NCBI GenBank assembly: GCA_020845895.1 | Contig: JADLEX010000017.1 | Location: forward strand, 1-64,000 | Direction of reading: 5' to 3' | Length of the DNA: 64,000 nucleotides | From: Deltaproteobacteria bacterium | Lineage (GTDB): Bacteria; Lernaellota; Lernaellaia; JACKCT01 | Shown here: piece after piece, positions 1 through 64,000 of the stretch | How the letters are laid out: each line of letters begins with the position of its first letter | Position numbering within the stretch: the stretch's first letter is position 1 | Program-made: the position numbers and the translations under genes | The notes under the pieces: model-generated | The model's input: the letters and a program-made list of their open reading frames with translations, nothing else | Told to the model about the DNA's origin: nothing | Databases searched by the model: none

Positions 1-2
1 AA

Positions 3-56
3 GTGCGCGACAAGCTCCTGATCGGCGGACATCGGCGGACCCCCTTCGAAGTTTGA
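3..56 (+). other. possible 3' end of a gene entering from the left
   Basis: One plus-strand frame is open from the window edge and ends in TGA at 54-56, giving a C-terminus ending in GGHRRTPFEV. It could be the tail of a gene whose body lies outside the window, facing the minus-strand gene that ends at 175. Eighteen codons are too few to identify a family or to exclude chance. Confidence 0.2.
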
Positions 57-174
57 GTCGTCAACAAGCCCAAACGACGAAAGGACCGCCCCTGTCCGGC
101 AGGCATCCGCTCAGATCGGCGAAGAACAGAATTTTTCATGACCGGCATTCGGTATCGTGGCGAATCCGTGGCGA

Positions 175-2223
175 TCAGGGTCGGGCGGAGAACCCTGCAC
201 CGAGGTTTTCGGCGCGACGCAGACGCAGTCGGATGTCCAATCGGGGCATGCACAGGAGTGGTCCGTTCCAGCACAACTCATCGGGCGGGAGGACGACTTC
301 GAGTCCAGAAGCCGTTGATTTCATTTCGATTTTCACGTCGGGCAGCGTGCGAACGCCCACGTGGAGCCCTGGCGTGAAGACGTGCGTGATGATGAGAATC
401 CCCACGGCCCCGGCGATCACGCCGACCGCCATCCCGGTCCGTTGCGGGGTCTCCGGTTCGCTGCCGGAGATCATCAACACCCCGATTGCCCCAAGAACCC
501 AAAACATGGCGGCGGCGAAACGCGGATCGGGCGCCATGACGTACCAGTTGACGAGCGCGGCGAGCGACGCGGCGGCAAGCGGCGCCATCCCCCGCGGGAC
601 TGCTCGCCGACGCAACGCCGCGAGCGAACCGACGAAAAACAGTGCCAGCGGAACCGTCACGTCGAGCCGTCGGGTCGCCGTACGGGCGAGCCAGGGCCGG
701 AACCACGCGTCGTCGGCGAGCACCGCGTCGGGATCGCGATGCCCGTCGCGGGCGACCGCCTTGATGATCTTCACGTCGTGCGCGGCCATGTCGAGCGGCA
801 TCGTCCATTCGACCGGGAGCCCGGCGACGGCGACCGGGTACGCCGGATAACCGCTCTGGACGAAACCGCGTGCGATCCACGGCATCAGGATGGCGATGCC
901 GAGGGCGAAAGCGACCCAGTGACGCTCGCGGGGACTTTCGTCCGCGCGGGTGCGAAGCGCATCGAAAATCCAGAGGGCGGCGGCGAAGACCGCGAAGCTG
1001 AGCTTGATCGCCACGCCCGCCGCGCAAACGAGCGTGAACACCACGCGCGAAGGCCGGTGGAGCCCTGTCGCCGCGCGGCTTACGAACAACTCCGCGGCGA
1101 ACAAACTCGCGATCACCACCGAGGCATCGGGCGCGTGACTGCTCACGAAAGGCCCGGCGGACCAGACGACGAGAATCGGGGCGAACGCGGCGACGAAGAG
1201 GTTTGCGGCGGGCGATTCACCTCGCCAGAACCGTCCTAGCGCGGCGAACGACCGCGCCGTTGCGACGAGAAAGAGAAGACCGTGGGCGAGCAAGTGACTG
1301 TGGCCGCGCCAGAGTGCGTCGAGCGCGGCGGAGAAGAGCAGCGACGCGTTGTTGAACGCCAGCCGCCCGTGCAGGTTTCCGAGCCCGGGGACTGCCGGGT
1401 ATGCGAGCGCCCAATTGATCGCGGGCAGGTGATAGAAGCCGAAGTCCGGCAGACGCGGGCCGAGCAGGGCGCGGTTGGCGACCCATAGCGCCCCGGCGAC
1501 GAGCGCCGCGATCGTCCACGCGCCGGGTCGCGCATCGGCGCGCAAACCGCCCGAGCGCGCGTACCGAATCCAACCCACGATCGACGCCAGGGCCGGCACG
1601 AGCCAACTCGCGAGTCCGATCCGCGCAAACAGGTGCCACGCGACGAGCCAAATCGTGACAACCGCCCATCCGATCAGGAAAGTCTCGCCGATTCGGGGAA
1701 CCCGGCCCGGCGATCGATCCACGACGAGAAGCCCGACACCCGCGAGCACGAGCGCCGCGAAGACCCACACGATCCCGATCCGCGCAATTGGCCCGACCAG
1801 CAACGCGAACTCGTTCAGGATCGACGACCCGGTTGCCCATGCGGTCGCCAATCGGCTGACGATACCGAAAGCGAACAGCCCGAGCGCCGCCAGCGCGAAA
1901 AATGCGACGAGAAAGGCGGGTATCGCGTCGCTTCGTGATCTCCACGCGTCGCGTACGGCGCTCCCGTCGGTCCGCAATGCGTTTCGAGAAAAGACGAGGA
2001 AGCCCGCGCAGATCGCGAGGGCGAAGAGTTTCAGGCCGAGGTCGAACTGCACTGCCGTGACGGCGAGATCGGACGGCGTGCCCGGAGGCAGCGTGGGCGG
2101 ATGCCCGAGCGTTGCGAGCAGTACAAAAACGGCGACGACGCAAACCGCGCGCGCGGCCCAAGCGCCCACCGGGTTTGAGGTGGAATGCGTCGAGTCGATG
2201 GCTGGCGACCGCGTGCGTGTCAT
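175..2223 (-). CDS. large polytopic membrane protein, possible glycosyltransferase-like (LIC_10190-like family)
   Basis: A 682-residue protein rich in hydrophobic helices, with roughly a dozen or more likely membrane segments spread over the first 560 residues and a short soluble tail. A segment reading YHLPAINW, then PGLGNLHGRLAFN, resembles a family of large bacterial membrane proteins annotated as LIC_10190-like, with an overall look like GT-C glycosyltransferases. I recall this family from memory and cannot confirm it here. The frame stays open to 2283, but the extension falls in an intergenic repeat, so the ATG beginning MTRTRSP is preferred. It is transcribed away from the HD/HAD gene. 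Substrate and reaction are unknown; assembly of a cell-surface glycan is the likeliest theme. Confidence 0.6.
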   Translation of the reverse strand: MTRTRSPAIDSTHSTSNPVGAWAARAVCVVAVFVLLATLGHPPTLPPGTPSDLAVTAVQFDLGLKLFALAICAGFLVFSRNALRTDGSAVRDAWRSRSDAIPAFLVAFFALAALGLFAFGIVSRLATAWATGSSILNEFALLVGPIARIGIVWVFAALVLAGVGLLVVDRSPGRVPRIGETFLIGWAVVTIWLVAWHLFARIGLASWLVPALASIVGWIRYARSGGLRADARPGAWTIAALVAGALWVANRALLGPRLPDFGFYHLPAINWALAYPAVPGLGNLHGRLAFNNASLLFSAALDALWRGHSHLLAHGLLFLVATARSFAALGRFWRGESPAANLFVAAFAPILVVWSAGPFVSSHAPDASVVIASLFAAELFVSRAATGLHRPSRVVFTLVCAAGVAIKLSFAVFAAALWIFDALRTRADESPRERHWVAFALGIAILMPWIARGFVQSGYPAYPVAVAGLPVEWTMPLDMAAHDVKIIKAVARDGHRDPDAVLADDAWFRPWLARTATRRLDVTVPLALFFVGSLAALRRRAVPRGMAPLAAASLAALVNWYVMAPDPRFAAAMFWVLGAIGVLMISGSEPETPQRTGMAVGVIAGAVGILIITHVFTPGLHVGVRTLPDVKIEMKSTASGLEVVLPPDELCWNGPLLCMPRLDIRLRLRRAENLGAGFSARP

Positions 2224-2290
2224 TGGAAGGCACGCATATTGGCACAGCCAGGGGCGGCTGTGCCACAAGCTTGAGACCCTCACCCCCGAC

Positions 2291-2345
2291 CCTTCTCCCG
2301 CCCGGCGGGAGAGGGGGGCCGAGCGAATGCGAGGGACGAGGAGGG
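2291..2345. repeat. intergenic hairpin repeat
   Basis: Lies between two divergent genes. A perfect short inverted repeat, CTCCCGCC at 2295-2302 and GGCGGGAG at 2304-2311, is flanked by C-rich and G-rich runs (CACCCCCGACCC on the left, GAGGGGGG and GAGGAGGGGG on the right). The form resembles dispersed REP-like intergenic palindromes found in many high-GC genomes. Only one copy of this type is seen in the window, so a dispersed family is inferred. Confidence 0.45.
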
Positions 2346-2424
2346 GGCGACCTTCGATCTGGACTTTTCCGCGTGTCCGCGATACCGAAACGCACCGATT
2401 CGTTCGATCCCGCGGAGAATTCCT

Positions 2425-3834
2425 TTGGGCTCCATCGCGAACTGGTTGCGCGAACGATTCCCTGATCCTGGACGTTTACCCGTCGAAGCGTTGGGCGACG
2501 AATTCGTCGCGTCGCTATTCGGCGATTCGCATCGCGGACGGCACATCCGCGCCGTGGCCGCGCGGGCGCGCGAACTGGGGCCGCAGCTCGGTTTGGGGGT
2601 GGTGTTCGAGGCGGATCTCGTCGCGGCCGCGTATCTGCACGACATCGGCTACACCCCGGACGTGTCGCGAACCGGATTCCACCAACTCGACGGCGCGGTG
2701 TGGTGCGCTCATCGCGGCTACTCGGACGAAGTCGTGGCCGCCGTGCTTACGCACTCAGGTGCGCCGGAAGAAGCCGCGCTCGATCCCCGTGTCCGCGACT
2801 TCTACGCGGCGCTTCCGCCTATCGCGCCGACGCCGCTCGCCGACGCGCTCACGTTCTGCGATCTGCGCACCTTGCCGACGGGGGAGCGCATCACCGCGAA
2901 CGAGCACCTGCGCGAAATCGCGGTGCGTTACGGCGCGGAGCACATCGTCACGCGGTCGCAACCGGACGCCGAGCCGCGCATGTTTGCGGCGCGGACGCGC
3001 GTGCTGGCTCGGATCGCGCAACGTCAAGGCTCGCTGCCGTGGGTCTTTGTCGACGTGGACAACACGCTGGTCGGCCCGGGCGAGATGCCGCGCGAGCGGA
3101 CGCGCAGGGCGATTCGCGACTACGTCGCGTCGGGCGGGCGCGTGAGTCTTGCGACGGGCAAGCATGTCGAGGCGATCCGCCTGTTGCAGCGGGCGCTGGG
3201 CCTGCCGGGGCCGCACGTCTCCGGCAACGGCGCGCTCGTGGTGGACGGAGACGACGTTCGTGCGCTCTACCACCTAGATCCCGAACATCTGGCCCTCACC
3301 GACGAGCTTCAAAAAATGGGGATCGCGTACATCGTCTATGTGCGCGCCGAGTTGCTTTCGGATTCTCCGCACCTGACGGACGAACAGATCAGGCGGCTCA
3401 CGCGTTACTACGAGTCCGCTCCGCGCCGCGTCGAGCGCGTTGTCCCTGAAGACGAACCGTTCAAAATCCTCACCTATGTGCCGAGCGGCGATCCGCGTGA
3501 GGCCGACGTGCGCGCGCTGGCGGCGTCGGCGGGCGTGGCGTGCGTGCGCACCGCGCCGGATTTTTTGGAGATGCTCGGCAATGAGGACGGAAAGGCGCAC
3601 GGTATGGAGTGGATACTCGCAAACGCGGACTGGCCGAGCTTCCACACAGTCGCGATCGGCGATGGCGAGAACGACCTGACCATGATGCGCCGGGCGGGGC
3701 TCGCTTTTGCCGTGGCCAATGCCGAAGCCGATGTGAGCGACGCGGCCGACCGTGTGGTCGCCTCGTGTCTGGATGAGGGCTTCGCGGACGCGCTGGACGA
3801 ACTGCGCCGCCCTTGCGAACAGGACGATCGGTGA
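2425..3834 (+). CDS. HD-domain + HAD (Cof-type) phosphohydrolase fusion
   Basis: A 469-residue protein joining two phosphohydrolase folds. Residues about 20-190 form an HD domain: H40, the H72-D73 pair in YLHDIGY, then H86 and H96. Residues about 205-465 form a HAD type IIB (Cof/sucrose-phosphatase-like) hydrolase with motif I DVDNT (D210, D212), a K near 390 and motif IV GDGEND at 412-417. HD domains often act on nucleotides or phosphodiesters and Cof-type HADs on sugar phosphates or flavin/nucleotide phosphates; the substrate cannot be read from sequence. The start is TTG, supported by GGAG at 2414-2417 about 7 bases upstream. The small membrane protein gene follows after 55 bases. Confidence 0.8.
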   Translation: MGSIANWLRERFPDPGRLPVEALGDEFVASLFGDSHRGRHIRAVAARARELGPQLGLGVVFEADLVAAAYLHDIGYTPDVSRTGFHQLDGAVWCAHRGYSDEVVAAVLTHSGAPEEAALDPRVRDFYAALPPIAPTPLADALTFCDLRTLPTGERITANEHLREIAVRYGAEHIVTRSQPDAEPRMFAARTRVLARIAQRQGSLPWVFVDVDNTLVGPGEMPRERTRRAIRDYVASGGRVSLATGKHVEAIRLLQRALGLPGPHVSGNGALVVDGDDVRALYHLDPEHLALTDELQKMGIAYIVYVRAELLSDSPHLTDEQIRRLTRYYESAPRRVERVVPEDEPFKILTYVPSGDPREADVRALAASAGVACVRTAPDFLEMLGNEDGKAHGMEWILANADWPSFHTVAIGDGENDLTMMRRAGLAFAVANAEADVSDAADRVVASCLDEGFADALDELRRPCEQDDR

Positions 3835-3889
3835 TTACGTTTTCCGGAACACAAGCGCGGGCGGGCATCGCCATGCGCGGGAGACGGAC

Positions 3890-4243
3890 ATGAACCCGTT
3901 CTGGGGACGGTTTTTCGCGAACATCGCCGGGTTGGTCGTCATTCAAGCCCTCTTCGGCGGCATCCATTTCTCGGGCGCGTTCGCGTTCATTTTCGCGGCG
4001 CTGGTGCTGGGGATCGTCAACGCGGTCATCCGGCCCGTGGTCACGATTCTCTCCCTGCCCATCACCATCGTGACGCTCGGCATCTTCGCGCTCGTCGTGA
4101 ATGGTTTGATGCTCGGCCTCGTTTCGTGGCTCACGCCGGGATTCCATGTCGAGGGCTGCGGCACGACGATCTTCGCCGCGCTCGTTCTGTCGATCGTCTC
4201 GGCCATCGCGGGCCGCCTGATCGGCGTGGAGATGGACGACTGA
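3890..4243 (+). CDS. small four-helix membrane protein, phage-holin 4 superfamily (PF04020-like)
   Basis: A 117-residue protein made almost entirely of four hydrophobic helices. It shows the family hallmark of a helix pair followed by NAVIRPVV and ILSLPITIVTLGIF. Members are widespread chromosomal inner-membrane proteins despite the holin name; their role is not established. The ATG chosen gives an N-terminus MNPFWGRFF typical of the family. Its TGA overlaps the next ATG by one base (TGATG), so it is probably translationally coupled to the DNA glycosylase, although no functional link between them is obvious. Confidence 0.8.
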   Translation: MNPFWGRFFANIAGLVVIQALFGGIHFSGAFAFIFAALVLGIVNAVIRPVVTILSLPITIVTLGIFALVVNGLMLGLVSWLTPGFHVEGCGTTIFAALVLSIVSAIAGRLIGVEMDD

Positions 4244-4908
4244 TGGCGCGCGGCCGGGCCGCACGCGACCGCCACGCGCACCTGCCCGAACCGGAGCGAA
4301 CGCTCGCGGCATCGGACCCGAAACTCGGCGACGCGATCGCCGCGGTGATCGACGCGCACGGGGTGCAGCGTTATGCGAAGCGGACGGGTCACACGCCGTT
4401 TCAGATGCTCGCGCGGGCGATCGTCTTCCAGCAGCTTTCGGGCAAGGCGGCCTCGACGATCTGGGGTCGTTTCGCGGCGCTTTGCCCCGGAGGGCGCGTG
4501 ACACCCGAGGCGATCGGCGCGCTGCGTTTCGAGGACATGCGCGCGGCGGGGCTCTCGGCTCAGAAGGCCGCGTACGTCATCGACCTCGCCGAGCATGCCC
4601 GGAATCGGACCGTGCGTTTCACGCGCATCGGTCATCTGAACGACGAGGATGTGATCGACTCGCTGACGCACGTGAAGGGCGTGGGGCGATGGACGGCGCA
4701 GATGTTTCTGATGTTCACACTGCTGCGGCCGGATGTGCTGCCCGAGGGTGATTTGGGCGTGCGCAAGGGCGTCCAGATCGTCCATCGGCGGCCCGAGCTG
4801 CCCAGTCCTACCGAGGTGCTGGCCGTCGGCGAAAGCTGGGCGCCGTACCGCAGCCTCGCCAGCCTGTACCTGTGGCGAATTCAGGATTTGAAGGTTCCGG
4901 TGGAATGA
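4243..4908 (+). CDS. DNA-3-methyladenine glycosylase II (AlkA-like, HhH-GPD family)
   Basis: A 221-residue base-excision repair enzyme that removes alkylated purines such as 3-methyladenine from DNA. The helix-hairpin-helix is at about 141-158 (VKGVGRWTAQMF), and the catalytic aspartate is D170 in PEGDLGV, the expected distance downstream. An upstream segment FQQLSGKAASTIW matches the HhH-GPD core. The size fits single-domain bacterial AlkA homologues that lack the E. coli N-terminal domain. There is no FCL cluster (no CX6CX2CX5C tail), so it is not an endonuclease III. It starts within the stop codon of the preceding membrane-protein gene. Confidence 0.88.
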   Translation: MARGRAARDRHAHLPEPERTLAASDPKLGDAIAAVIDAHGVQRYAKRTGHTPFQMLARAIVFQQLSGKAASTIWGRFAALCPGGRVTPEAIGALRFEDMRAAGLSAQKAAYVIDLAEHARNRTVRFTRIGHLNDEDVIDSLTHVKGVGRWTAQMFLMFTLLRPDVLPEGDLGVRKGVQIVHRRPELPSPTEVLAVGESWAPYRSLASLYLWRIQDLKVPVE

Positions 4909-4944
4909 GCGAACTCGGTCGAGCCCATATCGACCGGCGGTTCG

Positions 4945-4974
4945 TTGACGTGATATGCTTCGACTCGCTCAAAT
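4945..4974 (+). promoter_or_regulatory. candidate sigma-70-type promoter for the AAA ATPase pair
   Basis: TTGACG at 4945-4950, an 18-base spacer, and TCAAAT at 4969-4974. It lies in the only gap upstream of the ATPase gene, so it could drive the pair independently of the glycosylase gene. Confidence 0.35.
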
Positions 4975-4998
4975 GGCTGAAACTTCGGGAGAAAGTCG

Positions 4999-6180
4999 AT
5001 GAGTTCCTCGACATTCCGGTTCACGCGAGTCGTTTTGAAAAACTGGAAGAACTTCAAGTCGGTCGATGTCGAACTGGCGCGGCGAGCGTTTCTGGTGGGA
5101 CCGAACGCGACGGGCAAGTCGAACTTTCTCGATGCCATTCGCTTTCTCCGGGATCTCGCCACGGACGGCGGCGGTCTGGCACAGGCGGTTGACAAGTGGC
5201 GCGGAGGAGTCAGTCACGTCCGATCGCTGTTCGCACGCCAGAATCCCAACGTCGAGATTCAGGTCGACGTTCGATCGGAAGAAGGAAATGGCTTCCGATA
5301 CGGTCTTGTGTTCAACAGCCGAACGAAGCGCGACCAGACGCCAGTAGTGCTTCGGGAAGCGGTCGAGAGAATTACGACCGACGGAAAAATCGAGACGCTT
5401 CTCGATCGGCCGGACAAAGCGGACAGGCGCGACAGTGAGCGTCTGACGCAGACGGCGATTCAGCAGGTTACGGCGAATAAAAAATTTCGCGAAATGGTCG
5501 CGTTCTTCGATTCGATCACGTACCTCCATCTGGTTCCGCAGCTACTTCGGGAAGAGCAACTCCCACGACGTTCGGGGAAATCCCCGGACCAGTTCGGTCG
5601 CGACCTCCTCAATCAGATCAAGGACGTAACGCCAAGAACGAGGACGGCGCGCTTGAGACGCATCGGAGCGATTATGAAGATCGTCGTTCCGCAATTGGAG
5701 AGTTTGGACTTTGAGATCGACCAGGACGGGCGCCCCAGACTGTTCGCCAATTTCCGGCACTGGCGGCAATACGGTGCGAAGCAATATGAGGTTCAGTTTT
5801 CCGATGGCACGCTCCGTCTGATTGGCCTGCTTTGGTCGTTGCAGGAGCGCGCGGGCCCGTTGCTTCTGGAGGAGCCGGAGCTCTCCCTGCACACCGCGAT
5901 CGTCCGTCAGATGGCGCCCTTCATTTACAAGGCTCAACGTTCGCGTTCCGGGCGACAAGTGATTCTCTCGACGCACAGCGAGCAGATCCTTCAGGACGAA
6001 GGTGTCGCACCGGAGGAGGTATTGCTCGTTCGACCCGTGCATGAGGGCTCCGAGATCGTCGTTGGGGCTCAGATCCCCGAGGTTGCGAACCTGATGGCCG
6101 CGGGCTTCACGGCGCACGAGACGATTTCGCCGCGGACGGTTACCGACCAGATGTCTCTGTTTTCGGGAGCGGACCTTTGA
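4999..6180 (+). CDS. AAA ATPase (AAA_15/AAA_21, OLD/RecF-like)
   Basis: A 393-residue ABC-type AAA ATPase of the family found in OLD nucleases and in defence pairs such as PARIS. Walker A is GPNATGKS at 34-41, an ABC-signature-like FSDGTLRLIGLL at 267-278, Walker B LLLEEPE at 288-294, and an H-loop STHS at 324-327. The middle part is variable. There is no fused TOPRIM domain; instead the next gene, overlapping by 4 bases, encodes a DUF4276/TOPRIM-like protein. A GGGAGAAAG ribosome site precedes the ATG. The sequence is visibly less GC-rich than its neighbours, suggesting transfer. Role inferred: nucleotide-driven sensor/activator of a defence or repair module. The ATPase assignment is firm; the defence role is not. 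Confidence 0.85.
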   Translation: MSSSTFRFTRVVLKNWKNFKSVDVELARRAFLVGPNATGKSNFLDAIRFLRDLATDGGGLAQAVDKWRGGVSHVRSLFARQNPNVEIQVDVRSEEGNGFRYGLVFNSRTKRDQTPVVLREAVERITTDGKIETLLDRPDKADRRDSERLTQTAIQQVTANKKFREMVAFFDSITYLHLVPQLLREEQLPRRSGKSPDQFGRDLLNQIKDVTPRTRTARLRRIGAIMKIVVPQLESLDFEIDQDGRPRLFANFRHWRQYGAKQYEVQFSDGTLRLIGLLWSLQERAGPLLLEEPELSLHTAIVRQMAPFIYKAQRSRSGRQVILSTHSEQILQDEGVAPEEVLLVRPVHEGSEIVVGAQIPEVANLMAAGFTAHETISPRTVTDQMSLFSGADL

Positions 6181-6788
6181 CGTTCATTCCTCAGGTCGTG
6201 GTGACGGAAGGACCGCTCGACGCGGTGGCTGCTCGAAAAGTCCTAGAATTGGTACACGCACTTCCCGGAGAATGGCGCCCCGTGATCTCGGGATCAAACG
6301 AACGATTCTGGATGGACGCGAAGCGACGAAACGAGGCTGCGAAAAGATCCGGAGTTCGCATTGCTGGGTTCGCCGATCTGGAAAAGATTGACTCGTGCGC
6401 GCCGGAGATCATCGCCGAAAAACTTCCGGAAGGCTTGGCAACGACGTTTCGATTGCGACTCGCCGTTCGAATGCTCGAAAACTGGCTGCTTGCGGATCAC
6501 GACGCCATGGCGAAGTTTCTCGGGATTTCGAAAGCCGTCGTCGAAAAGGAAGTTCGGCTGCCGTCCGTTCACCCGAAAACCGTGATCGTCAACCTCGCGA
6601 GGCGGTCGAAGCGTCGTGAAATCCGAGATGCCTTGATTCCGGAACGGGGAAGCAAGGGACTCGTTGGACCCGGCTATACGGCGGAAATGAAGCGATTCAT
6701 CGAGAAATTCTGGAATCCGGTCGCAGCCGCGCAAAACGATGAGAGTTTGCGAAGAGCAACGGTTGCGTTGCGCCGTCCCATTCCATGA
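6177..6788 (+). CDS. DUF4276/TOPRIM-like protein, partner of AAA ATPase
   Basis: A 203-residue protein starting at a TTG that overlaps the ATPase stop (TTGA). The N-terminus VVVTEGPLDA (E11) is the glutamate-containing strand of TOPRIM-like folds; an acidic cluster FADLEKIDSCAPE at 65-77 and RLAVRMLENWLLAD at 94-107 match the DUF4276-type pattern, as does the later VNLARRSKRREIRDALIP. In OLD and PARIS-like systems the TOPRIM protein is the effector nuclease activated by the ATPase. By analogy this would be the effector here, but nuclease activity is inference. The 4-base overlap implies coupled translation in fixed stoichiometry. Confidence 0.65.
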   Translation: MTFIPQVVVTEGPLDAVAARKVLELVHALPGEWRPVISGSNERFWMDAKRRNEAAKRSGVRIAGFADLEKIDSCAPEIIAEKLPEGLATTFRLRLAVRMLENWLLADHDAMAKFLGISKAVVEKEVRLPSVHPKTVIVNLARRSKRREIRDALIPERGSKGLVGPGYTAEMKRFIEKFWNPVAAAQNDESLRRATVALRRPIP

Positions 6789-6820
6789 ACAACATACGCC
6801 AAAAAGCGTTACCGACCCGA

Positions 6821-6849
6821 TAGGCAACCGCTTCGACGCGTCGTATGAT
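6821..6849 (+). promoter_or_regulatory. candidate promoter for the secreted phosphatase/glycosidase operon
   Basis: TAGGCA at 6821-6826, 17-base spacer, TATGAT at 6844-6849. Located 53 bases before the phosphatase ATG. Confidence 0.45.
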
Positions 6850-6901
6850 CTCGCGATTTGTCTTCGGGACGACCCGGAGATTTTTCACGGGAGTTGTCTG
6901 G

Positions 6902-8215
6902 ATGTCGATCAAATGGCTTTCGTGTGTCTTTGCGATGACTTTGGTTTTCGCCGCGTGTTCCGGCGGCGATTCGGATAACGGCGACGGCGGCGGCGGTCCG
7001 GCGGTCGATGACGACGCCGTTGACGACGACGCCGCGATCGACGACGACAACGCGACCGACGACGACACATCGGATGATGACGCAGCCGATGACGATACGT
7101 TTCCCCCGCTGCCGGACGACGACGCGGACGACGACGCGGACGACGACGTGGACGACGACACGGGCGACGACGACTCGGTGCCCGCGGAATGCGAGGCGAG
7201 CATCGTCCGCGAGCCTTACCTGCAGTGGGTGACGACGGACAGCGTGCGCGTGCGCTGGCGCACCGACGAACCGGGCTACTCGATGGTGCGTTGGGGGGTG
7301 GAGGACCGCGCCGAGGAGAGCATTCTGTCGAACGATCTGGTGCGCAAGCACGAGATGGTCATCACGGGGCTCGATCCACGCACGGTGTATCCGTATCGCG
7401 TGGAGTCGTGCGGCGTGCAAAGCACGACCGAGGACTTCATCACCGCGCCCGACGATCCGTCGGAGCCGTTCACGTTCTCGGTCTGGGGCGACACGCAGGA
7501 CCACCCGGATGTCCACGAACAGGTGGCTGCCGCGGCGTACGACTGGGATCCCGATTTCGCGCTTCACGTCGGCGATCTGGTCGGCAGCGGCTGGCGACCG
7601 GGGGACTACGACAACGAGTTTTTCGGACCGGCGAAGCAGTTCCTTCAGTCAACGCCGTTTTTCCCGGCGATGGGCAACCACGACGGCAATTCGCCCTTCT
7701 ACTTCGACTCGTTCTACCAGCCGGGTTCGTGGGGCTATTACAGTTTCACGTACGGCAATACGTTCTTCGTTGCGCTCAACACGACGTGGATCTACATCCC
7801 CGGGTCGGAGCAATACCGCTGGTTTGTGGACCAGCTCGAAAGCGACGCAGCCCAAAATGCCGACTGGATCGTGGTCTACGCGCATCATCCGCCCTATAGC
7901 GAGGGCTGGGTCGGCTACGACGGCGAGCCGATGGTTCGCATGTTTCTCGTTCCGCTCTTCGAGGAGTACGGCGTGGACATCTACTTCTCGGGACACACGC
8001 ACAACTACGAGCGCGGCACCAAGAACGGTGTCACCTACATCATCTCGGGCGGTGGCGGCGGCGGGCTTGACCCCTGGGCGCGCGACTACGAGCACGTCGA
8101 GGTCTGGGCCGGCGTTCATCACTTCACCGGCGTGACGGTGGATGGCCCCACCATCGACATCGAGGCATGGGATATCGACGACAATCTCGTGGATACCTAC
8201 CAGATCACGCAATGA
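6902..8215 (+). CDS. purple acid phosphatase-like metallophosphoesterase lipoprotein
   Basis: A 437-residue secreted metallophosphoesterase. Starting at ATG (MSIKWLSCVF) gives a lipoprotein signal peptide ending in FAAC. An Asp-triplet linker follows (about residues 35-91), then a fibronectin-like domain (REPYLQWV...) and the catalytic domain with the motif series GDTQ (D197), HVGDLVG, GNHD (N259, H260), YAHHPP and GHTHNYERG. The order of an Ig-like domain then a metallophosphatase is that of purple acid phosphatases. It probably releases phosphate from organic esters at the cell surface. It overlaps the following GH1 gene by ATGA, so both are likely made together. Confidence 0.85.
   Translation: MSIKWLSCVFAMTLVFAACSGGDSDNGDGGGGPAVDDDAVDDDAAIDDDNATDDDTSDDDAADDDTFPPLPDDDADDDADDDVDDDTGDDDSVPAECEASIVREPYLQWVTTDSVRVRWRTDEPGYSMVRWGVEDRAEESILSNDLVRKHEMVITGLDPRTVYPYRVESCGVQSTTEDFITAPDDPSEPFTFSVWGDTQDHPDVHEQVAAAAYDWDPDFALHVGDLVGSGWRPGDYDNEFFGPAKQFLQSTPFFPAMGNHDGNSPFYFDSFYQPGSWGYYSFTYGNTFFVALNTTWIYIPGSEQYRWFVDQLESDAAQNADWIVVYAHHPPYSEGWVGYDGEPMVRMFLVPLFEEYGVDIYFSGHTHNYERGTKNGVTYIISGGGGGGLDPWARDYEHVEVWAGVHHFTGVTVDGPTIDIEAWDIDDNLVDTYQITQ
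7006..7175 (+). repeat. Asp-triplet low-complexity linker (GAC/GAT tandem repeats)
   Basis: Inside the phosphatase gene, about 57 codons made of DDD units separated by one to five small residues (A, V, T, N), broken once by TFPPLP. The same type of tract occurs in the next gene at 8315-8364. It is a highly acidic, disordered spacer between the lipid anchor and the folded domains, and the DNA is repetitive enough to vary in length by slippage. Confidence 0.9.
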
Positions 8216-9849
8216 CTCGCCGCGCCGCGCTGATCCTGATCGGTTGCGCGGTGTGGGTCATCGCGTCCGGTTGCGAGTCCGGCAACGATGACCCTTCGGC
8301 CAATTCAGGGCCGGGCGACGACGACGCGGACGATGACGCCGCCGACGATGATGTCGACGACGACGCTTCGCCCGACATCGCGTATCCCTTCCCCAATGGG
8401 TTCCTCTTCGGGACCGCCTCGGCGGGATTTCAGCACGAGATGGGCTGCCCGACGCTCTCCGACGAGGAGTGCGCCGACCGGGGCTCGGACTGGTACGCGT
8501 ACATGGTCGCGGACGAAACCCGCGCCATGGCGCGGACGTTTCTCTCGGATGAAGACCCTGCCGTCATCGGTCCCGGCCAGTGGGAACTCTATGAGCAGGA
8601 TTTCGACCTGATCGCGGACGATCTGGCGGGAAACGCCTATCGCCTCGGCATCGAGTGGAGCCGGATCTTTCCGACGTCCACCGTCGGCACCGTGGGATTC
8701 GACGAACTTCGCGCCGTCGCGAACGAGGGTGCGGTCGCGCACTATCACGATCTGTTCGCCGCCATGCGCGAACGTGGCCTGACGCCGGTCGTAACGCTTA
8801 ACCACTACACGCTGCCGCTGTGGATTCACGACGGCGTGGGCTGCACGGTGGATCTCGCGTCGTGTTCGCCGCGGGGGTGGCTCGATCCCGATTTGATCGT
8901 ACCGGAAATCGCCAAGTTCGCCGGTTTCGTCGCGCGCGAATTCGGCGGTGACGTGGACTGGTGGCTCACGCTCAACGAGCCGATCTCGGTGCTGCTTCCG
9001 GGCTTCCTGTTGCCGACGCCGGACCGCACCAATCCCCCCGCCGCGATTCTCGACGGCGACAGTTTCGTGCTCGCGACCGAAACCATGATCGAGGCGCACG
9101 CCCGCATGGTGGACGCCGTGCGCGACGGCGACACCGACGACGCGGACGGCGACGGCGTGAACGAACAGGTGGGGCTCGTCTACAACATGGCCCCGGTCCG
9201 CGCGTTGGACGAGACGAATCCACTCGATACGCAGACCGCCGAAAACATTTTCTATCTGTGGAACCTGCTCGTAATGGACGGCGTGGGCCTCGGTCTATGG
9301 GATGACGACCTGGACGGGCAGGGAGAGGTGCGCGAGGGCTGGACCGACCGCCTCGATTTCTGGGGACTCAATTACTACGTGCGAATTACCGTCGAGGGCC
9401 TGCCGTTCTCGCTGCTGCCCGGTACGACGCCGCTGCTCACCCTCAATCCGCTCACGGTCGTCTTCGACGAGGTCTACCCACGCGGGCTCTACGAGACGAC
9501 GCTCTACATGACCGAGCGATACCACGTGCCGATTTTCATCACCGAGAACAACGCCGGAATGATCGCGAAAGACCGCGTCGATCTCGAGACAAGATATTTG
9601 GTCGAGTATCTGTCTTGGCTCTCGCGCGCAATCGAGGATGGCGCGGATATTCGGGGATATTTTTACTGGTCTCTCATCGACAACATCGAATGGAACAAGG
9701 GCTCCACGTTCCCCGTCGGCCTTTTCGCCATGGATGCCGCGGACCCGTCCAAACCTCGCACCCCGCGTGAGATTGCCGACGTTTACGCCCGCGTCGCGGC
9801 GATCGGTGGCGTCCCGCGCGAACTGGCCGTCGCGTATCCGATCGACTGA
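8212..9849 (+). CDS. glycoside hydrolase family 1 lipoprotein (beta-glucosidase-like)
   Basis: A 545-residue GH1 retaining glycosidase. The signal peptide ends in ASGC (lipobox) and an Asp-triplet linker precedes the TIM barrel, which begins FLFGTASAGFQHE. The acid/base glutamate is E256 in TLNEP and the nucleophile E445 in FITENNAG; YRLGIEWSRIFP and YFYWSLIDNIEW are further GH1 signatures. The usual ENG has become ENN-A. Most GH1 enzymes are cytoplasmic, so a lipid-anchored form is notable. It is coupled to the phosphatase by a 4-base overlap; together they suggest surface scavenging of phosphorylated or glucosidic compounds. The exact sugar specificity is unknown. Confidence 0.9.
   Translation: MTRRAALILIGCAVWVIASGCESGNDDPSANSGPGDDDADDDAADDDVDDDASPDIAYPFPNGFLFGTASAGFQHEMGCPTLSDEECADRGSDWYAYMVADETRAMARTFLSDEDPAVIGPGQWELYEQDFDLIADDLAGNAYRLGIEWSRIFPTSTVGTVGFDELRAVANEGAVAHYHDLFAAMRERGLTPVVTLNHYTLPLWIHDGVGCTVDLASCSPRGWLDPDLIVPEIAKFAGFVAREFGGDVDWWLTLNEPISVLLPGFLLPTPDRTNPPAAILDGDSFVLATETMIEAHARMVDAVRDGDTDDADGDGVNEQVGLVYNMAPVRALDETNPLDTQTAENIFYLWNLLVMDGVGLGLWDDDLDGQGEVREGWTDRLDFWGLNYYVRITVEGLPFSLLPGTTPLLTLNPLTVVFDEVYPRGLYETTLYMTERYHVPIFITENNAGMIAKDRVDLETRYLVEYLSWLSRAIEDGADIRGYFYWSLIDNIEWNKGSTFPVGLFAMDAADPSKPRTPREIADVYARVAAIGGVPRELAVAYPID
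8315..8364 (+). repeat. second Asp-triplet linker
   Basis: Within the GH1 gene just after the lipid anchor, DDD units separated by A, AA and V. Shorter than the tract in the upstream gene but of the same design. Confidence 0.85.
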
Positions 9850-9858
9850 TCCGGCGAC

Positions 9859-9887
9859 CTCACTTTCAGTTAAGCAGGGGCTATACT
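9859..9887 (+). promoter_or_regulatory. weak candidate promoter for the ferritin-like gene
   Basis: CTCACT, 17-base spacer, TATACT at 9882-9887. The -10 hexamer is good and the -35 poor, as might fit an activated promoter. It is AT-rich for this genome. Confidence 0.3.
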
Positions 9888-9951
9888 CATATGTCACGGA
9901 TTTGTTATCATAAGTTCACGAAGGGCGATGCCCGCCCGCGAGGTGTGCGCC

Positions 9952-10437
9952 ATGAACGTGAGGGAAGCGCTCGAGGCCGTAATCCGATATGAGATGAAGG
10001 CGCGTGACGCCTACCGCGAGGCCTCGGAGAAGTCTCCCTACGAATCGACCCGCGAAATCCTTCGTGACATGGCCAAGGAACGGCACGACCATCTCGACGC
10101 CGTGCGAAAGACCTACGATCGCCTTCAGAAATCCGGCAAGCTGGCCAAGTTCGACAGCGCCCGCGAGGCGGTCGCCGCGGCCGTCGATCAGGAGTTCGCG
10201 AAGTTTCAGGCCAAGATGAAGCCGTTTCCGACGATTTCCGGCGGCGCGGAGCTCGTTCGGGCGATGGGGCAGGCCGAGTTGGAGACGCACCAATATTACG
10301 TACGCGTCGAAAAGGACCTGCTGGGAAATCAAAAGACGTTCTTCGAGCAATTCCGGATGCGTCACGAGGACCTGCTGAAGAAACTGAAGGCGGAACTCGT
10401 CGGATTCAAGTCGGGGGTTTCGTTTCCGCCGAAGTGA
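9952..10437 (+). CDS. ferritin-like / rubrerythrin-like diiron-type protein with degenerate ligands
   Basis: A 161-residue, all-helical protein with the spacing of a four-helix ferritin-like bundle: EAVIRYEMKARDAY in helix 1, DMAKERHDHLDAV in helix 2, MGQAELETHQYY in helix 3 and QFRMRHEDLLKKL in helix 4. Rubrerythrins bind iron through E and ExxH motifs. Here helices 2 and 4 keep the histidine but lack the glutamate three residues before it, so iron binding may be altered or lost. An in-frame ATG at 9928 is possible, but GAGGTG at 9940-9945 is better spaced for 9952. Possible roles are iron or peroxide handling. It stands alone between two transcription units. Confidence 0.6.
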   Translation: MNVREALEAVIRYEMKARDAYREASEKSPYESTREILRDMAKERHDHLDAVRKTYDRLQKSGKLAKFDSAREAVAAAVDQEFAKFQAKMKPFPTISGGAELVRAMGQAELETHQYYVRVEKDLLGNQKTFFEQFRMRHEDLLKKLKAELVGFKSGVSFPPK

Positions 10438-10558
10438 ATTCGTGCGGCGGGCGTGAGACGTCGCCGCTCGAAAGGTTCCCATCGCCCTTTCCCCGGGTTC
10501 ATTCCGAAAGCCTCCCGATGAAGCGCAGAGAGTCCCGGTGTCGCGCGCGGTGTTTTTC

Positions 10559-10587
10559 TTGCGTCGCGGGGATGGGGCGTGTATAGC
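10559..10587 (+). promoter_or_regulatory. candidate promoter for the oxidoreductase-kinase operon
   Basis: TTGCGT at 10559-10564, 17-base spacer, TATAGC at 10582-10587, 65 bases before the ATG. The spacer length matches the other promoters read in this window. Confidence 0.4.
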
Positions 10588-10651
10588 TTCGTCGGTCGCG
10601 AACGGCGATTCGTGCTCGCCGGTCATCGGGCGTTCTTCGAGGGCAAATTCC

Positions 10652-11776
10652 ATGAAAACCGTACGCATCGGCATTATCGGTTCGGGCTGGATTTCCGTCA
10701 CGCACATGGAGGCGTTTCGCGCGCTCGCGGGCGTGAAGGTCGTCGCGCAGCACAGCCGCGACGAGATCCGCGCGAAGGCGTTCTGCAAGGCGCAGGGGAT
10801 CCCCGCCCATCACAGCGACCTGAAAGAGATGCTGGCGCGCAAGGACATCGATGCCGTGACGGTGAGCCTGCCGAACTCGCTCCACGCGCCCTACGCCTTG
10901 CAGGCGATCCGCGCGGGCAAACACGTCATCGTCGAAAAGCCCCTGTGCCTCACGCTCGCCGAAGCCGACGAGATGATCGCCGCCGCGAAAAAAGCGGGTG
11001 TCATCATCGGGTACGCCGAGGAGCTGTGTTACATCCCGAAATTCGTCCGCGCGAAGGAACTCGCCGACTCGGGAGCGATCGGCGATGTGTTTTTCGTGAA
11101 GCAGTCGGAAAAGCACGCGGGGCCGTATTCGCCGTGGTTCTTTCAGGCCGATCTCGCGGGCGGCGGCATCCTGATGGACATGGGCTGCCACGCCATCGAG
11201 TACTGCCGCTGGACGCTCGGCAAGCCGGCCGTGAAGAGCGTGTATTGCGATCTCGGACTGTATTCGTACGCCGGGATGATGGAACTCGACGACCACTGCG
11301 TGATGATCATCGAGTTCGAAGGCGGCAAGAAAGCGCTTGTGGAGTCGTCCTGGACGCTCAAGGGCGGCATGGAATCGCGCGCCGAAATCCACGGGACGAA
11401 GGGCGTCATTCAGACGTCGCTGCTGCAGGACGGATTCGGGATGAAGATGTTCTCCGAACCCGGCTCGGCGGGCGACGAGGATCACGCCGGCAAGGGCTGG
11501 ACGCACCCGGGTTGGGCGGAAAATTGGCAGAACGGCTACCCGCAGGAGATGCAGGACTTCGTGAACTGCATCCGGAATGGGGGCACGCCGCTGGAGAGCG
11601 GCATCGACGGGCGCGTGGTGCTCGAAATCATGATCGCGGGATATCTCTCCGCGGCGACGGGCAAGCGAATCGACTTTCCGTTCAAGGACCCCGGCGGCTA
11701 CAAGACCCCCGTGGAGATCTGGCTGAAGGCCCGGCGCAAGGCGGCGCGGGCGGTCGCCAAGACCAAGAAGGCGTGA
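10652..11776 (+). CDS. Gfo/Idh/MocA-family NAD(P)-dependent oxidoreductase
   Basis: A 374-residue sugar dehydrogenase-type protein. The N-terminal Rossmann fold starts at the ATG with IGIIGSGWISVTHMEAF; the family EKP motif lies in HVIVEKPLCLT, and the C-terminal alpha/beta domain includes GGGILMDMGCHAIEYCRW with the H expected near the active site. The family oxidises or reduces sugars, inositols and amino sugars at a ring carbon. It is followed after 4 bases by a BadF-type kinase, so the two probably act in one catabolic or salvage route for a sugar derivative. The specific substrate cannot be assigned. Confidence 0.85.
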   Translation: MKTVRIGIIGSGWISVTHMEAFRALAGVKVVAQHSRDEIRAKAFCKAQGIPAHHSDLKEMLARKDIDAVTVSLPNSLHAPYALQAIRAGKHVIVEKPLCLTLAEADEMIAAAKKAGVIIGYAEELCYIPKFVRAKELADSGAIGDVFFVKQSEKHAGPYSPWFFQADLAGGGILMDMGCHAIEYCRWTLGKPAVKSVYCDLGLYSYAGMMELDDHCVMIIEFEGGKKALVESSWTLKGGMESRAEIHGTKGVIQTSLLQDGFGMKMFSEPGSAGDEDHAGKGWTHPGWAENWQNGYPQEMQDFVNCIRNGGTPLESGIDGRVVLEIMIAGYLSAATGKRIDFPFKDPGGYKTPVEIWLKARRKAARAVAKTKKA

Positions 11777-11780
11777 TGCC

Positions 11781-12830
11781 ATGAAGAGAGTCGGCAAACC
11801 GGCGCGCGCCGAAGGGCTCGTGCTCGGCATCGATGCGGGCGGCACGAAAACGCTCGCCGCCGTGGCCGACATGAGAGGCCGCGTGTTGGGGCTCGGCCGC
11901 GCGGGCTGCGGCAACTTTCAGGGCAACGGCAAATCCTTCGCGCGCATCGAGATCGCAAACGCGATCGAACAGGCGATCAAAGCCGCGAACGCCGAACCCG
12001 GCGATATCATCGCAGCGGGCTACGGTGTGGCGGGCGCCGATCGCGAGGCCGACTTCGATATCGTGCGGGAAATTCTGGACCCCATCGATCCTTCGGGCGC
12101 ATTCGTGCTGTGCAACGACACCACCCTCGTGTTGCGCGCCGGGACGACGAACGGCATCGGCGTGGCGAGCGTGGCGGGCACGGGCTCGAACACGATGGGC
12201 TTCAACGCCGAGGGCGAGCACGTCAAAGTCGGCGGCTTCGGGCCGTTCTCCGGCGACCAAGGCAGTTCCGCCGACCTGATCTGGAAGGCCATTGTCGCGT
12301 GTTTTCGCGAGGCCGACGGACGTGGCCCGAAGACGCTTCTCTCAAAGCTGATCGCGGAAGAGCTCGGCTGTGCGACGGCGGTCGACATCGTGGAACTCAC
12401 GTACTTCGATTCGGAGCGGTCGGAGTACCGTTTCAACGGACTCGCGCCGCTCGTGTTTCGCGCCGCGAAGTTGGGCGACCGCGTTGCGCGCGGCATTCTG
12501 CAAAAAACCGGTCGCGAGTGCGCCGCGAATATCGTGTCGTGCATGAAACGGCTGTTTCCCGATCGAGCGCAGGCGGTGCGTGTCGTGCTCGGTGGCAGTG
12601 TCTTCCAGAAGGGTGAAGACCCCGCGATGGTGGACGCTCTCTCGGTTGCGGTCCGTAAGGTCTATCCGGGCGTGAGGATCACGCGCCTGGCCGACGAGCC
12701 GTGCGTGGGCGCGCTGATTCTCGCCTATGATCTGGTGCTCGGAAAAACCGCCCCCGCCGCGCTTCAGCGCGACGTGAAGCGCGGCTTCGCCGATAAATTC
12801 CGGTCGTTCGGTAAATTCGAGTCTATGTGA
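11781..12830 (+). CDS. BadF/BadG/BcrA-family ATPase, N-acetylglucosamine kinase-like
   Basis: A 349-residue ASKHA-fold ATPase. Phosphate-1 motif LGIDAGGTKTLAAVAD is near the N-terminus, an adenosine-side motif VAGTGSNTMGF in the middle, and GPFSGDQGSSADLIWKA matches the N-acetylglucosamine kinase branch. There are no cysteines in the position of the iron-sulphur site of benzoyl-CoA or 2-hydroxyacyl-CoA reductase activators, so a sugar kinase role is preferred. The gene is co-transcribed with the Gfo/Idh oxidoreductase, with only 4 bases between them. Predicted: cytoplasmic phosphorylation of an amino sugar or related compound. Confidence 0.75.
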   Translation: MKRVGKPARAEGLVLGIDAGGTKTLAAVADMRGRVLGLGRAGCGNFQGNGKSFARIEIANAIEQAIKAANAEPGDIIAAGYGVAGADREADFDIVREILDPIDPSGAFVLCNDTTLVLRAGTTNGIGVASVAGTGSNTMGFNAEGEHVKVGGFGPFSGDQGSSADLIWKAIVACFREADGRGPKTLLSKLIAEELGCATAVDIVELTYFDSERSEYRFNGLAPLVFRAAKLGDRVARGILQKTGRECAANIVSCMKRLFPDRAQAVRVVLGGSVFQKGEDPAMVDALSVAVRKVYPGVRITRLADEPCVGALILAYDLVLGKTAPAALQRDVKRGFADKFRSFGKFESM

Positions 12831-12860
12831 AACATCACACGCGCATTCCGCACGCTGCGC

Positions 12861-12960
12861 TGTCATTCCGACCGGAGCGAAGCGGAGTGGAGGAATCCCT
12901 TATGTGCGCTGATTCAAAGGGATTCCTCGACTCGGCCTGACGGCCTCGCTCGGAATGACA
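12861..12960. repeat. 100-bp imperfect palindromic intergenic repeat
   Basis: Sits between two convergent genes. The left end begins TGTCATTCCGA and the right end finishes TCGGAATGACA; near the centre GAGGAATCCCT pairs with AGGGATTCCTC. The whole unit can fold into one long hairpin with a small apical loop around 12903-12916. It is a REP/MITE-like element with no coding capacity, and may also act as a transcription block for both converging genes. A partial echo (CATTCCG) recurs just outside both ends. Confidence 0.75.
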
Positions 12961-12997
12961 ACCCCATTCCGCGTTGGCGCATTCCGAAACCCGTCCT

Positions 12998-15827
<2,830 letters not shown>

Positions 15828-15859
15828 CACTCCCCGTCAAAGCGTGGAAGGGACCGAAA

Positions 15860-16219
15860 ATGCCGTGGTTTTTCTGTGACGTGGCGTATGCGCAGGGGGC
15901 CGGAGCGCCCGGCGGCGCGAGCGCGATCGCCAATTTCCTGCCGCTCGTCCTGATCGTGATCGTCTTCTATTTCTTCATCATCCGCCCGCAGTCGAAGCGC
16001 GCCAAGGATCACGGCAAGTTCCTGGAAAGCCTCAAGCGCGGCGACAAGGTGGTTACGCAAAGCGGCATCATCGGCTCGGTGGCGTCGATCGACGATTCCA
16101 AGGGGATCATCACGATCGAAATCGCCAAGGACACGCAGGTCAAGTTCACGCGCTCGTCCATCACCAGCTACGTGAAGACCGACGAGCCGGCCAAGGACAA
16201 AGACGCCAAGAACGGCTGA
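15860..16219 (+). CDS. yajC: Sec translocase accessory subunit YajC
   Basis: A 119-residue single-pass membrane protein that associates with SecDF. The hydrophobic helix FLPLVLIVIVFYFFIIRPQ ends in the family hallmark RPQ, followed by KRAKDH and the conserved LKRGDKVVTQSGIIGSVASI. GGAAGGGA-like sequence (GGAAGGGA at 15847-15854) supports the ATG. It lies 32 bases after tgt and upstream of secD. Confidence 0.96.
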   Translation: MPWFFCDVAYAQGAGAPGGASAIANFLPLVLIVIVFYFFIIRPQSKRAKDHGKFLESLKRGDKVVTQSGIIGSVASIDDSKGIITIEIAKDTQVKFTRSSITSYVKTDEPAKDKDAKNG

Positions 16220-16262
16220 GTCGGTGTCGCGCGGGCGGCGTCGCGGGCCGATGGAAGGCACG

Positions 16263-16291
16263 TTGTCATCCCGGGATCGATCGGCTAGAGT
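16263..16291 (+). promoter_or_regulatory. internal promoter upstream of secD
   Basis: TTGTCA at 16263-16268, 17-base spacer, TAGAGT at 16286-16291, 60 bases before the secD ATG. It could give secDF-recJ expression independent of tgt-yajC. Confidence 0.5.
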
Positions 16292-16351
16292 TCGCCGCCT
16301 TTTGCGAGGCTTTCCTGACCATTCGCGGGTTTTGAACGGGGTTTGGGACCG

Positions 16352-17944
16352 ATGAAGAAAAACCTTTGGCCGCGCACGATTCTGGTGCTGGGCGTTTTGG
16401 GCCTGTGCGCGTTTTTCCTGTTGCCGAACATCCTGAAGCGGGAAGAACTGCGTTTCGGCCCGTTTAAGATGGACTCCATCAACCTGGGACTTGACCTCAA
16501 GGGCGGCATGCACGTCGTCCTGAAGGTGCGCACCGACAAGGCGATTCTGGACGAGCTGGGCCATAGCGCCGATCGCCTTAAAGAGGCGTTGGTCGAGAAG
16601 AACGCCGCCCCGGTGTCGTCGCAGGTCACCGACAAATCGTGGATCGACATCGAGTTCGCGTCGGAACAGGCGCGGGAACAGGCCGCGGCGTTCATCCGGG
16701 AATACTGGACGATCTACACCGCCGAGAACCACGGGCCGCTCGGCCTGCGTCTCACGATGATCGAGCAGGAGCGCGACGCGCTGAAGCAAAACGCGCTGCT
16801 ACAGGCGAAGGAAACCATCGAGAACCGCATCGACGAATTCGCGGTGAAAGAACCGCAGATCTACACGCAGGGAGCGGACCAAATCGTCGTGCGTCTGCCG
16901 GGTGTTGTCGATCCCACGCGTGCGAAGGGGCTGATCGGCAAGACGGCGGTGCTCGAATTCAAGATCGTCGAAAAGCCCGAGTATCAGGCCCGCACGCGCG
17001 AGCAACTGATGAGCCAGATCGGCGGATCGGTGCCGGTCGGCTACGACATCTACACTTCGGCCGACGACTCGCGCGCTGGCGCCGTGGTCTACCTGCTCAA
17101 GAAGGTGGCCGAGATCACGGGCGCCGAGTTGACCGACGCACGGCGCGCGCTCGATCAGTATTCGCGTCCGGCCGTCGATTTCCAGTTCAACTCCGCGGCC
17201 GGCAAGCGCTTCGGCGACATCACCGGTTCGAACATCCAGAAGCAGCTCGCCATCGTGCTCGACAACAAAGTCGTGAGCGCGCCGGTGATTCAGAGCAAGA
17301 TCTACAGTCGCGGGCAGATCACGGGTGATTTCACCAACGAGGAAGCGCGCGACCTGGCGATCGTTCTGCGCGCGGGTTCGCTACCGGTGCCGGTCGAAAT
17401 CGAGGAAGAGCGCACGGTCGGCCCGACGCTGGGTGAAGACTCGATCCGCAAGGGGCTCCGATCGTTCCTCGTCGGCGGTCTCGTCGTCATCTTCATGACC
17501 GTGGTCTACTACCGAAAAGCGGGCATCATCGCGGTGATCGCGCTGCTGGCCAACGTGGTGCTCCTGCTCGGCGTTCTGGCGCTTTTCGGCGCGACGCTCA
17601 CCCTGCCGGGCATCGCGGGTATTTTGCTCACGGTCGGCATGGCGGTGGACGCGAACGTCATCATCAACGAGCGCATTCGCGAGGAGATCCGCGCAGGCAA
17701 GACGCCGCGTGCGTCGGTTGAGGCGGGCTACGAAAAAGCGCTTTGGGCGATTCTCGACGCGAACATCACGACCGCGGTCGCGGGCGTGGTGCTCTACCAA
17801 TTCGGAACCGGTCCCATCAAGGGTTTCGCGGTGACGCTGCTCATCGGTCTGGCTTCGTCGGTGTTCACCGCCGTCGTCGGCACGCGGCTCATTTATGATT
17901 ACATCCTTCAGAACCGCCGCGGTCTGAAGTCCCTGAGCATTTGA
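16352..17944 (+). CDS. secD: protein translocase subunit SecD
   Basis: A 530-residue RND-superfamily membrane protein that uses the proton gradient to drive late steps of Sec export. It has an N-terminal helix, LGLDLKGGMHVVL (the D1 motif), a large periplasmic P1 region and then five C-terminal membrane helices with GMAVDANVIINERIREE and GPIKGFAVTLLIG. An in-frame TTG nine bases earlier is ignored in favour of the ATG that gives MKKNLW. SecF follows after 12 bases. Confidence 0.97.
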   Translation: MKKNLWPRTILVLGVLGLCAFFLLPNILKREELRFGPFKMDSINLGLDLKGGMHVVLKVRTDKAILDELGHSADRLKEALVEKNAAPVSSQVTDKSWIDIEFASEQAREQAAAFIREYWTIYTAENHGPLGLRLTMIEQERDALKQNALLQAKETIENRIDEFAVKEPQIYTQGADQIVVRLPGVVDPTRAKGLIGKTAVLEFKIVEKPEYQARTREQLMSQIGGSVPVGYDIYTSADDSRAGAVVYLLKKVAEITGAELTDARRALDQYSRPAVDFQFNSAAGKRFGDITGSNIQKQLAIVLDNKVVSAPVIQSKIYSRGQITGDFTNEEARDLAIVLRAGSLPVPVEIEEERTVGPTLGEDSIRKGLRSFLVGGLVVIFMTVVYYRKAGIIAVIALLANVVLLLGVLALFGATLTLPGIAGILLTVGMAVDANVIINERIREEIRAGKTPRASVEAGYEKALWAILDANITTAVAGVVLYQFGTGPIKGFAVTLLIGLASSVFTAVVGTRLIYDYILQNRRGLKSLSI

Positions 17945-17956
17945 GGAGGGCGAACG

Positions 17957-18925
17957 ATGGAAATCATCAAGCCCGGAACGCATGTCAACTTCGTCAAGTG
18001 GATGCCCGCGGTTGCGGTGGTTTCCGCTTTGCTGACGGTCGCGGCGCTGGCATTGATCCTCTTCAAGGGGTTCAACTACAGCATCGACTTCGCGGGCGGC
18101 GTCGAGATGCGCGTCGAGTTTCCCGCCGATGTGACGATCGGTCAGGTGCGCGACTCCGTGTCGAAGATGAACCTCGAAGGGATCGAGGTGATCTCGTTCC
18201 TCGTCGAGGGCAAGAACGTCTATTCGATCAAGGCGAAGGGCGAGCAACTCGCAACCGCCGAGACCGCCCAGGCGCAGGAAGGCCACCAGGAGGGCGATCT
18301 GCCCGACGTCGCCAAGCTGCTCTTCGAAAAGATCCAGGCGGATTTCGGCGCGGACAAGGTGGCGGTGGTCTCCACCGACCTCGTCGGTCCGCGCGTCGGC
18401 AAGGATCTGCGCAAGAAAGGCATCTTCGCGATTGTTTACGCCCTCCTCGGCATCATGGTGTATGTCGGATGGCGATTCAATTTCCGATACGCCCCGGGCG
18501 CGCTGGCCTCGCTCGCGCATGACGTGCTCATCATCGCGGGTGTTTGCATCGTGCTCGACAAAGAGATGTCCCTGCAGATCATTGCCGTGTTGCTCACCAT
18601 CGCGGGTTATTCGGTCAATGACACGGTCGTCATCTTCGACCGCATCCGCGAGGGCGGCATCACGTATCGGGGCAAATCGGTCGAGGACGCTGTCAACGAG
18701 TCGCTCAACGACACGCTCTCGCGCACGATCCTGACCGGCATGACGACCCTCGCGGTGCTCGTCGTCATGTACTTCGTCGGGTCCGAGATCACCCGCGACT
18801 TCGCCGAGTTGCTGCTCATCGGCATCGTCATCGGCACTTACTCGTCGGTGTTCGTGGCCTCGCCGGTTTACATCTGGCTCGAAAAGAAATCGCTCGCCCG
18901 GCGCAAAGCCCAGAAGAAACGCTGA
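17957..18925 (+). CDS. secF: protein translocase subunit SecF
   Basis: A 322-residue partner of SecD. It contains the family segments NYSIDFAGGVEMRVEF in the first periplasmic part and TVVIFDRIREGG followed by VEDAVNESLNDTLSRTI in the membrane domain. Six membrane helices are expected. A strong GAGGAGGG ribosome site lies just before the ATG. RecJ starts 8 bases after the stop. Confidence 0.97.
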   Translation: MEIIKPGTHVNFVKWMPAVAVVSALLTVAALALILFKGFNYSIDFAGGVEMRVEFPADVTIGQVRDSVSKMNLEGIEVISFLVEGKNVYSIKAKGEQLATAETAQAQEGHQEGDLPDVAKLLFEKIQADFGADKVAVVSTDLVGPRVGKDLRKKGIFAIVYALLGIMVYVGWRFNFRYAPGALASLAHDVLIIAGVCIVLDKEMSLQIIAVLLTIAGYSVNDTVVIFDRIREGGITYRGKSVEDAVNESLNDTLSRTILTGMTTLAVLVVMYFVGSEITRDFAELLLIGIVIGTYSSVFVASPVYIWLEKKSLARRKAQKKR

Positions 18926-18933
18926 CCTTCGCC

Positions 18934-20637
18934 ATGGCGCGTCCGCGCTGGAAGACGCTTCTGGCCCCGTCGGACGCCCTCGTGCGAAAACTCGTCGAGG
19001 ACGGATTTCCGCCGCTCGTCGCGACCGTGCTCGCGCAACGCGGTTACACCGATCCCGACGCGATCGACGACTACCTCCAGCCCCGGCTTTCTTCGCTGCC
19101 GTCGCCCGACGCGCTCGCCGGACTCGGCGCGGCGTCTTCGCTCATCGCGGACGCGCTCCAATCCGGCCGCCGGATCTGCGTTTACGGCGATTACGACGTC
19201 GACGGCACGACGGCGACGAGCCTGCTCGTCGACTTTTTCGCGCGCGCGGGATTTCCCATTGAACATCTCATCCCCAACCGGTTCGAATCGGGGTACGGCT
19301 TCCACGCGCATCTCGTCGAGGACCTCGCCGCGCGCAGCATCGGCCTCGTCATCACCGTGGACACCGGCATCACGGGTCACGAGGCCTGCGCGCGGGCGCG
19401 CGAACTCGGCGTGCAAACGATCATCACCGACCACCACGAGATCGGCGAGGCGCTGCCGCCCGCGGACGCCGTCATCAATCCGCATCAAGCGGGCTGCGAA
19501 TTCGGCGACCATCACCTCACGGGCGTCGGCCTCGCGTTCTTTCTCGCGGCCGGCGTGCGAGCGGAGTTCGACCGGCGCGGCATGGCGCGTCGCGACGACC
19601 TCGACCTGCGCCCGATGCTCGACCTCGTCGCGCTCGGCACCATCGCGGACATGGCGCCGGTGAACGGCATCAACCGTCCGCTCGTCTCGACCGGTCTGCG
19701 TCTGCTGGGCGACGAGACGCGGCTTGGCATCAAGGCGCTCAAGGCCGCGGCGGGCATCGCCGGCAAGGCGATGGAGTACGGCTCGGTGAGTTTCGGTCTC
19801 GCGCCCCGCCTGAACGCGGCCGGGCGCATGGCGCACGCGGGCGAGGTCGTGCGCCTGTTGACGACGAACGACCCCGAGGTGGCGAACGCGATCGCGAAGG
19901 AACTCGACGCCGAAAACGCACGCCGCCAGCAGGTCGAACACGCCATCCACGAGCAGGCGCGACAGAAGGTCACCGCGAATCCCCACGCCGATAAACTGCG
20001 AACTCTTGTGCTCGCGGGCGAGAATTGGCACGCGGGTGTGATCGGAATCGTGGCCGGACGGATTCTCGAGGAGTTTTATCGCCCCTGCATCGTGATCGCG
20101 TTTGACGGCGACGTGGGGAAGGGGAGCGGGCGGTCCGTGCGCGGCTTCGACCTGCACGCCGCGCTCGCCGCGTGCGCACCGCATCTCATCCAGTTCGGCG
20201 GGCATCGGATGGCGGCGGGTCTCACGGTCGAACGCGCGCGGCTCTTCGACTTCATGTCGGCGTTTGAAAAATACGCCCGCGCACACCTGCGCGACGACGA
20301 TCTCGTGCCCGAACTCGATATCGCGACCGAGTGTCGCATCGCCGACCTCGATGAACGCACCGCGACCCGGATCGAGTCGATGGCGCCATTCGGCATCGGC
20401 AACCCGATGCCGGTATTCGCGACGCGCGGCGTTCGCGTGATCGATAAACGCCTCATGAAGGAGCAGCACCTGCGGCTCCGGCTCGCGGAAGGCGCGAAGG
20501 TCGTGACCGCGATGGGTTGGCGGATGGCGGAGCGTTTTCCCGATATCGGGGATACGATCGACGTCGCGTATCAGATCGGGCTCAACACCTGGAACGGTCG
20601 GCGCGAGGTTCAGCTCACCATCAAAGACATCGCCTGA
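18934..20637 (+). CDS. recJ: single-stranded-DNA-specific 5'-3' exonuclease RecJ
   Basis: A 567-residue nuclease used in recombination and mismatch repair. DHH-family motifs are in order: VYGDYDVDGTTATSLL, VITVDTGITGHE, IITDHHEIG (the DHH motif) and a later GTIADMAPVNG. The DHHA1 domain contains GSGRSVRGFDLHAAL and FGGHRMAAGLTV, followed by the C-terminal OB-like domain. Length and domain order are normal for bacterial RecJ. It ends the secDF transcription unit. Confidence 0.95.
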   Translation: MARPRWKTLLAPSDALVRKLVEDGFPPLVATVLAQRGYTDPDAIDDYLQPRLSSLPSPDALAGLGAASSLIADALQSGRRICVYGDYDVDGTTATSLLVDFFARAGFPIEHLIPNRFESGYGFHAHLVEDLAARSIGLVITVDTGITGHEACARARELGVQTIITDHHEIGEALPPADAVINPHQAGCEFGDHHLTGVGLAFFLAAGVRAEFDRRGMARRDDLDLRPMLDLVALGTIADMAPVNGINRPLVSTGLRLLGDETRLGIKALKAAAGIAGKAMEYGSVSFGLAPRLNAAGRMAHAGEVVRLLTTNDPEVANAIAKELDAENARRQQVEHAIHEQARQKVTANPHADKLRTLVLAGENWHAGVIGIVAGRILEEFYRPCIVIAFDGDVGKGSGRSVRGFDLHAALAACAPHLIQFGGHRMAAGLTVERARLFDFMSAFEKYARAHLRDDDLVPELDIATECRIADLDERTATRIESMAPFGIGNPMPVFATRGVRVIDKRLMKEQHLRLRLAEGAKVVTAMGWRMAERFPDIGDTIDVAYQIGLNTWNGRREVQLTIKDIA

Positions 20638-20671
20638 CGCGTCGCGCGGGGGCATCGCTTGACGCGTCGCG
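20635..20671 (+). repeat. 12-bp direct repeat after recJ
   Basis: TGACGCGTCGCG occurs at 20635-20646 (starting within the recJ stop) and at 20660-20671, 25 bases apart. Each copy contains the palindrome GACGCGTC. Function unknown; possibly a protein-binding pair or simple duplication. Confidence 0.4.
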
Positions 20672-20736
20672 TTATGTTCGCGAAATATCGTATTGATCGT
20701 CACGAAAAAAAACCGCTCGACTTGTGGCGATTGTGT

Positions 20737-20742
20737 TATGAT
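20737..20742 (+). promoter_or_regulatory. -10-like element upstream of the GT2 gene
   Basis: TATGAT in a locally AT-rich gap of 206 bases between recJ and the glycosyltransferase. No convincing -35 at standard spacing, so only a tentative promoter. Confidence 0.25.
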
Positions 20743-20843
20743 CCTTTCATTGATCTGAACATCCCTTTTTTACGGGCGGATTTGGTCCCGAGAGGGATGC
20801 TCGCATCCGAATTCCGGCGGCAAGATCCTTGAGGGGGAACACC

Positions 20844-21704
20844 ATGAAGGTCACGGTCGGCATTCCCACGTACAACGATTCGGCGACGGTCGGACGAGTG
20901 CTGGACGCTGTGCTGGCGCAGACGCGCTTGCCCGACGAAGTGATTCTCGTGGACGACGGCTCACGCGACGGCAGCGGGGCGGAAGGCCTCGCGCGCGGCG
21001 TGCGCGTCATCAGCCACGTCCACAATCTGGGCTTGGCGCAGGCACGAAACACGATTCTGGAAAACGCGACCGGCGACGTGGTGGTGTTTTTCGACGCCGA
21101 CGCGGTGCCCGACCGCAACTGTCTGAAGCATCTGATGCGTCATTTCCGCGACAAGGCGGTGGCCGGGGTCGGCGGGCGCGGGCTCGAGGTCTGCCACAGC
21201 AATCGCTTCCAGAAGTGGCGCGCGCGCAACACGCCGCAGGACCACGGCGTCAAGCTGATCCAGGACGACTGGATGATCATGGGCCTTTGCTTCGCGTTTC
21301 GCCGGAGCGTTGCGCTCGAGATCGGCGGCTTCGACAGCAGTTTCAGCCGCGCGGGCGAAGACGTGGACATGTCACTGCGCGTGCGCAAGGCGGGACATCG
21401 CCTCGTGTACGAGCCCATGGCGGTGGTGCAGCACCTGCCGGGCGGCGGAATCGTCGACATCACCCGTCAGGCGTACAAGCATGCGATGTTCGCAACTTAC
21501 GCGCTCGGCAAAAACGGCGAATCGCCGGCGCCGTATTTCGCCGACAGTTGTGCGCACCTCGCACGCACTTCCGTCTCCGATCTGCGTTCCGGTCGAATCA
21601 TGGACGGCGGCGTCGGCATCTTGAACATGGCCGCGCGCACGGCCGGCGCGTTCGTCGGCACCGCCCGCGCCAAGAGCGAGCAGATCCGCGGTTCGCACCG
21701 CTGA
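20844..21704 (+). CDS. family 2 glycosyltransferase
   Basis: A 286-residue GT-A fold transferase. The N-terminus VTVGIPTYNDSATVGRVL and VILVDDGSRDGSG bind the nucleotide sugar, FFDADAVPD contains the DxD metal site, and GEDVDMSLRVRKAGHRL supplies the ED catalytic-base region. A short C-terminal tail has no clear membrane helix. A strong GAGGGGG site 6 bases upstream fixes the ATG. It has its own gap on both sides, so it is probably a single-gene unit. Acceptor unknown; a surface polysaccharide or glycolipid is likely. Confidence 0.88.
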   Translation: MKVTVGIPTYNDSATVGRVLDAVLAQTRLPDEVILVDDGSRDGSGAEGLARGVRVISHVHNLGLAQARNTILENATGDVVVFFDADAVPDRNCLKHLMRHFRDKAVAGVGGRGLEVCHSNRFQKWRARNTPQDHGVKLIQDDWMIMGLCFAFRRSVALEIGGFDSSFSRAGEDVDMSLRVRKAGHRLVYEPMAVVQHLPGGGIVDITRQAYKHAMFATYALGKNGESPAPYFADSCAHLARTSVSDLRSGRIMDGGVGILNMAARTAGAFVGTARAKSEQIRGSHR

Positions 21705-21706
21705 GT

Positions 21707-21763
21707 GCGAAATTTCCGCGCGGTCACGATGCGCCGTGCGGCGAGAGACCCGAGAAATTTCGC
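21707..21763. repeat. 10-bp inverted repeat after the GT2 gene
   Basis: GCGAAATTTC at 21707-21716 and GAAATTTCGC at 21754-21763, separated by 37 bases. Both halves contain the self-complementary GAAATTTC. There is no T-run afterwards, so it is not a typical intrinsic terminator. Confidence 0.35.
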
Positions 21764-21797
21764 GGGTTTGCGAGACGTGCGCATCGCCGCGCACCAA

Positions 21798-21826
21798 TTG
21801 ACGGAGTGGGGACCCCAAAGTAAAGT
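21798..21826 (+). promoter_or_regulatory. promoter for the lysS-envelope operon
   Basis: TTGACG at 21798-21803, 17-base spacer, TAAAGT at 21821-21826, 80 bases before the lysS ATG. As the following genes are closely packed, this may be the main promoter for lysS-lolCD-bamA and beyond. Confidence 0.5.
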
Positions 21827-21906
21827 GCGCTGCGTTTTTTCGGCCGATGCCGCACGGATCAAAAACGCCGTGGGATCGGCCATTTGCATTTTCCCGGGAA
21901 CCCGTC

Positions 21907-23406
21907 ATGGAGCTCGACACCAACCGCATCATCGAACAGCGCCGCCAGGCTGCGGTCGCCATGCGCGAACGCGGCGAAAATCCGTTTCCCAACGACTTTA
22001 AGCCCGACACGAAGACGTGGAGCCTCCACGATCTCTACGGGGCAAGAACGGCGGCGGATCTGGAAGCGGTCGAGACGCGGCACACCGTGGCGGGGCGCGT
22101 CATGGCGGTGCGCGATTTCGGGAACATGGCGTTTCTCGACCTGCGCGACGTCTCCGGCCGCATCCAGCTCGTGGCGAACAAGAAGGTGATCGGCCCGGAC
22201 CTGATGAAGGCGGTCAAGTCGTTCGACCTCGGCGACGTTATCGGTGTGACAGGCAAGCCGATGCGCACGAAAACCGACGAACTGTCGCTCATGATCGAGT
22301 CGGCGCGGCTCGTGACCAAGAGCCTGCGTCCGCTGCCGGAAAAATGGCACGGCCTGACCGACGTCGAAACGCGCTATCGGCAGCGCTACACCGACCTCAT
22401 CATGAACCCCGACGTGCGGGACGTTTTTGTCGCGCGCAGCCGGATCATCCGGCGCATCCGCGAGTTTTTTGTCGAGCGGGAGTTCCTCGAAGTCGAAACG
22501 CCGATGATGCACCCGCTGGCCGGCGGCGCCGCGGCGCGGCCCTTCGTGACGCACCACAACGCGCTCGACATGGATCTCTACCTGCGTATTGCGCCGGAGC
22601 TGTACCTCAAGCGTCTGGTGGTGGGCGGATTCGAGCGCGTGTTCGAGATCAATCGGAATTTCCGCAACGAGGGCATCAGCATCCAGCACAATCCCGAATT
22701 CACGATGCTGGAATTCTATCAGGCCTACGCGGACTTCCAGGAGCTGATGGACGTGGTGGAGGCGCTCTTCGCCGACGTATGCGTCACGCTGCACGGCAAG
22801 ACGGAGATCGTGTGCCAGGGCGCGACGATCCGCCTCGCGGCCCCGTTCCGACGGGTGAGTGTCGAGCAGGCCGTGCTGGAGCACTGCCCCGAGCTGTCGG
22901 CGGCGGATCTTCGCAACGTGGACCGCGTGCGCGTCTTCGCCGAGTCGCTCGGCCTCGCGTCGAAGCCGTCGTGGGGCTGGGGCCGTTACGTGACGGAGAT
23001 TTTCGAGGAGCGCGTCGAGAAGACGCTCATTCAACCGACCTTCGTCTACCACTATCCGACGGAGGTTTCGCCGCTCGCCAGGCGCAACGAAAGCGATCCC
23101 GACCTTGTCGACCGCTGGGAACTGTTCGTGTTCGGGCGCGAGCTCGCCAACGCCTTCTCGGAACTCAACGACCCGGACGATCAGCGCGATCGTTTTGAAG
23201 AGCAGATGAAAGCGAAGGCGGAAGGCGACGTCGAGGCGCAGCCTTTTGACGCCGACTACATCCGCGCATTGGAGTACGGCATGCCGCCCGCCGCGGGTTG
23301 CGGAATCGGGATCGACCGGCTGGTCATGCTGCTCATGAACCAGGCGTCGATCCGCGACGTGATTTTCTTCCCGCAACTTCGCCCCGAGCACCAGGGGCCG
23401 CGTTGA
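21907..23406 (+). CDS. lysS: lysyl-tRNA synthetase, class II
   Basis: A 499-residue enzyme that charges tRNA-Lys. The N-terminal OB-fold anticodon domain contains GRVMAVRDFGNMAFLDLRD; class II motif 2 is FRNEGISIQHNPEFTMLEFY and motif 3 GCGIGIDRLVMLL. The ATG giving MELDTNRIIEQRR is the standard start; an upstream in-frame start would add 20 unrelated residues. The stop overlaps the TTG of lolC by 4 bases, an arrangement common where lysS precedes the Lol transporter. Confidence 0.97.
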   Translation: MELDTNRIIEQRRQAAVAMRERGENPFPNDFKPDTKTWSLHDLYGARTAADLEAVETRHTVAGRVMAVRDFGNMAFLDLRDVSGRIQLVANKKVIGPDLMKAVKSFDLGDVIGVTGKPMRTKTDELSLMIESARLVTKSLRPLPEKWHGLTDVETRYRQRYTDLIMNPDVRDVFVARSRIIRRIREFFVEREFLEVETPMMHPLAGGAAARPFVTHHNALDMDLYLRIAPELYLKRLVVGGFERVFEINRNFRNEGISIQHNPEFTMLEFYQAYADFQELMDVVEALFADVCVTLHGKTEIVCQGATIRLAAPFRRVSVEQAVLEHCPELSAADLRNVDRVRVFAESLGLASKPSWGWGRYVTEIFEERVEKTLIQPTFVYHYPTEVSPLARRNESDPDLVDRWELFVFGRELANAFSELNDPDDQRDRFEEQMKAKAEGDVEAQPFDADYIRALEYGMPPAAGCGIGIDRLVMLLMNQASIRDVIFFPQLRPEHQGPR

Positions 23407-24668
23407 AACGATTCGAAACATTCGTGGGGATGCGCTTTCTGCGTCCCCGGCGCAAGCAGATTCTCTGGTCGATCGTCACGGTGATTTCGGTTTCCGGCGT
23501 CGCCCTCGGGGTCACGGTCCTGATCGTCGTCATCAGCGTGATGACCGGCTTCCAGGACTACATGCGTCAGAAGAGCCTCGAGGCGTATTCGCACATGGTC
23601 GTGCTCTCGTTTGCGGGACAGATCGAGAACTATCCGGATCTGCTTTCGCGCGTCGAGAAGTTTCCCGGCGTAATTGCGGCGAGCCCCTTCGTCTATTCCG
23701 AGGTCATGATGACGCGCCGGGACAACGTCGCGGGTGTCATCGTGCGCGGGGTCGACACGGCGAGTTTTTCGCGAGTGTCCAAGGTCGGCGAGGCGATGGA
23801 CATCGGGCGGCTCGACGACCTGAACACGCTTCACGCGCCGACCACCGAGGATCAGACGGGCGGCGAAACCGCGCCGCTTCCGGCGGTCGTCATCGGATCG
23901 GAACTCGCGGCGACCCTGCAGGTGTTTCCCGGCGACGTTATTGGGCTCGTCACTCCGCTGGGCGAAGTGACGCCGATGGGCATGGTCCCAAAGATGAAAC
24001 AGTTCGTCGTGACCGGCATCTTCACGCTCGGGCTGTTCGAGTTCGATTCGAAGTTCGTATTCATCAACAAGACCGACGCGCAGGCGTTTTTCGGCATCGG
24101 CGACCGCATCAGCGGCGTCGAGGTGATCGTGAACGACGTGATGAAGGCGCCCGAGATCGCGATGGCGATGAACGAGGACCTGGGCTGGCCGTTCAAGGTC
24201 AAGGACTGGACGCGGATGAACGAGAACCTCTTCGCCGCGATCAAGCTCGAAAAACTCGTCATGTTCGTCATCCTCTCGCTCATCATCTTCGTCGCGTCGA
24301 TGAACATTTTTACGACGCTCTATTGGACGGTGATGGACAAGAAGCGCGCGATCGCCGTGATGCGCACCATGGGCGCGACGCAAAACTCCATCCTTCGCCT
24401 GTTTCTCGTGCAGGGGATGGTGATCGGCGCGATCGGGGCGGTATTCGGGCTCCTGTTGGGAACGGGGCTGTGCCTCGCGCAGATCAAGTTCCATCTCGTG
24501 CGGATCGACCCGAAGGTCTATCTGATCGAAACGCTGCCGATGAAGCTGGAGATGGCGAACTTCGTCATCGTGGCGGCGGCGGCGCTCGTCATGTCGCTCG
24601 CGGCGACGATCATCCCCGCGCGCACGGCGGCACGGGTGGACCCGGTGCAGGTGCTGCGCTATGAATGA
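23403..24668 (+). CDS. lolC: lipoprotein-releasing ABC transporter permease (LolC/LolE type)
   Basis: A 421-residue inner-membrane permease with the MacB/FtsX layout: one N-terminal helix (WSIVTVISVSGVALGVTVLI), a long periplasmic domain, then three C-terminal helices with MRTMGATQNSILRLFLVQG. With LolD it extracts mature lipoproteins from the inner membrane and passes them to LolA. It starts at TTG (LKRFETFVGMRFL) overlapping the lysS stop. Only one permease gene is seen, so a homodimeric LolF-like arrangement is possible. Confidence 0.9.
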   Translation: MKRFETFVGMRFLRPRRKQILWSIVTVISVSGVALGVTVLIVVISVMTGFQDYMRQKSLEAYSHMVVLSFAGQIENYPDLLSRVEKFPGVIAASPFVYSEVMMTRRDNVAGVIVRGVDTASFSRVSKVGEAMDIGRLDDLNTLHAPTTEDQTGGETAPLPAVVIGSELAATLQVFPGDVIGLVTPLGEVTPMGMVPKMKQFVVTGIFTLGLFEFDSKFVFINKTDAQAFFGIGDRISGVEVIVNDVMKAPEIAMAMNEDLGWPFKVKDWTRMNENLFAAIKLEKLVMFVILSLIIFVASMNIFTTLYWTVMDKKRAIAVMRTMGATQNSILRLFLVQGMVIGAIGAVFGLLLGTGLCLAQIKFHLVRIDPKVYLIETLPMKLEMANFVIVAAAALVMSLAATIIPARTAARVDPVQVLRYE

Positions 24669-25359
24669 CGCGCTCGCGGCGCCGGTGGTGGAATGCCGGG
24701 GCCTGGAAAAGGTCTTCTCCAACACGACCACGCCGGTGGCGGTGCTGCGCGGGGTCGATCTGCGCGTCGAATCCGGCGACATGATGGCCGTGGTCGGCGT
24801 TTCGGGTGTGGGTAAGACGACGTTGCTCTATGTGATGGGTCTGCTGGAGCGGCCCAGCGCGGGGGAACTGCTTTTTGACGGCGCGCCGGTTTTCGGGCAA
24901 ATGTCTGACGCCGAATTGTCGGCTTTTCGGAACCGGAAGATCGGGTTCGTGTTCCAATTCCACCACCTCATTCAGGAATTCACGGTGCTGGAGAACGTAA
25001 TGATGCCGTGCGTGATCGCCGGAATGTCCGAGCGGGCGGGGCGCGATGCGGCCTTGGCGGCGCTCGCGCAGCTCGGCATCGATCATCGGGCGGACCACAA
25101 ACCCGGCGAAGTTTCCGGCGGCGAGCAGCAGCGCGCGGCCGTGGCGCGGGCGCTTGTCATGCGGCCGAGGCTCGTGCTGGCTGATGAGCCAACGGGCAAC
25201 CTCGACGAACGCACCGCGGCGGTGATGCACGACGAATTCGTCCGCCTGAACACGGAACTCGGCATCACCTTTGTCGTGGTGACGCACAACGAAGAACTCG
25301 CCCGGCGCATGACGAGCGTCGTCAGGCTGCACGACGGAAAGGCGGAGCATCTGAAGTGA
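24661..25359 (+). CDS. lolD: lipoprotein-releasing ABC transporter ATP-binding protein
   Basis: A 232-residue ABC ATPase of the MacB/LolD/FtsE group. Walker A GVSGVGKTTLLYV, Q-loop region FVFQFHHLIQEFTVLENV, signature VSGGEQQRAAVARAL, Walker B LVLADEPTGNLD and H-loop VVVTHNEE are all present. FQFHHL is typical of LolD. The gene overlaps lolC by 8 bases and bamA by 4, so translation is coupled with both. Confidence 0.96.
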   Translation: MNDALAAPVVECRGLEKVFSNTTTPVAVLRGVDLRVESGDMMAVVGVSGVGKTTLLYVMGLLERPSAGELLFDGAPVFGQMSDAELSAFRNRKIGFVFQFHHLIQEFTVLENVMMPCVIAGMSERAGRDAALAALAQLGIDHRADHKPGEVSGGEQQRAAVARALVMRPRLVLADEPTGNLDERTAAVMHDEFVRLNTELGITFVVVTHNEELARRMTSVVRLHDGKAEHLK

Positions 25360-27656
25360 ACGCCCGCCGCGCCATCGCCGCGCTCGTTTTCGTGCTGGTC
25401 TGCGCGATCCCCGCCGTCGCGCTCGCCGAGACCGTGGTGCGCATCGACGTCGAGGGCGTGCGTCGCATCGAGGCCGACGCGGTGATCTCGAAGATGACAT
25501 CCCGCGTGGGCGACGACTTCTCGCTCCAATCCGTCGATCAGGACATCAAGGCAATCTACGGGATGGGCTATTTCTACGACGTCTCGATCGACCGCACGGA
25601 CGTGGAGGGCGGGGTCTCGCTCACCGTGACCGTCTCCGAAAAGCCCGCCGTGCAGGAGTACGTCTTCGTCGGCAACAAGCACATCGGCGAGGAAAAAATC
25701 AAGGAAAACACCGATCTGAAGCCGAACACGATCCTGTCCGACGCGAAGATCAAGGAAAACATCTACAAGATCGTCAAGATGTACGAGGACGACGGCTACT
25801 TCATGGTGGACATCACCTATCGCCTCGAAGAGCTGCCGAACAACCGGGTCAAGGTCGTCATCGAGATCAACGAGTTCAAAAAGGTCTACATCAAGCGCAT
25901 CAACTTCCTGGGCAATCGGGCGTTCACCGACGAGGAACTCCGGAAGCACATGATGACGCGCGAGGGCGACCTGTGGTCGTTCATGGGGCAGGGCGGCATC
26001 TACAAGCCCGAGATCCTGCTCAACGACGTCAACATGCTGCGCGGCTGGTATCTGGACCACGGCTTTCTGGAGGTGCAGATCAGCGAGCCCGTGGTGTCGC
26101 TCTCAGCCGACCGGCGCAACATGTTCGTCGCGGTCACCGTCGAGGAAGGCCCGCAGTATTACGTCGGCAAGCTCGACATCGAGGGCGATCTGCTCTTCGA
26201 AAAAGAGTCGCTGATGAAGCTCGTGACCCTCAAAACCGGCGATCTGTTCCACCGGGGCAAGTTCGAGGAGAGCACGAACGCGCTTCGAGCGAAGTACACC
26301 GACATCGGCTTTGCGTTCGCCGAGGTCACGGCCGACACGCCGACGAATCCGCAGACGCGGATCATCGACATCACCTTCAAGGTGAACAAGGGCAAGCTGG
26401 CGTACTTCGAAAAGATCGTCATCACGGGCAACACCTCGACGCGCGACAAGGTCGTGCGCCGTGAATTGTCGATCAAGGAAGGCGACCTGTACTCGGGCCC
26501 GGGCATCCGCCGCAGCAAGGAGCGGCTGATGCGCCTCGGCTATTTCGACGAGGTCGCGATCTCCACCGAGCGCGGTAGCACCGACGAGTCCGTCAGTCTC
26601 CTCATTCGCGTGAAGGAGCGCATGCAGGGCAGCTTCATGGTCGGCGTCGGTTTCTCGTCGCTCGAAAGCTTCGTCGGCACGGCGACGATCAGCCACAACA
26701 ACCTGTTCGGATACGGCACCAAGCTTTCGCTCAACGCCGAGGTCGGCAAATTCCGCAAGAACTTCCAGCTCAAACTGCGCGAGCCCTACCTGCTCGACTC
26801 GCGGTGGATCGGCACCCTCGGACTCGTCAACTCGGAACAGGACTACTTCCAGTTCGATCGTTTCGACAAGGCAATCAGCGCGGGATTCGGCTATCCGCTC
26901 TATTGGGACGTCGAGGCGCACGTCTCTTACGGTTATCGGTCGGTGGAGATCAAGAACGTCGAAAATCAGGCGGCGCTGTTCCTGACGCTTCAGGAAGGCC
27001 GCACGATCTCGACCTCGACCACCTATACGCTGTCGCGCGACACGGTGAATTCGCCCTTCGATCCCACCGACGGGTCGCGTGTGTCGGCGTCGGTGGAGTG
27101 GGCGAGCGAATATTTCGGCGGCGAACTCGAATTCATGAAATACGTCGGCCAGGCGCGGCGCTACTTCCCGATCTGGAAGGGCATCTCGATCATGGTCAAC
27201 GGCGAGGGCGGCTACGGCTACGATCTCAACGAGGAACGGCTGCACATCACCGAGCGCTGGTTCCTCGGCGGACTCAACACCGTGCGCGGCTTCCCGCTGC
27301 GCAGCCTTGGGCCCGAGGATTCGTCCATCATCGCCACCGACCCGGGTGACCCGGCCTCGACGCTGACCGAGGTCTCCACGGTCATCGGCGGCAACAAGTA
27401 CCTTCAGGGAAACATCGAGCTGTTGATTCCGATCGTGAAGGAACTCAATATCAAGGGCGTCCTGTTCTACGACGCCGGCAACGCCCTCGCGGAAGAAGAG
27501 TGGTTCGCCCTCGACGGCTTCCGCCAGAGCTGGGGCTTCGGTGTGCGCTGGATCAGCCCGATCGGGCCGTTGCGCTTCGAGTGGGGCTATCCGCTGCACC
27601 CGCGCGACGACGAGCGGACGCAGAACTTCGAATTCGGCATCGGGACGTTCTTCTAA
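25356..27656 (+). CDS. bamA: outer membrane protein assembly factor BamA
   Basis: A 766-residue outer-membrane insertase. A signal peptide ends at ALAET; five POTRA repeats follow (each about 75-80 residues, recognisable by segments such as GMGYFYDVSIDRTD and RLGYFDEVAISTE), then a 16-strand barrel with the conserved GFPLRSLGPED-type region (RGF in VRGF) and a C-terminus ending in FGIGTFF, the aromatic recognition signal. It begins at GTG overlapping lolD by 4 bases. It folds and inserts beta-barrel proteins, and Skp follows it. Confidence 0.97.
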   Translation: MNARRAIAALVFVLVCAIPAVALAETVVRIDVEGVRRIEADAVISKMTSRVGDDFSLQSVDQDIKAIYGMGYFYDVSIDRTDVEGGVSLTVTVSEKPAVQEYVFVGNKHIGEEKIKENTDLKPNTILSDAKIKENIYKIVKMYEDDGYFMVDITYRLEELPNNRVKVVIEINEFKKVYIKRINFLGNRAFTDEELRKHMMTREGDLWSFMGQGGIYKPEILLNDVNMLRGWYLDHGFLEVQISEPVVSLSADRRNMFVAVTVEEGPQYYVGKLDIEGDLLFEKESLMKLVTLKTGDLFHRGKFEESTNALRAKYTDIGFAFAEVTADTPTNPQTRIIDITFKVNKGKLAYFEKIVITGNTSTRDKVVRRELSIKEGDLYSGPGIRRSKERLMRLGYFDEVAISTERGSTDESVSLLIRVKERMQGSFMVGVGFSSLESFVGTATISHNNLFGYGTKLSLNAEVGKFRKNFQLKLREPYLLDSRWIGTLGLVNSEQDYFQFDRFDKAISAGFGYPLYWDVEAHVSYGYRSVEIKNVENQAALFLTLQEGRTISTSTTYTLSRDTVNSPFDPTDGSRVSASVEWASEYFGGELEFMKYVGQARRYFPIWKGISIMVNGEGGYGYDLNEERLHITERWFLGGLNTVRGFPLRSLGPEDSSIIATDPGDPASTLTEVSTVIGGNKYLQGNIELLIPIVKELNIKGVLFYDAGNALAEEEWFALDGFRQSWGFGVRWISPIGPLRFEWGYPLHPRDDERTQNFEFGIGTFF

Positions 27657-27679
27657 CGAAACGGTTGATGGGAGAGGAT

Positions 27680-28219
27680 ATGAAACGCGCGTATGTGGGA
27701 CTTTTTGCGATGGCCTTCGCGCTCATCGCCGCGGCATCCGCCCAGGCGGAGGACGTCGCCTTCGTCAATCTCGACAAGGTGCTCGAGCTGACCGAGAAGG
27801 GCAAGGACATGCAGAAAAAGCTGTCCGCCATGAAGGACGAGCTCGAACTCGAAATCCGGCAGATCGAGATGAACCTGCAGAAGATGCAGGAGGAACTCGA
27901 GACGCAAAAGGACGTGCTCTCCGAGGACGCCAAAAAGACGAAGTTCGGCGAATTCCAGAAGGCGATGGGCGAGTACCAGAAGAAGGCCATGGAAGGCAAC
28001 CAGAAGCTCGAGGGCTACCGGGTCAAACTCGTCCGCCAGTTCAAGGGCGATCTGGAAGCCGTCGCGTCGCAGGTCGGCAAAGCCAAGGGCTTCAAGATGG
28101 TCATCGTCAAGATCGAGGACCCCATGTTCTCGCTGCCGATCGTGATCTACGGCGACCCGAGCGTCGATGTGACCGACGCCGTGGTGAAGGCGCTGAACGA
28201 GCAGCCGGCCGCGAAATAA
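27680..28219 (+). CDS. skp: periplasmic chaperone Skp/OmpH family
   Basis: A 179-residue exported protein: signal peptide to about AAASAQAED, then AFVNLDKVLELTEKGKDMQKKL and a long charged helical hairpin (about residues 45-130), followed by the small strand domain FKMVIVKIEDPMF. Skp trimers hold unfolded outer-membrane proteins for BamA. A GGAGAGG ribosome site precedes the ATG. The bamA-skp-lpxD order is conserved in many diderms. Confidence 0.93.
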   Translation: MKRAYVGLFAMAFALIAAASAQAEDVAFVNLDKVLELTEKGKDMQKKLSAMKDELELEIRQIEMNLQKMQEELETQKDVLSEDAKKTKFGEFQKAMGEYQKKAMEGNQKLEGYRVKLVRQFKGDLEAVASQVGKAKGFKMVIVKIEDPMFSLPIVIYGDPSVDVTDAVVKALNEQPAAK

Positions 28220-28252
28220 CGCATCGGGCGGTTCCATGAAACGCGCGGAACG

Positions 28253-29341
28253 ATGAGACTCGCGGACATCGCGCAGCTCGTCGGCGGCCGGCTCGTCGGG
28301 CCGGTCGATGTCGAGATCGTCGGTGTGGCGTCCGTTTTGGACGCCGGTCCCGACGAGATCGCGTACGCCATTGCGCCCGCGTGGATCGAACTCCTGCGCA
28401 CGGGGAGGGCGGGGGCCGCGTTCCTTCCGTTCGACGCTCATGATTTCGGAAGACCCCACATCGTCGTCGCCGATCCCAAGTCCGCCGCTCTGCGTCTGGC
28501 CGCGCACTTCGCGCCGCAGCCAACCTTTGACCCGGGCGTCGCGCCGGGCGCCTCGGTGGACCCGTCGGCCACCGTGGACCCCACCGCGACGATCATGCCC
28601 GGCGCGTTTATCGGCACCGGAGCGCACATCGGCGCGGGCGCGGTGGTCATGCCGGGCGCGGTTGTGATGCACGAGGCCACGATCGGCGATGGTTCACGGC
28701 TGTACCCCGGAGTTTACGTGGGCGAGCGTTGCCGCGTCGGCCGCAACTGCACGCTCTGGCCGAACGCGGTCATCGGCGCGGACGGATTCGGCTACGCGAT
28801 GAACGACGGACGTCACGAGAAGATCCCGCAACTGGGGATCGTGGTCCTCGGCGACGACGTGGACGTCGGCGCAGGTTCGTGCGTGGACCGGGCAACCGTC
28901 GGGCGAACGGTCATCGGCGAGGGCACGAAGATCGACAACCAGGTTCAGGTCGGCCACAATTGCCGTATCGGGAAACACTGCATTCTCGTGTCGCAAGTCG
29001 GGCTCGCGGGCTCCGTGAACGTCGGCGATTATTCGATTCTCGCCGCCCGCGCGGGCGTGGCGGATAACATCACGATCGGGTCCGGGGTCATCGTCGGGGC
29101 GGGGGCGGGTGTGGTGCGCGACCTGCCCGATGGCGCGCGCGTGGCGGGGATCCCCGCCGTGCCGCACCTCGAATGGAAACGCGGGATCGCAAACCTCAAG
29201 CATTTCAAGGATTTGCAGGATTCCGTCCGCGACCTTTCACGCCGACTGGACGCACTTGATCGTACAGGCACGCGCGGGATAAAAGGTGGCGCGCCGGAAG
29301 GTTCGGACGAACCGAGCCCGGGCCGCAAAGGCCGCTCATGA
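28253..29341 (+). CDS. lpxD: UDP-3-O-acylglucosamine N-acyltransferase
   Basis: A 362-residue enzyme that adds the second, N-linked acyl chain to the lipid A precursor. An N-terminal uridine-binding domain is followed by a left-handed beta-helix of hexapeptide repeats from about residue 94 to 285. The catalytic histidine is H235 in VQVGHNCRIG. The last 50 residues form the helical extension with a charged tail (SEPSPGRKG-like). Its stop overlaps lpxA by 4 bases, leaving no room for fabZ, which often lies between these two. Confidence 0.96.
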   Translation: MRLADIAQLVGGRLVGPVDVEIVGVASVLDAGPDEIAYAIAPAWIELLRTGRAGAAFLPFDAHDFGRPHIVVADPKSAALRLAAHFAPQPTFDPGVAPGASVDPSATVDPTATIMPGAFIGTGAHIGAGAVVMPGAVVMHEATIGDGSRLYPGVYVGERCRVGRNCTLWPNAVIGADGFGYAMNDGRHEKIPQLGIVVLGDDVDVGAGSCVDRATVGRTVIGEGTKIDNQVQVGHNCRIGKHCILVSQVGLAGSVNVGDYSILAARAGVADNITIGSGVIVGAGAGVVRDLPDGARVAGIPAVPHLEWKRGIANLKHFKDLQDSVRDLSRRLDALDRTGTRGIKGGAPEGSDEPSPGRKGRS

Positions 29342-30117
29342 CATCACCCCAGATTCACCCCACCGCGACGGTCGATCCCGCCGCCGTTCTCGGCGAAAGC
29401 GTGGTCGTCGGCCCGGGTGCGGTGATCGAGGACGAGACCGCGATCGGCGACGGCTGCCGGATCGGGTCCGGCGCGGTGGTCAAGCGCTGGACGCGCCTGG
29501 GCTGCCGGAACACGCTCAAGGAGTATGCGGTGCTGGGCGGTGATCCGCAGCACGCGGCGTATCGCGGCGAGCGCACCTTTCTCGAAATCGGCGACGACAA
29601 CGTCATCGGCGAGTTCGTCACGTTGCACCGCGCGTATCGCGACGGCGAATCCACGCGCGTCGGCAACGGAAATTATTTCATGGCTTATTCCCACGTCGGG
29701 CACGACGCGCTCGTCGGCGACCATGTCGTGTTCACCAATTACGCGGCGGCGGCGGGGCACTGCGTCATCGAGGATCGCGCGATCCTGGCGGGCTACGTCG
29801 GTCTGCACCAGTTCGTGCGCGTCGGGACGATGTGCATGATCGGCGGCGACTCGAAGCTCAACAAGGACGCCGTGCCGTATATGACCTACCTGGGCGTGCC
29901 CGCCGGGCCGGTCGGCGTGAATCTCGTTGGACTTCGCCGTAACGGCATTCCCGAGGAGCGTCGCACGACCCTGCGCGAGGCGTTTAAGATCCTGTTCCGT
30001 CGCTCTCTGGCCGTGCCCGACGCAATTCGCGCATTGCGGGATGAACTGCCCGCCACGCCGGAGATTGAACATATCATTCGTTTTGTCGAGGAAAGCCCCC
30101 GCGGCATCGCCGTGTAG
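29338..30117 (+). CDS. lpxA: acyl-ACP--UDP-N-acetylglucosamine O-acyltransferase
   Basis: A 259-residue enzyme for the first step of lipid A synthesis. Hexapeptide repeats run through residues 5-185; the catalytic histidine is H122 in YSHVGHD, and GGDSKLNKDAVPYM and GLRRNGIP match the C-terminal substrate-binding part. It is followed by a Gfo/Idh oxidoreductase; in Acidithiobacillus a similar gene (gnnA) with gnnB makes a 3-amino sugar used by LpxA, giving amide-linked chains. No gnnB-type aminotransferase is present in this window. Confidence 0.96.
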   Translation: MTSPQIHPTATVDPAAVLGESVVVGPGAVIEDETAIGDGCRIGSGAVVKRWTRLGCRNTLKEYAVLGGDPQHAAYRGERTFLEIGDDNVIGEFVTLHRAYRDGESTRVGNGNYFMAYSHVGHDALVGDHVVFTNYAAAAGHCVIEDRAILAGYVGLHQFVRVGTMCMIGGDSKLNKDAVPYMTYLGVPAGPVGVNLVGLRRNGIPEERRTTLREAFKILFRRSLAVPDAIRALRDELPATPEIEHIIRFVEESPRGIAV

Positions 30118-30138
30118 TCGGGGCGATACGAGGACCAC

Positions 30139-31122
30139 ATGCTGTCAGGACGCAAGATCCCCCCGGTGCGGGTCGGCGTGGTCGGTGTCGGCCACATGGG
30201 CCGCTATCACGTGGGGGCATATTCCGAGATCCCAAACGTTCAAATCGTCAGCGTTTGCGACGCGCATCCCGAACCGATCCGTGAACTGGCGGGCCAGTTC
30301 GGCATCGAGGTTCACGAGGACTACCGAGAGCTGTTCGGCAAGGTGGACGCCGTTTCGGTCGCCGTGCCGACGCACCTGCATTACCCGGTCGTGAAGGAAT
30401 TTCTCGAAGCGGGCATTCACGTGCTCGTCGAGAAACCGATCGCGTCGTCGCTGGACGAAGCGCGCGATCTGTTCCGCATCGCCGCGGAGAAAGGAAAGCA
30501 GCTCCATATCGGCCACGTCGAGCGCTTCAACGCCGCCGTGCTGGAGTTGCGCAATATCGTCGATGAACCGTATCTGATCGAGAGCCGCCGCATCGGCCCG
30601 TTCAACGGGCGCATCACCGACGCCGGGGTGGTGCTCGACCTGCTCATCCACGATCTCGATATCGTCATCAACCTCGTGGGCAAGCCCATCTCCGACATGC
30701 AGGTGCTGGGGCGATGCATCGTGTCCGACCACGAGGACCTCGTCACCGTCCAGATTCGATTCGAAGGCGGTTGCGTCGCGCACTTTCTGGCGAGCCGCGT
30801 CACCGAGCACAAGAGCCGTACGCTCGCGATCACGCAAAAGGGCGCGTACGTGCTGCTCGACTATACCGACCAGGAGATCGACATCCACCGGCAGGCGTCG
30901 AGCAGCTACCGTTTGACGTCGAGCGAGCTCAAGTACCGGCAGGAAAGCTTTATCGAGAGGATTTTCGTGCACAAGCAGAATCCCCTGAAGCTCGAACTCC
31001 TGCACTTTTTGGAATGCGCGTTGGGGCTTCGCGAACGCATGACGACGATCGACGGAGAGCTCTCCAGCCTGATCGCCGCGACGAGGGTGCTCGAAGAACT
31101 GCGCCGGTTGAAGGCGATCTGA
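30139..31122 (+). CDS. Gfo/Idh/MocA oxidoreductase in the lipid A operon (possibly GnnA-like)
   Basis: A 327-residue NAD(P)-dependent oxidoreductase. It has a Rossmann motif VGVVGVGHMGRYHVGAY, EKP in HVLVEKPIASS, GHVERFNAAV, and VVLDLLIHDLDI carrying the H-x-x-D of the catalytic site. The placement between lpxA and lpxI suggests a UDP-sugar substrate. It could be a UDP-GlcNAc 3-dehydrogenase (GnnA), which would need an aminotransferase encoded elsewhere, or another lipid A-linked dehydrogenase common in delta-like genomes. Family certain, substrate inferred from context. Confidence 0.82.
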   Translation: MLSGRKIPPVRVGVVGVGHMGRYHVGAYSEIPNVQIVSVCDAHPEPIRELAGQFGIEVHEDYRELFGKVDAVSVAVPTHLHYPVVKEFLEAGIHVLVEKPIASSLDEARDLFRIAAEKGKQLHIGHVERFNAAVLELRNIVDEPYLIESRRIGPFNGRITDAGVVLDLLIHDLDIVINLVGKPISDMQVLGRCIVSDHEDLVTVQIRFEGGCVAHFLASRVTEHKSRTLAITQKGAYVLLDYTDQEIDIHRQASSSYRLTSSELKYRQESFIERIFVHKQNPLKLELLHFLECALGLRERMTTIDGELSSLIAATRVLEELRRLKAI

Positions 31123-31147
31123 CGGCGCGAACGACAGAGGCGTGGAC

Positions 31148-31987
31148 ATGACGCTCGGGGTGATCGCGGGACGCGGGGCTTTCCCCGCGCACGCAATCCG
31201 CAACGCCAAGGCGGCGGGGCGGCGCGTAGCCGTTTCGCTCATCCGCGAGGCGCGCGCCTCTGTGCCGCGGGGCATTGCCGACGCCGTCGAAACCCACTCG
31301 CTGGGCCGGGCCGGCGACACGATCGCATTCTTTCGCCGCGAACACGTCTCCGAAATCCTCGTCATCGGCAAGGTCGACAAGTCGCTGAACTTCGCCGATC
31401 TCGACTTCGACGAGGTGGCGCTCGCGATGTTGTCGCGCCTCGCGGGTCGCGCCGACATGCAGATCGCGCGCGTGGTGATCGACGAGATCGAACAACGCGG
31501 ATTCCGCGTCTGCGCGCAGACCGAGTGGCTGGGCGATCTGCTGGTGGGGGAGGGAAACCTCGTCGGCGAGCCGACCGCCGAGGAATTCGCCGACGTGGAG
31601 AAGGGACTGCGCCTCGCGCGCGCCGTAGCCGGTTTCGACATCGGCCAAACCGTGGTGCTGCGCGCGGGGGCGGTGATCGCGGTCGAGGCGTTCGAGCACA
31701 CCGACGCGACCATTCGCCGCGCGGGGCGACTCGCCGGGCCGGGTGCGGTGATCGTGAAGGTGGCGCGGCCCGATCAGGATTTTCGGTTCGACGTGCCGGC
31801 GGTCGGCCCCGCGACGCTGCGCGCCATGCGCGCCGCCGGGGCGCGGGTCCTCGCGGTGGAGGCCGGCCGGACGCTCGTGATGCATCGGGATCGTTTTTTT
31901 GCGGACGCGCGCGGCTTGGGCCTATGCGTGGTCGGCGTGCGCGCGCCCGATTTCATGGGAGGGGGCGATGCCAATCGTATTGCGTAG
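31148..31987 (+). CDS. lpxI: UDP-2,3-diacylglucosamine pyrophosphatase LpxI (DUF1009)
   Basis: A 279-residue enzyme that releases lipid X and UMP from UDP-diacylglucosamine, replacing LpxH. It shows the DUF1009 features: N-terminal LGVIAGRGAFP, EILVIGKVDKS, the AGAVIAVEAFEHTD segment and a late APDFMGG region. The ATG at 31148 sits 7 bases after AGAGG; a GTG six bases earlier is less well placed. The next gene overlaps its end by 20 bases. Confidence 0.93.
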   Translation: MTLGVIAGRGAFPAHAIRNAKAAGRRVAVSLIREARASVPRGIADAVETHSLGRAGDTIAFFRREHVSEILVIGKVDKSLNFADLDFDEVALAMLSRLAGRADMQIARVVIDEIEQRGFRVCAQTEWLGDLLVGEGNLVGEPTAEEFADVEKGLRLARAVAGFDIGQTVVLRAGAVIAVEAFEHTDATIRRAGRLAGPGAVIVKVARPDQDFRFDVPAVGPATLRAMRAAGARVLAVEAGRTLVMHRDRFFADARGLGLCVVGVRAPDFMGGGDANRIA

Positions 31988-33614
31988 TGCTTGGATATTC
32001 GCGGTGGGATTCTCGGTATTGATCGCCGCGGGCGCTTGGGCCGACGAAGAATCGACGGGGAATGCGGCGGAATCGGACGGATCGGAGGAGTCGGATAAGG
32101 AGGAAAAGAAAGACGGTGAGGACGATGAAGCGTTGAAGAAGCGGGTCGAGGAACTGGAAAACAAGCTGCGCGCGATGGAGGAAAAGGAATACTGGACCGA
32201 GCAGCGTATCCGAGCCCTCGATTGGGACGACAACCGCGACTACGTGCGCAACGAGCGCGGTTGGGCGGTGACGTGGCACGGCGAGATGCGTACCCGCGCG
32301 ATCGTCGATGCGAACACGCAGAACGCCTACACCAACCCGGCGGGCGAGGTGGTCTACGCGTACGATCCCAAGACGACGTTCAAGAACGATTACGGCTGGT
32401 GGGATTCGCGTCTGCTGACGTGGGGGCTTATCAACTTCGGCGACACGGCCGACCTGGGCTTCAAACTCCAGCTCGGCGACTGGGCGTGGGGTACGCAGTC
32501 CCCGGCCTTCGGCGGCGACGGCAACGGCAAATTCGACGACGCGCGCCTGTTCATCCGCGAATTTTGGGTGCGTTGGGAGATGGACCCGATCCCGCTGACG
32601 ATGCAGTTCGGGCGGATGCCGTGGGTCCTCGGCAACCGCATGATTCAGGGCAACGAACAGGACGGCGCAAGCATCTGGTATCCTCACCGATATTTCGAGA
32701 TCGGCGCCGGAGGTTTCCGCTCGTACGAAGGCGAAAACGTCGAGATGGAGATGAAGAACAACGACGACGAGGACGGCTTTGTCGTCTGGGCGAACGTCAT
32801 GCCCTCGAAGGCGCACAAGCTTTCTCTGTTCGGGGAACAGGTCCTGTTCGAGCTGTCCGTGGTGGACGGGCAGATCAACCCGAACAGCCCGCTCTTCAAA
32901 TTGCCGAACTTCCAACACCCCGACAACAACGCGGAACAGGGTTCGGACCTGAGCACGGTCGGCGCGAATTACGTGTACGACGCGGGCGGTGCGTGGCGGG
33001 TGAATCTCGAATACGACCACCAGTGGGGCGAGATCAAGGCGAACGCGAAGACGCCGGGCGCGGTGCCCACCGAGTTCCGCGGTTTCGCCGGGTTCGGCAA
33101 ACTCGATTACCGCTTCCCGCGAAAAAACATTCTATCGCTCGCGGCGGGATACGGCTCGGGAGACGACCCCGCGACGCAGCAGTACGAGGGATTCTTCGCG
33201 CCGAACAACGACTTCGGCATCCGCGACGAGACGGAGAACGAGAACATCGAGAAGGGGTACTTTCACGTTTACGAATACCTCTCGCCGGGCGCGGGGGTGC
33301 CGGGGGCGCTCTTTCAGAATCTCGGCTCGGGCGGTATCGAGAACACGACCTTCGCCCACCTGATGTGGGACACGCGCGCCCAGACGAACCACCACTACTT
33401 CGTCGGCGTCGGCTACATCCAGGCGTCGGAGCCCAACCCGATCACCGATGACGCCATGATCGGCGTCGAGGTGGACATGCGCGTGGACTATTACTTCTCG
33501 AACAACATGGTCGGCGCGTTCTACGGCGGCCACCTGTTCATGCTGGGAGACTACTTCCGACCCGACGCCCACGACGCGGCGACGTTCCGCTTCGAGTGGC
33601 GGCTCGTCTGGTGA
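31968..33614 (+). CDS. outer-membrane beta-barrel protein with acidic/coiled-coil N-terminus (porin-like)
   Basis: A 548-residue exported protein. The signal peptide ends near GAWADEE; then comes a highly acidic stretch (SDGSEESDKEEKKDGEDDE), a coiled coil (LKKRVEELENKLRAMEEK) and a long region of alternating amphipathic strands (FGRMPWVLGNRMI, YDHQWGEIK, HYFVGVGYIQ) ending in FRFEWRLVW, a terminal aromatic signal for BamA. It resembles alginate-export-type porins in texture, but I cannot assign a substrate. The coiled coil could trimerise or touch peptidoglycan. Lying between lpxI and lpxB is unusual and suggests a linked envelope function. Confidence 0.65.
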   Translation: MPIVLRSAWIFAVGFSVLIAAGAWADEESTGNAAESDGSEESDKEEKKDGEDDEALKKRVEELENKLRAMEEKEYWTEQRIRALDWDDNRDYVRNERGWAVTWHGEMRTRAIVDANTQNAYTNPAGEVVYAYDPKTTFKNDYGWWDSRLLTWGLINFGDTADLGFKLQLGDWAWGTQSPAFGGDGNGKFDDARLFIREFWVRWEMDPIPLTMQFGRMPWVLGNRMIQGNEQDGASIWYPHRYFEIGAGGFRSYEGENVEMEMKNNDDEDGFVVWANVMPSKAHKLSLFGEQVLFELSVVDGQINPNSPLFKLPNFQHPDNNAEQGSDLSTVGANYVYDAGGAWRVNLEYDHQWGEIKANAKTPGAVPTEFRGFAGFGKLDYRFPRKNILSLAAGYGSGDDPATQQYEGFFAPNNDFGIRDETENENIEKGYFHVYEYLSPGAGVPGALFQNLGSGGIENTTFAHLMWDTRAQTNHHYFVGVGYIQASEPNPITDDAMIGVEVDMRVDYYFSNNMVGAFYGGHLFMLGDYFRPDAHDAATFRFEWRLVW

Positions 33615-33621
33615 CCAACGC

Positions 33622-35475
33622 ATGACGGCGTGGGAGAGCGTGCTTCAGTTCGATCGCGACCTCTTCCTCGCCATCAACGGCATCGACCACCCCGTCTGGA
33701 ACGCCGTCTTCGGTTGGGGCACGTGGCTGGGCGACGGCCTCGTGCTCACACTGATCCTGTTCATTCTTACGCGGACGTTCGATCGGCGGCGCTTTCCGAA
33801 AAACTTCGCGCTCATCGGCCTCGGCATGGCGCTCGCGGGCCTCGTGAACGGCGCGATCAAGGACGCGGTCGACCGCCCGCGCCCGCTCGCCGACGCCGCG
33901 TTCGCGCCCGATTCCATCGGTGTTCCGCGATTGCCGGAGACATTCGGCTTGCCGATCCGCGATCACGAGTTTTTGGCGCAAACGCACGACGTCCGACGCC
34001 TCAAGGTCATCGGTCCGCCGCTGCGACGGGAGTCGTTCGGCTCCGGTCACACGACGGCGGCGTTCGCATTCGCGGCGGGGATGATTTACGCCGGTCGGCG
34101 GCGTGCCCGCTGGTTGTGGCTCATGTTCGGCGCGTTCGTCGGCGCGTCGCGCATGGTGTGCGGCGTGCACTACCCGCTCGACGTGCTCGCGGGGGCAGTC
34201 GTCGGGGTCGTGTCGTCGGTTGCGTTTCTGCGCACGTTCGAGATGTTTCACGGTCTGGCATCCGTGCCGAGGCCATGGCCAAGGCGCGACGGACCCGAAG
34301 ACTTGAATGTGATGATGGTCGTGGGCGAGGCGAGCGCCGACGTGTACGGCGCGCGGATTCTCGAACGGCTACGCGAGCGTGTGCGCTCCGTCGAGGCGTG
34401 GGGCGTGGGCGGCGAGCGACTGCGTGCGGCGGGATTTCGCGCCGTTGCCGACGCCCACGAACTTTCCATCGTGGGTTTCACGGCGGTCGCGACGTCGATC
34501 GTCACGATCGTGCGCATCTATACACGTCTCATGAGCGCGATGCGCGCGCGTCGGCCCGACGTGCTCGTGTGCATCGACCTTCCCGATTTCAACCTCATGC
34601 TCGCGACGCAGGCCCGCGCGCTCGGCGTGCCCGTCGTGTTCGTCATCAGCCCGCAGTTCTGGGCGTGGCGTCGCGGGCGCATTCCGAAGATCGCCGGGCG
34701 CATCAGCCGCATGATCGTCGCGTTTCCGTTCGAAAAACCGTTCTACGAAGAGGTCGGAACGCCGGTTTCGTATCACGGCCATCCGATTCTGGAGGAGCTC
34801 GCGCGGCGATTCGAATCGCGCGACGCGGCCATGACGCATTTCGGTCTCGACCCCACGAAGCGAACGCTGGTCGTCGCACCGGGATCGCGCCGAAACGAGT
34901 TCAAGTATCTGCTCGCGGAGATGTTCGGCGCGGCGAAACGCGTCAGCGACACGCTGGCGGGATGGCAGGTTGCCGTTCCGCTCGCGCCCAAGGCCGACGA
35001 AGCGGACTTTCGCGCCGAGGCCGATCGCATCGGCCTGCCCATCATCCTCACGCGAGGCGACAACTTCGACCTGTTTTCGATCGCCGATTTCGGCCTCATC
35101 TGCTCGGGCACCGCGACGCTGGAAGCGGCGCTCGCGGGACTCGCGCACGTCGTCGTCTATCGCGGCCATCCGCTCAACATGCTGCTGGCGAGGAGACTGG
35201 TGAAGATCGACCGGATCGGTCTGCCGAACATCATTTTGGGCGGAGATTCACCAACTTTCCCCGAGCTCATCCAGCAGGATGCGACGGCGGATCGACTCGC
35301 CGAAAGGGCGCTCGGGATCTTGCGGTCGCCGAACGACTATGAAAGACTCCGCGCCGCCTGCGCCGAGGTCCGCGCGAAGCTGACCGGCGGCGACGTGAGC
35401 GGAGCGATCGCGGACGACATTCTGTCCGTTTTGGCCGAGGGCAATGCTGCGGAACCTGTGGAATCGGTATTATGA
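33622..35475 (+). CDS. lpxB: fusion of PAP2 phosphatase and lipid-A-disaccharide synthase LpxB
   Basis: A 617-residue two-part protein. Residues 1-210 are a membrane PAP2 (type 2 phosphatidic acid phosphatase) domain with the three signatures KDAVDRPRP (80-88), GSGH (140-143) and SRxxxxxHxxxD (S176-D187). Residues about 228-617 are a full LpxB, beginning MMVVGEASADVYG, with CIDLPDFNL, PQFWAWRRGR and PGSRRNEFK, joining UDP-diacylglucosamine and lipid X. LpxB is normally a free, membrane-associated protein of about 380 residues. The PAP2 half could dephosphorylate lipid A, lipid X or undecaprenyl pyrophosphate. The sequence is open with no frameshift, and there are 7 bases between it and the porin gene. 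Confidence 0.92.
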   Translation: MTAWESVLQFDRDLFLAINGIDHPVWNAVFGWGTWLGDGLVLTLILFILTRTFDRRRFPKNFALIGLGMALAGLVNGAIKDAVDRPRPLADAAFAPDSIGVPRLPETFGLPIRDHEFLAQTHDVRRLKVIGPPLRRESFGSGHTTAAFAFAAGMIYAGRRRARWLWLMFGAFVGASRMVCGVHYPLDVLAGAVVGVVSSVAFLRTFEMFHGLASVPRPWPRRDGPEDLNVMMVVGEASADVYGARILERLRERVRSVEAWGVGGERLRAAGFRAVADAHELSIVGFTAVATSIVTIVRIYTRLMSAMRARRPDVLVCIDLPDFNLMLATQARALGVPVVFVISPQFWAWRRGRIPKIAGRISRMIVAFPFEKPFYEEVGTPVSYHGHPILEELARRFESRDAAMTHFGLDPTKRTLVVAPGSRRNEFKYLLAEMFGAAKRVSDTLAGWQVAVPLAPKADEADFRAEADRIGLPIILTRGDNFDLFSIADFGLICSGTATLEAALAGLAHVVVYRGHPLNMLLARRLVKIDRIGLPNIILGGDSPTFPELIQQDATADRLAERALGILRSPNDYERLRAACAEVRAKLTGGDVSGAIADDILSVLAEGNAAEPVESVL

Positions 35476-37231
35476 AAAAAACCGCGAGGAGGTCGACGAC
35501 TTTCGGCGGCTCTCGCGGTACTTCTGGCCGTTCCGCTACCATGTCGCCGGCTCCATGGCGTGCGCGCTGTTCGTCTCCGGCGTCAACGGAGCGACGGCCT
35601 ATCTGATCCAACCGGTCATGGACCGGGTTTTCACGGACAAGGACTACAGCATCCTCGTCGTGATGTGCTGGGTCGTCATGATCCTGTACATCGCCAAGAG
35701 CCTGTTCCGGTTTTTGCAGAACTATCTGATTCGCGCGTCGGGCGAGCGCGTGGTGCGCGACGTTCGCTCCCAGCTCTACCGGCACTTCCAGTACCTCGAC
35801 GTGGCCTACTACAGCGACACCAACGTCGGCGTGATGATGAGCCGTATCACGAACGACGTGAACATGATCCAGCGGGCGGTGGCGCACCTCGTTTCGCTCT
35901 TTCGCGAACCGCTCTCGATCATCTCGCTTGTCTTTGTCGCGTTTTACATGTTCTGGCAGGGCGCGCTTGTCGTTTTCGTCCTGTTTCCGCTCGTCGTCTG
36001 GCCGATCGCCGCGTTCGGCAAGCGCACGCGCAAGTGGGTGCGCCGCGGGCAGGAACGCATGGGCGAGATGAACTCGATCCTCAAGGAAAATTTCAGCGGC
36101 GTGCGGGTCATCAAGGCGTTCGGCATGGAGGAGTACGAGATCCGGCGCTTCGAGCGCGAGAACGAGCGCGTGCTGACCGCGAACATGAAGACGATGATCT
36201 TCGACGAGGCGTCGAACCCGACCATCGAGGCGCTCGGCGCGTTCGGCGCGGCGGGGGTGTTGTTCGTGGGCGGATACCTCGTCATTCACGGGTCGATGTC
36301 CGTCGGCGAGTTGATGTCGTTTCTCGCTTCCCTCGGCCTCGCTTACGAGCCGCTGAAAAAAATCAACAAGATGTACCTGAACTTCCAGGCGGCCCTGGCC
36401 GCCGCCGCGCGCGTCTTCGAGGTCATCGACCGCACGCCCACCATCGTCGACCGCCCCGGAGCCGTGGAGATCGACGACGTGCGCGAAGGTGTGCGCTTCG
36501 AGGGCGTGCGGTTCCGATATCGTGAGGAAGGCCCCGACGTCCTGTGCGGCATCGACCTCGACGTGCCGGTCGGCCAGATGATCGCGCTCGTCGGTTCGTC
36601 GGGATCGGGCAAGACCACCTTCGTCAACCTGCTGCCGCGATTCTGGGAGCCGACGGGCGGGCGGATCGTGATCGACGGGCGCGACATCGCGGACGTGACG
36701 CTGGTATCGCTGCGAAAGCAGATCGGCATGGTCACGCAGGAGACGTTCCTGTTCGCCGATTCGGTGAAAGCGAATATCGCTTACGGGCATGAGGACCTCG
36801 ACATGGACCGCGTGATTGACGCGGCGAAAGCCGCGTTTGCGCACGATTTCATCACGCAGGCGCCGCAGGGGTATGACTCGCCGATCGGCGAACTCGGCGT
36901 CAAGCTCTCGGGCGGCCAGCGGCAGCGTCTCGCCATCGCCCGCGCGATCTACAAAAACGCACCCGTCCTGATTCTCGACGAGGCGACCAGCTCGCTCGAC
37001 ACCGAAAGCGAACGCGAGGTGCAGGCGGCGCTCGAGCGTCTGCTCGTGGGGCGCACCTCCTTCGTCATCGCGCACCGGCTTTCGACCATCCAGCGCGCCG
37101 ACCGGATCCTCGTTCTATCCAGCGGACGCATCGTCGAGGACGGCCGACATCAGGATCTGCTCACGGCGGGCGGCGAATACGCGCGCCTTTATCACCTGCA
37201 ATTCGAAGATCGATCCGGAAACGGCGAATGA
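35444..37231 (+). CDS. msbA: lipid A export ABC transporter, MsbA type
   Basis: A 595-residue ABC half-transporter, transmembrane domain fused to ATPase. Six helices occupy residues about 30-315; the ATPase has Walker A GSSGSGKTTFVNLL (near 382), Q-loop GMVTQETFLF, signature LSGGQRQRLAIARAI, Walker B VLILDEATSSLD and H-loop IAHRLS. It flips core lipid A to the outer leaflet of the inner membrane. The start overlaps the end of lpxB by 32 bases; the alternative would be a later start, but MLRNLWNRYYEK fits the family N-terminus. Confidence 0.93.
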   Translation: MLRNLWNRYYEKNREEVDDFRRLSRYFWPFRYHVAGSMACALFVSGVNGATAYLIQPVMDRVFTDKDYSILVVMCWVVMILYIAKSLFRFLQNYLIRASGERVVRDVRSQLYRHFQYLDVAYYSDTNVGVMMSRITNDVNMIQRAVAHLVSLFREPLSIISLVFVAFYMFWQGALVVFVLFPLVVWPIAAFGKRTRKWVRRGQERMGEMNSILKENFSGVRVIKAFGMEEYEIRRFERENERVLTANMKTMIFDEASNPTIEALGAFGAAGVLFVGGYLVIHGSMSVGELMSFLASLGLAYEPLKKINKMYLNFQAALAAAARVFEVIDRTPTIVDRPGAVEIDDVREGVRFEGVRFRYREEGPDVLCGIDLDVPVGQMIALVGSSGSGKTTFVNLLPRFWEPTGGRIVIDGRDIADVTLVSLRKQIGMVTQETFLFADSVKANIAYGHEDLDMDRVIDAAKAAFAHDFITQAPQGYDSPIGELGVKLSGGQRQRLAIARAIYKNAPVLILDEATSSLDTESEREVQAALERLLVGRTSFVIAHRLSTIQRADRILVLSSGRIVEDGRHQDLLTAGGEYARLYHLQFEDRSGNGE

Positions 37232-38748
37232 CGCGGCCGGGGCGCACACTCGCGCTCACCCTCGGCGCGCTCACCATCGTTCGCCTCGCGCTCATCGGAC
37301 GTACCGATCTGATTCCCGACGAGGCGTACTACGCGATCTGGGCCGACCGGCTCGCGGCCGGGTACTGGGACCAACCGGGCGGCATCGCGTGGTGGAACGC
37401 GCTCGTCATGGAGTTGCTGGGGCGCGGGGCGACATCGCTGCGCATCGGCGCGGTGGTGCTGTCGGTCGTCACGTCGGTCTTCGTTTATGACCTCGGCCGC
37501 GTCACGCTCGGCGATGCAAAACGCGCGATGCTCGGCGTCCTCCTGCTGCAGGCGTTGCCGCTGACCTCGATCGGTGCGGTGTTGATCATGCACGATACGA
37601 TGCTCGCCGCGGCATCGGCGGCGGTGATGGCGTGTTTCGCGCGAGCCGTCCTGCACGACGAGCCCCGGTGGTGGTACGTCGCTGCGGTCTGCGCGACGAT
37701 TGCGCTCTACGCGAAATTTTCGGCGGTCATCCTCGCTCCGGCCGTGCTGATCGCGGCGATCGCGTGCGGTCGCACCGCCCACGTGCTGCGTCGCCCGCAT
37801 GCGTATCTCGCCGCTCTGGGGGTTGCGATTCTCTTCGTCCCGGCGCTCGCGTGGAACGCGCAACACGACTGGGTCGCGTACCTCGCGGTGACCAAGCTGT
37901 CGACCAACGCCGCGTTCACGCTCGCCGATCGTGTCGCGTCGCTCGGGGATTTTCTCGCGTCGCAGGTCGCCCTTGTCACGCCGATCGTGTTCGGATGGAC
38001 CGCCTACGCCATCTGGCTCGCGCTGCGCGGAAACGACCCGGGGCGGCGTTTTCTTGCGGGCTTCGCGGCGACGCTCTTCGGGTATTTCGTCTTGCAGTCC
38101 CTTCGCGCGAAGGTGCAGGGCAACTGGGCCGCGCTCGCGTACCTGCCCGGCGCGCTGCTGGCGGCCGACGCGATGATCGATCTGTGGGAGCGCGCGCGCC
38201 CGAGAAAATGGGCTGTCGCGGCGGTCGCCCTCGCCGCGGTCACGACCATTCTCATCCACGTTCACGCCCTCACGCCGTTTCTGCCGATTCCGCCGAGCGC
38301 TGACATCACGGCGCAGTCGCGCGGATGGAAGGACCTTGCGACGCGCGTCGAGGCGGATGCGCGCTCCGGTGCGGCACGCACCGCTGTTCTCGCACGGCGT
38401 TATCAGGTCGCCTCGGAGCTGCGTTTCTACCTGCCCGCGGACATCGACGTCTATTGCGCCTCCTACGCGAGTCGCGGCACGCAGTTCGACATCTGGCAGA
38501 GTTTCGACGAGCTCATCGGGCGCGACGTCATCTACGTGGACTATCAGGGCCGCGCGGCGAAACTCTTCCTCCACTTCGACGGCGCCGAGGATTTGCCCGC
38601 GCAAGTGATGGGCTCTGCCGATCGCAAGCTCAACCTCTGGCGACTTCGTTCGTTTGACGTCGAGGGTCCATTGCGCGGATATTTCGCGCGGCCCTTCGCG
38701 GACGCCGTGGAGCGGCTGCGTCGTCGCATCGACGAGGGGAAGGGATAA
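37228..38748 (+). CDS. GT39/ArnT-like membrane glycosyltransferase
   Basis: A 506-residue GT-C transferase with about 10-12 membrane helices. The first periplasmic loop holds the catalytic acidic pair D31-E32 in IPDEAYYAIWADRL, and YWDQPGG matches the family. The C-terminal 150 residues are soluble and periplasmic. Such enzymes use polyprenyl-phosphate sugars to decorate lipid A, proteins or glycans; the position between msbA and waaA favours a lipid A or core-sugar target. It overlaps msbA by 4 bases. Confidence 0.83.
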   Translation: MTRPGRTLALTLGALTIVRLALIGRTDLIPDEAYYAIWADRLAAGYWDQPGGIAWWNALVMELLGRGATSLRIGAVVLSVVTSVFVYDLGRVTLGDAKRAMLGVLLLQALPLTSIGAVLIMHDTMLAAASAAVMACFARAVLHDEPRWWYVAAVCATIALYAKFSAVILAPAVLIAAIACGRTAHVLRRPHAYLAALGVAILFVPALAWNAQHDWVAYLAVTKLSTNAAFTLADRVASLGDFLASQVALVTPIVFGWTAYAIWLALRGNDPGRRFLAGFAATLFGYFVLQSLRAKVQGNWAALAYLPGALLAADAMIDLWERARPRKWAVAAVALAAVTTILIHVHALTPFLPIPPSADITAQSRGWKDLATRVEADARSGAARTAVLARRYQVASELRFYLPADIDVYCASYASRGTQFDIWQSFDELIGRDVIYVDYQGRAAKLFLHFDGAEDLPAQVMGSADRKLNLWRLRSFDVEGPLRGYFARPFADAVERLRRRIDEGKG

Positions 38749-38751
38749 GAC

Positions 38752-40053
38752 GTGCTCGCGCTCCTCTACCGAATCGTGACCGGAGTTGTCGCGATCATCG
38801 CGTTGCCTTTCGCGGCGTTGGTCGTCGCGACGCGCGGGAGCTGGCGCAAGGGATTTTGCGAGCGGCTCGGGTTCGTGCCGCGCTGCGGGAGGCGCGATCG
38901 GGTTCTCGTCCACATGGCGAGCGTCGGCGAGGTCATCACGGCGGCGGGACTGGTCGCCTCACTCTCGAAGCGCCTCGGCGACCAGCGGCTCGTTCTCTCG
39001 TGCCTCACGCCGACGGGGTACGACGAATTGCGTCGGCGATTCCCGGATCTCGAAACGCGGTTCTTTCCGGCCGAGGGCGGCTGCATTCCCACCCGCTGGC
39101 TTTCGCGGCTGGGAATCTCTCGCGCCATCTTGCTGGAAACCGAACTGTGGCCGGGATTTCTGCTCGCGGCGCGCCGCATGGGCATTTCGGTCGCAATGGT
39201 CAACGGGCGAATCTCGGATCGCAGCTTTGGACGTTTCCGTGCCGCGCGAATTGTCTTGAAGCCCTTGCTGCGCGCCTACTCGCTCGCCCTCACGCAAAAC
39301 GAGTTGTACGCGGAGCGCCTTCGCGCGATCGGCATGCCGTCTAAGCGGTGCTTGGTGACCGGCAACCTGAAGTTCGAGCCGCCACCTGTCGCGGAGACGC
39401 CCGTTGAACTCGCGGAAGCTCTGCAAGCGTTCATCGCCGATCGCCGTGCAATCGTCTTCGCCAGCACACATCCGGGTGAGGAGGAGATCGCCATGGACGT
39501 GCTCGCTCGGATTCGCCGCGAGGAGGCGGACGTCGTCGGGATCTTCGCGCCGCGCCATCGCGAACGGTTCGACGACGTGTGGAATCTGCTCGCGAGGCTC
39601 GATCCGTCCGGTGCACGACGATCCGCGATGCCGGACGATGCGGCGAGCCGCTCCTGGCTCCTGCTCGACACGCACGGCGAACTCGCGCATGTGTACGCGT
39701 TTGCGCGCGGGGCGTTCATGGGTGGATCGCTCGTGGCGGTCGGCGGGCACAACATGCTCGAGGCGGCGCGGGCGGGCACGCCCGTGGCGACGGGTCCGCA
39801 CATGCGGAACTTTGCGCGCGAGATGGAACTGCTCGAAGGCGCGGGCGCGGCGGCGCGCGCGGCGAACGGCGCGGAATTGACGGAGGTTTTGCTTCGGTGG
39901 CTACGTCGGCCGGATGATGCGGCGAGGGCGGGTGAGGCCGGTCGTCGGGCGGTCGAGACTGCGCGCGGGTCTTTGGCCCTCACGATGTCACATCTGGAGG
40001 CGGCGGGCTTCCTCGGCGAAACTCCGGGCCGAACCGAAGTGAATCACCCCTGA
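38752..40053 (+). CDS. waaA: 3-deoxy-D-manno-octulosonic acid (Kdo) transferase
   Basis: A 433-residue GT-B enzyme that adds Kdo to lipid IV-A. It has an N-terminal membrane anchor, the catalytic glutamate E60 in HMASVGEV, FFPAEGG-type loop (here RFFPAEGGC), LETELWPGFL, GNLKFE and, in the C-terminal half, STHPGEEE and VGGHNMLEAARAGTPV. It starts at GTG, 3 bases after the GT39 gene. No kinase lpxK or heptosyltransferase follows in this window. Confidence 0.95.
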   Translation: MLALLYRIVTGVVAIIALPFAALVVATRGSWRKGFCERLGFVPRCGRRDRVLVHMASVGEVITAAGLVASLSKRLGDQRLVLSCLTPTGYDELRRRFPDLETRFFPAEGGCIPTRWLSRLGISRAILLETELWPGFLLAARRMGISVAMVNGRISDRSFGRFRAARIVLKPLLRAYSLALTQNELYAERLRAIGMPSKRCLVTGNLKFEPPPVAETPVELAEALQAFIADRRAIVFASTHPGEEEIAMDVLARIRREEADVVGIFAPRHRERFDDVWNLLARLDPSGARRSAMPDDAASRSWLLLDTHGELAHVYAFARGAFMGGSLVAVGGHNMLEAARAGTPVATGPHMRNFAREMELLEGAGAAARAANGAELTEVLLRWLRRPDDAARAGEAGRRAVETARGSLALTMSHLEAAGFLGETPGRTEVNHP

Positions 40054-40058
40054 AACCA

Positions 40059-41687
40059 ATGTCCGACGCGCAGTTCGCCAAGGCGGAAAAAGAGTTCTTC
40101 GATCGCACCTTCGCGATGAATCCCCTCCTGGCGTCGTATCTGGGCCTGAGCGAGCCTTATAATCGGCTCATGCCGGACGGTGGGCCCCAGGCCGTGCGCG
40201 AGAGCGTCGTCGTTCTCAAGGAATATCTGGATTCGGCGAACGCGCTCGACGACCGAGGGCTGTCACCCTCGCGCGCGATCGACAAGGCGGTGATCCGGTA
40301 CGCGTACGATCTCGCCCGATTCGCGATGGATGATCAGAGGTCGGGTCGCATGAATCCCGACGCCCTCGGTGACTTTCTCGCGGTGTGCTTTCTGACGATC
40401 GCTCGCGACGACGCTCCGCCGGCTGAGCGACTGGCGCCGCTGGCCGCTCGGCTGTGGGAACTGCCCGTCTATCTCGAACAGTTTCGCGGTCGAATCGGGG
40501 GCGAGCGAATCGCCGTACCGCTATTCGAGGCCGCCGTGGAGACCGCGCGCGCGGCTCCCGGGTTCTTGATGGAGTTGTGCGCGTACGCGGGATCGACCGA
40601 GGCGCGTGCCGCCGAGATCTTTGAGCGGTCGTGCCGCAAGGCGACGTCGGCGGTCGAGACGCACCTCCAATGGCTCCACTCGCTCGCCTCGCGGGCGTCG
40701 GGCGACGGCGCCATCGGTCGCGACCGATTCAACGAGCTCATCAGCATTCGCCGACTGGGGCTGGACGTCCCGGATATCCTCGACCTCGCGCAGGGTGCGC
40801 TTGATCGCGGCAAATCGCGCCTTGCGCAGACGTCGCGAGAACTCGCATCCGGGCTCGGGCCCGCCGATCCGCGCATGCGGCTCCATGACGGCGGGGCGGC
40901 CGGGTTTGAGGGTGTGCTCGCCACGGTGCGTCGCCGGGTCGCCGAGGCGCGTCAGTTCGTCGTGGACGAGGACCTCGTCCACATCCCGGACGGCGATGCG
41001 GTGGAGGTTGTCGAGACGCCGACGTTCCTGCGCGCGTTCATTCCCTTCGCCGCCGTCTTTCCGCCCGGAAAATTCGATCGAGTGCGTCGCGGTGTATGCA
41101 TGGTGACGCGACCGCCGGACGATGCGACCCTCGCCGCGCGGTTCTCCGACGGCGAGATCACGAATCTCGTCGCGCACGAGACGTACCCCGGTCACTTTCT
41201 CCAGTCGTTCGTCACGGGGTTCGGGTCGAAAACGCGCTGGCTCGTGCAGGCGCCCGAGACCGTGGAAGGGTGGGCGCACTACGCGGAGCAGTTGATGCTG
41301 GACCGAGGCTTCCACGATACGGCGGCGGCGCGGCACGCGCAGGCGCGAGCGACGGTCTGGCGGGCGGCGCGAGTGGTCATGGATGTGCGGCTCGCGTGCG
41401 GGGAGTGGAGCGACGAAGAGGCGGCGGCGTACATGGCGCGCGAAGCGTCGCTCGATGCCGAAGGGGCGCGGTCCGAAGTGCGCCGCGCGCGACTCCAGCC
41501 GGGCCGGCTCCTGTCGTATCTCGTCGGCAAGTGGCTGATCGCGCGGCTTCGCGTCGAGTGTCGTGAGAGTTTGGGAGATCGGTTTTTCGAGCGCGCCTTC
41601 CACGACGCCATTTGCGCCAACGGCTATCTTCCCCACGCGCTGCTTCGGCCGGCGACCTTGGATGCGCTCGGGATTCCCGGCGCGTGA
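40059..41687 (+). CDS. DUF885 family metallopeptidase-like protein
   Basis: A 542-residue, mostly helical protein. The zinc-site signature HETYPGH is at 373-379, followed by EGWAHYAEQLM, which supplies the third ligand, the standard layout of the DUF885 family related to M32/M3-type peptidases. No signal peptide, so it is probably cytoplasmic. It begins 5 bases after waaA and ends the envelope operon, though its substrate and any link to lipid A are unknown. Some family members cleave di- or oligopeptides. Confidence 0.85.
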   Translation: MSDAQFAKAEKEFFDRTFAMNPLLASYLGLSEPYNRLMPDGGPQAVRESVVVLKEYLDSANALDDRGLSPSRAIDKAVIRYAYDLARFAMDDQRSGRMNPDALGDFLAVCFLTIARDDAPPAERLAPLAARLWELPVYLEQFRGRIGGERIAVPLFEAAVETARAAPGFLMELCAYAGSTEARAAEIFERSCRKATSAVETHLQWLHSLASRASGDGAIGRDRFNELISIRRLGLDVPDILDLAQGALDRGKSRLAQTSRELASGLGPADPRMRLHDGGAAGFEGVLATVRRRVAEARQFVVDEDLVHIPDGDAVEVVETPTFLRAFIPFAAVFPPGKFDRVRRGVCMVTRPPDDATLAARFSDGEITNLVAHETYPGHFLQSFVTGFGSKTRWLVQAPETVEGWAHYAEQLMLDRGFHDTAAARHAQARATVWRAARVVMDVRLACGEWSDEEAAAYMAREASLDAEGARSEVRRARLQPGRLLSYLVGKWLIARLRVECRESLGDRFFERAFHDAICANGYLPHALLRPATLDALGIPGA

Positions 41688-41769
41688 TCCCGGTCATGTT
41701 GAGAGCGAAAAGTCCCGCAAAGTGTCGATTTCCCGTGCAATTCGGCCTGCATCCGGTGTGCGGGGTCAC

Positions 41770-41798
41770 TAGGAAAACCGGGGACCTTTGACTATCAT
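41770..41798 (+). promoter_or_regulatory. candidate promoter of the radical SAM / carbamoyltransferase cluster
   Basis: TAGGAA at 41770-41775, 17-base spacer, TATCAT at 41793-41798 (good -10). The -10 lies inside a 19-base palindrome, so access may be controlled by a repressor. The gap from the preceding gene is 185 bases, the largest nearby. Confidence 0.4.
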
Positions 41799-41805
41799 GG
41801 TCAAA
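41787..41805. promoter_or_regulatory. 19-bp palindrome, possible operator
   Basis: TTTGACTATCATGGTCAAA: arms TTTGAC and GTCAAA are perfectly complementary around a 7-base centre. It ends 67 bases before the first gene of the cluster and covers the probable -10 element, as expected for a dimeric repressor site. No regulator gene is adjacent. Confidence 0.45.
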
Positions 41806-41872
41806 TTCGATTGGTTTCGTCCCCCGGGCGCGCACGCCGCGCCGGACGAGGGTTGCCGGGAGCCATGGCGCG

Positions 41873-44779
41873 ATGAACATCCTGATGCTCCATCCGCACG
41901 ACATCTACTCGAACTCCGAGCCGTGGACGGTTCGCGTCACCTATCTCGCCACCGAGTTCGTCAAGCGCGGCCACAACGTGCGGTTGCTGTATCACCTGAT
42001 CGACCCGCGCATGAGCCTCGAAGAGGCGACGGCCCGCCAGGAATTCCCGTTCACGACCATTCCCTCGTACCGCTTTCAAATGGCGCTCGTCGGCAAGATG
42101 AAATTCGTCACCGAACTCGCCCGGTGGGCCGACGTCATCCACTTCCAGAAATGCTTTCCGCACGTGTCGATCCCCGCGCTTTGGGCCGGATATCGGCTCG
42201 GCAAACCCGTGCATTACGACTGGGACGACTGGGAGTGGGGGATCTACAACTACAATCCGATGAACCGCCTCGTCGGCACCGGCATCCGCGTCTTCGAACG
42301 CATGCTGCCTCGCCTGTGCGATTCGGTGAGCGTCGCGTCCGAAGCGCTACGGCGAATGGCGATGGAGCTCGGCGTGCCGGACAATCGCCTGTTCGACGGG
42401 CACGTCGGCGGCGACCTCGAGCGCTTCAAGCCCGATAACGACGGCACCCGCGTGCGCGCGGAACACCACATCGAGGGGCCGACGGTCCTTTATCTCGGCC
42501 AGCTCCACGGCGCGCAGTACCTCGAACTCTTTCTGCAAGCGGTGAAAATCGTCGTCGACAGCGGACGCACGCCGAATTTCCTGGTGGTCGGCGGCGGCGA
42601 GCGGTTCGGCGAACTTTTCCAGCTTGCCGAGACGATCGGCGTGGGTCACCAGGTGATCTTCACCGGGGCGGTGGATCACGACGTGGTGCCCGAGTACGTC
42701 GCCGCGGCGGACGTGGCCGTCGCGTGCTTCGCCGACACGGCGCAGGTGGCGACGAAATCCCCGCTGAAAGTCTGCGAATACCTGGCGGCGGGCAAGGCGA
42801 TCGTCGCGAGCCGCGTCGGCGAGGTGCCGCGCATGATCGGCGACGCGGGGATTCTGGTTCCGCCCGGCGATCCGGCCGCGCTGGCCGAAGGCATCATTCG
42901 CCTGCTCGACGACGAGGATCTGCGCAAACGGCTGTCGGCCAAGGCCCGGCGGCGCGCCGAGGACGAATTCAACTGGGGCGCGACCGCGCAGAATTTGTTG
43001 ACCGCCTACGAGATGATTCTCGACGAATCGCGATGGCTGAACTGGAAGATCGAAAAGGGTCAGGCGCGCACTCCGTTCTTTGTGCAGCCCTCCGGGCCGC
43101 CCCGGCCGATCTCGAAAAGCAAATACCTGACGCCGAAGCCCGCGGAAAAGCCGTTGACGCGTTCGGCGACGCCGGCGGCGCCGATGCCGGACGTGAATGT
43201 CTCCGCGCCGTCGCCCGTCACCGGGGGATCGCCCGGCACGAACGGCCACGGAGTCCACGCCGCGCCCGAACCGGGTTTTTCGCGCGTGCAGTTCATTTCC
43301 GGCGCATCGTCCGTGAGCGCCCAGGGCGGACTCCAGACCGTCGTTGCCGCGTCCCCGGTGGCGATCCCCGAGGACGCGCCCTTCGCCGAGCCCCGGCGGC
43401 TGCCGGGCACGCACGAGCGCTCGAACGGAAACGGCAACGGTCACGGGACGAACGGCCTCGCGAAACCCGCCGCGGTCGTGAACGGGAAAACGGAACGACG
43501 GCCCTGGGTGCCGAATCCGCCGAAGCCCCCGCACTACCGCCTCGGGCCGCTGTCGCCGCTGCGCCGGTTCGTCGAGGGGAATCTCGACATCGCCGGCGTG
43601 CTCGACGGGCGCGTCGCATTCGTCGGCCCGCACACGGTGCAGTTCGATCCCACTGACACCTGTCCCCACGACTGCATCGCGTGCTGGTGCCGCTCGCCGC
43701 TGCTCGTCGACAAGACGATGCCGGTCGAGGAGCAGAAGCAGCGCCTCGATTTCGACGTGCTGTGCGACGTGCTCGACGACCTCGTGCGCATGGGAACGAA
43801 GGAGATCTACATCGCGGGCGGCGGCGAGCCGATGGCCTACCCCAAGATCCTGCCGCTGTGCGAGCGGATCAAGGAAAAAGGGCTCATCTGCAACATCAAC
43901 ACGAGCTTTCTGAACGTCGGCAAGAAGGTCGCGCACGAACTCGCCCGCATGAAGGTCGACTTCATGACCGTATCGGTGTGGGCGGCGAGCCCCGAGACCT
44001 ACGTCCTCACGCATCCCAACAAGACCGAGGAATCGTACTGGGACCTGAGGGAATCGCTGACCTATCTCAACGAGGTCAAGGACACGGTTCCCTTCATCAA
44101 GACCTACAACGTGCTCACGAACCTGAACTTCCACGAGTTCAAGGCGATGGTCGATTTTGCGATCGACACGAAGTCGGAGAGCGTGGAGTTCACGGTCGTG
44201 GACACGATGCCCGGACGCACCGATTCGCTGCTCCTGAATGGCGAACAGCAGCGGTGGCTCTACGAAGAAGCGCTGCGCGTGCGGCGCTGGATCGTGGACG
44301 ACGAAAAGGAAGCGCGCGTGCAGCTCTACCTATACGACCAGTTCCTGCGACGCGTCTCGGGCGAGCACACGACGGTGGGCGAGCACGACCGGTTGGTGAT
44401 CGATTCGATGCCGTGCACGGTCGGCTGGAGCTTTTCGCGACTGCTCGCGAATGGCAACGTGAACGGCTGCCTGAAGTCGCACCGCATTCCGCATGGGACT
44501 GTGCATGAGCGGAGATTCCAGGACATCTGGACGGGCCGGCATCAGGTCGAGTTTCGCAAAAAGACCAACGTCTTCACGAAATCCGACCCCTGGTTCTCGA
44601 ACATCGGCAACGATCCCGACGCGAAATGCGGCTGCTACAAATCCTGCGACGATCTGGGTCGCAACGAGCACCTCTGGGGACGCATGCAGGCGATGCCCTG
44701 GTACAAACTCGCCGTCCTCAAGGCGGCGCAGCTCTACCTGCGCGCCACGGGGCAGTACCTGAAACCATTCTCCGTCTGA
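41873..44779 (+). CDS. GT4 glycosyltransferase fused to radical SAM/SPASM enzyme
   Basis: A 968-residue fusion. Residues 1-390 are a GT-B family 4 glycosyltransferase (MNILMLHPHDIYS; LYLGQLHGAQY; VATKSPLKVCEYLAAGKAI for the nucleotide-sugar site). A Pro/Ala/Gly/Asn-rich linker of about 150 residues (NGNGNGHGTNG) follows. The radical SAM domain has C597, C601, C604 in CPHDCIAC and GGGEP as the SAM-binding motif. A SPASM-like tail has cysteines at 848, 866, 919, 921 and 925 for extra Fe-S clusters. The radical SAM part is paralogous to that in the 906-residue protein downstream, with a shared lead-in DIAGVLDG and AFVGP. Predicted to transfer a sugar and oxidise or rearrange the same or a coupled product. 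First gene of the cluster. Confidence 0.85.
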   Translation: MNILMLHPHDIYSNSEPWTVRVTYLATEFVKRGHNVRLLYHLIDPRMSLEEATARQEFPFTTIPSYRFQMALVGKMKFVTELARWADVIHFQKCFPHVSIPALWAGYRLGKPVHYDWDDWEWGIYNYNPMNRLVGTGIRVFERMLPRLCDSVSVASEALRRMAMELGVPDNRLFDGHVGGDLERFKPDNDGTRVRAEHHIEGPTVLYLGQLHGAQYLELFLQAVKIVVDSGRTPNFLVVGGGERFGELFQLAETIGVGHQVIFTGAVDHDVVPEYVAAADVAVACFADTAQVATKSPLKVCEYLAAGKAIVASRVGEVPRMIGDAGILVPPGDPAALAEGIIRLLDDEDLRKRLSAKARRRAEDEFNWGATAQNLLTAYEMILDESRWLNWKIEKGQARTPFFVQPSGPPRPISKSKYLTPKPAEKPLTRSATPAAPMPDVNVSAPSPVTGGSPGTNGHGVHAAPEPGFSRVQFISGASSVSAQGGLQTVVAASPVAIPEDAPFAEPRRLPGTHERSNGNGNGHGTNGLAKPAAVVNGKTERRPWVPNPPKPPHYRLGPLSPLRRFVEGNLDIAGVLDGRVAFVGPHTVQFDPTDTCPHDCIACWCRSPLLVDKTMPVEEQKQRLDFDVLCDVLDDLVRMGTKEIYIAGGGEPMAYPKILPLCERIKEKGLICNINTSFLNVGKKVAHELARMKVDFMTVSVWAASPETYVLTHPNKTEESYWDLRESLTYLNEVKDTVPFIKTYNVLTNLNFHEFKAMVDFAIDTKSESVEFTVVDTMPGRTDSLLLNGEQQRWLYEEALRVRRWIVDDEKEARVQLYLYDQFLRRVSGEHTTVGEHDRLVIDSMPCTVGWSFSRLLANGNVNGCLKSHRIPHGTVHERRFQDIWTGRHQVEFRKKTNVFTKSDPWFSNIGNDPDAKCGCYKSCDDLGRNEHLWGRMQAMPWYKLAVLKAAQLYLRATGQYLKPFSV

Positions 44780-44786
44780 CGCCCGC

Positions 44787-45422
44787 ATGAACGACTTTGT
44801 TTACCACGACGATCGCGACGGCCGGCGATGGAAGGTCGGCTGGCCCGCGTTTCGCGTCGAGCGCCCGCCGTGCATCGAGGACGAGGTCGCGCGCCTCATC
44901 GCCGATCGACGCATCGTCGGCGTGTTCTGGGGTCGAGGCGAGTTCGGTCCGCGCGCGCTCGGCCACCGCTCGATCTTCGCCGATCCTCGGTGGGAGGGCA
45001 TGCGCGACTACCTCAATGACCGTGTCAAACACCGCCAATGGTTTCGGCCCTTCGCGCCGATCGTGCTCGCGCATCGCGCGCCGGATTGGTTCGATCTGCC
45101 CGTCGAGAGCCCGCATATGCTGCTCGTCGGCGACGTGCGCGCGGACAAACGCGCGCTCGTTCCCTCGATCACGCACGTGGATGGCACCGCGCGCGTGCAG
45201 ACGATCCGCGTGGAGGATTCGCCGCGCGTTTACCGCGTGGTCGAGGCGTTCGAGCGGCTCACCGGTGTGCCGATGATCCTGAATACGAGCTTCAACGATC
45301 ACGGCGAGCCGATCGTGGAGAAGCCGATCGACGCCTTCGCGTGTTTCGCGCAGACGGAACTCGACGCCCTGGTGATCGGCCCGTGCCTGCTGCAAAAGAT
45401 CCGCCCGGAGGGCGCGCGATGA
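44787..45422 (+). CDS. stand-alone C-terminal half of a NodU/CmcH-type carbamoyltransferase
   Basis: A 211-residue protein corresponding to the Carbamoyltransf_C (YrdC-like) domain only. GRGEFGPRALGHRSIFADP (about 49-67) and RPFAPIV, then MILNTSFNDHGEPIVEKP are the family signatures. The N-terminal ASKHA half is missing here, but an N-terminal half without a C-domain is encoded by the very next gene, which starts within this stop codon. The two presumably assemble into one O-carbamoyltransferase active site. The half gene order is C before N, the reverse of the usual single polypeptide. No frameshift remnants are visible around it. Confidence 0.85.
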   Translation: MNDFVYHDDRDGRRWKVGWPAFRVERPPCIEDEVARLIADRRIVGVFWGRGEFGPRALGHRSIFADPRWEGMRDYLNDRVKHRQWFRPFAPIVLAHRAPDWFDLPVESPHMLLVGDVRADKRALVPSITHVDGTARVQTIRVEDSPRVYRVVEAFERLTGVPMILNTSFNDHGEPIVEKPIDAFACFAQTELDALVIGPCLLQKIRPEGAR

Positions 45423-48139
45423 CGCCGCGCTACGTCATCGGCGCGGTCGTGTCCGATCACGACAGCTCCGTGTGCCTGCTGCGCGACGGCGCGCTCGTGG
45501 CGTGCGTGAACGAGGAGCGCCTGTGTCGCGTGCGCAAGGGCGACCGGCGCAATTCGATTCGCCGTGCGCTCACGGCGGTGCTCGCCGAGGCGGGCATTCG
45601 CCTCGGCGACGTGTCGGCGATCTTCTGCGACACCGACCACTACTTCGCTCCCGATCACGTGCCGGTGCCGGTCTTCCCCGACTACCCCGATCCCGCGCGC
45701 ATCTACCAGATCACGCACCACGTCGGCCACGCGGCGAGCGCGTTTTTGCCAAGCCCGTTCGACGAGGCGGCGTTTCTGACAATCGACGCGTCGGGGGGAA
45801 TCGCGCCGATCGCGGAATCGGAGACCGGCAAGGCGTATTGGAGCATGACGGCGCGCGAGACGGATTTCATGGCGCGCGGATTTCGGGCGGCTCACGTGCA
45901 TCCGCATCTGACCGAACTGCTCTCCGCGCTTCCCGGCGGGGAGGCGCGCAACTATCCCGCCGAAAGCCTGACCGCGGGGACGGCCCGTCGTGGCGAGGCG
46001 ATGACCGAATTGTGGGACGACTTCGCGCAGTCGTCTCTCGGGTATTTCTATGCCCAGTGCAGCCACTTCCTCGACATGGAGGAAGGGCACTTCATGGGCC
46101 TCGCCAGCTACGGAAAGTCCGGGCCGATGCTGGACGCCATGCGCGAGGTGATTCGCCTCGAAGACGACGGACGCATCCGTATCGACGCGGACATGATGCA
46201 CTTTTGGCAAGACCGGCACGTGCTCGAGGACCCCGTTTCCATACGTCGCCTTTCGACCGCGTTCATGAAGACCTTCGGGCCGGGGCGCAAGTTCTTCGAG
46301 CCTATCACCGAGCGGCACATGGATTTCGCGCACGCCGCGCAGGCGCGCCTCGAAGAGGCGATGGTGCACGTCGCGAAACACCTGCGTCGCGTGAGCGGGA
46401 TGAAAAACCTCGTGCTCGCGGGCGGCGTGGCGCTCAACTCCGTGGGCAACGGCGTCGTTCTTCGCGAGGCGGGGTTCGACAACATCTTCATCCAGCCCGC
46501 CGCGTCGGATGACGGCCTCGCGCTGGGCTTCGCGCTCTTCGGTGACTACGTTCTGGACGAGTGCCGCGACGGCGCGGCATTCCGCATGGGCAGCGCGTTC
46601 CTCGGGCCCGACCGTGACGCCGAATGCGCGGCCTTCGTGGAGCAGCTCGAACAGGGGCTCGTCGAGATCGAGTACCTCGATTCGTTGCCGTTCACGTGGC
46701 ATGTGGACGTGCTGTGGAAAGGGCCGGGCGACCGCGATTTCGAACGTACGCGCATGCGTCATGCGGGAAGCGGCCGGCACGTCGCGCATCTGCCCATCGC
46801 GGCGCGGGGCGGTCTCGAATATCACTTCGAGGTTTACGCGGCCTCGCCTGACGACTACGAACGCGCGGCGGTCGAAAACGCAAGTCGTTCGGACGAAGGG
46901 TTATCCGCACATCCGAAAAACGGAAATGGTCACGCGGCGGACCCGCGACGACCGACCGATCCCTTCGAGATGTTTCTTTACGATCACCGCGATATCGCGG
47001 GAATTCTCGACGGTGAGCGCGCGTTCGTCGGGCCGGAGCAGGTCGTCATCGATCCGACCAACCGCTGCGACAACAACTGCCTCGCGTGCTGGACCTATTC
47101 GCCGCTGCTCGGCGACGCCGCCCCGCCGGAAGAGTGGTTCAGGCAGCAGATGTCGCCGGAGCTGATGCACCGGACGATTGAGGAACTCGCGGATTTGGGC
47201 ACGCGGCGAATTCGGTTCACGGGCGGCGGCGAGCCCTTCGTGCACCCGCAGATGATCGAGTTTCTCGAACACGTCAAATCGCGCGGCATGATCGCGTGCG
47301 TGACGACGAACTTCACGGCGCTGACGTCCGAAAAGGTCCGCCGCATGGCGGAAATCGGCGTGGACGAGGTCACGGCGAGCATCTGGGCGGGAACGCCGGA
47401 CATGTACGCGCGCAGTCATCCGAAAAAGACCGCGCGCACGTTCGAGAAGATCGAGGCGCTGCTCAAGGAATTTACGGCGTCGAAGCCCGGTCACGCGCGG
47501 CTGTACGTCGCCAACGTGCTATTCTCGATGAACTACGTCGAGACGCGCGAGATGTACCACCTCGCCAACCGGTGCGGTGCGGACGGCATCTACTTCGCAC
47601 TCGTCGATTCGGTCGCGACGCGCACCGACGGCCTGTTGCTCACGCCGCCGCACATTCGCGTGCTGCGCGAGCACCTTGCCGAGGTCAAGACGCGCGTGGA
47701 CGAACTCAACCGCACGCGCGCGGTGCCGTTCGTACTCGACAACTACCACGGCCTGATGCGACGGCTGGAGAGCATCGGCGCGACGCGCGGTGACTACGAC
47801 GCGCACGCGGTGGACGCGATTCCATGTTACGTCGGGTGGACGTTTTGCCGAATCACGCCGGACGGGCAGGTTGTCCCGTGTTGTCGCGGTGTGGACAAAC
47901 CGATGGGGAATCTGCACAAACAGACGTTCACCGAGATCTGGGCCGATCACCGTTATCGGGAGTTTCGTCGCATGGCGCTGCGCGAGAAAAAATCGCACCC
48001 GTATTTCGCAGAGATCGGCTGCCACCGGACCTGCGACAACCTGATGCACAACGAGACCGAACACGCGCGCTTCACGGCGCTCGGCGCCGAGGAGCGGGAG
48101 CACCTGGTGCGTTTTGTCGTGCGGGGCGAAGCGCGATGA
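45419..48139 (+). CDS. N-terminal half of a carbamoyltransferase fused to radical SAM/SPASM
   Basis: A 906-residue fusion. Residues 1-400 are the ASKHA-fold half of a NodU/CmcH carbamoyltransferase (SDHDSSVCLLRDG; VNEERL; the histidine cluster THHVGHAASAF; LVLAGGVALNSVGNG). About residues 420-490 form a strand-rich region (FTWHVDVLWKG) of unknown fold, followed by a linker with NGNGH. The radical SAM domain has C550, C554, C557 (CDNNCLAC), GGGEP, and a SPASM-type tail (AIPCYVGWTF, VVPCCRG, CHRTC). The carbamoyltransferase C-domain is supplied by the preceding gene (ATGA overlap). It uses carbamoyl phosphate and ATP by family analogy, probably to carbamoylate a hydroxyl of a sugar or similar. 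Confidence 0.85.
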   Translation: MTPRYVIGAVVSDHDSSVCLLRDGALVACVNEERLCRVRKGDRRNSIRRALTAVLAEAGIRLGDVSAIFCDTDHYFAPDHVPVPVFPDYPDPARIYQITHHVGHAASAFLPSPFDEAAFLTIDASGGIAPIAESETGKAYWSMTARETDFMARGFRAAHVHPHLTELLSALPGGEARNYPAESLTAGTARRGEAMTELWDDFAQSSLGYFYAQCSHFLDMEEGHFMGLASYGKSGPMLDAMREVIRLEDDGRIRIDADMMHFWQDRHVLEDPVSIRRLSTAFMKTFGPGRKFFEPITERHMDFAHAAQARLEEAMVHVAKHLRRVSGMKNLVLAGGVALNSVGNGVVLREAGFDNIFIQPAASDDGLALGFALFGDYVLDECRDGAAFRMGSAFLGPDRDAECAAFVEQLEQGLVEIEYLDSLPFTWHVDVLWKGPGDRDFERTRMRHAGSGRHVAHLPIAARGGLEYHFEVYAASPDDYERAAVENASRSDEGLSAHPKNGNGHAADPRRPTDPFEMFLYDHRDIAGILDGERAFVGPEQVVIDPTNRCDNNCLACWTYSPLLGDAAPPEEWFRQQMSPELMHRTIEELADLGTRRIRFTGGGEPFVHPQMIEFLEHVKSRGMIACVTTNFTALTSEKVRRMAEIGVDEVTASIWAGTPDMYARSHPKKTARTFEKIEALLKEFTASKPGHARLYVANVLFSMNYVETREMYHLANRCGADGIYFALVDSVATRTDGLLLTPPHIRVLREHLAEVKTRVDELNRTRAVPFVLDNYHGLMRRLESIGATRGDYDAHAVDAIPCYVGWTFCRITPDGQVVPCCRGVDKPMGNLHKQTFTEIWADHRYREFRRMALREKKSHPYFAEIGCHRTCDNLMHNETEHARFTALGAEEREHLVRFVVRGEAR

Positions 48140-49101
48140 CGCGGCGCGTACTCATCACCGGCGGCGCGGGCTTCATTGGCCATCATCTCGCGCGGCGCAT
48201 GCTCAGCGAGGGCTGGGCGGTGACGGTGATCGACAACGAGAGCACCGGTCGGCGCGAGGACGTCCCCGCCGAGTGCCGCTACTTCAAGGGCGACGTGCGA
48301 AACACCGACGACCTGCGCGAGGCGTTCGCGGACGCGCCGGACGCCGTTTTCCACATCGCCGGACAGGCGAGCAACATCAAGAGCTTCGATCGCCCGCAGC
48401 TCGACATGGACGTCAACGTGATCGGAACGATCAACGTCGTTGAGATGTGCCTGCTGCGTCGCGTGCCCAAGCTCGTGTACGCGGGTTCGATGACCGCGTA
48501 CGGGCCGATGGCGACGCTGCCCGTGGCGGAAGACGCGGTGCTTGCGCCGATTTCCTACTACGGCATCGGCAAGATGGCGGCGGAGCGATTCGTGCTCGCC
48601 ACCGCCTTGCGTCGCGATCTCGCCGCGCCCTTCGACGCGACCGTGTTTCGCATGTTCAACGTGTACGGTCCGGGCCAAAGCCTGACCAATCCTTACCAAG
48701 GTGTGCTGGCGATTTTCATCGGCCATGTGCTGCGTGGCGAGCCGTGCGTGATCCATGCCGACGGCGCGCAGTCGCGCGACTTCGTCTATATCGACGACGT
48801 GACCCGCGCGTGGGCCGCGGCGGCGACGCCGGGTGTGGCTTCGGGCGAGGCGGTCAACCTGGGCTCGGGGCAGGGCATCGCCGTGCGCGATCTGGTCACG
48901 CATGTCTGCCGCGTTCTCGGTCATGACGCGGATGCGTATCCGCGAACATTCGAACCGCGTCGACCGGGGGATCAGGATCATACGCGGGCCGACATCCGCA
49001 AAGCCGCCGCCGTGCTCGGATGGAAGCCGCAGGTGGGCTTTGAAGAAGGCCTGCGGCGAACGATCGACTGGGCTCGAAACGCCTCGGAACCCGTCGCCTG
49101 A
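48136..49101 (+). CDS. NAD-dependent sugar epimerase/dehydratase (extended SDR)
   Basis: A 321-residue extended short-chain dehydrogenase. It has the NAD site ITGGAGFIGHHLA, the catalytic Y-x-x-x-K in YYGIGKMAAERF with the upstream serine/threonine region YAGSMTAYG, and a C-terminal substrate domain with FNVYGPGQS and DFVYIDDV. The closest functional type is UDP-glucose 4-epimerase-like enzymes. The start overlaps the radical SAM fusion by 4 bases, so it is firmly part of the cluster and points to a nucleotide-sugar intermediate. Confidence 0.9.
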   Translation: MTRRVLITGGAGFIGHHLARRMLSEGWAVTVIDNESTGRREDVPAECRYFKGDVRNTDDLREAFADAPDAVFHIAGQASNIKSFDRPQLDMDVNVIGTINVVEMCLLRRVPKLVYAGSMTAYGPMATLPVAEDAVLAPISYYGIGKMAAERFVLATALRRDLAAPFDATVFRMFNVYGPGQSLTNPYQGVLAIFIGHVLRGEPCVIHADGAQSRDFVYIDDVTRAWAAAATPGVASGEAVNLGSGQGIAVRDLVTHVCRVLGHDADAYPRTFEPRRPGDQDHTRADIRKAAAVLGWKPQVGFEEGLRRTIDWARNASEPVA

Positions 49102-49116
49102 ACGGCGCGCCGAATC

Positions 49117-49145
49117 TGGCCAACCTTGTCGCGCGCTGATATAAA
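49117..49145 (+). promoter_or_regulatory. candidate internal promoter before the full-length carbamoyltransferase
   Basis: TGGCCA at 49117-49122, 17-base spacer, TATAAA at 49140-49145. It lies in the only intergenic gap (122 bases) inside the cluster, so the second half may be transcribed separately. Confidence 0.45.
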
Positions 49146-49223
49146 ATCCCGTTCCACCCCTGCGGGAGTTGTGAGCCGCGCGCGGTCGGTGCGAGTCGGC
49201 CGGATCGGCGCGGATCGATCGAT

Positions 49224-50906
49224 ATGAATATCCTGGGAATCTCGGACAACCACGGATCGGGGGCGGCCCTGGTTCGAAACGGGCGTCTCGTCGCGGCCGT
49301 CAACGAGGAGCGCATCGATCGCGAGAAAAACTCGCTGGCGTTCCCGTGGGGCGCCATCGACGAGGTCCTGCGCATGGAAGGGCTCGCGCCGCGAGACATC
49401 GACCTCGTCGTCGTCGGCAGCGTGTTCACGCCGATCTTTTTTCTGCGGCTGCTTCGGCCTTTTCATCAGTTCATCAAGCGGCGCGCCAGCCAGTTCGGCC
49501 TGCTCTTCGATCTGTACATCTACTACCAGATTCTGGTCCGCAACTCGCGGCTCGCCACGCGGATCGAAACGCTCCTGTCCCGCGCGCTCTTCGGTCGGCA
49601 GTTCACCAAGCGCGGTTTCGCGTGCGAGATCCACCTGCTCGACCACCACACCGCGCATGCGTACTCGGCCTTTCTCACGTCGCCGTTCGAACACGCGACG
49701 GTCATCACGGCCGACGCGATGGGCGACGGAGTTTCGGTCACCGTCGGAATTGCGCGCGAGGGGCGCATCGAGCGGATCTGGGCACAGGACGGACGCAGCG
49801 CGTTCAACCCGTACTACTCGCGCGTGACCGAGCTGCTCGGCTTTGTTCCGAATCGCCACGAGGGCAAAGTGACGGGCCTTGCAGCCTACGGCGACGCCGA
49901 GGTGCTTAGGTCCGACTTCGAGCGCGCCGCGCACTTTCGTGGGCCGGGCTTCAATTCCTTCCGTTTCTGGCATCCCGGTTTGAAACACTACGGATTCTTT
50001 GGGAGAATCGGGCATTATTCACGGGAATTGATCGCCGCCGGCTGCCAGAGGAACCTCGAGGTTCAGATGGGCGCGTTTGTGGACCACTGGGTCCGCAAGA
50101 CGGGTGTGCCCGATGTCGTGCTCGCGGGCGGGATCTTCGAGAACGTCAAGCTCAATCAGCGCATCCACGAACTCGACACGGTGCGCGCCGTGTACATCTT
50201 CCCCAATATGTCGGACGGCGGGCTCGGCGCGGGCGCGGCGCTGGCGTTCGGCGCGAATCGCCCGCGCCCCGTGGATACGATGTACCTCGGCCCCGCCTAC
50301 GATCGCGACCGTATCGAACGCGCGGCGGCGGCGTCGGGACTTGTCGTTGAACGGCCCGAAGACCGGCCGGATCACGTCGCCGATCTGCTCGCGGCCGGTC
50401 ATGTGATCGCGCGATTCGACGGGGCGATGGAGTATGGTCCGCGCGCTCTGGGCAACCGGAGCATTCTCTACCGCCCCGACGACCCGAAGGTGAACGACTG
50501 GCTGAACGAGCGGCTGCGCCGGACGGAGTTTATGCCGTTCGCGCCGGTGGTGCGGCGGGAACGCGCGGCGGATTGCTTCGTCGGCGTCGACGGTGCCGAG
50601 TTCACGGCGCGCTTCATGAACATCTGTTTTGACTGCACGGACCTGATGAAACGCCTGTGCCCGGGTGTCGTGCACGTGGACGGCACGGCGCGCCCGCAGA
50701 TTCTGACGCGCGAGGAAAACCCCGCTTACTACGACCTGCTGCAGCGGTTCGAGGAGAAGACGGGGTTGCCCGCGCTCATCAACACGAGCTTCAACATGCA
50801 CGAGGAACCGATCGTCATGACGCCGGAAGACGCCGTGCGCGCATTCGTCGCCGCGCGGTTGCCTTATCTGGTGCTCGGCCACCTCGTGGTGAAAGGGATC
50901 GCGTGA
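49224..50906 (+). CDS. full-length NodU/CmcH-family carbamoyltransferase
   Basis: A 560-residue two-domain enzyme. The N-terminal ASKHA half shows ILGISDNHGSGAALVRNG, VNEERID, LDHHTAHAYSAF and VLAGGIFENVKLNQ; the C-terminal half has MEYGPRALGNRSIL, FMPFAPVV and LINTSFNMHEEPIV. Relatives such as NodU, TobZ and CmcH carbamoylate sugar or cephem hydroxyls using carbamoyl phosphate and ATP. This is the intact counterpart of the split enzyme encoded 1-4 kb upstream. Length is normal for the family. It shares a GTGA overlap with the following radical SAM gene. Confidence 0.93.
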   Translation: MNILGISDNHGSGAALVRNGRLVAAVNEERIDREKNSLAFPWGAIDEVLRMEGLAPRDIDLVVVGSVFTPIFFLRLLRPFHQFIKRRASQFGLLFDLYIYYQILVRNSRLATRIETLLSRALFGRQFTKRGFACEIHLLDHHTAHAYSAFLTSPFEHATVITADAMGDGVSVTVGIAREGRIERIWAQDGRSAFNPYYSRVTELLGFVPNRHEGKVTGLAAYGDAEVLRSDFERAAHFRGPGFNSFRFWHPGLKHYGFFGRIGHYSRELIAAGCQRNLEVQMGAFVDHWVRKTGVPDVVLAGGIFENVKLNQRIHELDTVRAVYIFPNMSDGGLGAGAALAFGANRPRPVDTMYLGPAYDRDRIERAAAASGLVVERPEDRPDHVADLLAAGHVIARFDGAMEYGPRALGNRSILYRPDDPKVNDWLNERLRRTEFMPFAPVVRRERAADCFVGVDGAEFTARFMNICFDCTDLMKRLCPGVVHVDGTARPQILTREENPAYYDLLQRFEEKTGLPALINTSFNMHEEPIVMTPEDAVRAFVAARLPYLVLGHLVVKGIA

Positions 50907-52498
50907 CGGATTCGCCGCGCGAAGGCGCGCCCGACACGCGGCGCGACCGGGCGCCGGACATCTTGCTCTTCTCGCCGCCGCCGTGGCTGGTCTCAGGGCC
51001 GCCGCTGGGTCTGGCGGCGTTGTCGGCGTTTCTGCGCGCCGAGGGGTGGGGCGTTCGCGTTCTGGACGGAAATGCCAAGACCTATCGGCGCAGTTCCTCC
51101 GCTTATCACAAGCTGTGGCTGTGGGATTACAGCGCGTTTTGGGAGGACGCCGAGCGCGTCGAGCGAGCGTTCGGCGATGTGCTGCGCGCACTTGCGGAGG
51201 ATGCGGCGGCGATCGGTGCGCCGGTCGTGGGTGTCAACGTGGTGCACCGCAAGGAGGCCGCCGCGGCGATCTTTCTGCGCCGGTTGCGCGAGTTGCAGCC
51301 CGACGTTCTTGTGTTCGTCGGCGGCCCCGGCGCGGGCTGGCGGGAATCGCGCGACCATATGCGTCACGTCGCCGCGAACCTGATTGACGGCTTCGTGGTG
51401 GGCGAGGGCGAGATCACGTGTCACGAACTGCTGTCGCGCATCGGCCGGGGAGAATCGCCCGACAACCTGCCGGGATTCGTGACCGGCGACGAATCGGGCG
51501 AGAGCCGATTTCGCCCCGGACCGTTTCTGACCGATATGGGTCGGCTTCCCGTGCCCGACTTCGGCGACTTTGACATGACCGAGTACGATATCGATTCGCT
51601 CGTCGTCGAGTGGAATCGGGGGTGCGTCGCGCGGTGCACCTATTGCAGCATCAATGAATACTGGAACGCGTTCCGCTTCAAGTCGGCGGAGGCGGTCGCC
51701 ACGGAGTTGGAGACGCTCGCCACGCGGCACGGCATTCGGCGTTTCACCGTGGTCGATCCCATGGTGAACGGGAATCCCGACCATTTGGAACGCGTTTGCG
51801 ACGCCATCATCGCGCGCGGCATATCCGTCGAGTGGTCCGCGGGGTTTTCGCCCAACAAGACCGTGTCGGCCGAGGTGTTCCGCAAATTGCGCGCCGCCGG
51901 GTGCTGGAAGCTCGAATTCGGCGTCGATTCCGGTTCGGACCGCATCCTGAAGAAGATGGGAAAACGATATCGGGCCGACGCCGCCGGACAAATGATTGAC
52001 GACGCTCATAACGCCGGAATCGAGGTCATGCTCTATTTGATCGTCGGATTCCCCGGCGAGACCGACGAAACGGTGGACGAAACCATCGCCTGGCTTCGCC
52101 GCCACGCGCGCGCCATCGATATGGTGCGCTCGGTGTCGAGCCTGACGATCGAAGACGGGACAGCCGTGGAACGCCGCGCGGAACTGTTCGGCATCGACGA
52201 ACTCGACCGGTCGGACACGCATTGGCGTGACGACTGGAGCGCGGGCGAGGATACGCCGGCGATTCGCGCCGCCCGTGTCGAGCGCGTGCTTGCGACGATC
52301 CGCGAACTCGGGATCACGATCGAGTCGGAGCTCGTCGCCGACGGGTCGGCGTTGGCCGCGGGGCCGGACGCCTGGGCGGATACGGTGGTGGACGAGGAGT
52401 TTTTGCGCAATCACGAACGGCAGCGTCAGGCCCATGGCGGGTCCATGATGTGTTCGTCGTTCCCCGGCGGGCAGGCGGATGTTCAAGAACGCGCGTGA
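50903..52498 (+). CDS. B12-binding-domain radical SAM protein
   Basis: A 531-residue protein starting at GTG within the preceding stop. Residues about 18-190 form a cobalamin-binding-like Rossmann domain (LLFSPPPWLVSGPPLGLAAL, FVGGPGAG, VVGEGE) without the DxHxxG histidine motif. The radical SAM domain has CVARCTYCS in EWNRGCVARC, VDPMVNG, FGVDSGSDRILKKMGK and LYLIVGFPGET. Such enzymes often methylate or rearrange unactivated carbons. It is a close paralogue of module 1 of the next, giant protein (shared EWNRGC, CxIN, FRxKSA, VDPMVNG). The next gene begins inside its last 20 bases. Confidence 0.9.
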   Translation: MTDSPREGAPDTRRDRAPDILLFSPPPWLVSGPPLGLAALSAFLRAEGWGVRVLDGNAKTYRRSSSAYHKLWLWDYSAFWEDAERVERAFGDVLRALAEDAAAIGAPVVGVNVVHRKEAAAAIFLRRLRELQPDVLVFVGGPGAGWRESRDHMRHVAANLIDGFVVGEGEITCHELLSRIGRGESPDNLPGFVTGDESGESRFRPGPFLTDMGRLPVPDFGDFDMTEYDIDSLVVEWNRGCVARCTYCSINEYWNAFRFKSAEAVATELETLATRHGIRRFTVVDPMVNGNPDHLERVCDAIIARGISVEWSAGFSPNKTVSAEVFRKLRAAGCWKLEFGVDSGSDRILKKMGKRYRADAAGQMIDDAHNAGIEVMLYLIVGFPGETDETVDETIAWLRRHARAIDMVRSVSSLTIEDGTAVERRAELFGIDELDRSDTHWRDDWSAGEDTPAIRAARVERVLATIRELGITIESELVADGSALAAGPDAWADTVVDEEFLRNHERQRQAHGGSMMCSSFPGGQADVQERA

Positions 52499-55400
52499 CG
52501 CCGGATCGCTCGCATTCCCCGAGCACGTGATGATCCAGACCACGTCGCGGTGTAACTCCGCGTGCGTGATTTGCCCGTGGCCCGATACGGCGAAGGCGCA
52601 GGCGCAGGGCGACATGGACGACGCGCTTTTCGCGTCGCTCGTGGATGAGCTGAAGACCTATCCAAATCTCACGCGCGTGATGATGTACCTGATGAACGAG
52701 CCGCTGCTCGACCGGCGGATGCCGGAACGCATCGACCGCGTGCGCCGCGCGTTGCCGAACGCGGAGATCTATCTCCTCACGAACGGCATCCTGCTCGACC
52801 GCGAACTCGGGGACCGGATCATCGATTCCGGTTTGTCGTGGATTGGCCTGTCGATCCACGCGATCGACAACGACACTTATAAGAACATCACGGGGCGAGG
52901 TGATTTCGGGAAAATCCGCGACCGGCTCGAAACGTTCGTGGATCGCGCGATGGCGGCACGGGGCGGCGAGTTCGTTCAGGTCAACATCACCAAGGTGCGC
53001 CCGCTCATCGACGACGAGGAATTCGAGCGCGCGGCGAAGCACTGGCGCGATCTGGGCGTGCGCCGCGTGGACGTGGATCAGGGCTACATCAGCCGCGCGG
53101 GCAACGTGGACGTCTGGGGTCACGTGCAGGTCGATGTTCGCCGGACATCGGGATGCGGGACGCTGTGGGCCTACAAAATGGCGCACATTCTCTTCGACGG
53201 CGACGTGCTGCCGTGCTGCATGGATTGGCGACGGTCGAAGGTGCTGGGCAACATCCGCGAGGCCGGATCGCTCCTCGATGTCTGGCGTGGCCGCGGTCGA
53301 AACGCCTTCCTCGACGACCTTGGCTCGGGCGAGGAACTCCCCGAGGGATTCTTGTGTTCTCGCTGCGAGGACGTCATCCCCGCCGAGGGCGTTCACGTTG
53401 ACACGCGAGCGCCGGTGCCGATCCCGACCGATCAGGTGTTCTCCCGCGTGAGGTTCGTGTCGTCCGTTGTCGAAACGCAATCCGGTACGACCCCGGCTGC
53501 CGCGACGGTCGCCACGAGAAATGGCCCATCGCGCCCGGTCGCAGCGCACACTTCGACCTCGAAACTTCACACGCTCCTGTTCAATCCGCCGCCGTGGCTG
53601 GTACATGCGCCGCCGCTGGGCATCGCGTCCATCGCGGGATACTTGAAGGCGCGCGGGCGCCGCGTGACCGTGATGGACGCCAACGTACGCGTCTATCACG
53701 ACGCGCATGTCGCGGATCGCAAACTTTGGCAGTGGGAGCACGGCGAAATCTGGAGCGACGCGGCGTCGGCCGAACGACTCTTCGGCGAGAGCCTGCGTCG
53801 TCTCGCGCGCGAAGCGGCTGAAGCCGAGGTCGATGTGGTCGGCGTCAGTCTCGTGTCGCGCAAGGAAGTCCCCACGGCGATTTTCGTGCGCGAACTTCGC
53901 CGCCTGCGCCCCGGCGTGCATGTGTTCGTGGGCGGACCGAACACGAGCCACCCCGATCTGCGCGCGCACATCCGCACGATCCTCGGCGATCTGTTCGACG
54001 GGTTCCTCTATGGCGAGGGAGAGGCGGCATTCGAGAACTTGCTGGAACGCCTCGAATCCGGCGCGCCGCGGGACGGCCTGCCCGGGCTCGTCCTCTTCAA
54101 CAGGACGACCGACGAAGAAATCGTGAACGAGGCGGCGGAACTGCCGAATTTGGACGCGCTCACGGTACCGGATTTCGATGGCTTCGACCTGTCACTCTAT
54201 GAATCACCCGCGCTCGTGGTCGAGTGGAATCGCGGGTGCGTCGGTAAGTGCACGTTCTGCAACATCAACGACCTGTGGAAGAGCTTCCGCTACAAATCCG
54301 CGGGCCACGTCGTGAACGAACTGGCGACGCTGACCGACCGGTACAGCACGCGGGATTTCTCCATCGTCGACCCCATGGTGAACGGCGACGTCCCGACGCT
54401 GGAGGCGATCTGCGACGGGATCATCGCGCGCGGGCTCGATGTTCGCTGGGCTGCGGGGATTTCGCCGAATCGCGAGGTCGGCCCCGATTTGTTCCGCAAG
54501 ATGCGCCAGGCCGGTTGCTACCGGTTGGAATTCGGCGTGGAGAGCGGATCGGACGAAATCCTGCGGCGCATGGGCAAGGATTATCGCTCGCCGCTGGCCG
54601 CTCAGATGCTCAAGGACGCGCACGACGCGGGAATCATGGTGGTGCTCTACCTCATCGTCGGGTTCCCGCGCGAGACGCAAATCGAGTTTGAGGAGACCCT
54701 CGCGTTTCTGGAGCAAAACGCCGCACACATCGATCTGATCCGCAGCGTCAATGGCCTTGTCATCATCCACGGCACGCCGATCGAGCGAAAACCGGGCAGC
54801 TTCGGAATCGCCGAGCCGAACCGCCACGAGCCGGGATGGACCACGCACTGGTCATCGGACGAGAACACGCCGGAAGTGCGCGCGGCACGCGTGCGCACGG
54901 TGGTCAAACGCCTCCGGGAACTGGGGATCGCGGTGGAATTCCAGAACACGGAAGAAGTGATGCCCCACGAGATGCGGTTCGCCGAAAAGGCGGACCGGTT
55001 GACGCGGCGGCTCGCGGCGATCGCGCAGGACTGGGGCGATCTGACCGATCGAATGAATACCCGCATCGGCGAAAACGGCGGTGCGGTGCGCGGGCGCGGG
55101 CAGCTCGCCCTGGTGCTATGCCCCGTGTGGGGCGTGGACAGCCCGCCGCTGGGACTCGCCACCGTCGCGGGCTATATGCGCGCGCGCGGTTACGACGTGG
55201 CGACGATCGACTTCAACATCGAGCTGTTCGCGCGCTCGCCCGAGCACCTCAAGCCGTTCTTCGAGGAGAACAGTTTCCGCCACTGGACTGATGAGGAGAG
55301 CTGCGCGCGGCTCGTTCGCGCCTTCGACCGCGACATCGAAAACCTCGTCGCGCGGATCGTCGATCTGAATCGCCGCGTCATCGGGTTCACCGTGTATTCG

Positions 55401-58400
55401 GCGAATCGCCTGTTCACGATCGAGGTCATGCGTCGCATCAAGGATCGCGATCCCGGCAAGGTGCTCGTGGTCGGCGGGCGCGGGGTGCAGACGTCGAACG
55501 AGCGGCTGCTTTTCCCGCCGGACATCGCCGACTATTTTGTGGTGGGCGAGGGCGAGGAAGCGCTCGTCGAGATCATGAACGCGGTCTTCGACGGACGCGA
55601 CGCCGGCGCGATCGCGGGTGTGGACCGATTCGTGGGGGCCACCCTCGCGGGCGCTTCGCCGCGCGGGCGCATCGCCGATCTCACGACCGTCCCGCCCCCT
55701 GCTTACGACCAGTTGCCGCTCGACCTGTATCGCAACGACGAGATTCCCGTGCAGTTTTCGCGCGGGTGCGTCGCGCATTGCACCTTCTGCAACGACAACA
55801 ACAAGAACACGGGCTTTCGCACGCGCCCGGGCGAGCATATGGCGCGCGAGGTCGCGCACCTGGCGCGTTCGCTCGGGCGAAAGCGGTTCCGCTTCAACGA
55901 TCTGCTCATCAACGGCGACCTCGAGGTGCTGGAGCAGATGTGCGACACGCTGATTGAGGAGAACCTCGACATCCGCTGGATCGCGCTCGCGCAACCTCGC
56001 GGCGACATGAGCGACGAACTGGTGCGCAAGATCGCGCACGCCGGGTGCTACACGCTCAACCTCGGCGTCGAACACGCCTCGGACCGCGTCCTCAAGCGCA
56101 TGGGCAAGGGCTTTCGCGTCGTCGACATGGAGCGCGCGCTCGGCCAGATCCGGTCCGCGGGCATCAACACGATGATCAACTTCATCGTCGGATTCCCCGG
56201 CGAGGAGGAAGAGGACGTCGACGCGGCGATCGAGTTCGTGCGCCGCAACCGCGCAAACATTTGCGGCGTCACGTCGGTCAATTCCTTCATCCTGCTCGAG
56301 GATTCTCCGATCGAGAAAAACGCGGCGAAGATGGGGATCACGTGGCCCGATTTCGCCACCCGTGATGTGAAATGGGTGTTGGGATCGAACACACCCGAGG
56401 TGCGAGAACGGCGTCTCTCCCGATTCCTCAACTTCCTCGAATCGGAGAAGATTCCCATCTGCGTGACGAATTCGCAGGAGCGCGCCGCGGATGTTTCGGT
56501 GCTGCCGCCCGCGGAAGCGGAGCCAGCGCCGGCGCAGGCGGCGCTCGTGTCGGTGCACACGTCGGGATGCGGAGATCACGACGACGGATTCGATCCCGCG
56601 AAGGGTGAGCCGCGCTTCGAGGTCGTGCCGCATTCGGCGACCGACGTGCTGCTCATCAAGTGTCCCGTCTGGGGCGTCGATGTCGCGCCGCTCGCGATCG
56701 CCTACCTCGCGCAGTGCTGCCGCGAGGCGGGGTTCTCGGTGCAGGCGCTCGATTTGAATGTGAAGATCCACAACCGCTGCCACGATCGCGGCCTGTGGCG
56801 GATGGATCGGTACAAGGAGTGGGCCGACCCGGCGCATTTCCCACTTACGTATGCGTCGCTGTGGGAGCTCACGGAACACTACCTGAAGCAGATCGCCGCG
56901 CACCCCGCGAAGGTCATCGGGTTCTCGACGTGCACCTCGAACTGGATGTTCACGATCGAGACGACGAAGCGACTGAAAGCGATGTCGCCGGACAAGGTGA
57001 TCGTGCTCGGCGGGCCGGGCGTGACCAACAGCTTCGAGGCCGAACAGCTCCATCCCGACCAAGCGGACTACGTGTTCTTCGGCGAGGGCGATCTCGGGTT
57101 TCCGACGCTGGTCGAAGCCGTGAAAAACGGCCGCGAACCGGAGGGCATCAAGGGTCTCATCCGCGTGGGATCCGGCTTCACCTACGCGACGGTCGAAAAA
57201 GCCATCGTGGAGCGCGGCATCACGATTCCGAATCCCACGATGGAAGAGTTGAACCTGTGGGAATACTCGGGGACTGCCGTTCCGCTGCTTGGTAGTCGAG
57301 GATGCGTGCGCCGTTGCACCTTCTGCAACGACCACCACATCTACCAGAAGTATCGCCACCGCCCCGCCAAGGAAATCTTCGAGGACATGGAGTGGCACGT
57401 CCGCAATCGCGGCGCGGTGCATTTCACGTTTCTCGACCTGCTCATGAACGGGCACATGAAGGTGCTCGAGGAGTTCTGCGACCTCATCATCGCGGCGGGC
57501 TATCAGGTGGCGTGGGGCGGGCAGGCGATCATCCGCAAAGAGATGACGCCGGAGATCCTGGGCAAAATGGCCAAGGCTGGCTGCAAGAGCATCGTGTACG
57601 GCATGGAGAGCTTCAACGACAAGGTCCTGCGCCTCATGCGCAAGTACTACACGCAGGACCTCGCGAAGCGCGTGCTGACCGACACGATCGCCGCCGGTAT
57701 CGAGCCGATCATCAACATCATCTGCGGGTTCCCGGGCGAGGGCATCGAGGAATTCGAGGACACGTACAACTTCATCCGCGACCACCGCGAGATCATCGGG
57801 CAGGTCGCGTCGGTCTCTCCGTGCCTCATCAACCTGGGCAGCGAACTGTTCGACCGATGGGAAGAGTTCGGCGTCGTGTTCCCCGAAAACGACGGCAGCG
57901 TGAAGTGGTACACGCAGGACGGCACGAACACGTACGAGGAACGCCTGCGCCGCATGATGCTCGTGACCGAGTTGCTCGCGGGTCGCGACATGAACATCCA
58001 CACCGTGAACATCTATGACAAGGGCGATCGCGACGTGCGCCTCGCGCGAGACGCGGTTGCGCGCGAAGCCGCGAAGAACGGGAAGTCGAGTGACGCGGTG
58101 ATTGCGCCGGACGCGCAAAAGCCGCGGACGGAGCACGCACGGCCCGAACGCACGGATGCAGTGCTCGCATTGATGCCGCCGTGGGGGGTGAACTTTCCTC
58201 CGTTGGGGATCGCGTCGCTAGCGACCGCCACGCGCGAACGCGGCCATGGCGTGCTTGTGCGCGATCTCAATGTCGAGGCGTGGGCGTCGTGCGGGGAATA
58301 CCTGCAAACCTGGTGGGAGCCGGAGAATCTGAAGTACTGGGCCCCGGGCGGGCGGCTCAACGAGATCAGCGCGTTCCTGGTGCCGCTCGTCTCCGAATTT

Positions 58401-59564
58401 GTGAACGAGGTCGCCGCCGCCAAGCCTTTAGTCGTGGGGCTTTCGACGAACGAGTCGAACATGCCCTTTGTCCTGCGCGTAGCGCGCCGGATTCGCGAGC
58501 GGTTGCCGAAAACGCTGATCGTCCTCGGCGGGCCGGGCATTGTCTGGCCGGTCGATCGCGATAAGTGGACGAACGAGGTGTTCGACGCGTACCTGATCGG
58601 CGAGGGCGAGGAGCACTTCCCCGCGCTGATCGAGGCGATCAAGGCCGGAACCGATCCGCGCGAGGTCGCCGGGGTCGAGTGGCGCGGTGACGAACGGCGC
58701 GTCATACCCGGCGCGGATCTGATCGTGCGCGATCTCGATGCACTGCCGACTCCGCTTTTCGATGACTTTCCGCTCGATCTTTACCGCACGCCGAAGATTC
58801 CGCTGACGATCGGGCGCGGCTGCCCGAACCGCTGCACGTTCTGCAATGACCCGAAGATCACGCCGAAGTATCGCTACCTTTCGGCTGAGAAGGTTGTGGC
58901 CCAAATCCGGCTGTATCAGGAGCGCTACCGCGCGCACGAGTTCCAGTTCAACGATCTCATCCTGAACGCGCACATCAAAAACGTCCGGCGCTTCGCGCAA
59001 CTCGTGATCGAAGCGGGACTGCACATCGCGTATTCCAGCCAGGCGATCGCGAAAAAGAACCTCGATCAGCCGACGCTCGATCTGCTGGCGAAATCCGGCT
59101 GCACCAGCCTGGTGTTCGGCATCGAGAGCTTCTCCGACGCGGTGCTCGCCGCGATGAAGAAAGGCTACACCGCAGATGAAGCTCGCGGGGTGCTGGAGCG
59201 GTGCAAGGCGGCGGGCATTCAGGTCATCGTCAACCTCATTGTCGGCTTCCCCGGCGAGACGGATCTGGAACTCACCGAGACGATGGAGTTCCTGCGCCGA
59301 AACCGACATCTGATCGACGGCATCTCGGCGCTCTCGACCTGCATCGTGACGGCGCAATCCGATCTGGAGCGACACCCGGACAAGTACGGAATCGTGCTGC
59401 CGAAACCCGAGCATTGGTGCCAGTGGTACACGGTCGACGGCAAGAACACCTACGAGATCCGGGCAGAGCGCCTCGCGCGACTGACGACGCTGACCGAAGA
59501 CCTCGGCCTGTCCCGGAACATGACGAACCGCTACCTCGAGGTCGTCCAGGCCGAGGGGGCGTGA
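52479..59564 (+). CDS. 2361-residue protein with five radical SAM domains (one SPASM type + four B12-binding modules)
   Basis: One uninterrupted frame. Residues 1-310: radical SAM/SPASM domain with C25, C29, C32 (CNSACVIC) and cysteine-rich tail (DVLPCCMDW, FLCSRC). Then four tandem modules of about 510 residues, each a B12-binding-like Rossmann part plus radical SAM part: module 1 from about 361 (cysteines 587/591/594), module 2 from about 875 (1097/1101/1104), module 3 from about 1388 (1609/1613/1616), module 4 from about 1893 (2115/2119/2122). Each has GEGE, RGCxxxCTFCN and GFPxE motifs; none has DxHxxG. Linkers are Ala/Pro/Glu-rich. The pattern implies tandem duplication. It may process one substrate through several radical steps, or be a multi-enzyme scaffold. 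Substrate unknown. Confidence 0.92.
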   Translation: MFKNARDAGSLAFPEHVMIQTTSRCNSACVICPWPDTAKAQAQGDMDDALFASLVDELKTYPNLTRVMMYLMNEPLLDRRMPERIDRVRRALPNAEIYLLTNGILLDRELGDRIIDSGLSWIGLSIHAIDNDTYKNITGRGDFGKIRDRLETFVDRAMAARGGEFVQVNITKVRPLIDDEEFERAAKHWRDLGVRRVDVDQGYISRAGNVDVWGHVQVDVRRTSGCGTLWAYKMAHILFDGDVLPCCMDWRRSKVLGNIREAGSLLDVWRGRGRNAFLDDLGSGEELPEGFLCSRCEDVIPAEGVHVDTRAPVPIPTDQVFSRVRFVSSVVETQSGTTPAAATVATRNGPSRPVAAHTSTSKLHTLLFNPPPWLVHAPPLGIASIAGYLKARGRRVTVMDANVRVYHDAHVADRKLWQWEHGEIWSDAASAERLFGESLRRLAREAAEAEVDVVGVSLVSRKEVPTAIFVRELRRLRPGVHVFVGGPNTSHPDLRAHIRTILGDLFDGFLYGEGEAAFENLLERLESGAPRDGLPGLVLFNRTTDEEIVNEAAELPNLDALTVPDFDGFDLSLYESPALVVEWNRGCVGKCTFCNINDLWKSFRYKSAGHVVNELATLTDRYSTRDFSIVDPMVNGDVPTLEAICDGIIARGLDVRWAAGISPNREVGPDLFRKMRQAGCYRLEFGVESGSDEILRRMGKDYRSPLAAQMLKDAHDAGIMVVLYLIVGFPRETQIEFEETLAFLEQNAAHIDLIRSVNGLVIIHGTPIERKPGSFGIAEPNRHEPGWTTHWSSDENTPEVRAARVRTVVKRLRELGIAVEFQNTEEVMPHEMRFAEKADRLTRRLAAIAQDWGDLTDRMNTRIGENGGAVRGRGQLALVLCPVWGVDSPPLGLATVAGYMRARGYDVATIDFNIELFARSPEHLKPFFEENSFRHWTDEESCARLVRAFDRDIENLVARIVDLNRRVIGFTVYSANRLFTIEVMRRIKDRDPGKVLVVGGRGVQTSNERLLFPPDIADYFVVGEGEEALVEIMNAVFDGRDAGAIAGVDRFVGATLAGASPRGRIADLTTVPPPAYDQLPLDLYRNDEIPVQFSRGCVAHCTFCNDNNKNTGFRTRPGEHMAREVAHLARSLGRKRFRFNDLLINGDLEVLEQMCDTLIEENLDIRWIALAQPRGDMSDELVRKIAHAGCYTLNLGVEHASDRVLKRMGKGFRVVDMERALGQIRSAGINTMINFIVGFPGEEEEDVDAAIEFVRRNRANICGVTSVNSFILLEDSPIEKNAAKMGITWPDFATRDVKWVLGSNTPEVRERRLSRFLNFLESEKIPICVTNSQERAADVSVLPPAEAEPAPAQAALVSVHTSGCGDHDDGFDPAKGEPRFEVVPHSATDVLLIKCPVWGVDVAPLAIAYLAQCCREAGFSVQALDLNVKIHNRCHDRGLWRMDRYKEWADPAHFPLTYASLWELTEHYLKQIAAHPAKVIGFSTCTSNWMFTIETTKRLKAMSPDKVIVLGGPGVTNSFEAEQLHPDQADYVFFGEGDLGFPTLVEAVKNGREPEGIKGLIRVGSGFTYATVEKAIVERGITIPNPTMEELNLWEYSGTAVPLLGSRGCVRRCTFCNDHHIYQKYRHRPAKEIFEDMEWHVRNRGAVHFTFLDLLMNGHMKVLEEFCDLIIAAGYQVAWGGQAIIRKEMTPEILGKMAKAGCKSIVYGMESFNDKVLRLMRKYYTQDLAKRVLTDTIAAGIEPIINIICGFPGEGIEEFEDTYNFIRDHREIIGQVASVSPCLINLGSELFDRWEEFGVVFPENDGSVKWYTQDGTNTYEERLRRMMLVTELLAGRDMNIHTVNIYDKGDRDVRLARDAVAREAAKNGKSSDAVIAPDAQKPRTEHARPERTDAVLALMPPWGVNFPPLGIASLATATRERGHGVLVRDLNVEAWASCGEYLQTWWEPENLKYWAPGGRLNEISAFLVPLVSEFVNEVAAAKPLVVGLSTNESNMPFVLRVARRIRERLPKTLIVLGGPGIVWPVDRDKWTNEVFDAYLIGEGEEHFPALIEAIKAGTDPREVAGVEWRGDERRVIPGADLIVRDLDALPTPLFDDFPLDLYRTPKIPLTIGRGCPNRCTFCNDPKITPKYRYLSAEKVVAQIRLYQERYRAHEFQFNDLILNAHIKNVRRFAQLVIEAGLHIAYSSQAIAKKNLDQPTLDLLAKSGCTSLVFGIESFSDAVLAAMKKGYTADEARGVLERCKAAGIQVIVNLIVGFPGETDLELTETMEFLRRNRHLIDGISALSTCIVTAQSDLERHPDKYGIVLPKPEHWCQWYTVDGKNTYEIRAERLARLTTLTEDLGLSRNMTNRYLEVVQAEGA

Positions 59565-59607
59565 CGCCCGCGATTCGGCTCAAGTTCGACCGCGCATTCT
59601 CCGATGA

Positions 59608-60255
59608 ATGAACCGGATGCAACACCTCCGACGCACCCGTCTCTACCTCGTTCGCCACGGCGCGACCCCGTACAACCTCGTCCATCAGATCGCCGGATCG
59701 ACGGACGTGGAACTCGGCGACCAGGGCCGCGCGGATCTCGCTCGGCTTCGCGAGGCGCTGGACGCGGTCGCGCTGGACGCGGTGGTCGCCAGTCCGCAAA
59801 GACGCGCGGCGGAGACGGCCCGGATTTTGGTTGGGGGGCGCGGCCTGCCCGTCGTATGGGCGCCGGAACTTCGCGAACGCGATTTCGGACGATGGGAAGG
59901 TAGGACGTTTCAGGACATCATCGACGAGCAGCCCGACGGCGGCGCGTCGATCATGCGCGGACCTTTCGTCGCGAAATTCGACGTGGCGGAGAAGGACGGA
60001 GTCTTTGTTCCTCGGGTGCGTCGGGCAATCTTCGAGAAAATCATCGAACGTTTTCGGGACCGGGACGTGCTCGTCGTCAGCCACGCCGGCGTGCTGATGA
60101 TGGCGACGGCGATCCTGCTCGGGCTCGACCCCACGACGGACTTCGCGACGTTTCGTATCGACAACGGCGGCGTCACGCGCATCGACTGGTACGACGGCGT
60201 ACCGCACGTGGGATATCTCAATCGGCTTGTGAGCGTGTCGGGCGGCGTGTTATGA
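59608..60255 (+). CDS. histidine phosphatase superfamily protein (phosphoglycerate mutase-like)
   Basis: A 215-residue phosphatase. The catalytic histidine is H17 in LVRHGATPYN; SPQRRAAETA and ERDFGRWEGRTF give the phosphate pocket and VVSHAGVLMM the second histidine. Family members include alpha-ribazole phosphatase (CobC), phosphoserine phosphatase and phosphoglycerate mutase. The B12-type enzymes encoded upstream make CobC tempting, but nothing in the sequence decides it. It begins 43 bases after the giant radical SAM gene, so it may be the last gene of that unit. Confidence 0.85.
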   Translation: MNRMQHLRRTRLYLVRHGATPYNLVHQIAGSTDVELGDQGRADLARLREALDAVALDAVVASPQRRAAETARILVGGRGLPVVWAPELRERDFGRWEGRTFQDIIDEQPDGGASIMRGPFVAKFDVAEKDGVFVPRVRRAIFEKIIERFRDRDVLVVSHAGVLMMATAILLGLDPTTDFATFRIDNGGVTRIDWYDGVPHVGYLNRLVSVSGGVL

Positions 60256-60316
60256 CATGACCTCGCTCGCGGGGCGGGTTTTCCCGTGACCGCGCGGCGA
60301 TGAACGCGAGTGGAGA

Positions 60317-61264
60317 ATGGACCGAACGGTTATCGACAATATCCGCAAGTACGCGGTGAAACTGCGCAAGGACCCTGAGCAGAAGGTGCACGCGCCGCTC
60401 GCGGACGGCTATCGGCGCGTGGGACTCACCGGTGACGCCATGGACACCGCGTCTCGCGGGCTCGAGCTGTTTCCCAGTTACCTGCTGTGCCGCGAGGTGC
60501 TCGGCCGACTGCTGATGCGCATGGGCCGGCTCGCCGACGCGCGCGAGCAGCTCGAAAAAGTCCACGCGATCGTCAAGGACAACACCGAACTCAACCGCGC
60601 GCTCGGAAAGCTCTATCTCCAACTCGAGGATGAGGAGCACGCGCGCCCGCTGCTCGAATCGGTGCTCGCCAAGGACCCCTTCGATTTCGAGATCCGAAAC
60701 CTGCTCACGTCCGAAAGCAAGCGCCGTCTCGGCGACGAGGCCGCGAAGGTCTATGAAAAGGCGGTGGAGGAGGGCGATCAGGACACGATCGACCTGTTCA
60801 ACGCAAGGCCGAAGACGCGCCGCACGATCGACATCGACCAGATTCTCGCGGAAGACGTGGGACCGGTCGCGCCGGTCGAGAAGCGGGTGCGTGCAACCGA
60901 TCACATGCTCGACGGGCTGGAAAACGTCGAGGATTCCATCGAGGCCGAAGCCGACAAGATCATGGCGACGCTCGACGAGCACGAATCCCGCGAGCGCGAC
61001 GACATTTACTCGGCCTACCGGCGCGAGCACCGCGACGCTTACGACGGAAAGGAAAAGGACCTCCACTCGGCCGCGGTGGCGGCTCAGATCCACATGGAGG
61101 TTTCCTTGATCGAAGAGGCGCTGCACCTCGTGCGCAAGCTGCGTCGAGACGAACAGGCGGACGCCGAACTCGGCGATCTGGAAAAGCGACTGGGCGAGGC
61201 GCTGGAGATCAAGGAGACGGAGCTTGACCGCGTCGAATCCGTCGATTGGGTCGCGGACCAATAA
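60317..61264 (+). CDS. TPR-repeat protein of unknown function
   Basis: A 315-residue cytoplasmic-looking helical protein. About three tetratricopeptide repeats cover residues 25-165 (LADGYRRVGLTGDAMDTA, LGRLLMRMGRLADAREQLEK, ALGKLYLQLEDEEHARPLLE). The second half is very acidic and charged, with long helices likely to form coiled coils. There is no signal peptide, so it is probably a protein-interaction scaffold. A 61-base gap separates it from the phosphatase; GGAGA precedes the ATG. No partner is evident. Confidence 0.75.
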   Translation: MDRTVIDNIRKYAVKLRKDPEQKVHAPLADGYRRVGLTGDAMDTASRGLELFPSYLLCREVLGRLLMRMGRLADAREQLEKVHAIVKDNTELNRALGKLYLQLEDEEHARPLLESVLAKDPFDFEIRNLLTSESKRRLGDEAAKVYEKAVEEGDQDTIDLFNARPKTRRTIDIDQILAEDVGPVAPVEKRVRATDHMLDGLENVEDSIEAEADKIMATLDEHESRERDDIYSAYRREHRDAYDGKEKDLHSAAVAAQIHMEVSLIEEALHLVRKLRRDEQADAELGDLEKRLGEALEIKETELDRVESVDWVADQ

Positions 61265-61324
61265 GCCTTCGCCGGTGGTTACGCTTCGCGTGTAACTTTC
61301 ATGGGACTCACGAATCGCGGCGCA

Positions 61325-61354
61325 AGAAAAACGGGACCGGCCAAACCGGTCCCG
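61325..61354 (-). terminator. intrinsic terminator of the thiD-ygiQ operon
   Basis: On the minus strand, a 9-bp perfect stem (CGGGACCGG / CCGGTCCCG at 61332-61340 and 61346-61354) with a 5-base loop, followed by TTTTTCTT. It lies 25 bases past the ygiQ stop. There is no U-run in the plus direction, so it serves the minus strand. Confidence 0.85.
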
Positions 61355-61378
61355 TCGTGAACTCCTCATACAACCCGA

Positions 61379-63265
61379 TCACACACCTTCGTCCTCGCCC
61401 TCGCGCGGCGCGTAGTAGTCCTGCGGCACCTCGGTGAGCAGGCAGCCCGGCGTGTCGCCGATCAGGTCCGTGCGGCCGATCTCCTTGAGCGCCTCATACA
61501 CGAAGTGCGCGTTCTCCGGACGGTAGTAGTTCATCAGCGCGCGCTGGAGCTTGCGTTCGCGGAACGAAAGCGGGCGATACATGTGGTCTTCGTCCACGGG
61601 GTCCTGCCCCGTGTACGCCATGCACGCGCTCGCCGTGCCGGGCGCCGGAACGAAATCGAGGATGTAATTCGACTTCAGCCCGAACTCGTCCATGAACATG
61701 GACGTCTCGAGCGCGTCGTCCATCGTCGACCCCGGATGCGACGCCATGAAGAACGGCACGACCTCGGTGTCGTCGAGCATTTCAAACTTCTCGAAGACCT
61801 TGTGCACGCGCTCGAAGAACCTCCGTGTCGTACCCGGCTGGTATTTGCGGATGCGGCGCGTGACGGCGTCGTTGACGTGCAGCGGCGACGGCTTGAATTT
61901 GCCGTGCGTGAATCGCGTGAGGAGCAGTTCCTCGAGCTCGGGCCCGTGCGCCTCGGTTTCGAGCAGGTCGTAGCGGAAGTTCGACGAGATGTACGCTTCG
62001 TCCACGCCCTCGAGGTCGAGCACGTTCTTGAGCAGTTGCAGATACGGTCCCTGGTCGGCGTTGAGTTTCTCGCACTTGTCCGGGAACGTGCACGACGCGC
62101 GCTGGCACGATTCGCCGCCGCCGTTGGCGTCGGTCATCTTGGAGCACGTCAGCCGGTACGCGTTGCCCACGGGCCCACCGATGTTGCTGATGACGTTTCT
62201 GAAGTAGTGGTAGCCGGTCATCGTGCGCGCTTCCTCGAGGATCGATTCCTCCGAGCGCGAGGTCACGTATCGGCCCTGGTAGGCGTGGTGCGTGCAGAAG
62301 CTGCATCCGGCCGGGCAGCCTCGATGCGACACCAGCGAAAATTTGATCGTCTCGAAGTTGGGAATCGGCCCCTGCTTCTTGTACTTCGGGTGCGGCGTGC
62401 GCACGAACGGCAACGTGAACAGCTCGTCGAGTTCCGCCGTGGAGAGCGGGATCTGCGGCGGATTGACGACGATGGTGCCCGCGGCATGCTCCTGAGTCAT
62501 CGGTTTGGCGAAGTGCGGATCGACGTTGCGCAAATCGATGCGGGACATTTGGTAGAACGCCGCGCGGTCGGCGGCGACGTCCTCGAACGCGGGCAGGGGA
62601 ATCGCGTCACGGACGCTGTTCGCCGTCTCGCCGAGGGGCAGCCGCCACACCACGCCGCGAATGTCGCGGCACTGTTCGACGCCGCCGCCGTGTTTGAAGA
62701 TCGCCGCGATCTCGCGAAACGCCTTCTCGCTCTGGCCGTACGCGATCAGGTCGGCCTCGCCCTCGATCAGAACGCTCGGCTTCACCTCGTCGTTGTGGAA
62801 GTCGTAGTGCGCGAGGCGGCGCAGCGTGGACTCCATGCCGAACTGGATGACCGGGCAGTCGGGATACGCCTGCTTGGCGCACCGGGCGTACACGATCGCC
62901 GCGTGATCGGGTCGTTTGCCCGGCAGGCGCCCCGCGCTGTAAAAGTCCTGCTTTCGCGGACGCTTGGTCGGCGAATACTTGTTCATCATCGAGTCCAGGA
63001 CGCCGGCCGTGACGATGAAAAACGCGTTGGGCCGACCGAGCTGCATGAAGTCGATCAGCCGGATGTCGTTGGGCTGCGCAATGATGCCGACGCGCATGCC
63101 CTCCGACTCGAGCAGGCGCGCGATCATGGCGTCGTCGTGCGCGGGATGATCGATGTAGGCGTCGCCGGTGATGAGCACGACGTCGCAGGTGTCCCACTCG
63201 AGGCGCTGCATCTCGTAGCGGGACATGGGCAGGAACAGTTTTCTTCGATCCATAAACTCCATCAT
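61379..63265 (-). CDS. YgiQ family radical SAM protein (UPF0313)
   Basis: A 628-residue radical SAM protein. The family N-terminus LFLPMSRYEMQRLEWDTCDVV-type segment and the block DAYIDHPAHD, then a radical SAM domain with C317, C321, C324 in HRGCPAGCSFCTHH, followed by NIGGPVGNAY are diagnostic. The C-terminal part after about residue 560 corresponds to the DUF3362 region. Function is not established in any organism. A GAGGAAAGG ribosome site precedes the ATG. It follows thiD on the same strand after 38 bases and is closed by a clear terminator. It is not obviously linked to the radical SAM cluster, which is on the other strand. Confidence 0.95.
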   Translation of the reverse strand: MMEFMDRRKLFLPMSRYEMQRLEWDTCDVVLITGDAYIDHPAHDDAMIARLLESEGMRVGIIAQPNDIRLIDFMQLGRPNAFFIVTAGVLDSMMNKYSPTKRPRKQDFYSAGRLPGKRPDHAAIVYARCAKQAYPDCPVIQFGMESTLRRLAHYDFHNDEVKPSVLIEGEADLIAYGQSEKAFREIAAIFKHGGGVEQCRDIRGVVWRLPLGETANSVRDAIPLPAFEDVAADRAAFYQMSRIDLRNVDPHFAKPMTQEHAAGTIVVNPPQIPLSTAELDELFTLPFVRTPHPKYKKQGPIPNFETIKFSLVSHRGCPAGCSFCTHHAYQGRYVTSRSEESILEEARTMTGYHYFRNVISNIGGPVGNAYRLTCSKMTDANGGGESCQRASCTFPDKCEKLNADQGPYLQLLKNVLDLEGVDEAYISSNFRYDLLETEAHGPELEELLLTRFTHGKFKPSPLHVNDAVTRRIRKYQPGTTRRFFERVHKVFEKFEMLDDTEVVPFFMASHPGSTMDDALETSMFMDEFGLKSNYILDFVPAPGTASACMAYTGQDPVDEDHMYRPLSFRERKLQRALMNYYRPENAHFVYEALKEIGRTDLIGDTPGCLLTEVPQDYYAPREGEDEGV

Positions 63266-63303
63266 CGCTCGTCACCTTTCCTCAACGTGTTGCAGGAGGC
63301 CGG

Positions 63304-64000
63304 CTACGCCTCCGCATGGATCGGCACCCGTCCGATCCCAACCGGGCCCGCGGCCAGCGGGTCCTCGACAAACCGTGTGACCAAATCCTTCGCGCAGACG
63401 AGGGCGTCCGCGAGCGATTTCCCGAGTGCGAGCCCGGCGGCCAGCGCCGACGCAAAGACACACCCCGTACCGCGCACCGGAGATCCGGCGCGGCGCGGCG
63501 AGGCCAGGCGGCGGTGCGTTGCGCTGTCGTACCAGTGATCGACGGACTCGTCGCCGTCGTCGTGCCCGCCCTTGATGACGACGTTTCCGGCGCCGGCGGC
63601 GAGCAGCCGGTTCGCGACCGCGTCGCGGCTCTTTTCGTCCGTGATCTTCATTCCCGCGAGCGCCTCCGCCTCCGGCCGGTTCGGCGTGGCAACAAATGCG
63701 ATGGGCCACAGGGCGTCCAGCAGTGCCGCGCGACCATCGTCATCGACGCGCGCGCCGCCCGAACTCGTGGCGAGAATCGGATCGAGGACCACACACAGCT
63801 CCGAACCGACCTCACGGACCGCCTCAGCCACGGCGAACGTATTCTCGGCGCCGCCGAGCATGCCGATCTTCACCGCGCCGATCCGAAACGACGCGAGCGC
63901 GGCATCGATCTGCGCGCGTACCGCCGCGGGCGACGCGGCGTAGTCCCCATGCCACCGCCACGGCGTCTGCGCCGTGAGGGTCGTCGCGACGGGGCATGCG
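63304..64000 (-). CDS. thiD: hydroxymethylpyrimidine/phosphomethylpyrimidine kinase ThiD, 5' end outside the window
   Basis: At least 231 codons of a ribokinase-fold kinase for thiamine pyrimidine synthesis. The frame is open to the right edge; reading upstream of a GTG at 63873 gives ATTLTAQTPWRWHG and then GAVKIGMLGG, both standard ThiD segments, so the true start lies beyond 64000. Other signatures are VVLDPILATSSG, ATPNRPEAEAL, VVIKGGHDDGD, and RGTGCVFASALAAGLALG with the catalytic aspartate position replaced by GTGC-type anion hole (the common form). It lies 38 bases upstream of ygiQ, so the two are probably co-transcribed. Confidence 0.93.
   Translation of the reverse strand, partial: ACPVATTLTAQTPWRWHGDYAASPAAVRAQIDAALASFRIGAVKIGMLGGAENTFAVAEAVREVGSELCVVLDPILATSSGGARVDDDGRAALLDALWPIAFVATPNRPEAEALAGMKITDEKSRDAVANRLLAAGAGNVVIKGGHDDGDESVDHWYDSATHRRLASPRRAGSPVRGTGCVFASALAAGLALGKSLADALVCAKDLVTRFVEDPLAAGPVGIGRVPIHAEA

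Follow-up and report, generated by a model that had tools for sequence, protein, structure and literature searches.

Two adjacent genes, referred to here as B and C, probably encode the two subunits of one class III O-carbamoyltransferase, which was inserted into a pair of radical SAM (rSAM) genes and acts on a glycan or glycolipid acceptor; this is the best explanation of the locus as a whole. Both genes lie in the window, i.e., the whole stretch of 64,000 nucleotides that was analysed, which represents contig 17 of a 4.98 Mb assembly. Enzymes of this kind, normally single proteins, place a carbamoyl group on sugars or other molecules. The domains and the predicted chemistry are those of a class III enzyme, whereas the two-gene, YrdC-first architecture departs from that class.

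Layout of the locus

The initial annotation had placed the enzyme at 44787-46700, a range that holds B and the Kae1-like part of C; the fused gene C extends further, to 48139. The features are as follows.

41873..44779, + strand: gene A, a 968-aa protein that joins a GT4 glycosyltransferase to a radical SAM-SPASM enzyme (Pfam GT4, Radical_SAM/SPASM; GT4-rSAM_A orthologues in other phyla)
44787..45422, + strand: gene B, a free-standing YrdC-like carbamoyltransferase C-domain, 211 aa (PF16861; AlphaFold model)
44787..44870, + strand: N-terminal extension of B with VYxDDRxGRxW (alignment; homologous to the segment after the beta-sandwich in the G242/G300 protein, hhalign E 5e-8)
45419..45422, + strand: ATGA overlap of the B stop and the C start, with GGAGGG a few bases upstream
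45419..48139, + strand: gene C, Kae1-like N-domain, beta-sandwich and radical SAM-SPASM, 906 aa
45419..46615, + strand: Kae1-like half of C, residues 1-399, with H14, H100, H104, D123 and D364 (PF02543; TobZ match)
46652..46846, + strand: Ig-like beta-sandwich of C, residues about 412-476 (model strands with pLDDT about 80-93; homologous to the G242/G300 domain)
47054..47986, + strand: radical SAM-SPASM part of C, with the CX3CX2C motif spanning residues 550-557 (Pfam; cysteines invariant in 5 aligned copies)
48136..49101, + strand: NAD-dependent sugar epimerase, its start overlapping the end of C by ATGA
49224..50906, + strand: full-length carbamoyltransferase paralogue of the ordinary kind, 560 aa, with the N domain ahead of the C domain (a single chain matching PF02543 and PF16861)

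The epimerase gene and C are likely to belong to the same operon, and lipid A genes and a KDO transferase gene are found upstream. The genome carries 4 full-length carbamoyltransferases and 5 carbamoyltransferase C-domains in total. Elsewhere in the window, the ORF at 33622-35475 fuses a PAP2 phosphatase domain ahead of LpxB (lipid A disaccharide synthase), and a single 2361-aa ORF at 52479-59564 contains 5 radical SAM stretches and 4 B12-binding domains; a relative (G003, L074 12211-19287) has a 2358-aa ORF in the corresponding place. An extra stand-alone radical SAM-SPASM protein of about 365 aa, ending in GCARCCK, is encoded just downstream of C in five relatives (G002-G006, L072-L076), and no such gene was noticed in the module of the window genome.

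Two halves of a class III enzyme

Gene B encodes a complete carbamoyltransferase C-domain, matching the PF16861 (Carbam_trans_C) profile over 1-170 of its 170 positions (E 2.4e-66), with GPRALGHRS at residues 54-62. It consists of this domain and 34 preceding residues only, so the acylphosphatase/zinc-finger domains that precede YrdC in HypF-type proteins are absent. The AlphaFold model of B (pLDDT 84, pTM 0.83) aligns over residues 19-208 gaplessly to TobZ 381-570 (Z 27.2, rmsd 2.5, 190 residues aligned by structure comparison of the model), and at the resulting offset of 362 its K81, M111, T167 and S168 correspond to TobZ K443, M473, T529 and S530. T529 of TobZ binds carbamoyl phosphate (PMC10321239), and PDB titles name the TobZ variants K443A, M473I and S530A. 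These four carbamoyl-phosphate-site residues of B are conserved among its copies, as in a class III C-domain.

Gene C is a single 906-aa frame in which Pfam places Carbam_trans_N (PF02543, 8.8e-33), Radical_SAM (PF04055, 2.5e-16) and SPASM (PF13186, 3e-13), the latter two above cut-off, confirming the earlier reading that the ASKHA half is fused to a radical SAM enzyme. The AlphaFold model of residues 1-505 (pLDDT 75, pTM 0.66) matches TobZ 0-369 over residues 3-399 (Z 30.9, rmsd 3.0, 318 residues aligned by structure comparison of the model); the fold comparison against the PDB took in residues 3-404, i.e., the Kae1-like part without the sandwich. The motifs THHVGHA (residues 99-105) and LAGGVALNS (residues 333-341) are present, and thus both halves keep the family motifs that had been attributed to them. 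Residues H14, H100, H104, D123 and D364 align with H27, H133, H137, D156 and D333 of GdmN, of which H27 is the general base and the other four are metal ligands (PMC9633730). All five are invariant, giving a Kae1-like domain with a His2-Asp2 metal site and a general-base histidine. The radical SAM-SPASM part has both the CX3CX2C motif and the SPASM cysteines, with C550, C554, C557, C803, C821, C822, C868 and C872 invariant in 5 genomes. A role of the beta-sandwich as a starch-binding module was considered and rejected, as it had no Pfam support and only a weak GlgE N-domain match (E 0.15). Neither PF01300 (Sua5_yciO_yrdC) nor PF00814 (TsaD) was listed by Pfam for B or C at E values up to 1.

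Taken together, the models of B and of the Kae1 half of C tile TobZ almost completely (0-369 and 381-570), which places the cut in the inter-domain linker of TobZ. The initial annotation had named the loss of key ATP or carbamoyl-phosphate residues from either half as a finding that would count against it; such a loss was looked for and was not seen. Wherever a split copy could be read from end to end, it retains the metal ligands, the general base and the carbamoyl-phosphate residues. When columns nearly invariant in 106 full-length enzymes were compared with the split copies (seven copies of B and six of the Kae1 half), 32 of 36 such columns in B and 29 of 37 in the Kae1 half were kept in all of them. 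The exceptions in the Kae1 half include K224, a lysine in 105 of the 106 full-length enzymes and S or H here, P47 (I/V/L) and K39 (R). Phage carbamoyltransferases likewise lack the lysine at the K224 position, which weakens the objection from its loss.

The few conserved positions lost would also fit a decayed, non-catalytic carbamoyltransferase that now merely scaffolds its radical SAM partner. However, nearly all catalytic and invariant residues are kept across three families, and the differences between the B copies lie mostly at third codon positions, a pattern of selection, so we regard decay as very improbable.

Recurrence, a second split and origin

The same split was found when relatives were checked, as the initial annotation had suggested. 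B and the Kae1 half stand side by side, with the same cut and 54-72% identity, in all seven genomes of the phylum that were compared, a phylum inferred to be Ca. Lernaellota/FEN-1099 (GTDB phylum FEN-1099 is Ca. Lernaellota; PMC11382960). The gene order GT4-radical SAM gene A, B, C and the close or overlapping ends of B and C also recur in 7/7, and the one-chain, Kae1-first arrangement of class III enzymes is thus replaced throughout by two genes with YrdC first. This supports, together with the PF16861 match and the gene coordinates, the claim that the C-domain is a separate 211-residue gene ahead of the ASKHA half, and the ATGA said to couple the halves is indeed present in the window, with the C start inside the B stop. 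The adjacency in 7/7 genomes and the third-codon-position pattern of B argue that the split and the fusion are not due to chance.

C is uninterrupted in five of the seven genomes; in G002 and G006 it is disrupted by frame changes or ambiguous bases, probably through assembly faults. These breaks, and the fact that the data are MAGs, raise the question whether misassembly or a frameshift made an ordinary gene look split. Such an artefact is refuted by the recurrence of the identical arrangement and cut in seven genomes of different genera, and a frameshift cannot yield a reversed domain order, leaving this explanation a negligible probability.

A second, differently cut split occurs in two genera of another phylum (G242 and G300), where a stand-alone gene that follows acetate kinase combines linker, beta-sandwich and YrdC, and a free-standing Kae1-like gene lies elsewhere, unlinked to it. 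Conserved residues are present in both genes of this split. The loci are as follows.

L224 (G242) 3471-4370, L280 3399-4286, L278 3528-4559 and L293 1465-2697: sandwich-YrdC and lone Kae1-like genes of the G242/G300-type split

The first 95 residues of the G242/G300 sandwich-YrdC protein match the linker and beta-sandwich of C (hhalign E 2.6e-9), whereas the 40 residues after them correspond to the N-terminus of B (hhalign E 5e-8). The Lernaellota cut therefore falls between the sandwich and the DDRxGRxW segment, which are contiguous in the G242/G300 lineage. These matches hint that the N-terminus of B may still pack against the sandwich of C.

Carbamoyltransferase C-domains were surveyed in 290 and in 381 genomes, one survey being bounded by an E-value limit, and the statements here cover the matches listed. 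Among these, C-domains apart from the two split lineages and G301 are parts of long frames, or proved on closer inspection to sit at a contig end or a frame change. Six short C-domain ORFs were examined, of which L222, L225, L226 and L227 run into contig ends and are not splits, L223 has the canonical order but a frame change within its linker, which leaves L224 as the one real split; no second clean split pair was present among the G002:C1 short ORFs. No contiguous single-chain Kae1-sandwich-YrdC protein was found among the matches listed in the 381 genomes. In G301, a YrdC-like carbamoyltransferase domain of 282 aa stands alone and its linker domain is shortened (L281 2971-3816); a lone Kae1 partner for it was looked for and not found.

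A scan of genomes with C gave 21 loci outside the phylum, all matching its radical SAM part, in Wallbacteria, Omnitrophota, Cloacimonadota, Caldisericota, Calescamantes and others. Several of these loci have a GT4-rSAM_A fusion with rSAM_C directly downstream of it, and in others rSAM_A and rSAM_C form one protein. Carbamoyltransferase halves next to the rSAM genes were absent from all the loci fetched from other phyla, suggesting that the insertion between rSAM_A and rSAM_C took place in this phylum. On the simplest reading, the carbamoyltransferase probably entered there in the ancestor of the phylum, and its Kae1 half became joined to rSAM_C. The initial proposal that carbamoylation is physically tied to a radical step holds insofar as the two are one chain, but the rSAM genes exist without the carbamoyltransferase in other phyla. 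In the B tree the split copies fall near the full-length Lernaellota proteins L039/L041 with 94% local support, and in the Kae1 tree they fall near L039/L041 in an 88% group that also contains other full-length proteins; at this moderate support both trees fit a single parent enzyme, without proving it. No viral source of the split was seen, since the two domains share a single frame at 76 of the 77 viral loci. The radical SAM-SPASM pair itself, often with GT4 and either adjacent or fused, was observed across several candidate phyla (L094-L113), and no earlier description of such a pair was found. GT2, an ABC-2 transporter and more radical SAM genes lie near an orthologous pair in another phylum.

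Proposed function and comparison with known systems

In the proposed reaction, B would form carbamoyl-adenylate from carbamoyl phosphate and ATP and hand it to the Kae1 domain of C, as in TobZ, and this domain would use its general-base histidine and its His2-Asp2 metal site to transfer the carbamoyl group to an acceptor hydroxyl. The ATGA overlap may keep B and C in step. The radical SAM-SPASM part (rSAM_C) would be an older neighbour, to which the Kae1 half was joined on insertion, and may be part of the same pathway, where it might even share its target molecule with the Kae1 domain. The most likely acceptor is a glycan or glycolipid of the cell surface that this cluster itself makes, a best guess based on the lipid A, KDO-transferase, GT4 and epimerase genes here and on the GT2 and transporter genes near the orthologous pair.

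It is plausible that B and C work together as a single enzyme; we infer that they bind each other, that they are active and that their substrate is also the one used in the radical step. Against this, with 4 full-length carbamoyltransferases in the genome, B could serve another partner. The two might even be independent proteins, B feeding several Kae1 partners including the full-length paralogues and the Kae1 domain of C being a substrate- or nucleotide-binding module with no transferase activity. The 5 C-domains in the genome, the substitutions at K224 and P47 and the precedent of TsaC and TsaD as loosely coupled halves (PMC10321239) agree with such independence. However, the strict B-C adjacency with close or overlapping gene ends in 7/7 genomes and the full retention of the metal ligands and base of C speak against it, and we consider independence improbable. 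A bolder form of the preferred two-subunit reading is an obligate B-C heterodimer in which the DDRxGRxW segment of B completes the sandwich of C, and in which a single glycan is modified successively by the Kae1 domain and the radical SAM domain of C; this we regard as rather unlikely. If true, one ancestral domain would be shared between two genes, in a two-subunit machine for carbamoyl and radical modification.

Among known systems, TobZ, GdmN, NovN and VtdB (class III, PF02543 and PF16861) share with B and C both domains, the metal and base residues and the carbamoyl-phosphate residues, at 41-47% identity for B and 26-31% for the Kae1 half in structure alignments. Unlike B and C, they are single chains with Kae1 before YrdC, without a radical SAM domain or an Ig-like insert. 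No description of a split or YrdC-first NodU/TobZ (class III) enzyme was found in the open-licence literature. HypF (class II) has its YrdC-like part before its Kae1-like part (chain residues 192-360 and 397-764 by structure-match ranges), as in the order B then C; it differs from B and C in being a single chain that carries additional N-terminal domains and has HypE as its target, and B is 16-19% identical to it. TsaC/Sua5 and TsaD/Kae1, which make t6A, are separate YrdC and Kae1 proteins with a two-step adenylate transfer, like the B/C split, but they use another acyl group and belong to other families, and B has no match to the TsaC Pfam model PF01300. The description of the enzyme as order-swapped thus stands for the YrdC-first order in 7/7 genomes, but is overstated for the wider superfamily, given the HypF order and the separate TsaC and TsaD.

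The G242/G300 split also yields a two-gene carbamoyltransferase, whose beta-sandwich and DDRxxRxW segment match the linker domain of C and the N-terminus of B. It differs in being cut between Kae1 and the beta-sandwich, in its unlinked genes and in the absence of a radical SAM fusion. The GT4-rSAM/rSAM pair of Wallbacteria, Cloacimonadota, Omnitrophota and others has orthologous radical SAM-SPASM domains and mostly GT4, but the loci fetched lack the carbamoyltransferase halves.

The B/C arrangement would mean that a TobZ/NodU-class enzyme, one chain in the solved members, can exist in two-subunit form and become connected to other enzymes, while its fusion to a radical SAM enzyme points to surface modification in an uncultured phylum. 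In a naturally split enzyme, each half-reaction (adenylate formation and transfer) can be studied alone. Such a split class III enzyme would form a bridge to the two-protein TsaC/TsaD design and the reversed design of HypF.

Follow-up and report, generated by a model that had tools for sequence, protein, structure and literature searches.

A five-module radical SAM fusion protein conserved in a class of uncultured bacteria

The five-module gene and its surroundings

We analyzed a window of 64,000 nucleotides (positions 1 to 64,000 of contig JADLEX010000017.1, assembly GCA_020845895.1) from an uncultured bacterium deposited as Deltaproteobacteria bacterium (GTDB lineage Lernaellota; Lernaellaia; JACKCT01). 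The window contains a single long open reading frame, starting with ATG and without internal stops, which encodes five radical SAM (rSAM) modules, here named A to E (Table 1). Pfam searches identified five Radical_SAM stretches (PF04055; 3.5e-102), four B12-binding stretches (PF02310; 7.8e-59), and one SPASM domain (PF13186; 35.5 bits, with a cut-off of 21.5). The distance between the first cysteines of the CxxxCxxC motifs was 562 residues from A to B, followed by 510, 512, and 506 residues. The initial annotation had described one frame with five such clusters, the first of SPASM type and the next four each preceded by a B12-binding-like Rossmann domain at intervals of about 510 residues, and this observation proved right in every detail. 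In addition, we found that the start of the gene overlaps the 3' end of a stand-alone Cbl-type rSAM gene, which is itself a duplicate of module B.

Table 1. Features of the locus (window coordinates; G000 to G006 denote the seven genomes of the class that were compared).
Coordinates	Strand	Feature	Details and basis
41873..44779	+	Fusion of glycosyltransferase (GT4-like) and rSAM/SPASM	968 aa
44787..45422	+	Carbamoyltransferase C-domain	Separate gene upstream of its N-domain
45419..48139	+	Fusion of carbamoyltransferase N-domain and rSAM/SPASM	906 aa
48136..49101	+	NDP-sugar epimerase/dehydratase (SDR)	Next to the cluster in G000-G003
49224..50906	+	O-carbamoyltransferase (NodU/GdmN/TobZ type)	Intact HHxxHAxSA and GPRALG motifs; directly 5' of the fusion in all seven genomes apart from the inserted stand-alone rSAM in G000/G001
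50903..52498	+	Stand-alone Cbl-type rSAM	531 aa; 50% identical to module B; overlaps the fusion gene start by 20 nt; only G000 and G001
52479..59564	+	Five-module rSAM fusion gene	2361 aa; open reading frame, Pfam, orthologues in seven genomes
52479..53393	+	Module A: rSAM/SPASM	CNSACVIC at residue 25; auxiliary-cluster Cys 226, 246/247, 293, 296; nearest solved relative BtrN
53166..53366	+	SPASM domain of module A	Residues 230-296; PF13186
53550..55058	+	Module B: B12-binding Rossmann + rSAM	CVGKCTFC at residue 587; Arg461 at the CysS Trp75/TokK Trp76 position, invariant in seven genomes
55080..56588	+	Module C: B12-binding + rSAM	CVAHCTFC at residue 1097
56610..58118	+	Module D: B12-binding + rSAM	CVRRCTFC at residue 1609
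58140..59561	+	Module E: B12-binding + rSAM	CPNRCTFC at residue 2115; Asn1991 at the OxsB Asn186 position; AF2 model pLDDT 84, pTM 0.83
59608..60255	+	Histidine-phosphatase-superfamily enzyme	CobC-like, below the family cut-off; kept downstream in G002

Conservation and specialization of the modules

Given that this is a draft assembly of 171 contigs and that the modules are similar to each other, we first asked whether the gene could be a chimera or a collapsed repeat, an outcome that had been named beforehand as one that would refute the observation. All seven genomes of the class that were examined (nearest named: FR-FEN-1099-1) carry the fusion, six as one open frame at 43-61% identity and one (G002, locus L034) split by apparent frameshifts. 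The orthologues in the five other genomes with an intact gene are single stop-free frames of 2363-2606 aa (stop to stop) with the same five modules in the same order, and G002 also has all five in order. The modules are, moreover, only about 30% identical to each other. Chance and chimerism are thereby excluded, and neither a collapse nor modules that are always separate genes were seen.

In a tree of the modules, B, C, D, and E each formed their own clade across genomes (98-100% bootstrap), splitting G000-G002 from G004-G006 with G003 outside, so the fusion predates the class and the modules are specialized. All CxxxCxxC and SPASM cysteines were kept, the pattern of the SPASM cysteines being present in 6/6 intact orthologues. 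We also found that every member of the class has a second fusion with four modules and that another phylum has three-module ones. Genome searches further suggested two-module fusions in other genomes (open frames of about 1000-1450 aa); however, inspection of eight such loci showed adjacent separate genes, either in the same frame with a stop between or in overlapping frames, and these were therefore not counted.

Predicted folds, cobalt-face residues, and linkers

The predicted structure of module E was close to those of TsrM, OxsB, AprD4, CysS, MgmA, and TokK. In OxsB, TsrM, and TokK, the loop after strand 3 places Asn186, Arg69, and Trp76, respectively, below cobalt (PMC13331322). The predicted cobalt-face residues in this loop differed by position in the fusion, with Arg in B, Tyr plus Ala/Pro in C, and Asn in E; the Arg in B was invariant, and the OxsB-type Asn in E was kept in 6 of 7 genomes. 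These residues are only suggestive of cobalamin use. None of the modules has the Trp of CysS/TokK at this face, and AprD4, which is among the best structural matches (TM 0.68/0.71), is not known to use cobalamin. It could therefore be hypothesized that the four B12-type modules are AprD4-like dehydratases or other radical enzymes with a vestigial Rossmann domain, although the significant B12-binding domain scores and the conserved residues in B and E make this unlikely. It was also noted that the cobalamin synthase CobS was found only in G000 and G002 of the class, so the others would have to import cobamide.

The linkers between the modules were variable (23-118 aa) and disordered, and a model of the D-E tandem showed no defined packing between the modules (pTM 0.50). 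This could indicate that the modules are independent enzymes, fused only for co-expression and fixed stoichiometry and acting on different substrates or free intermediates without channelling. Stand-alone relatives (50903-52498 and locus L051), tandem arrays of separate in-frame B12-rSAM genes in relatives, and the three-module arrangement of the second phylum would be in line with this. However, the five-module order is kept across the class and every module is retained with the same carbamoyltransferase partner, which suggests one pathway, and we consider independent action the less likely reading. Furthermore, no carrier-protein (PP-binding) domain was found in the fusion or in the neighboring window genes scanned. 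The initial annotation had proposed assembly-line chemistry, or a scaffold keeping radical intermediates together, in an architecture without a described counterpart, and this interpretation was supported only in part: the fusion is genuine, it is conserved in related genomes, which was a check proposed in that annotation, and no described enzyme of this architecture was found in the open papers searched, but an assembly line in the NRPS/PKS sense is not supported, given the lack of carrier domains and of defined packing in the D-E model.

Possible role and relation to known enzymes

To narrow down the possible substrate, we considered the neighboring genes and the closest families. The carbamoyltransferase, which is near GdmN, NovN, and TobZ, was the only universal neighbor; the epimerase was present in four of the seven genomes, the glycosyltransferase-rSAM gene is likewise a neighbor in some genomes only, and G003, G005, and G006 have a GDSL hydrolase 3'. 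The carbamoyltransferase and these epimerase and glycosyltransferase-rSAM neighbors, together with the similarity of module A to BtrN and of the predicted module fold to AprD4 with bound paromamine, provide a lead towards a sugar. In NCBIfam, on the other hand, all four Cbl modules were nearest TIGR03975 (RiPP maturation rSAM C-methyltransferase), which could suggest C-methylation or cross-linking of a precursor peptide. The single modules scored 148.9, 138.2, 135.8, and 169.2 bits, far below the curated cut-off of 281.85, and the whole-protein score of 569 is only a sum over four modules and was therefore rejected. No RiPP-recognition domain (PqqD/RRE-type) was reported in the protein, the neighbors are sugar, carbamoyl, and envelope genes, and no precursor was recognized, albeit without a systematic search of short ORFs; a peptide substrate thus seems unlikely. 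Modification of a membrane lipid or lipid A-type molecule appears similarly doubtful. In this genome the cluster follows BamA, LpxD, LpxA, LpxI, LpxB, MsbA, and KdtA genes, and the Cbl modules have weak similarity to the lipid-biosynthesis B12-rSAM families HpnJ, HpnR, and TIGR04072, but the best single-module scores (113.7, 73.7, and 108.9) did not reach the respective cut-offs (577.6, 650, and 360), and in G004, G005, and G006 the gene 5' of the carbamoyltransferase is a CCA/polyA polymerase, not a lipid gene.

We therefore tentatively favor a multi-step tailoring enzyme, in which five separately folded catalytic modules on flexible linkers, a BtrN-like rSAM/SPASM module followed by four class-1 cobalamin-type rSAM modules, most likely carry out successive C-methylation, oxidation, or rearrangement steps on one building block, probably a sugar or aminocyclitol-like unit of an envelope glycoconjugate or secreted metabolite, to which the partner O-carbamoyltransferase would add a carbamoyl group. 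In this view, the fusion arose before the class diversified, each position has since kept its own specialized module, and fusion would keep five oxygen-sensitive, slow enzymes in fixed ratio and close together. The architecture, the intact catalytic motifs, the conservation, the specialization by position, the partner gene, and the predicted fold of module E rest directly on our analyses, while cobalamin binding, the reaction types, a shared substrate and its class, and any channelling are inferred without substrate, product, or expression evidence. A bolder possibility, which remains doubtful, is a single-chain radical production line, in which one carbamoylated building block is processed in turn by five rSAM active sites, four with cobalamin sites tuned differently by position, giving a multiply C-methylated or rearranged product ancestral to the whole class, with the sister four-module enzyme making a second product. 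Radical SAM enzymes are a very large source of difficult C-H chemistry in biology, and a five-module fusion kept across a whole uncultured class, plus four- and three-module cousins, would show that radical chemistry can be organized in multi-catalytic chains. It also provides a fixed set of steps to test and a route to unknown C-methylated, carbamoylated envelope or natural-product chemistry.

The architecture is new, but built from known domains. The described rSAM enzymes work as one- or two-domain proteins, and our literature searches for rSAM fusions returned only a two-domain F420-pathway case of relevance, with no described enzyme containing more than two such domains. FbiC (the F420 FO synthase, a CofG+CofH fusion) also has more than one rSAM domain in one polypeptide, but it has two, lacks B12-binding and SPASM domains, and performs different chemistry. 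Like the class-1 cobalamin-dependent rSAM enzymes TsrM, OxsB, CysS, TokK, and MgmA, modules B to E each have a B12-binding Rossmann domain, an rSAM barrel with CxxxCxxC, and a small C-terminal domain, with the loop after strand 3 predicted to supply the residue below cobalt. Those enzymes, however, have a single catalytic domain, while here four are fused, with different residues at the predicted cobalt face and none reaching a curated family cut-off. Module A is nearest BtrN, a SPASM-twitch rSAM dehydrogenase, among solved structures (2.7e-14) and keeps one set of auxiliary-cluster cysteines, but only its N-terminal part aligns with BtrN and it is fused to four other rSAM modules. The rSAM diol dehydratase AprD4 of apramycin biosynthesis shares the predicted fold of module E at 17% identity, but is a single module whose cobalamin status may differ. 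Finally, the conserved carbamoyltransferase has both domains and the intact motifs of the NodU/CmcH/TobZ O-carbamoyltransferases, and is encoded by a separate gene.

Architecture and conservation of the five-module protein

To establish whether the proposed five-fold fusion was a genuine gene product, we first examined the reading frame, which was found to be a single, uninterrupted ORF. A Pfam search identified five Radical_SAM, four B12-binding and one SPASM domain, and the CxxxCxxC motifs began at residues 25, 587, 1097, 1609 and 2115, spaced by 562, 510, 512 and 506 residues. The architecture described in the initial annotation was therefore confirmed. The B12-type modules were about 30% identical to each other (28-35% to module E), and the gene is thus neither a recent repeat expansion nor a collapsed repeat.

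The genome that contains the window (G000; 4.98 Mb, 171 contigs, 99.5% complete) was next compared with the six other genomes examined for its class (G001 to G006), which include record JAOSJX010000028.1 (Deltaproteobacteria bacterium isolate FR_14 FR-FEN-1099-1; FEN-1099 is the placeholder of the lineage now called Candidatus Lernaellota). All six have the same protein. In G001, G003, G004, G005 and G006 it was found as one open stretch of 2363-2606 aa, stop to stop, while in G002 it was present as pieces in order, consistent with frameshift errors. In a survey of 386 genomes, no genome outside the class had the five-module protein. Together, these results show that the fusion is not an artefact.

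Table. Locations of the fusion gene, its neighbors and related loci. Positions without a prefix refer to the window; the prefix L denotes loci retrieved from the genomes searched.
Location	Strand	Feature	Occurrence or context
52479-59564	+	Five-module radical SAM fusion (2361 aa)	All seven class genomes (in pieces in G002)
50903-52498		Stand-alone gene, duplicate of module B	Only G000 and G001
44787-48139		Carbamoyltransferase split in permuted order: the C-domain is its own gene (44787-45422) before a gene fusing the N-domain to rSAM/SPASM (45419-48139)	Same arrangement in G001 and G003
41873-44779		Glycosyltransferase fused through a long Pro/Ala/Gly-rich linker to an rSAM/SPASM domain (968 aa)	Also in G001 and G002
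33622-35475		LpxB (lipid A disaccharide synthase) fused to an N-terminal PAP2 phosphatase domain	
61379-63265	-	YgiQ-family radical SAM protein (TIGR03904, over cut-off)	Next to the cluster
L011:6584-12775 (G000, contig C158)		Second giant fusion: three B12-rSAM modules plus a C-terminal rSAM/SPASM	Conserved in the class; next to an ArnT-like PMT gene in G000 and G003
L077:6136-15175, L078, L079, L080		Adjacent genes for a three-module B12-rSAM fusion and a B12-rSAM/two-rSAM-SPASM fusion (six rSAM domains in two genes in L077)	Another phylum
L096:2718-8502, L103:576-5041		Tandem arrays of separate B12-rSAM genes lying close together, several in the same frame with single stops between them	
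L054:7956-10997		Fusion of one B12-rSAM and one rSAM/SPASM (1014 aa)	Genome G275, unrelated, low GC (30%)

Module phylogeny and related fusions

Maximum-likelihood trees of the modules were then used to study how the fusion had evolved. Modules B, C, D and E each formed their own clade across genomes with 98-100% bootstrap (B together with its stand-alone duplicate), and inside the clades G000-G002 grouped together, G004-G006 grouped together and G003 fell outside. The fusion therefore predates the class, and the modules were specialized by then.

Every class member also has the second fusion, which is about 1945-2106 aa in intact copies, although the copies in G002 and G005 are broken or shorter. 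Its module 3 grouped with module B, while its module 1 grouped with D and E in the first tree (87/88) but not in the larger one. Furthermore, in a second phylum (genomes G383, G388 and G389) we found a three-module B12-rSAM fusion (1509-1583 aa; broken in G383) and a fusion of one B12-rSAM and two rSAM/SPASM domains (1518-1540 aa; G389 and G383), the two genes being adjacent in G389. Their modules grouped with C, D/E and module 3 of the paralogue, although the D/E link was weaker, so related module types were combined more than once. Apparent two-module fusions elsewhere, in contrast, proved to be adjacent genes, often in one frame with a stop between, which also suggests how fusions could arise; the tandem arrays represent a possible route of this kind. 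The genome that contains the window (G000) is itself very rich in radical SAM proteins: next to the cluster lies the YgiQ-family protein, and the genome has 59 matching stretches to the modules of the five-module protein.

Predicted catalytic sites and genomic context

We next asked whether the catalytic residues had been retained. All module cysteines and the SPASM cysteines of module A were kept in the intact orthologues. Module E, modeled with AlphaFold2 from seven sequences, gave a confident prediction (pLDDT 84.4, pTM 0.83), with TsrM, OxsB, AprD4, CysS, MgmA and TokK as its best PDB matches. In this enzyme class, the loop after strand 3 places the residue below cobalt, i.e., OxsB Asn186, TsrM Arg69 and TokK Trp76 (PMC13331322) and CysS Trp75 (PMC12846815). 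By alignment, the CysS/TokK position was Arg in every module B (Arg461 here), Ala or Pro in C (with an invariant Tyr two residues earlier), and Ser or Gly in D and E, while the OxsB Asn position was Asn in six of seven E modules (Asn1991 here). This suggests, as an inference from sequence alone, that the four cobalt sites are probably not equivalent. A model of modules D and E in tandem had low overall confidence (pTM 0.50) and a disordered linker, and the linkers, which run from 23 to 118 aa, vary between genomes. The protein thus looks like beads on a string.

A NodU/GdmN/TobZ-type O-carbamoyltransferase with intact motifs lies directly upstream in all seven genomes, with the module-B duplicate in between in G000 and G001. 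In G000-G003 there is, in addition, a carbamoyltransferase N-domain with rSAM/SPASM (fused in G000, G001 and G003), whose C-domain is a separate upstream gene, and an NDP-sugar epimerase. The glycosyltransferase-rSAM/SPASM fusion was seen in G000-G002. Other neighbors differed between genomes, with a GDSL hydrolase downstream in G003, G005 and G006 and a polyA/CCA polymerase upstream in G004, G005 and G006. In the window, the cluster follows lipid A genes.

Proposed function and comparison with known enzymes

The most likely reading is that five radical steps, one SPASM-type redox step and four cobalamin-type methylations or rearrangements, act on one building block that the partner enzyme would carbamoylate. 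The proposal that this is a sugar or aminocyclitol rests on BtrN being the nearest solved relative of module A, on the match to AprD4 with paromamine, on the TobZ/GdmN-like partner and, in four genomes, on the epimerase. We hold this reading only tentatively, as slightly less likely than not; modification of a peptide or of a lipid, cobalamin-free chemistry, and modules that are merely co-expressed are not excluded. While the architecture, its conservation, the grouping of modules by position and the upstream partner gene were established here, cobalamin use, the reactions and a shared substrate are inferred. Of the interpretation put forward in the initial annotation, the five-fold fusion is supported, whereas an assembly line in the carrier-protein sense is unsupported, with no carrier-protein domain in the protein or in the neighboring genes scanned.

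Every domain type in the protein is known, although each module misses all curated NCBIfam cut-offs. In the open-access papers searched, which leave out most of the subscription literature, we could find no protein with more than two radical SAM domains. We, therefore, conclude that this is a new architecture made from known enzyme kinds, and that it is part of a larger set of such fusions in at least two phyla.
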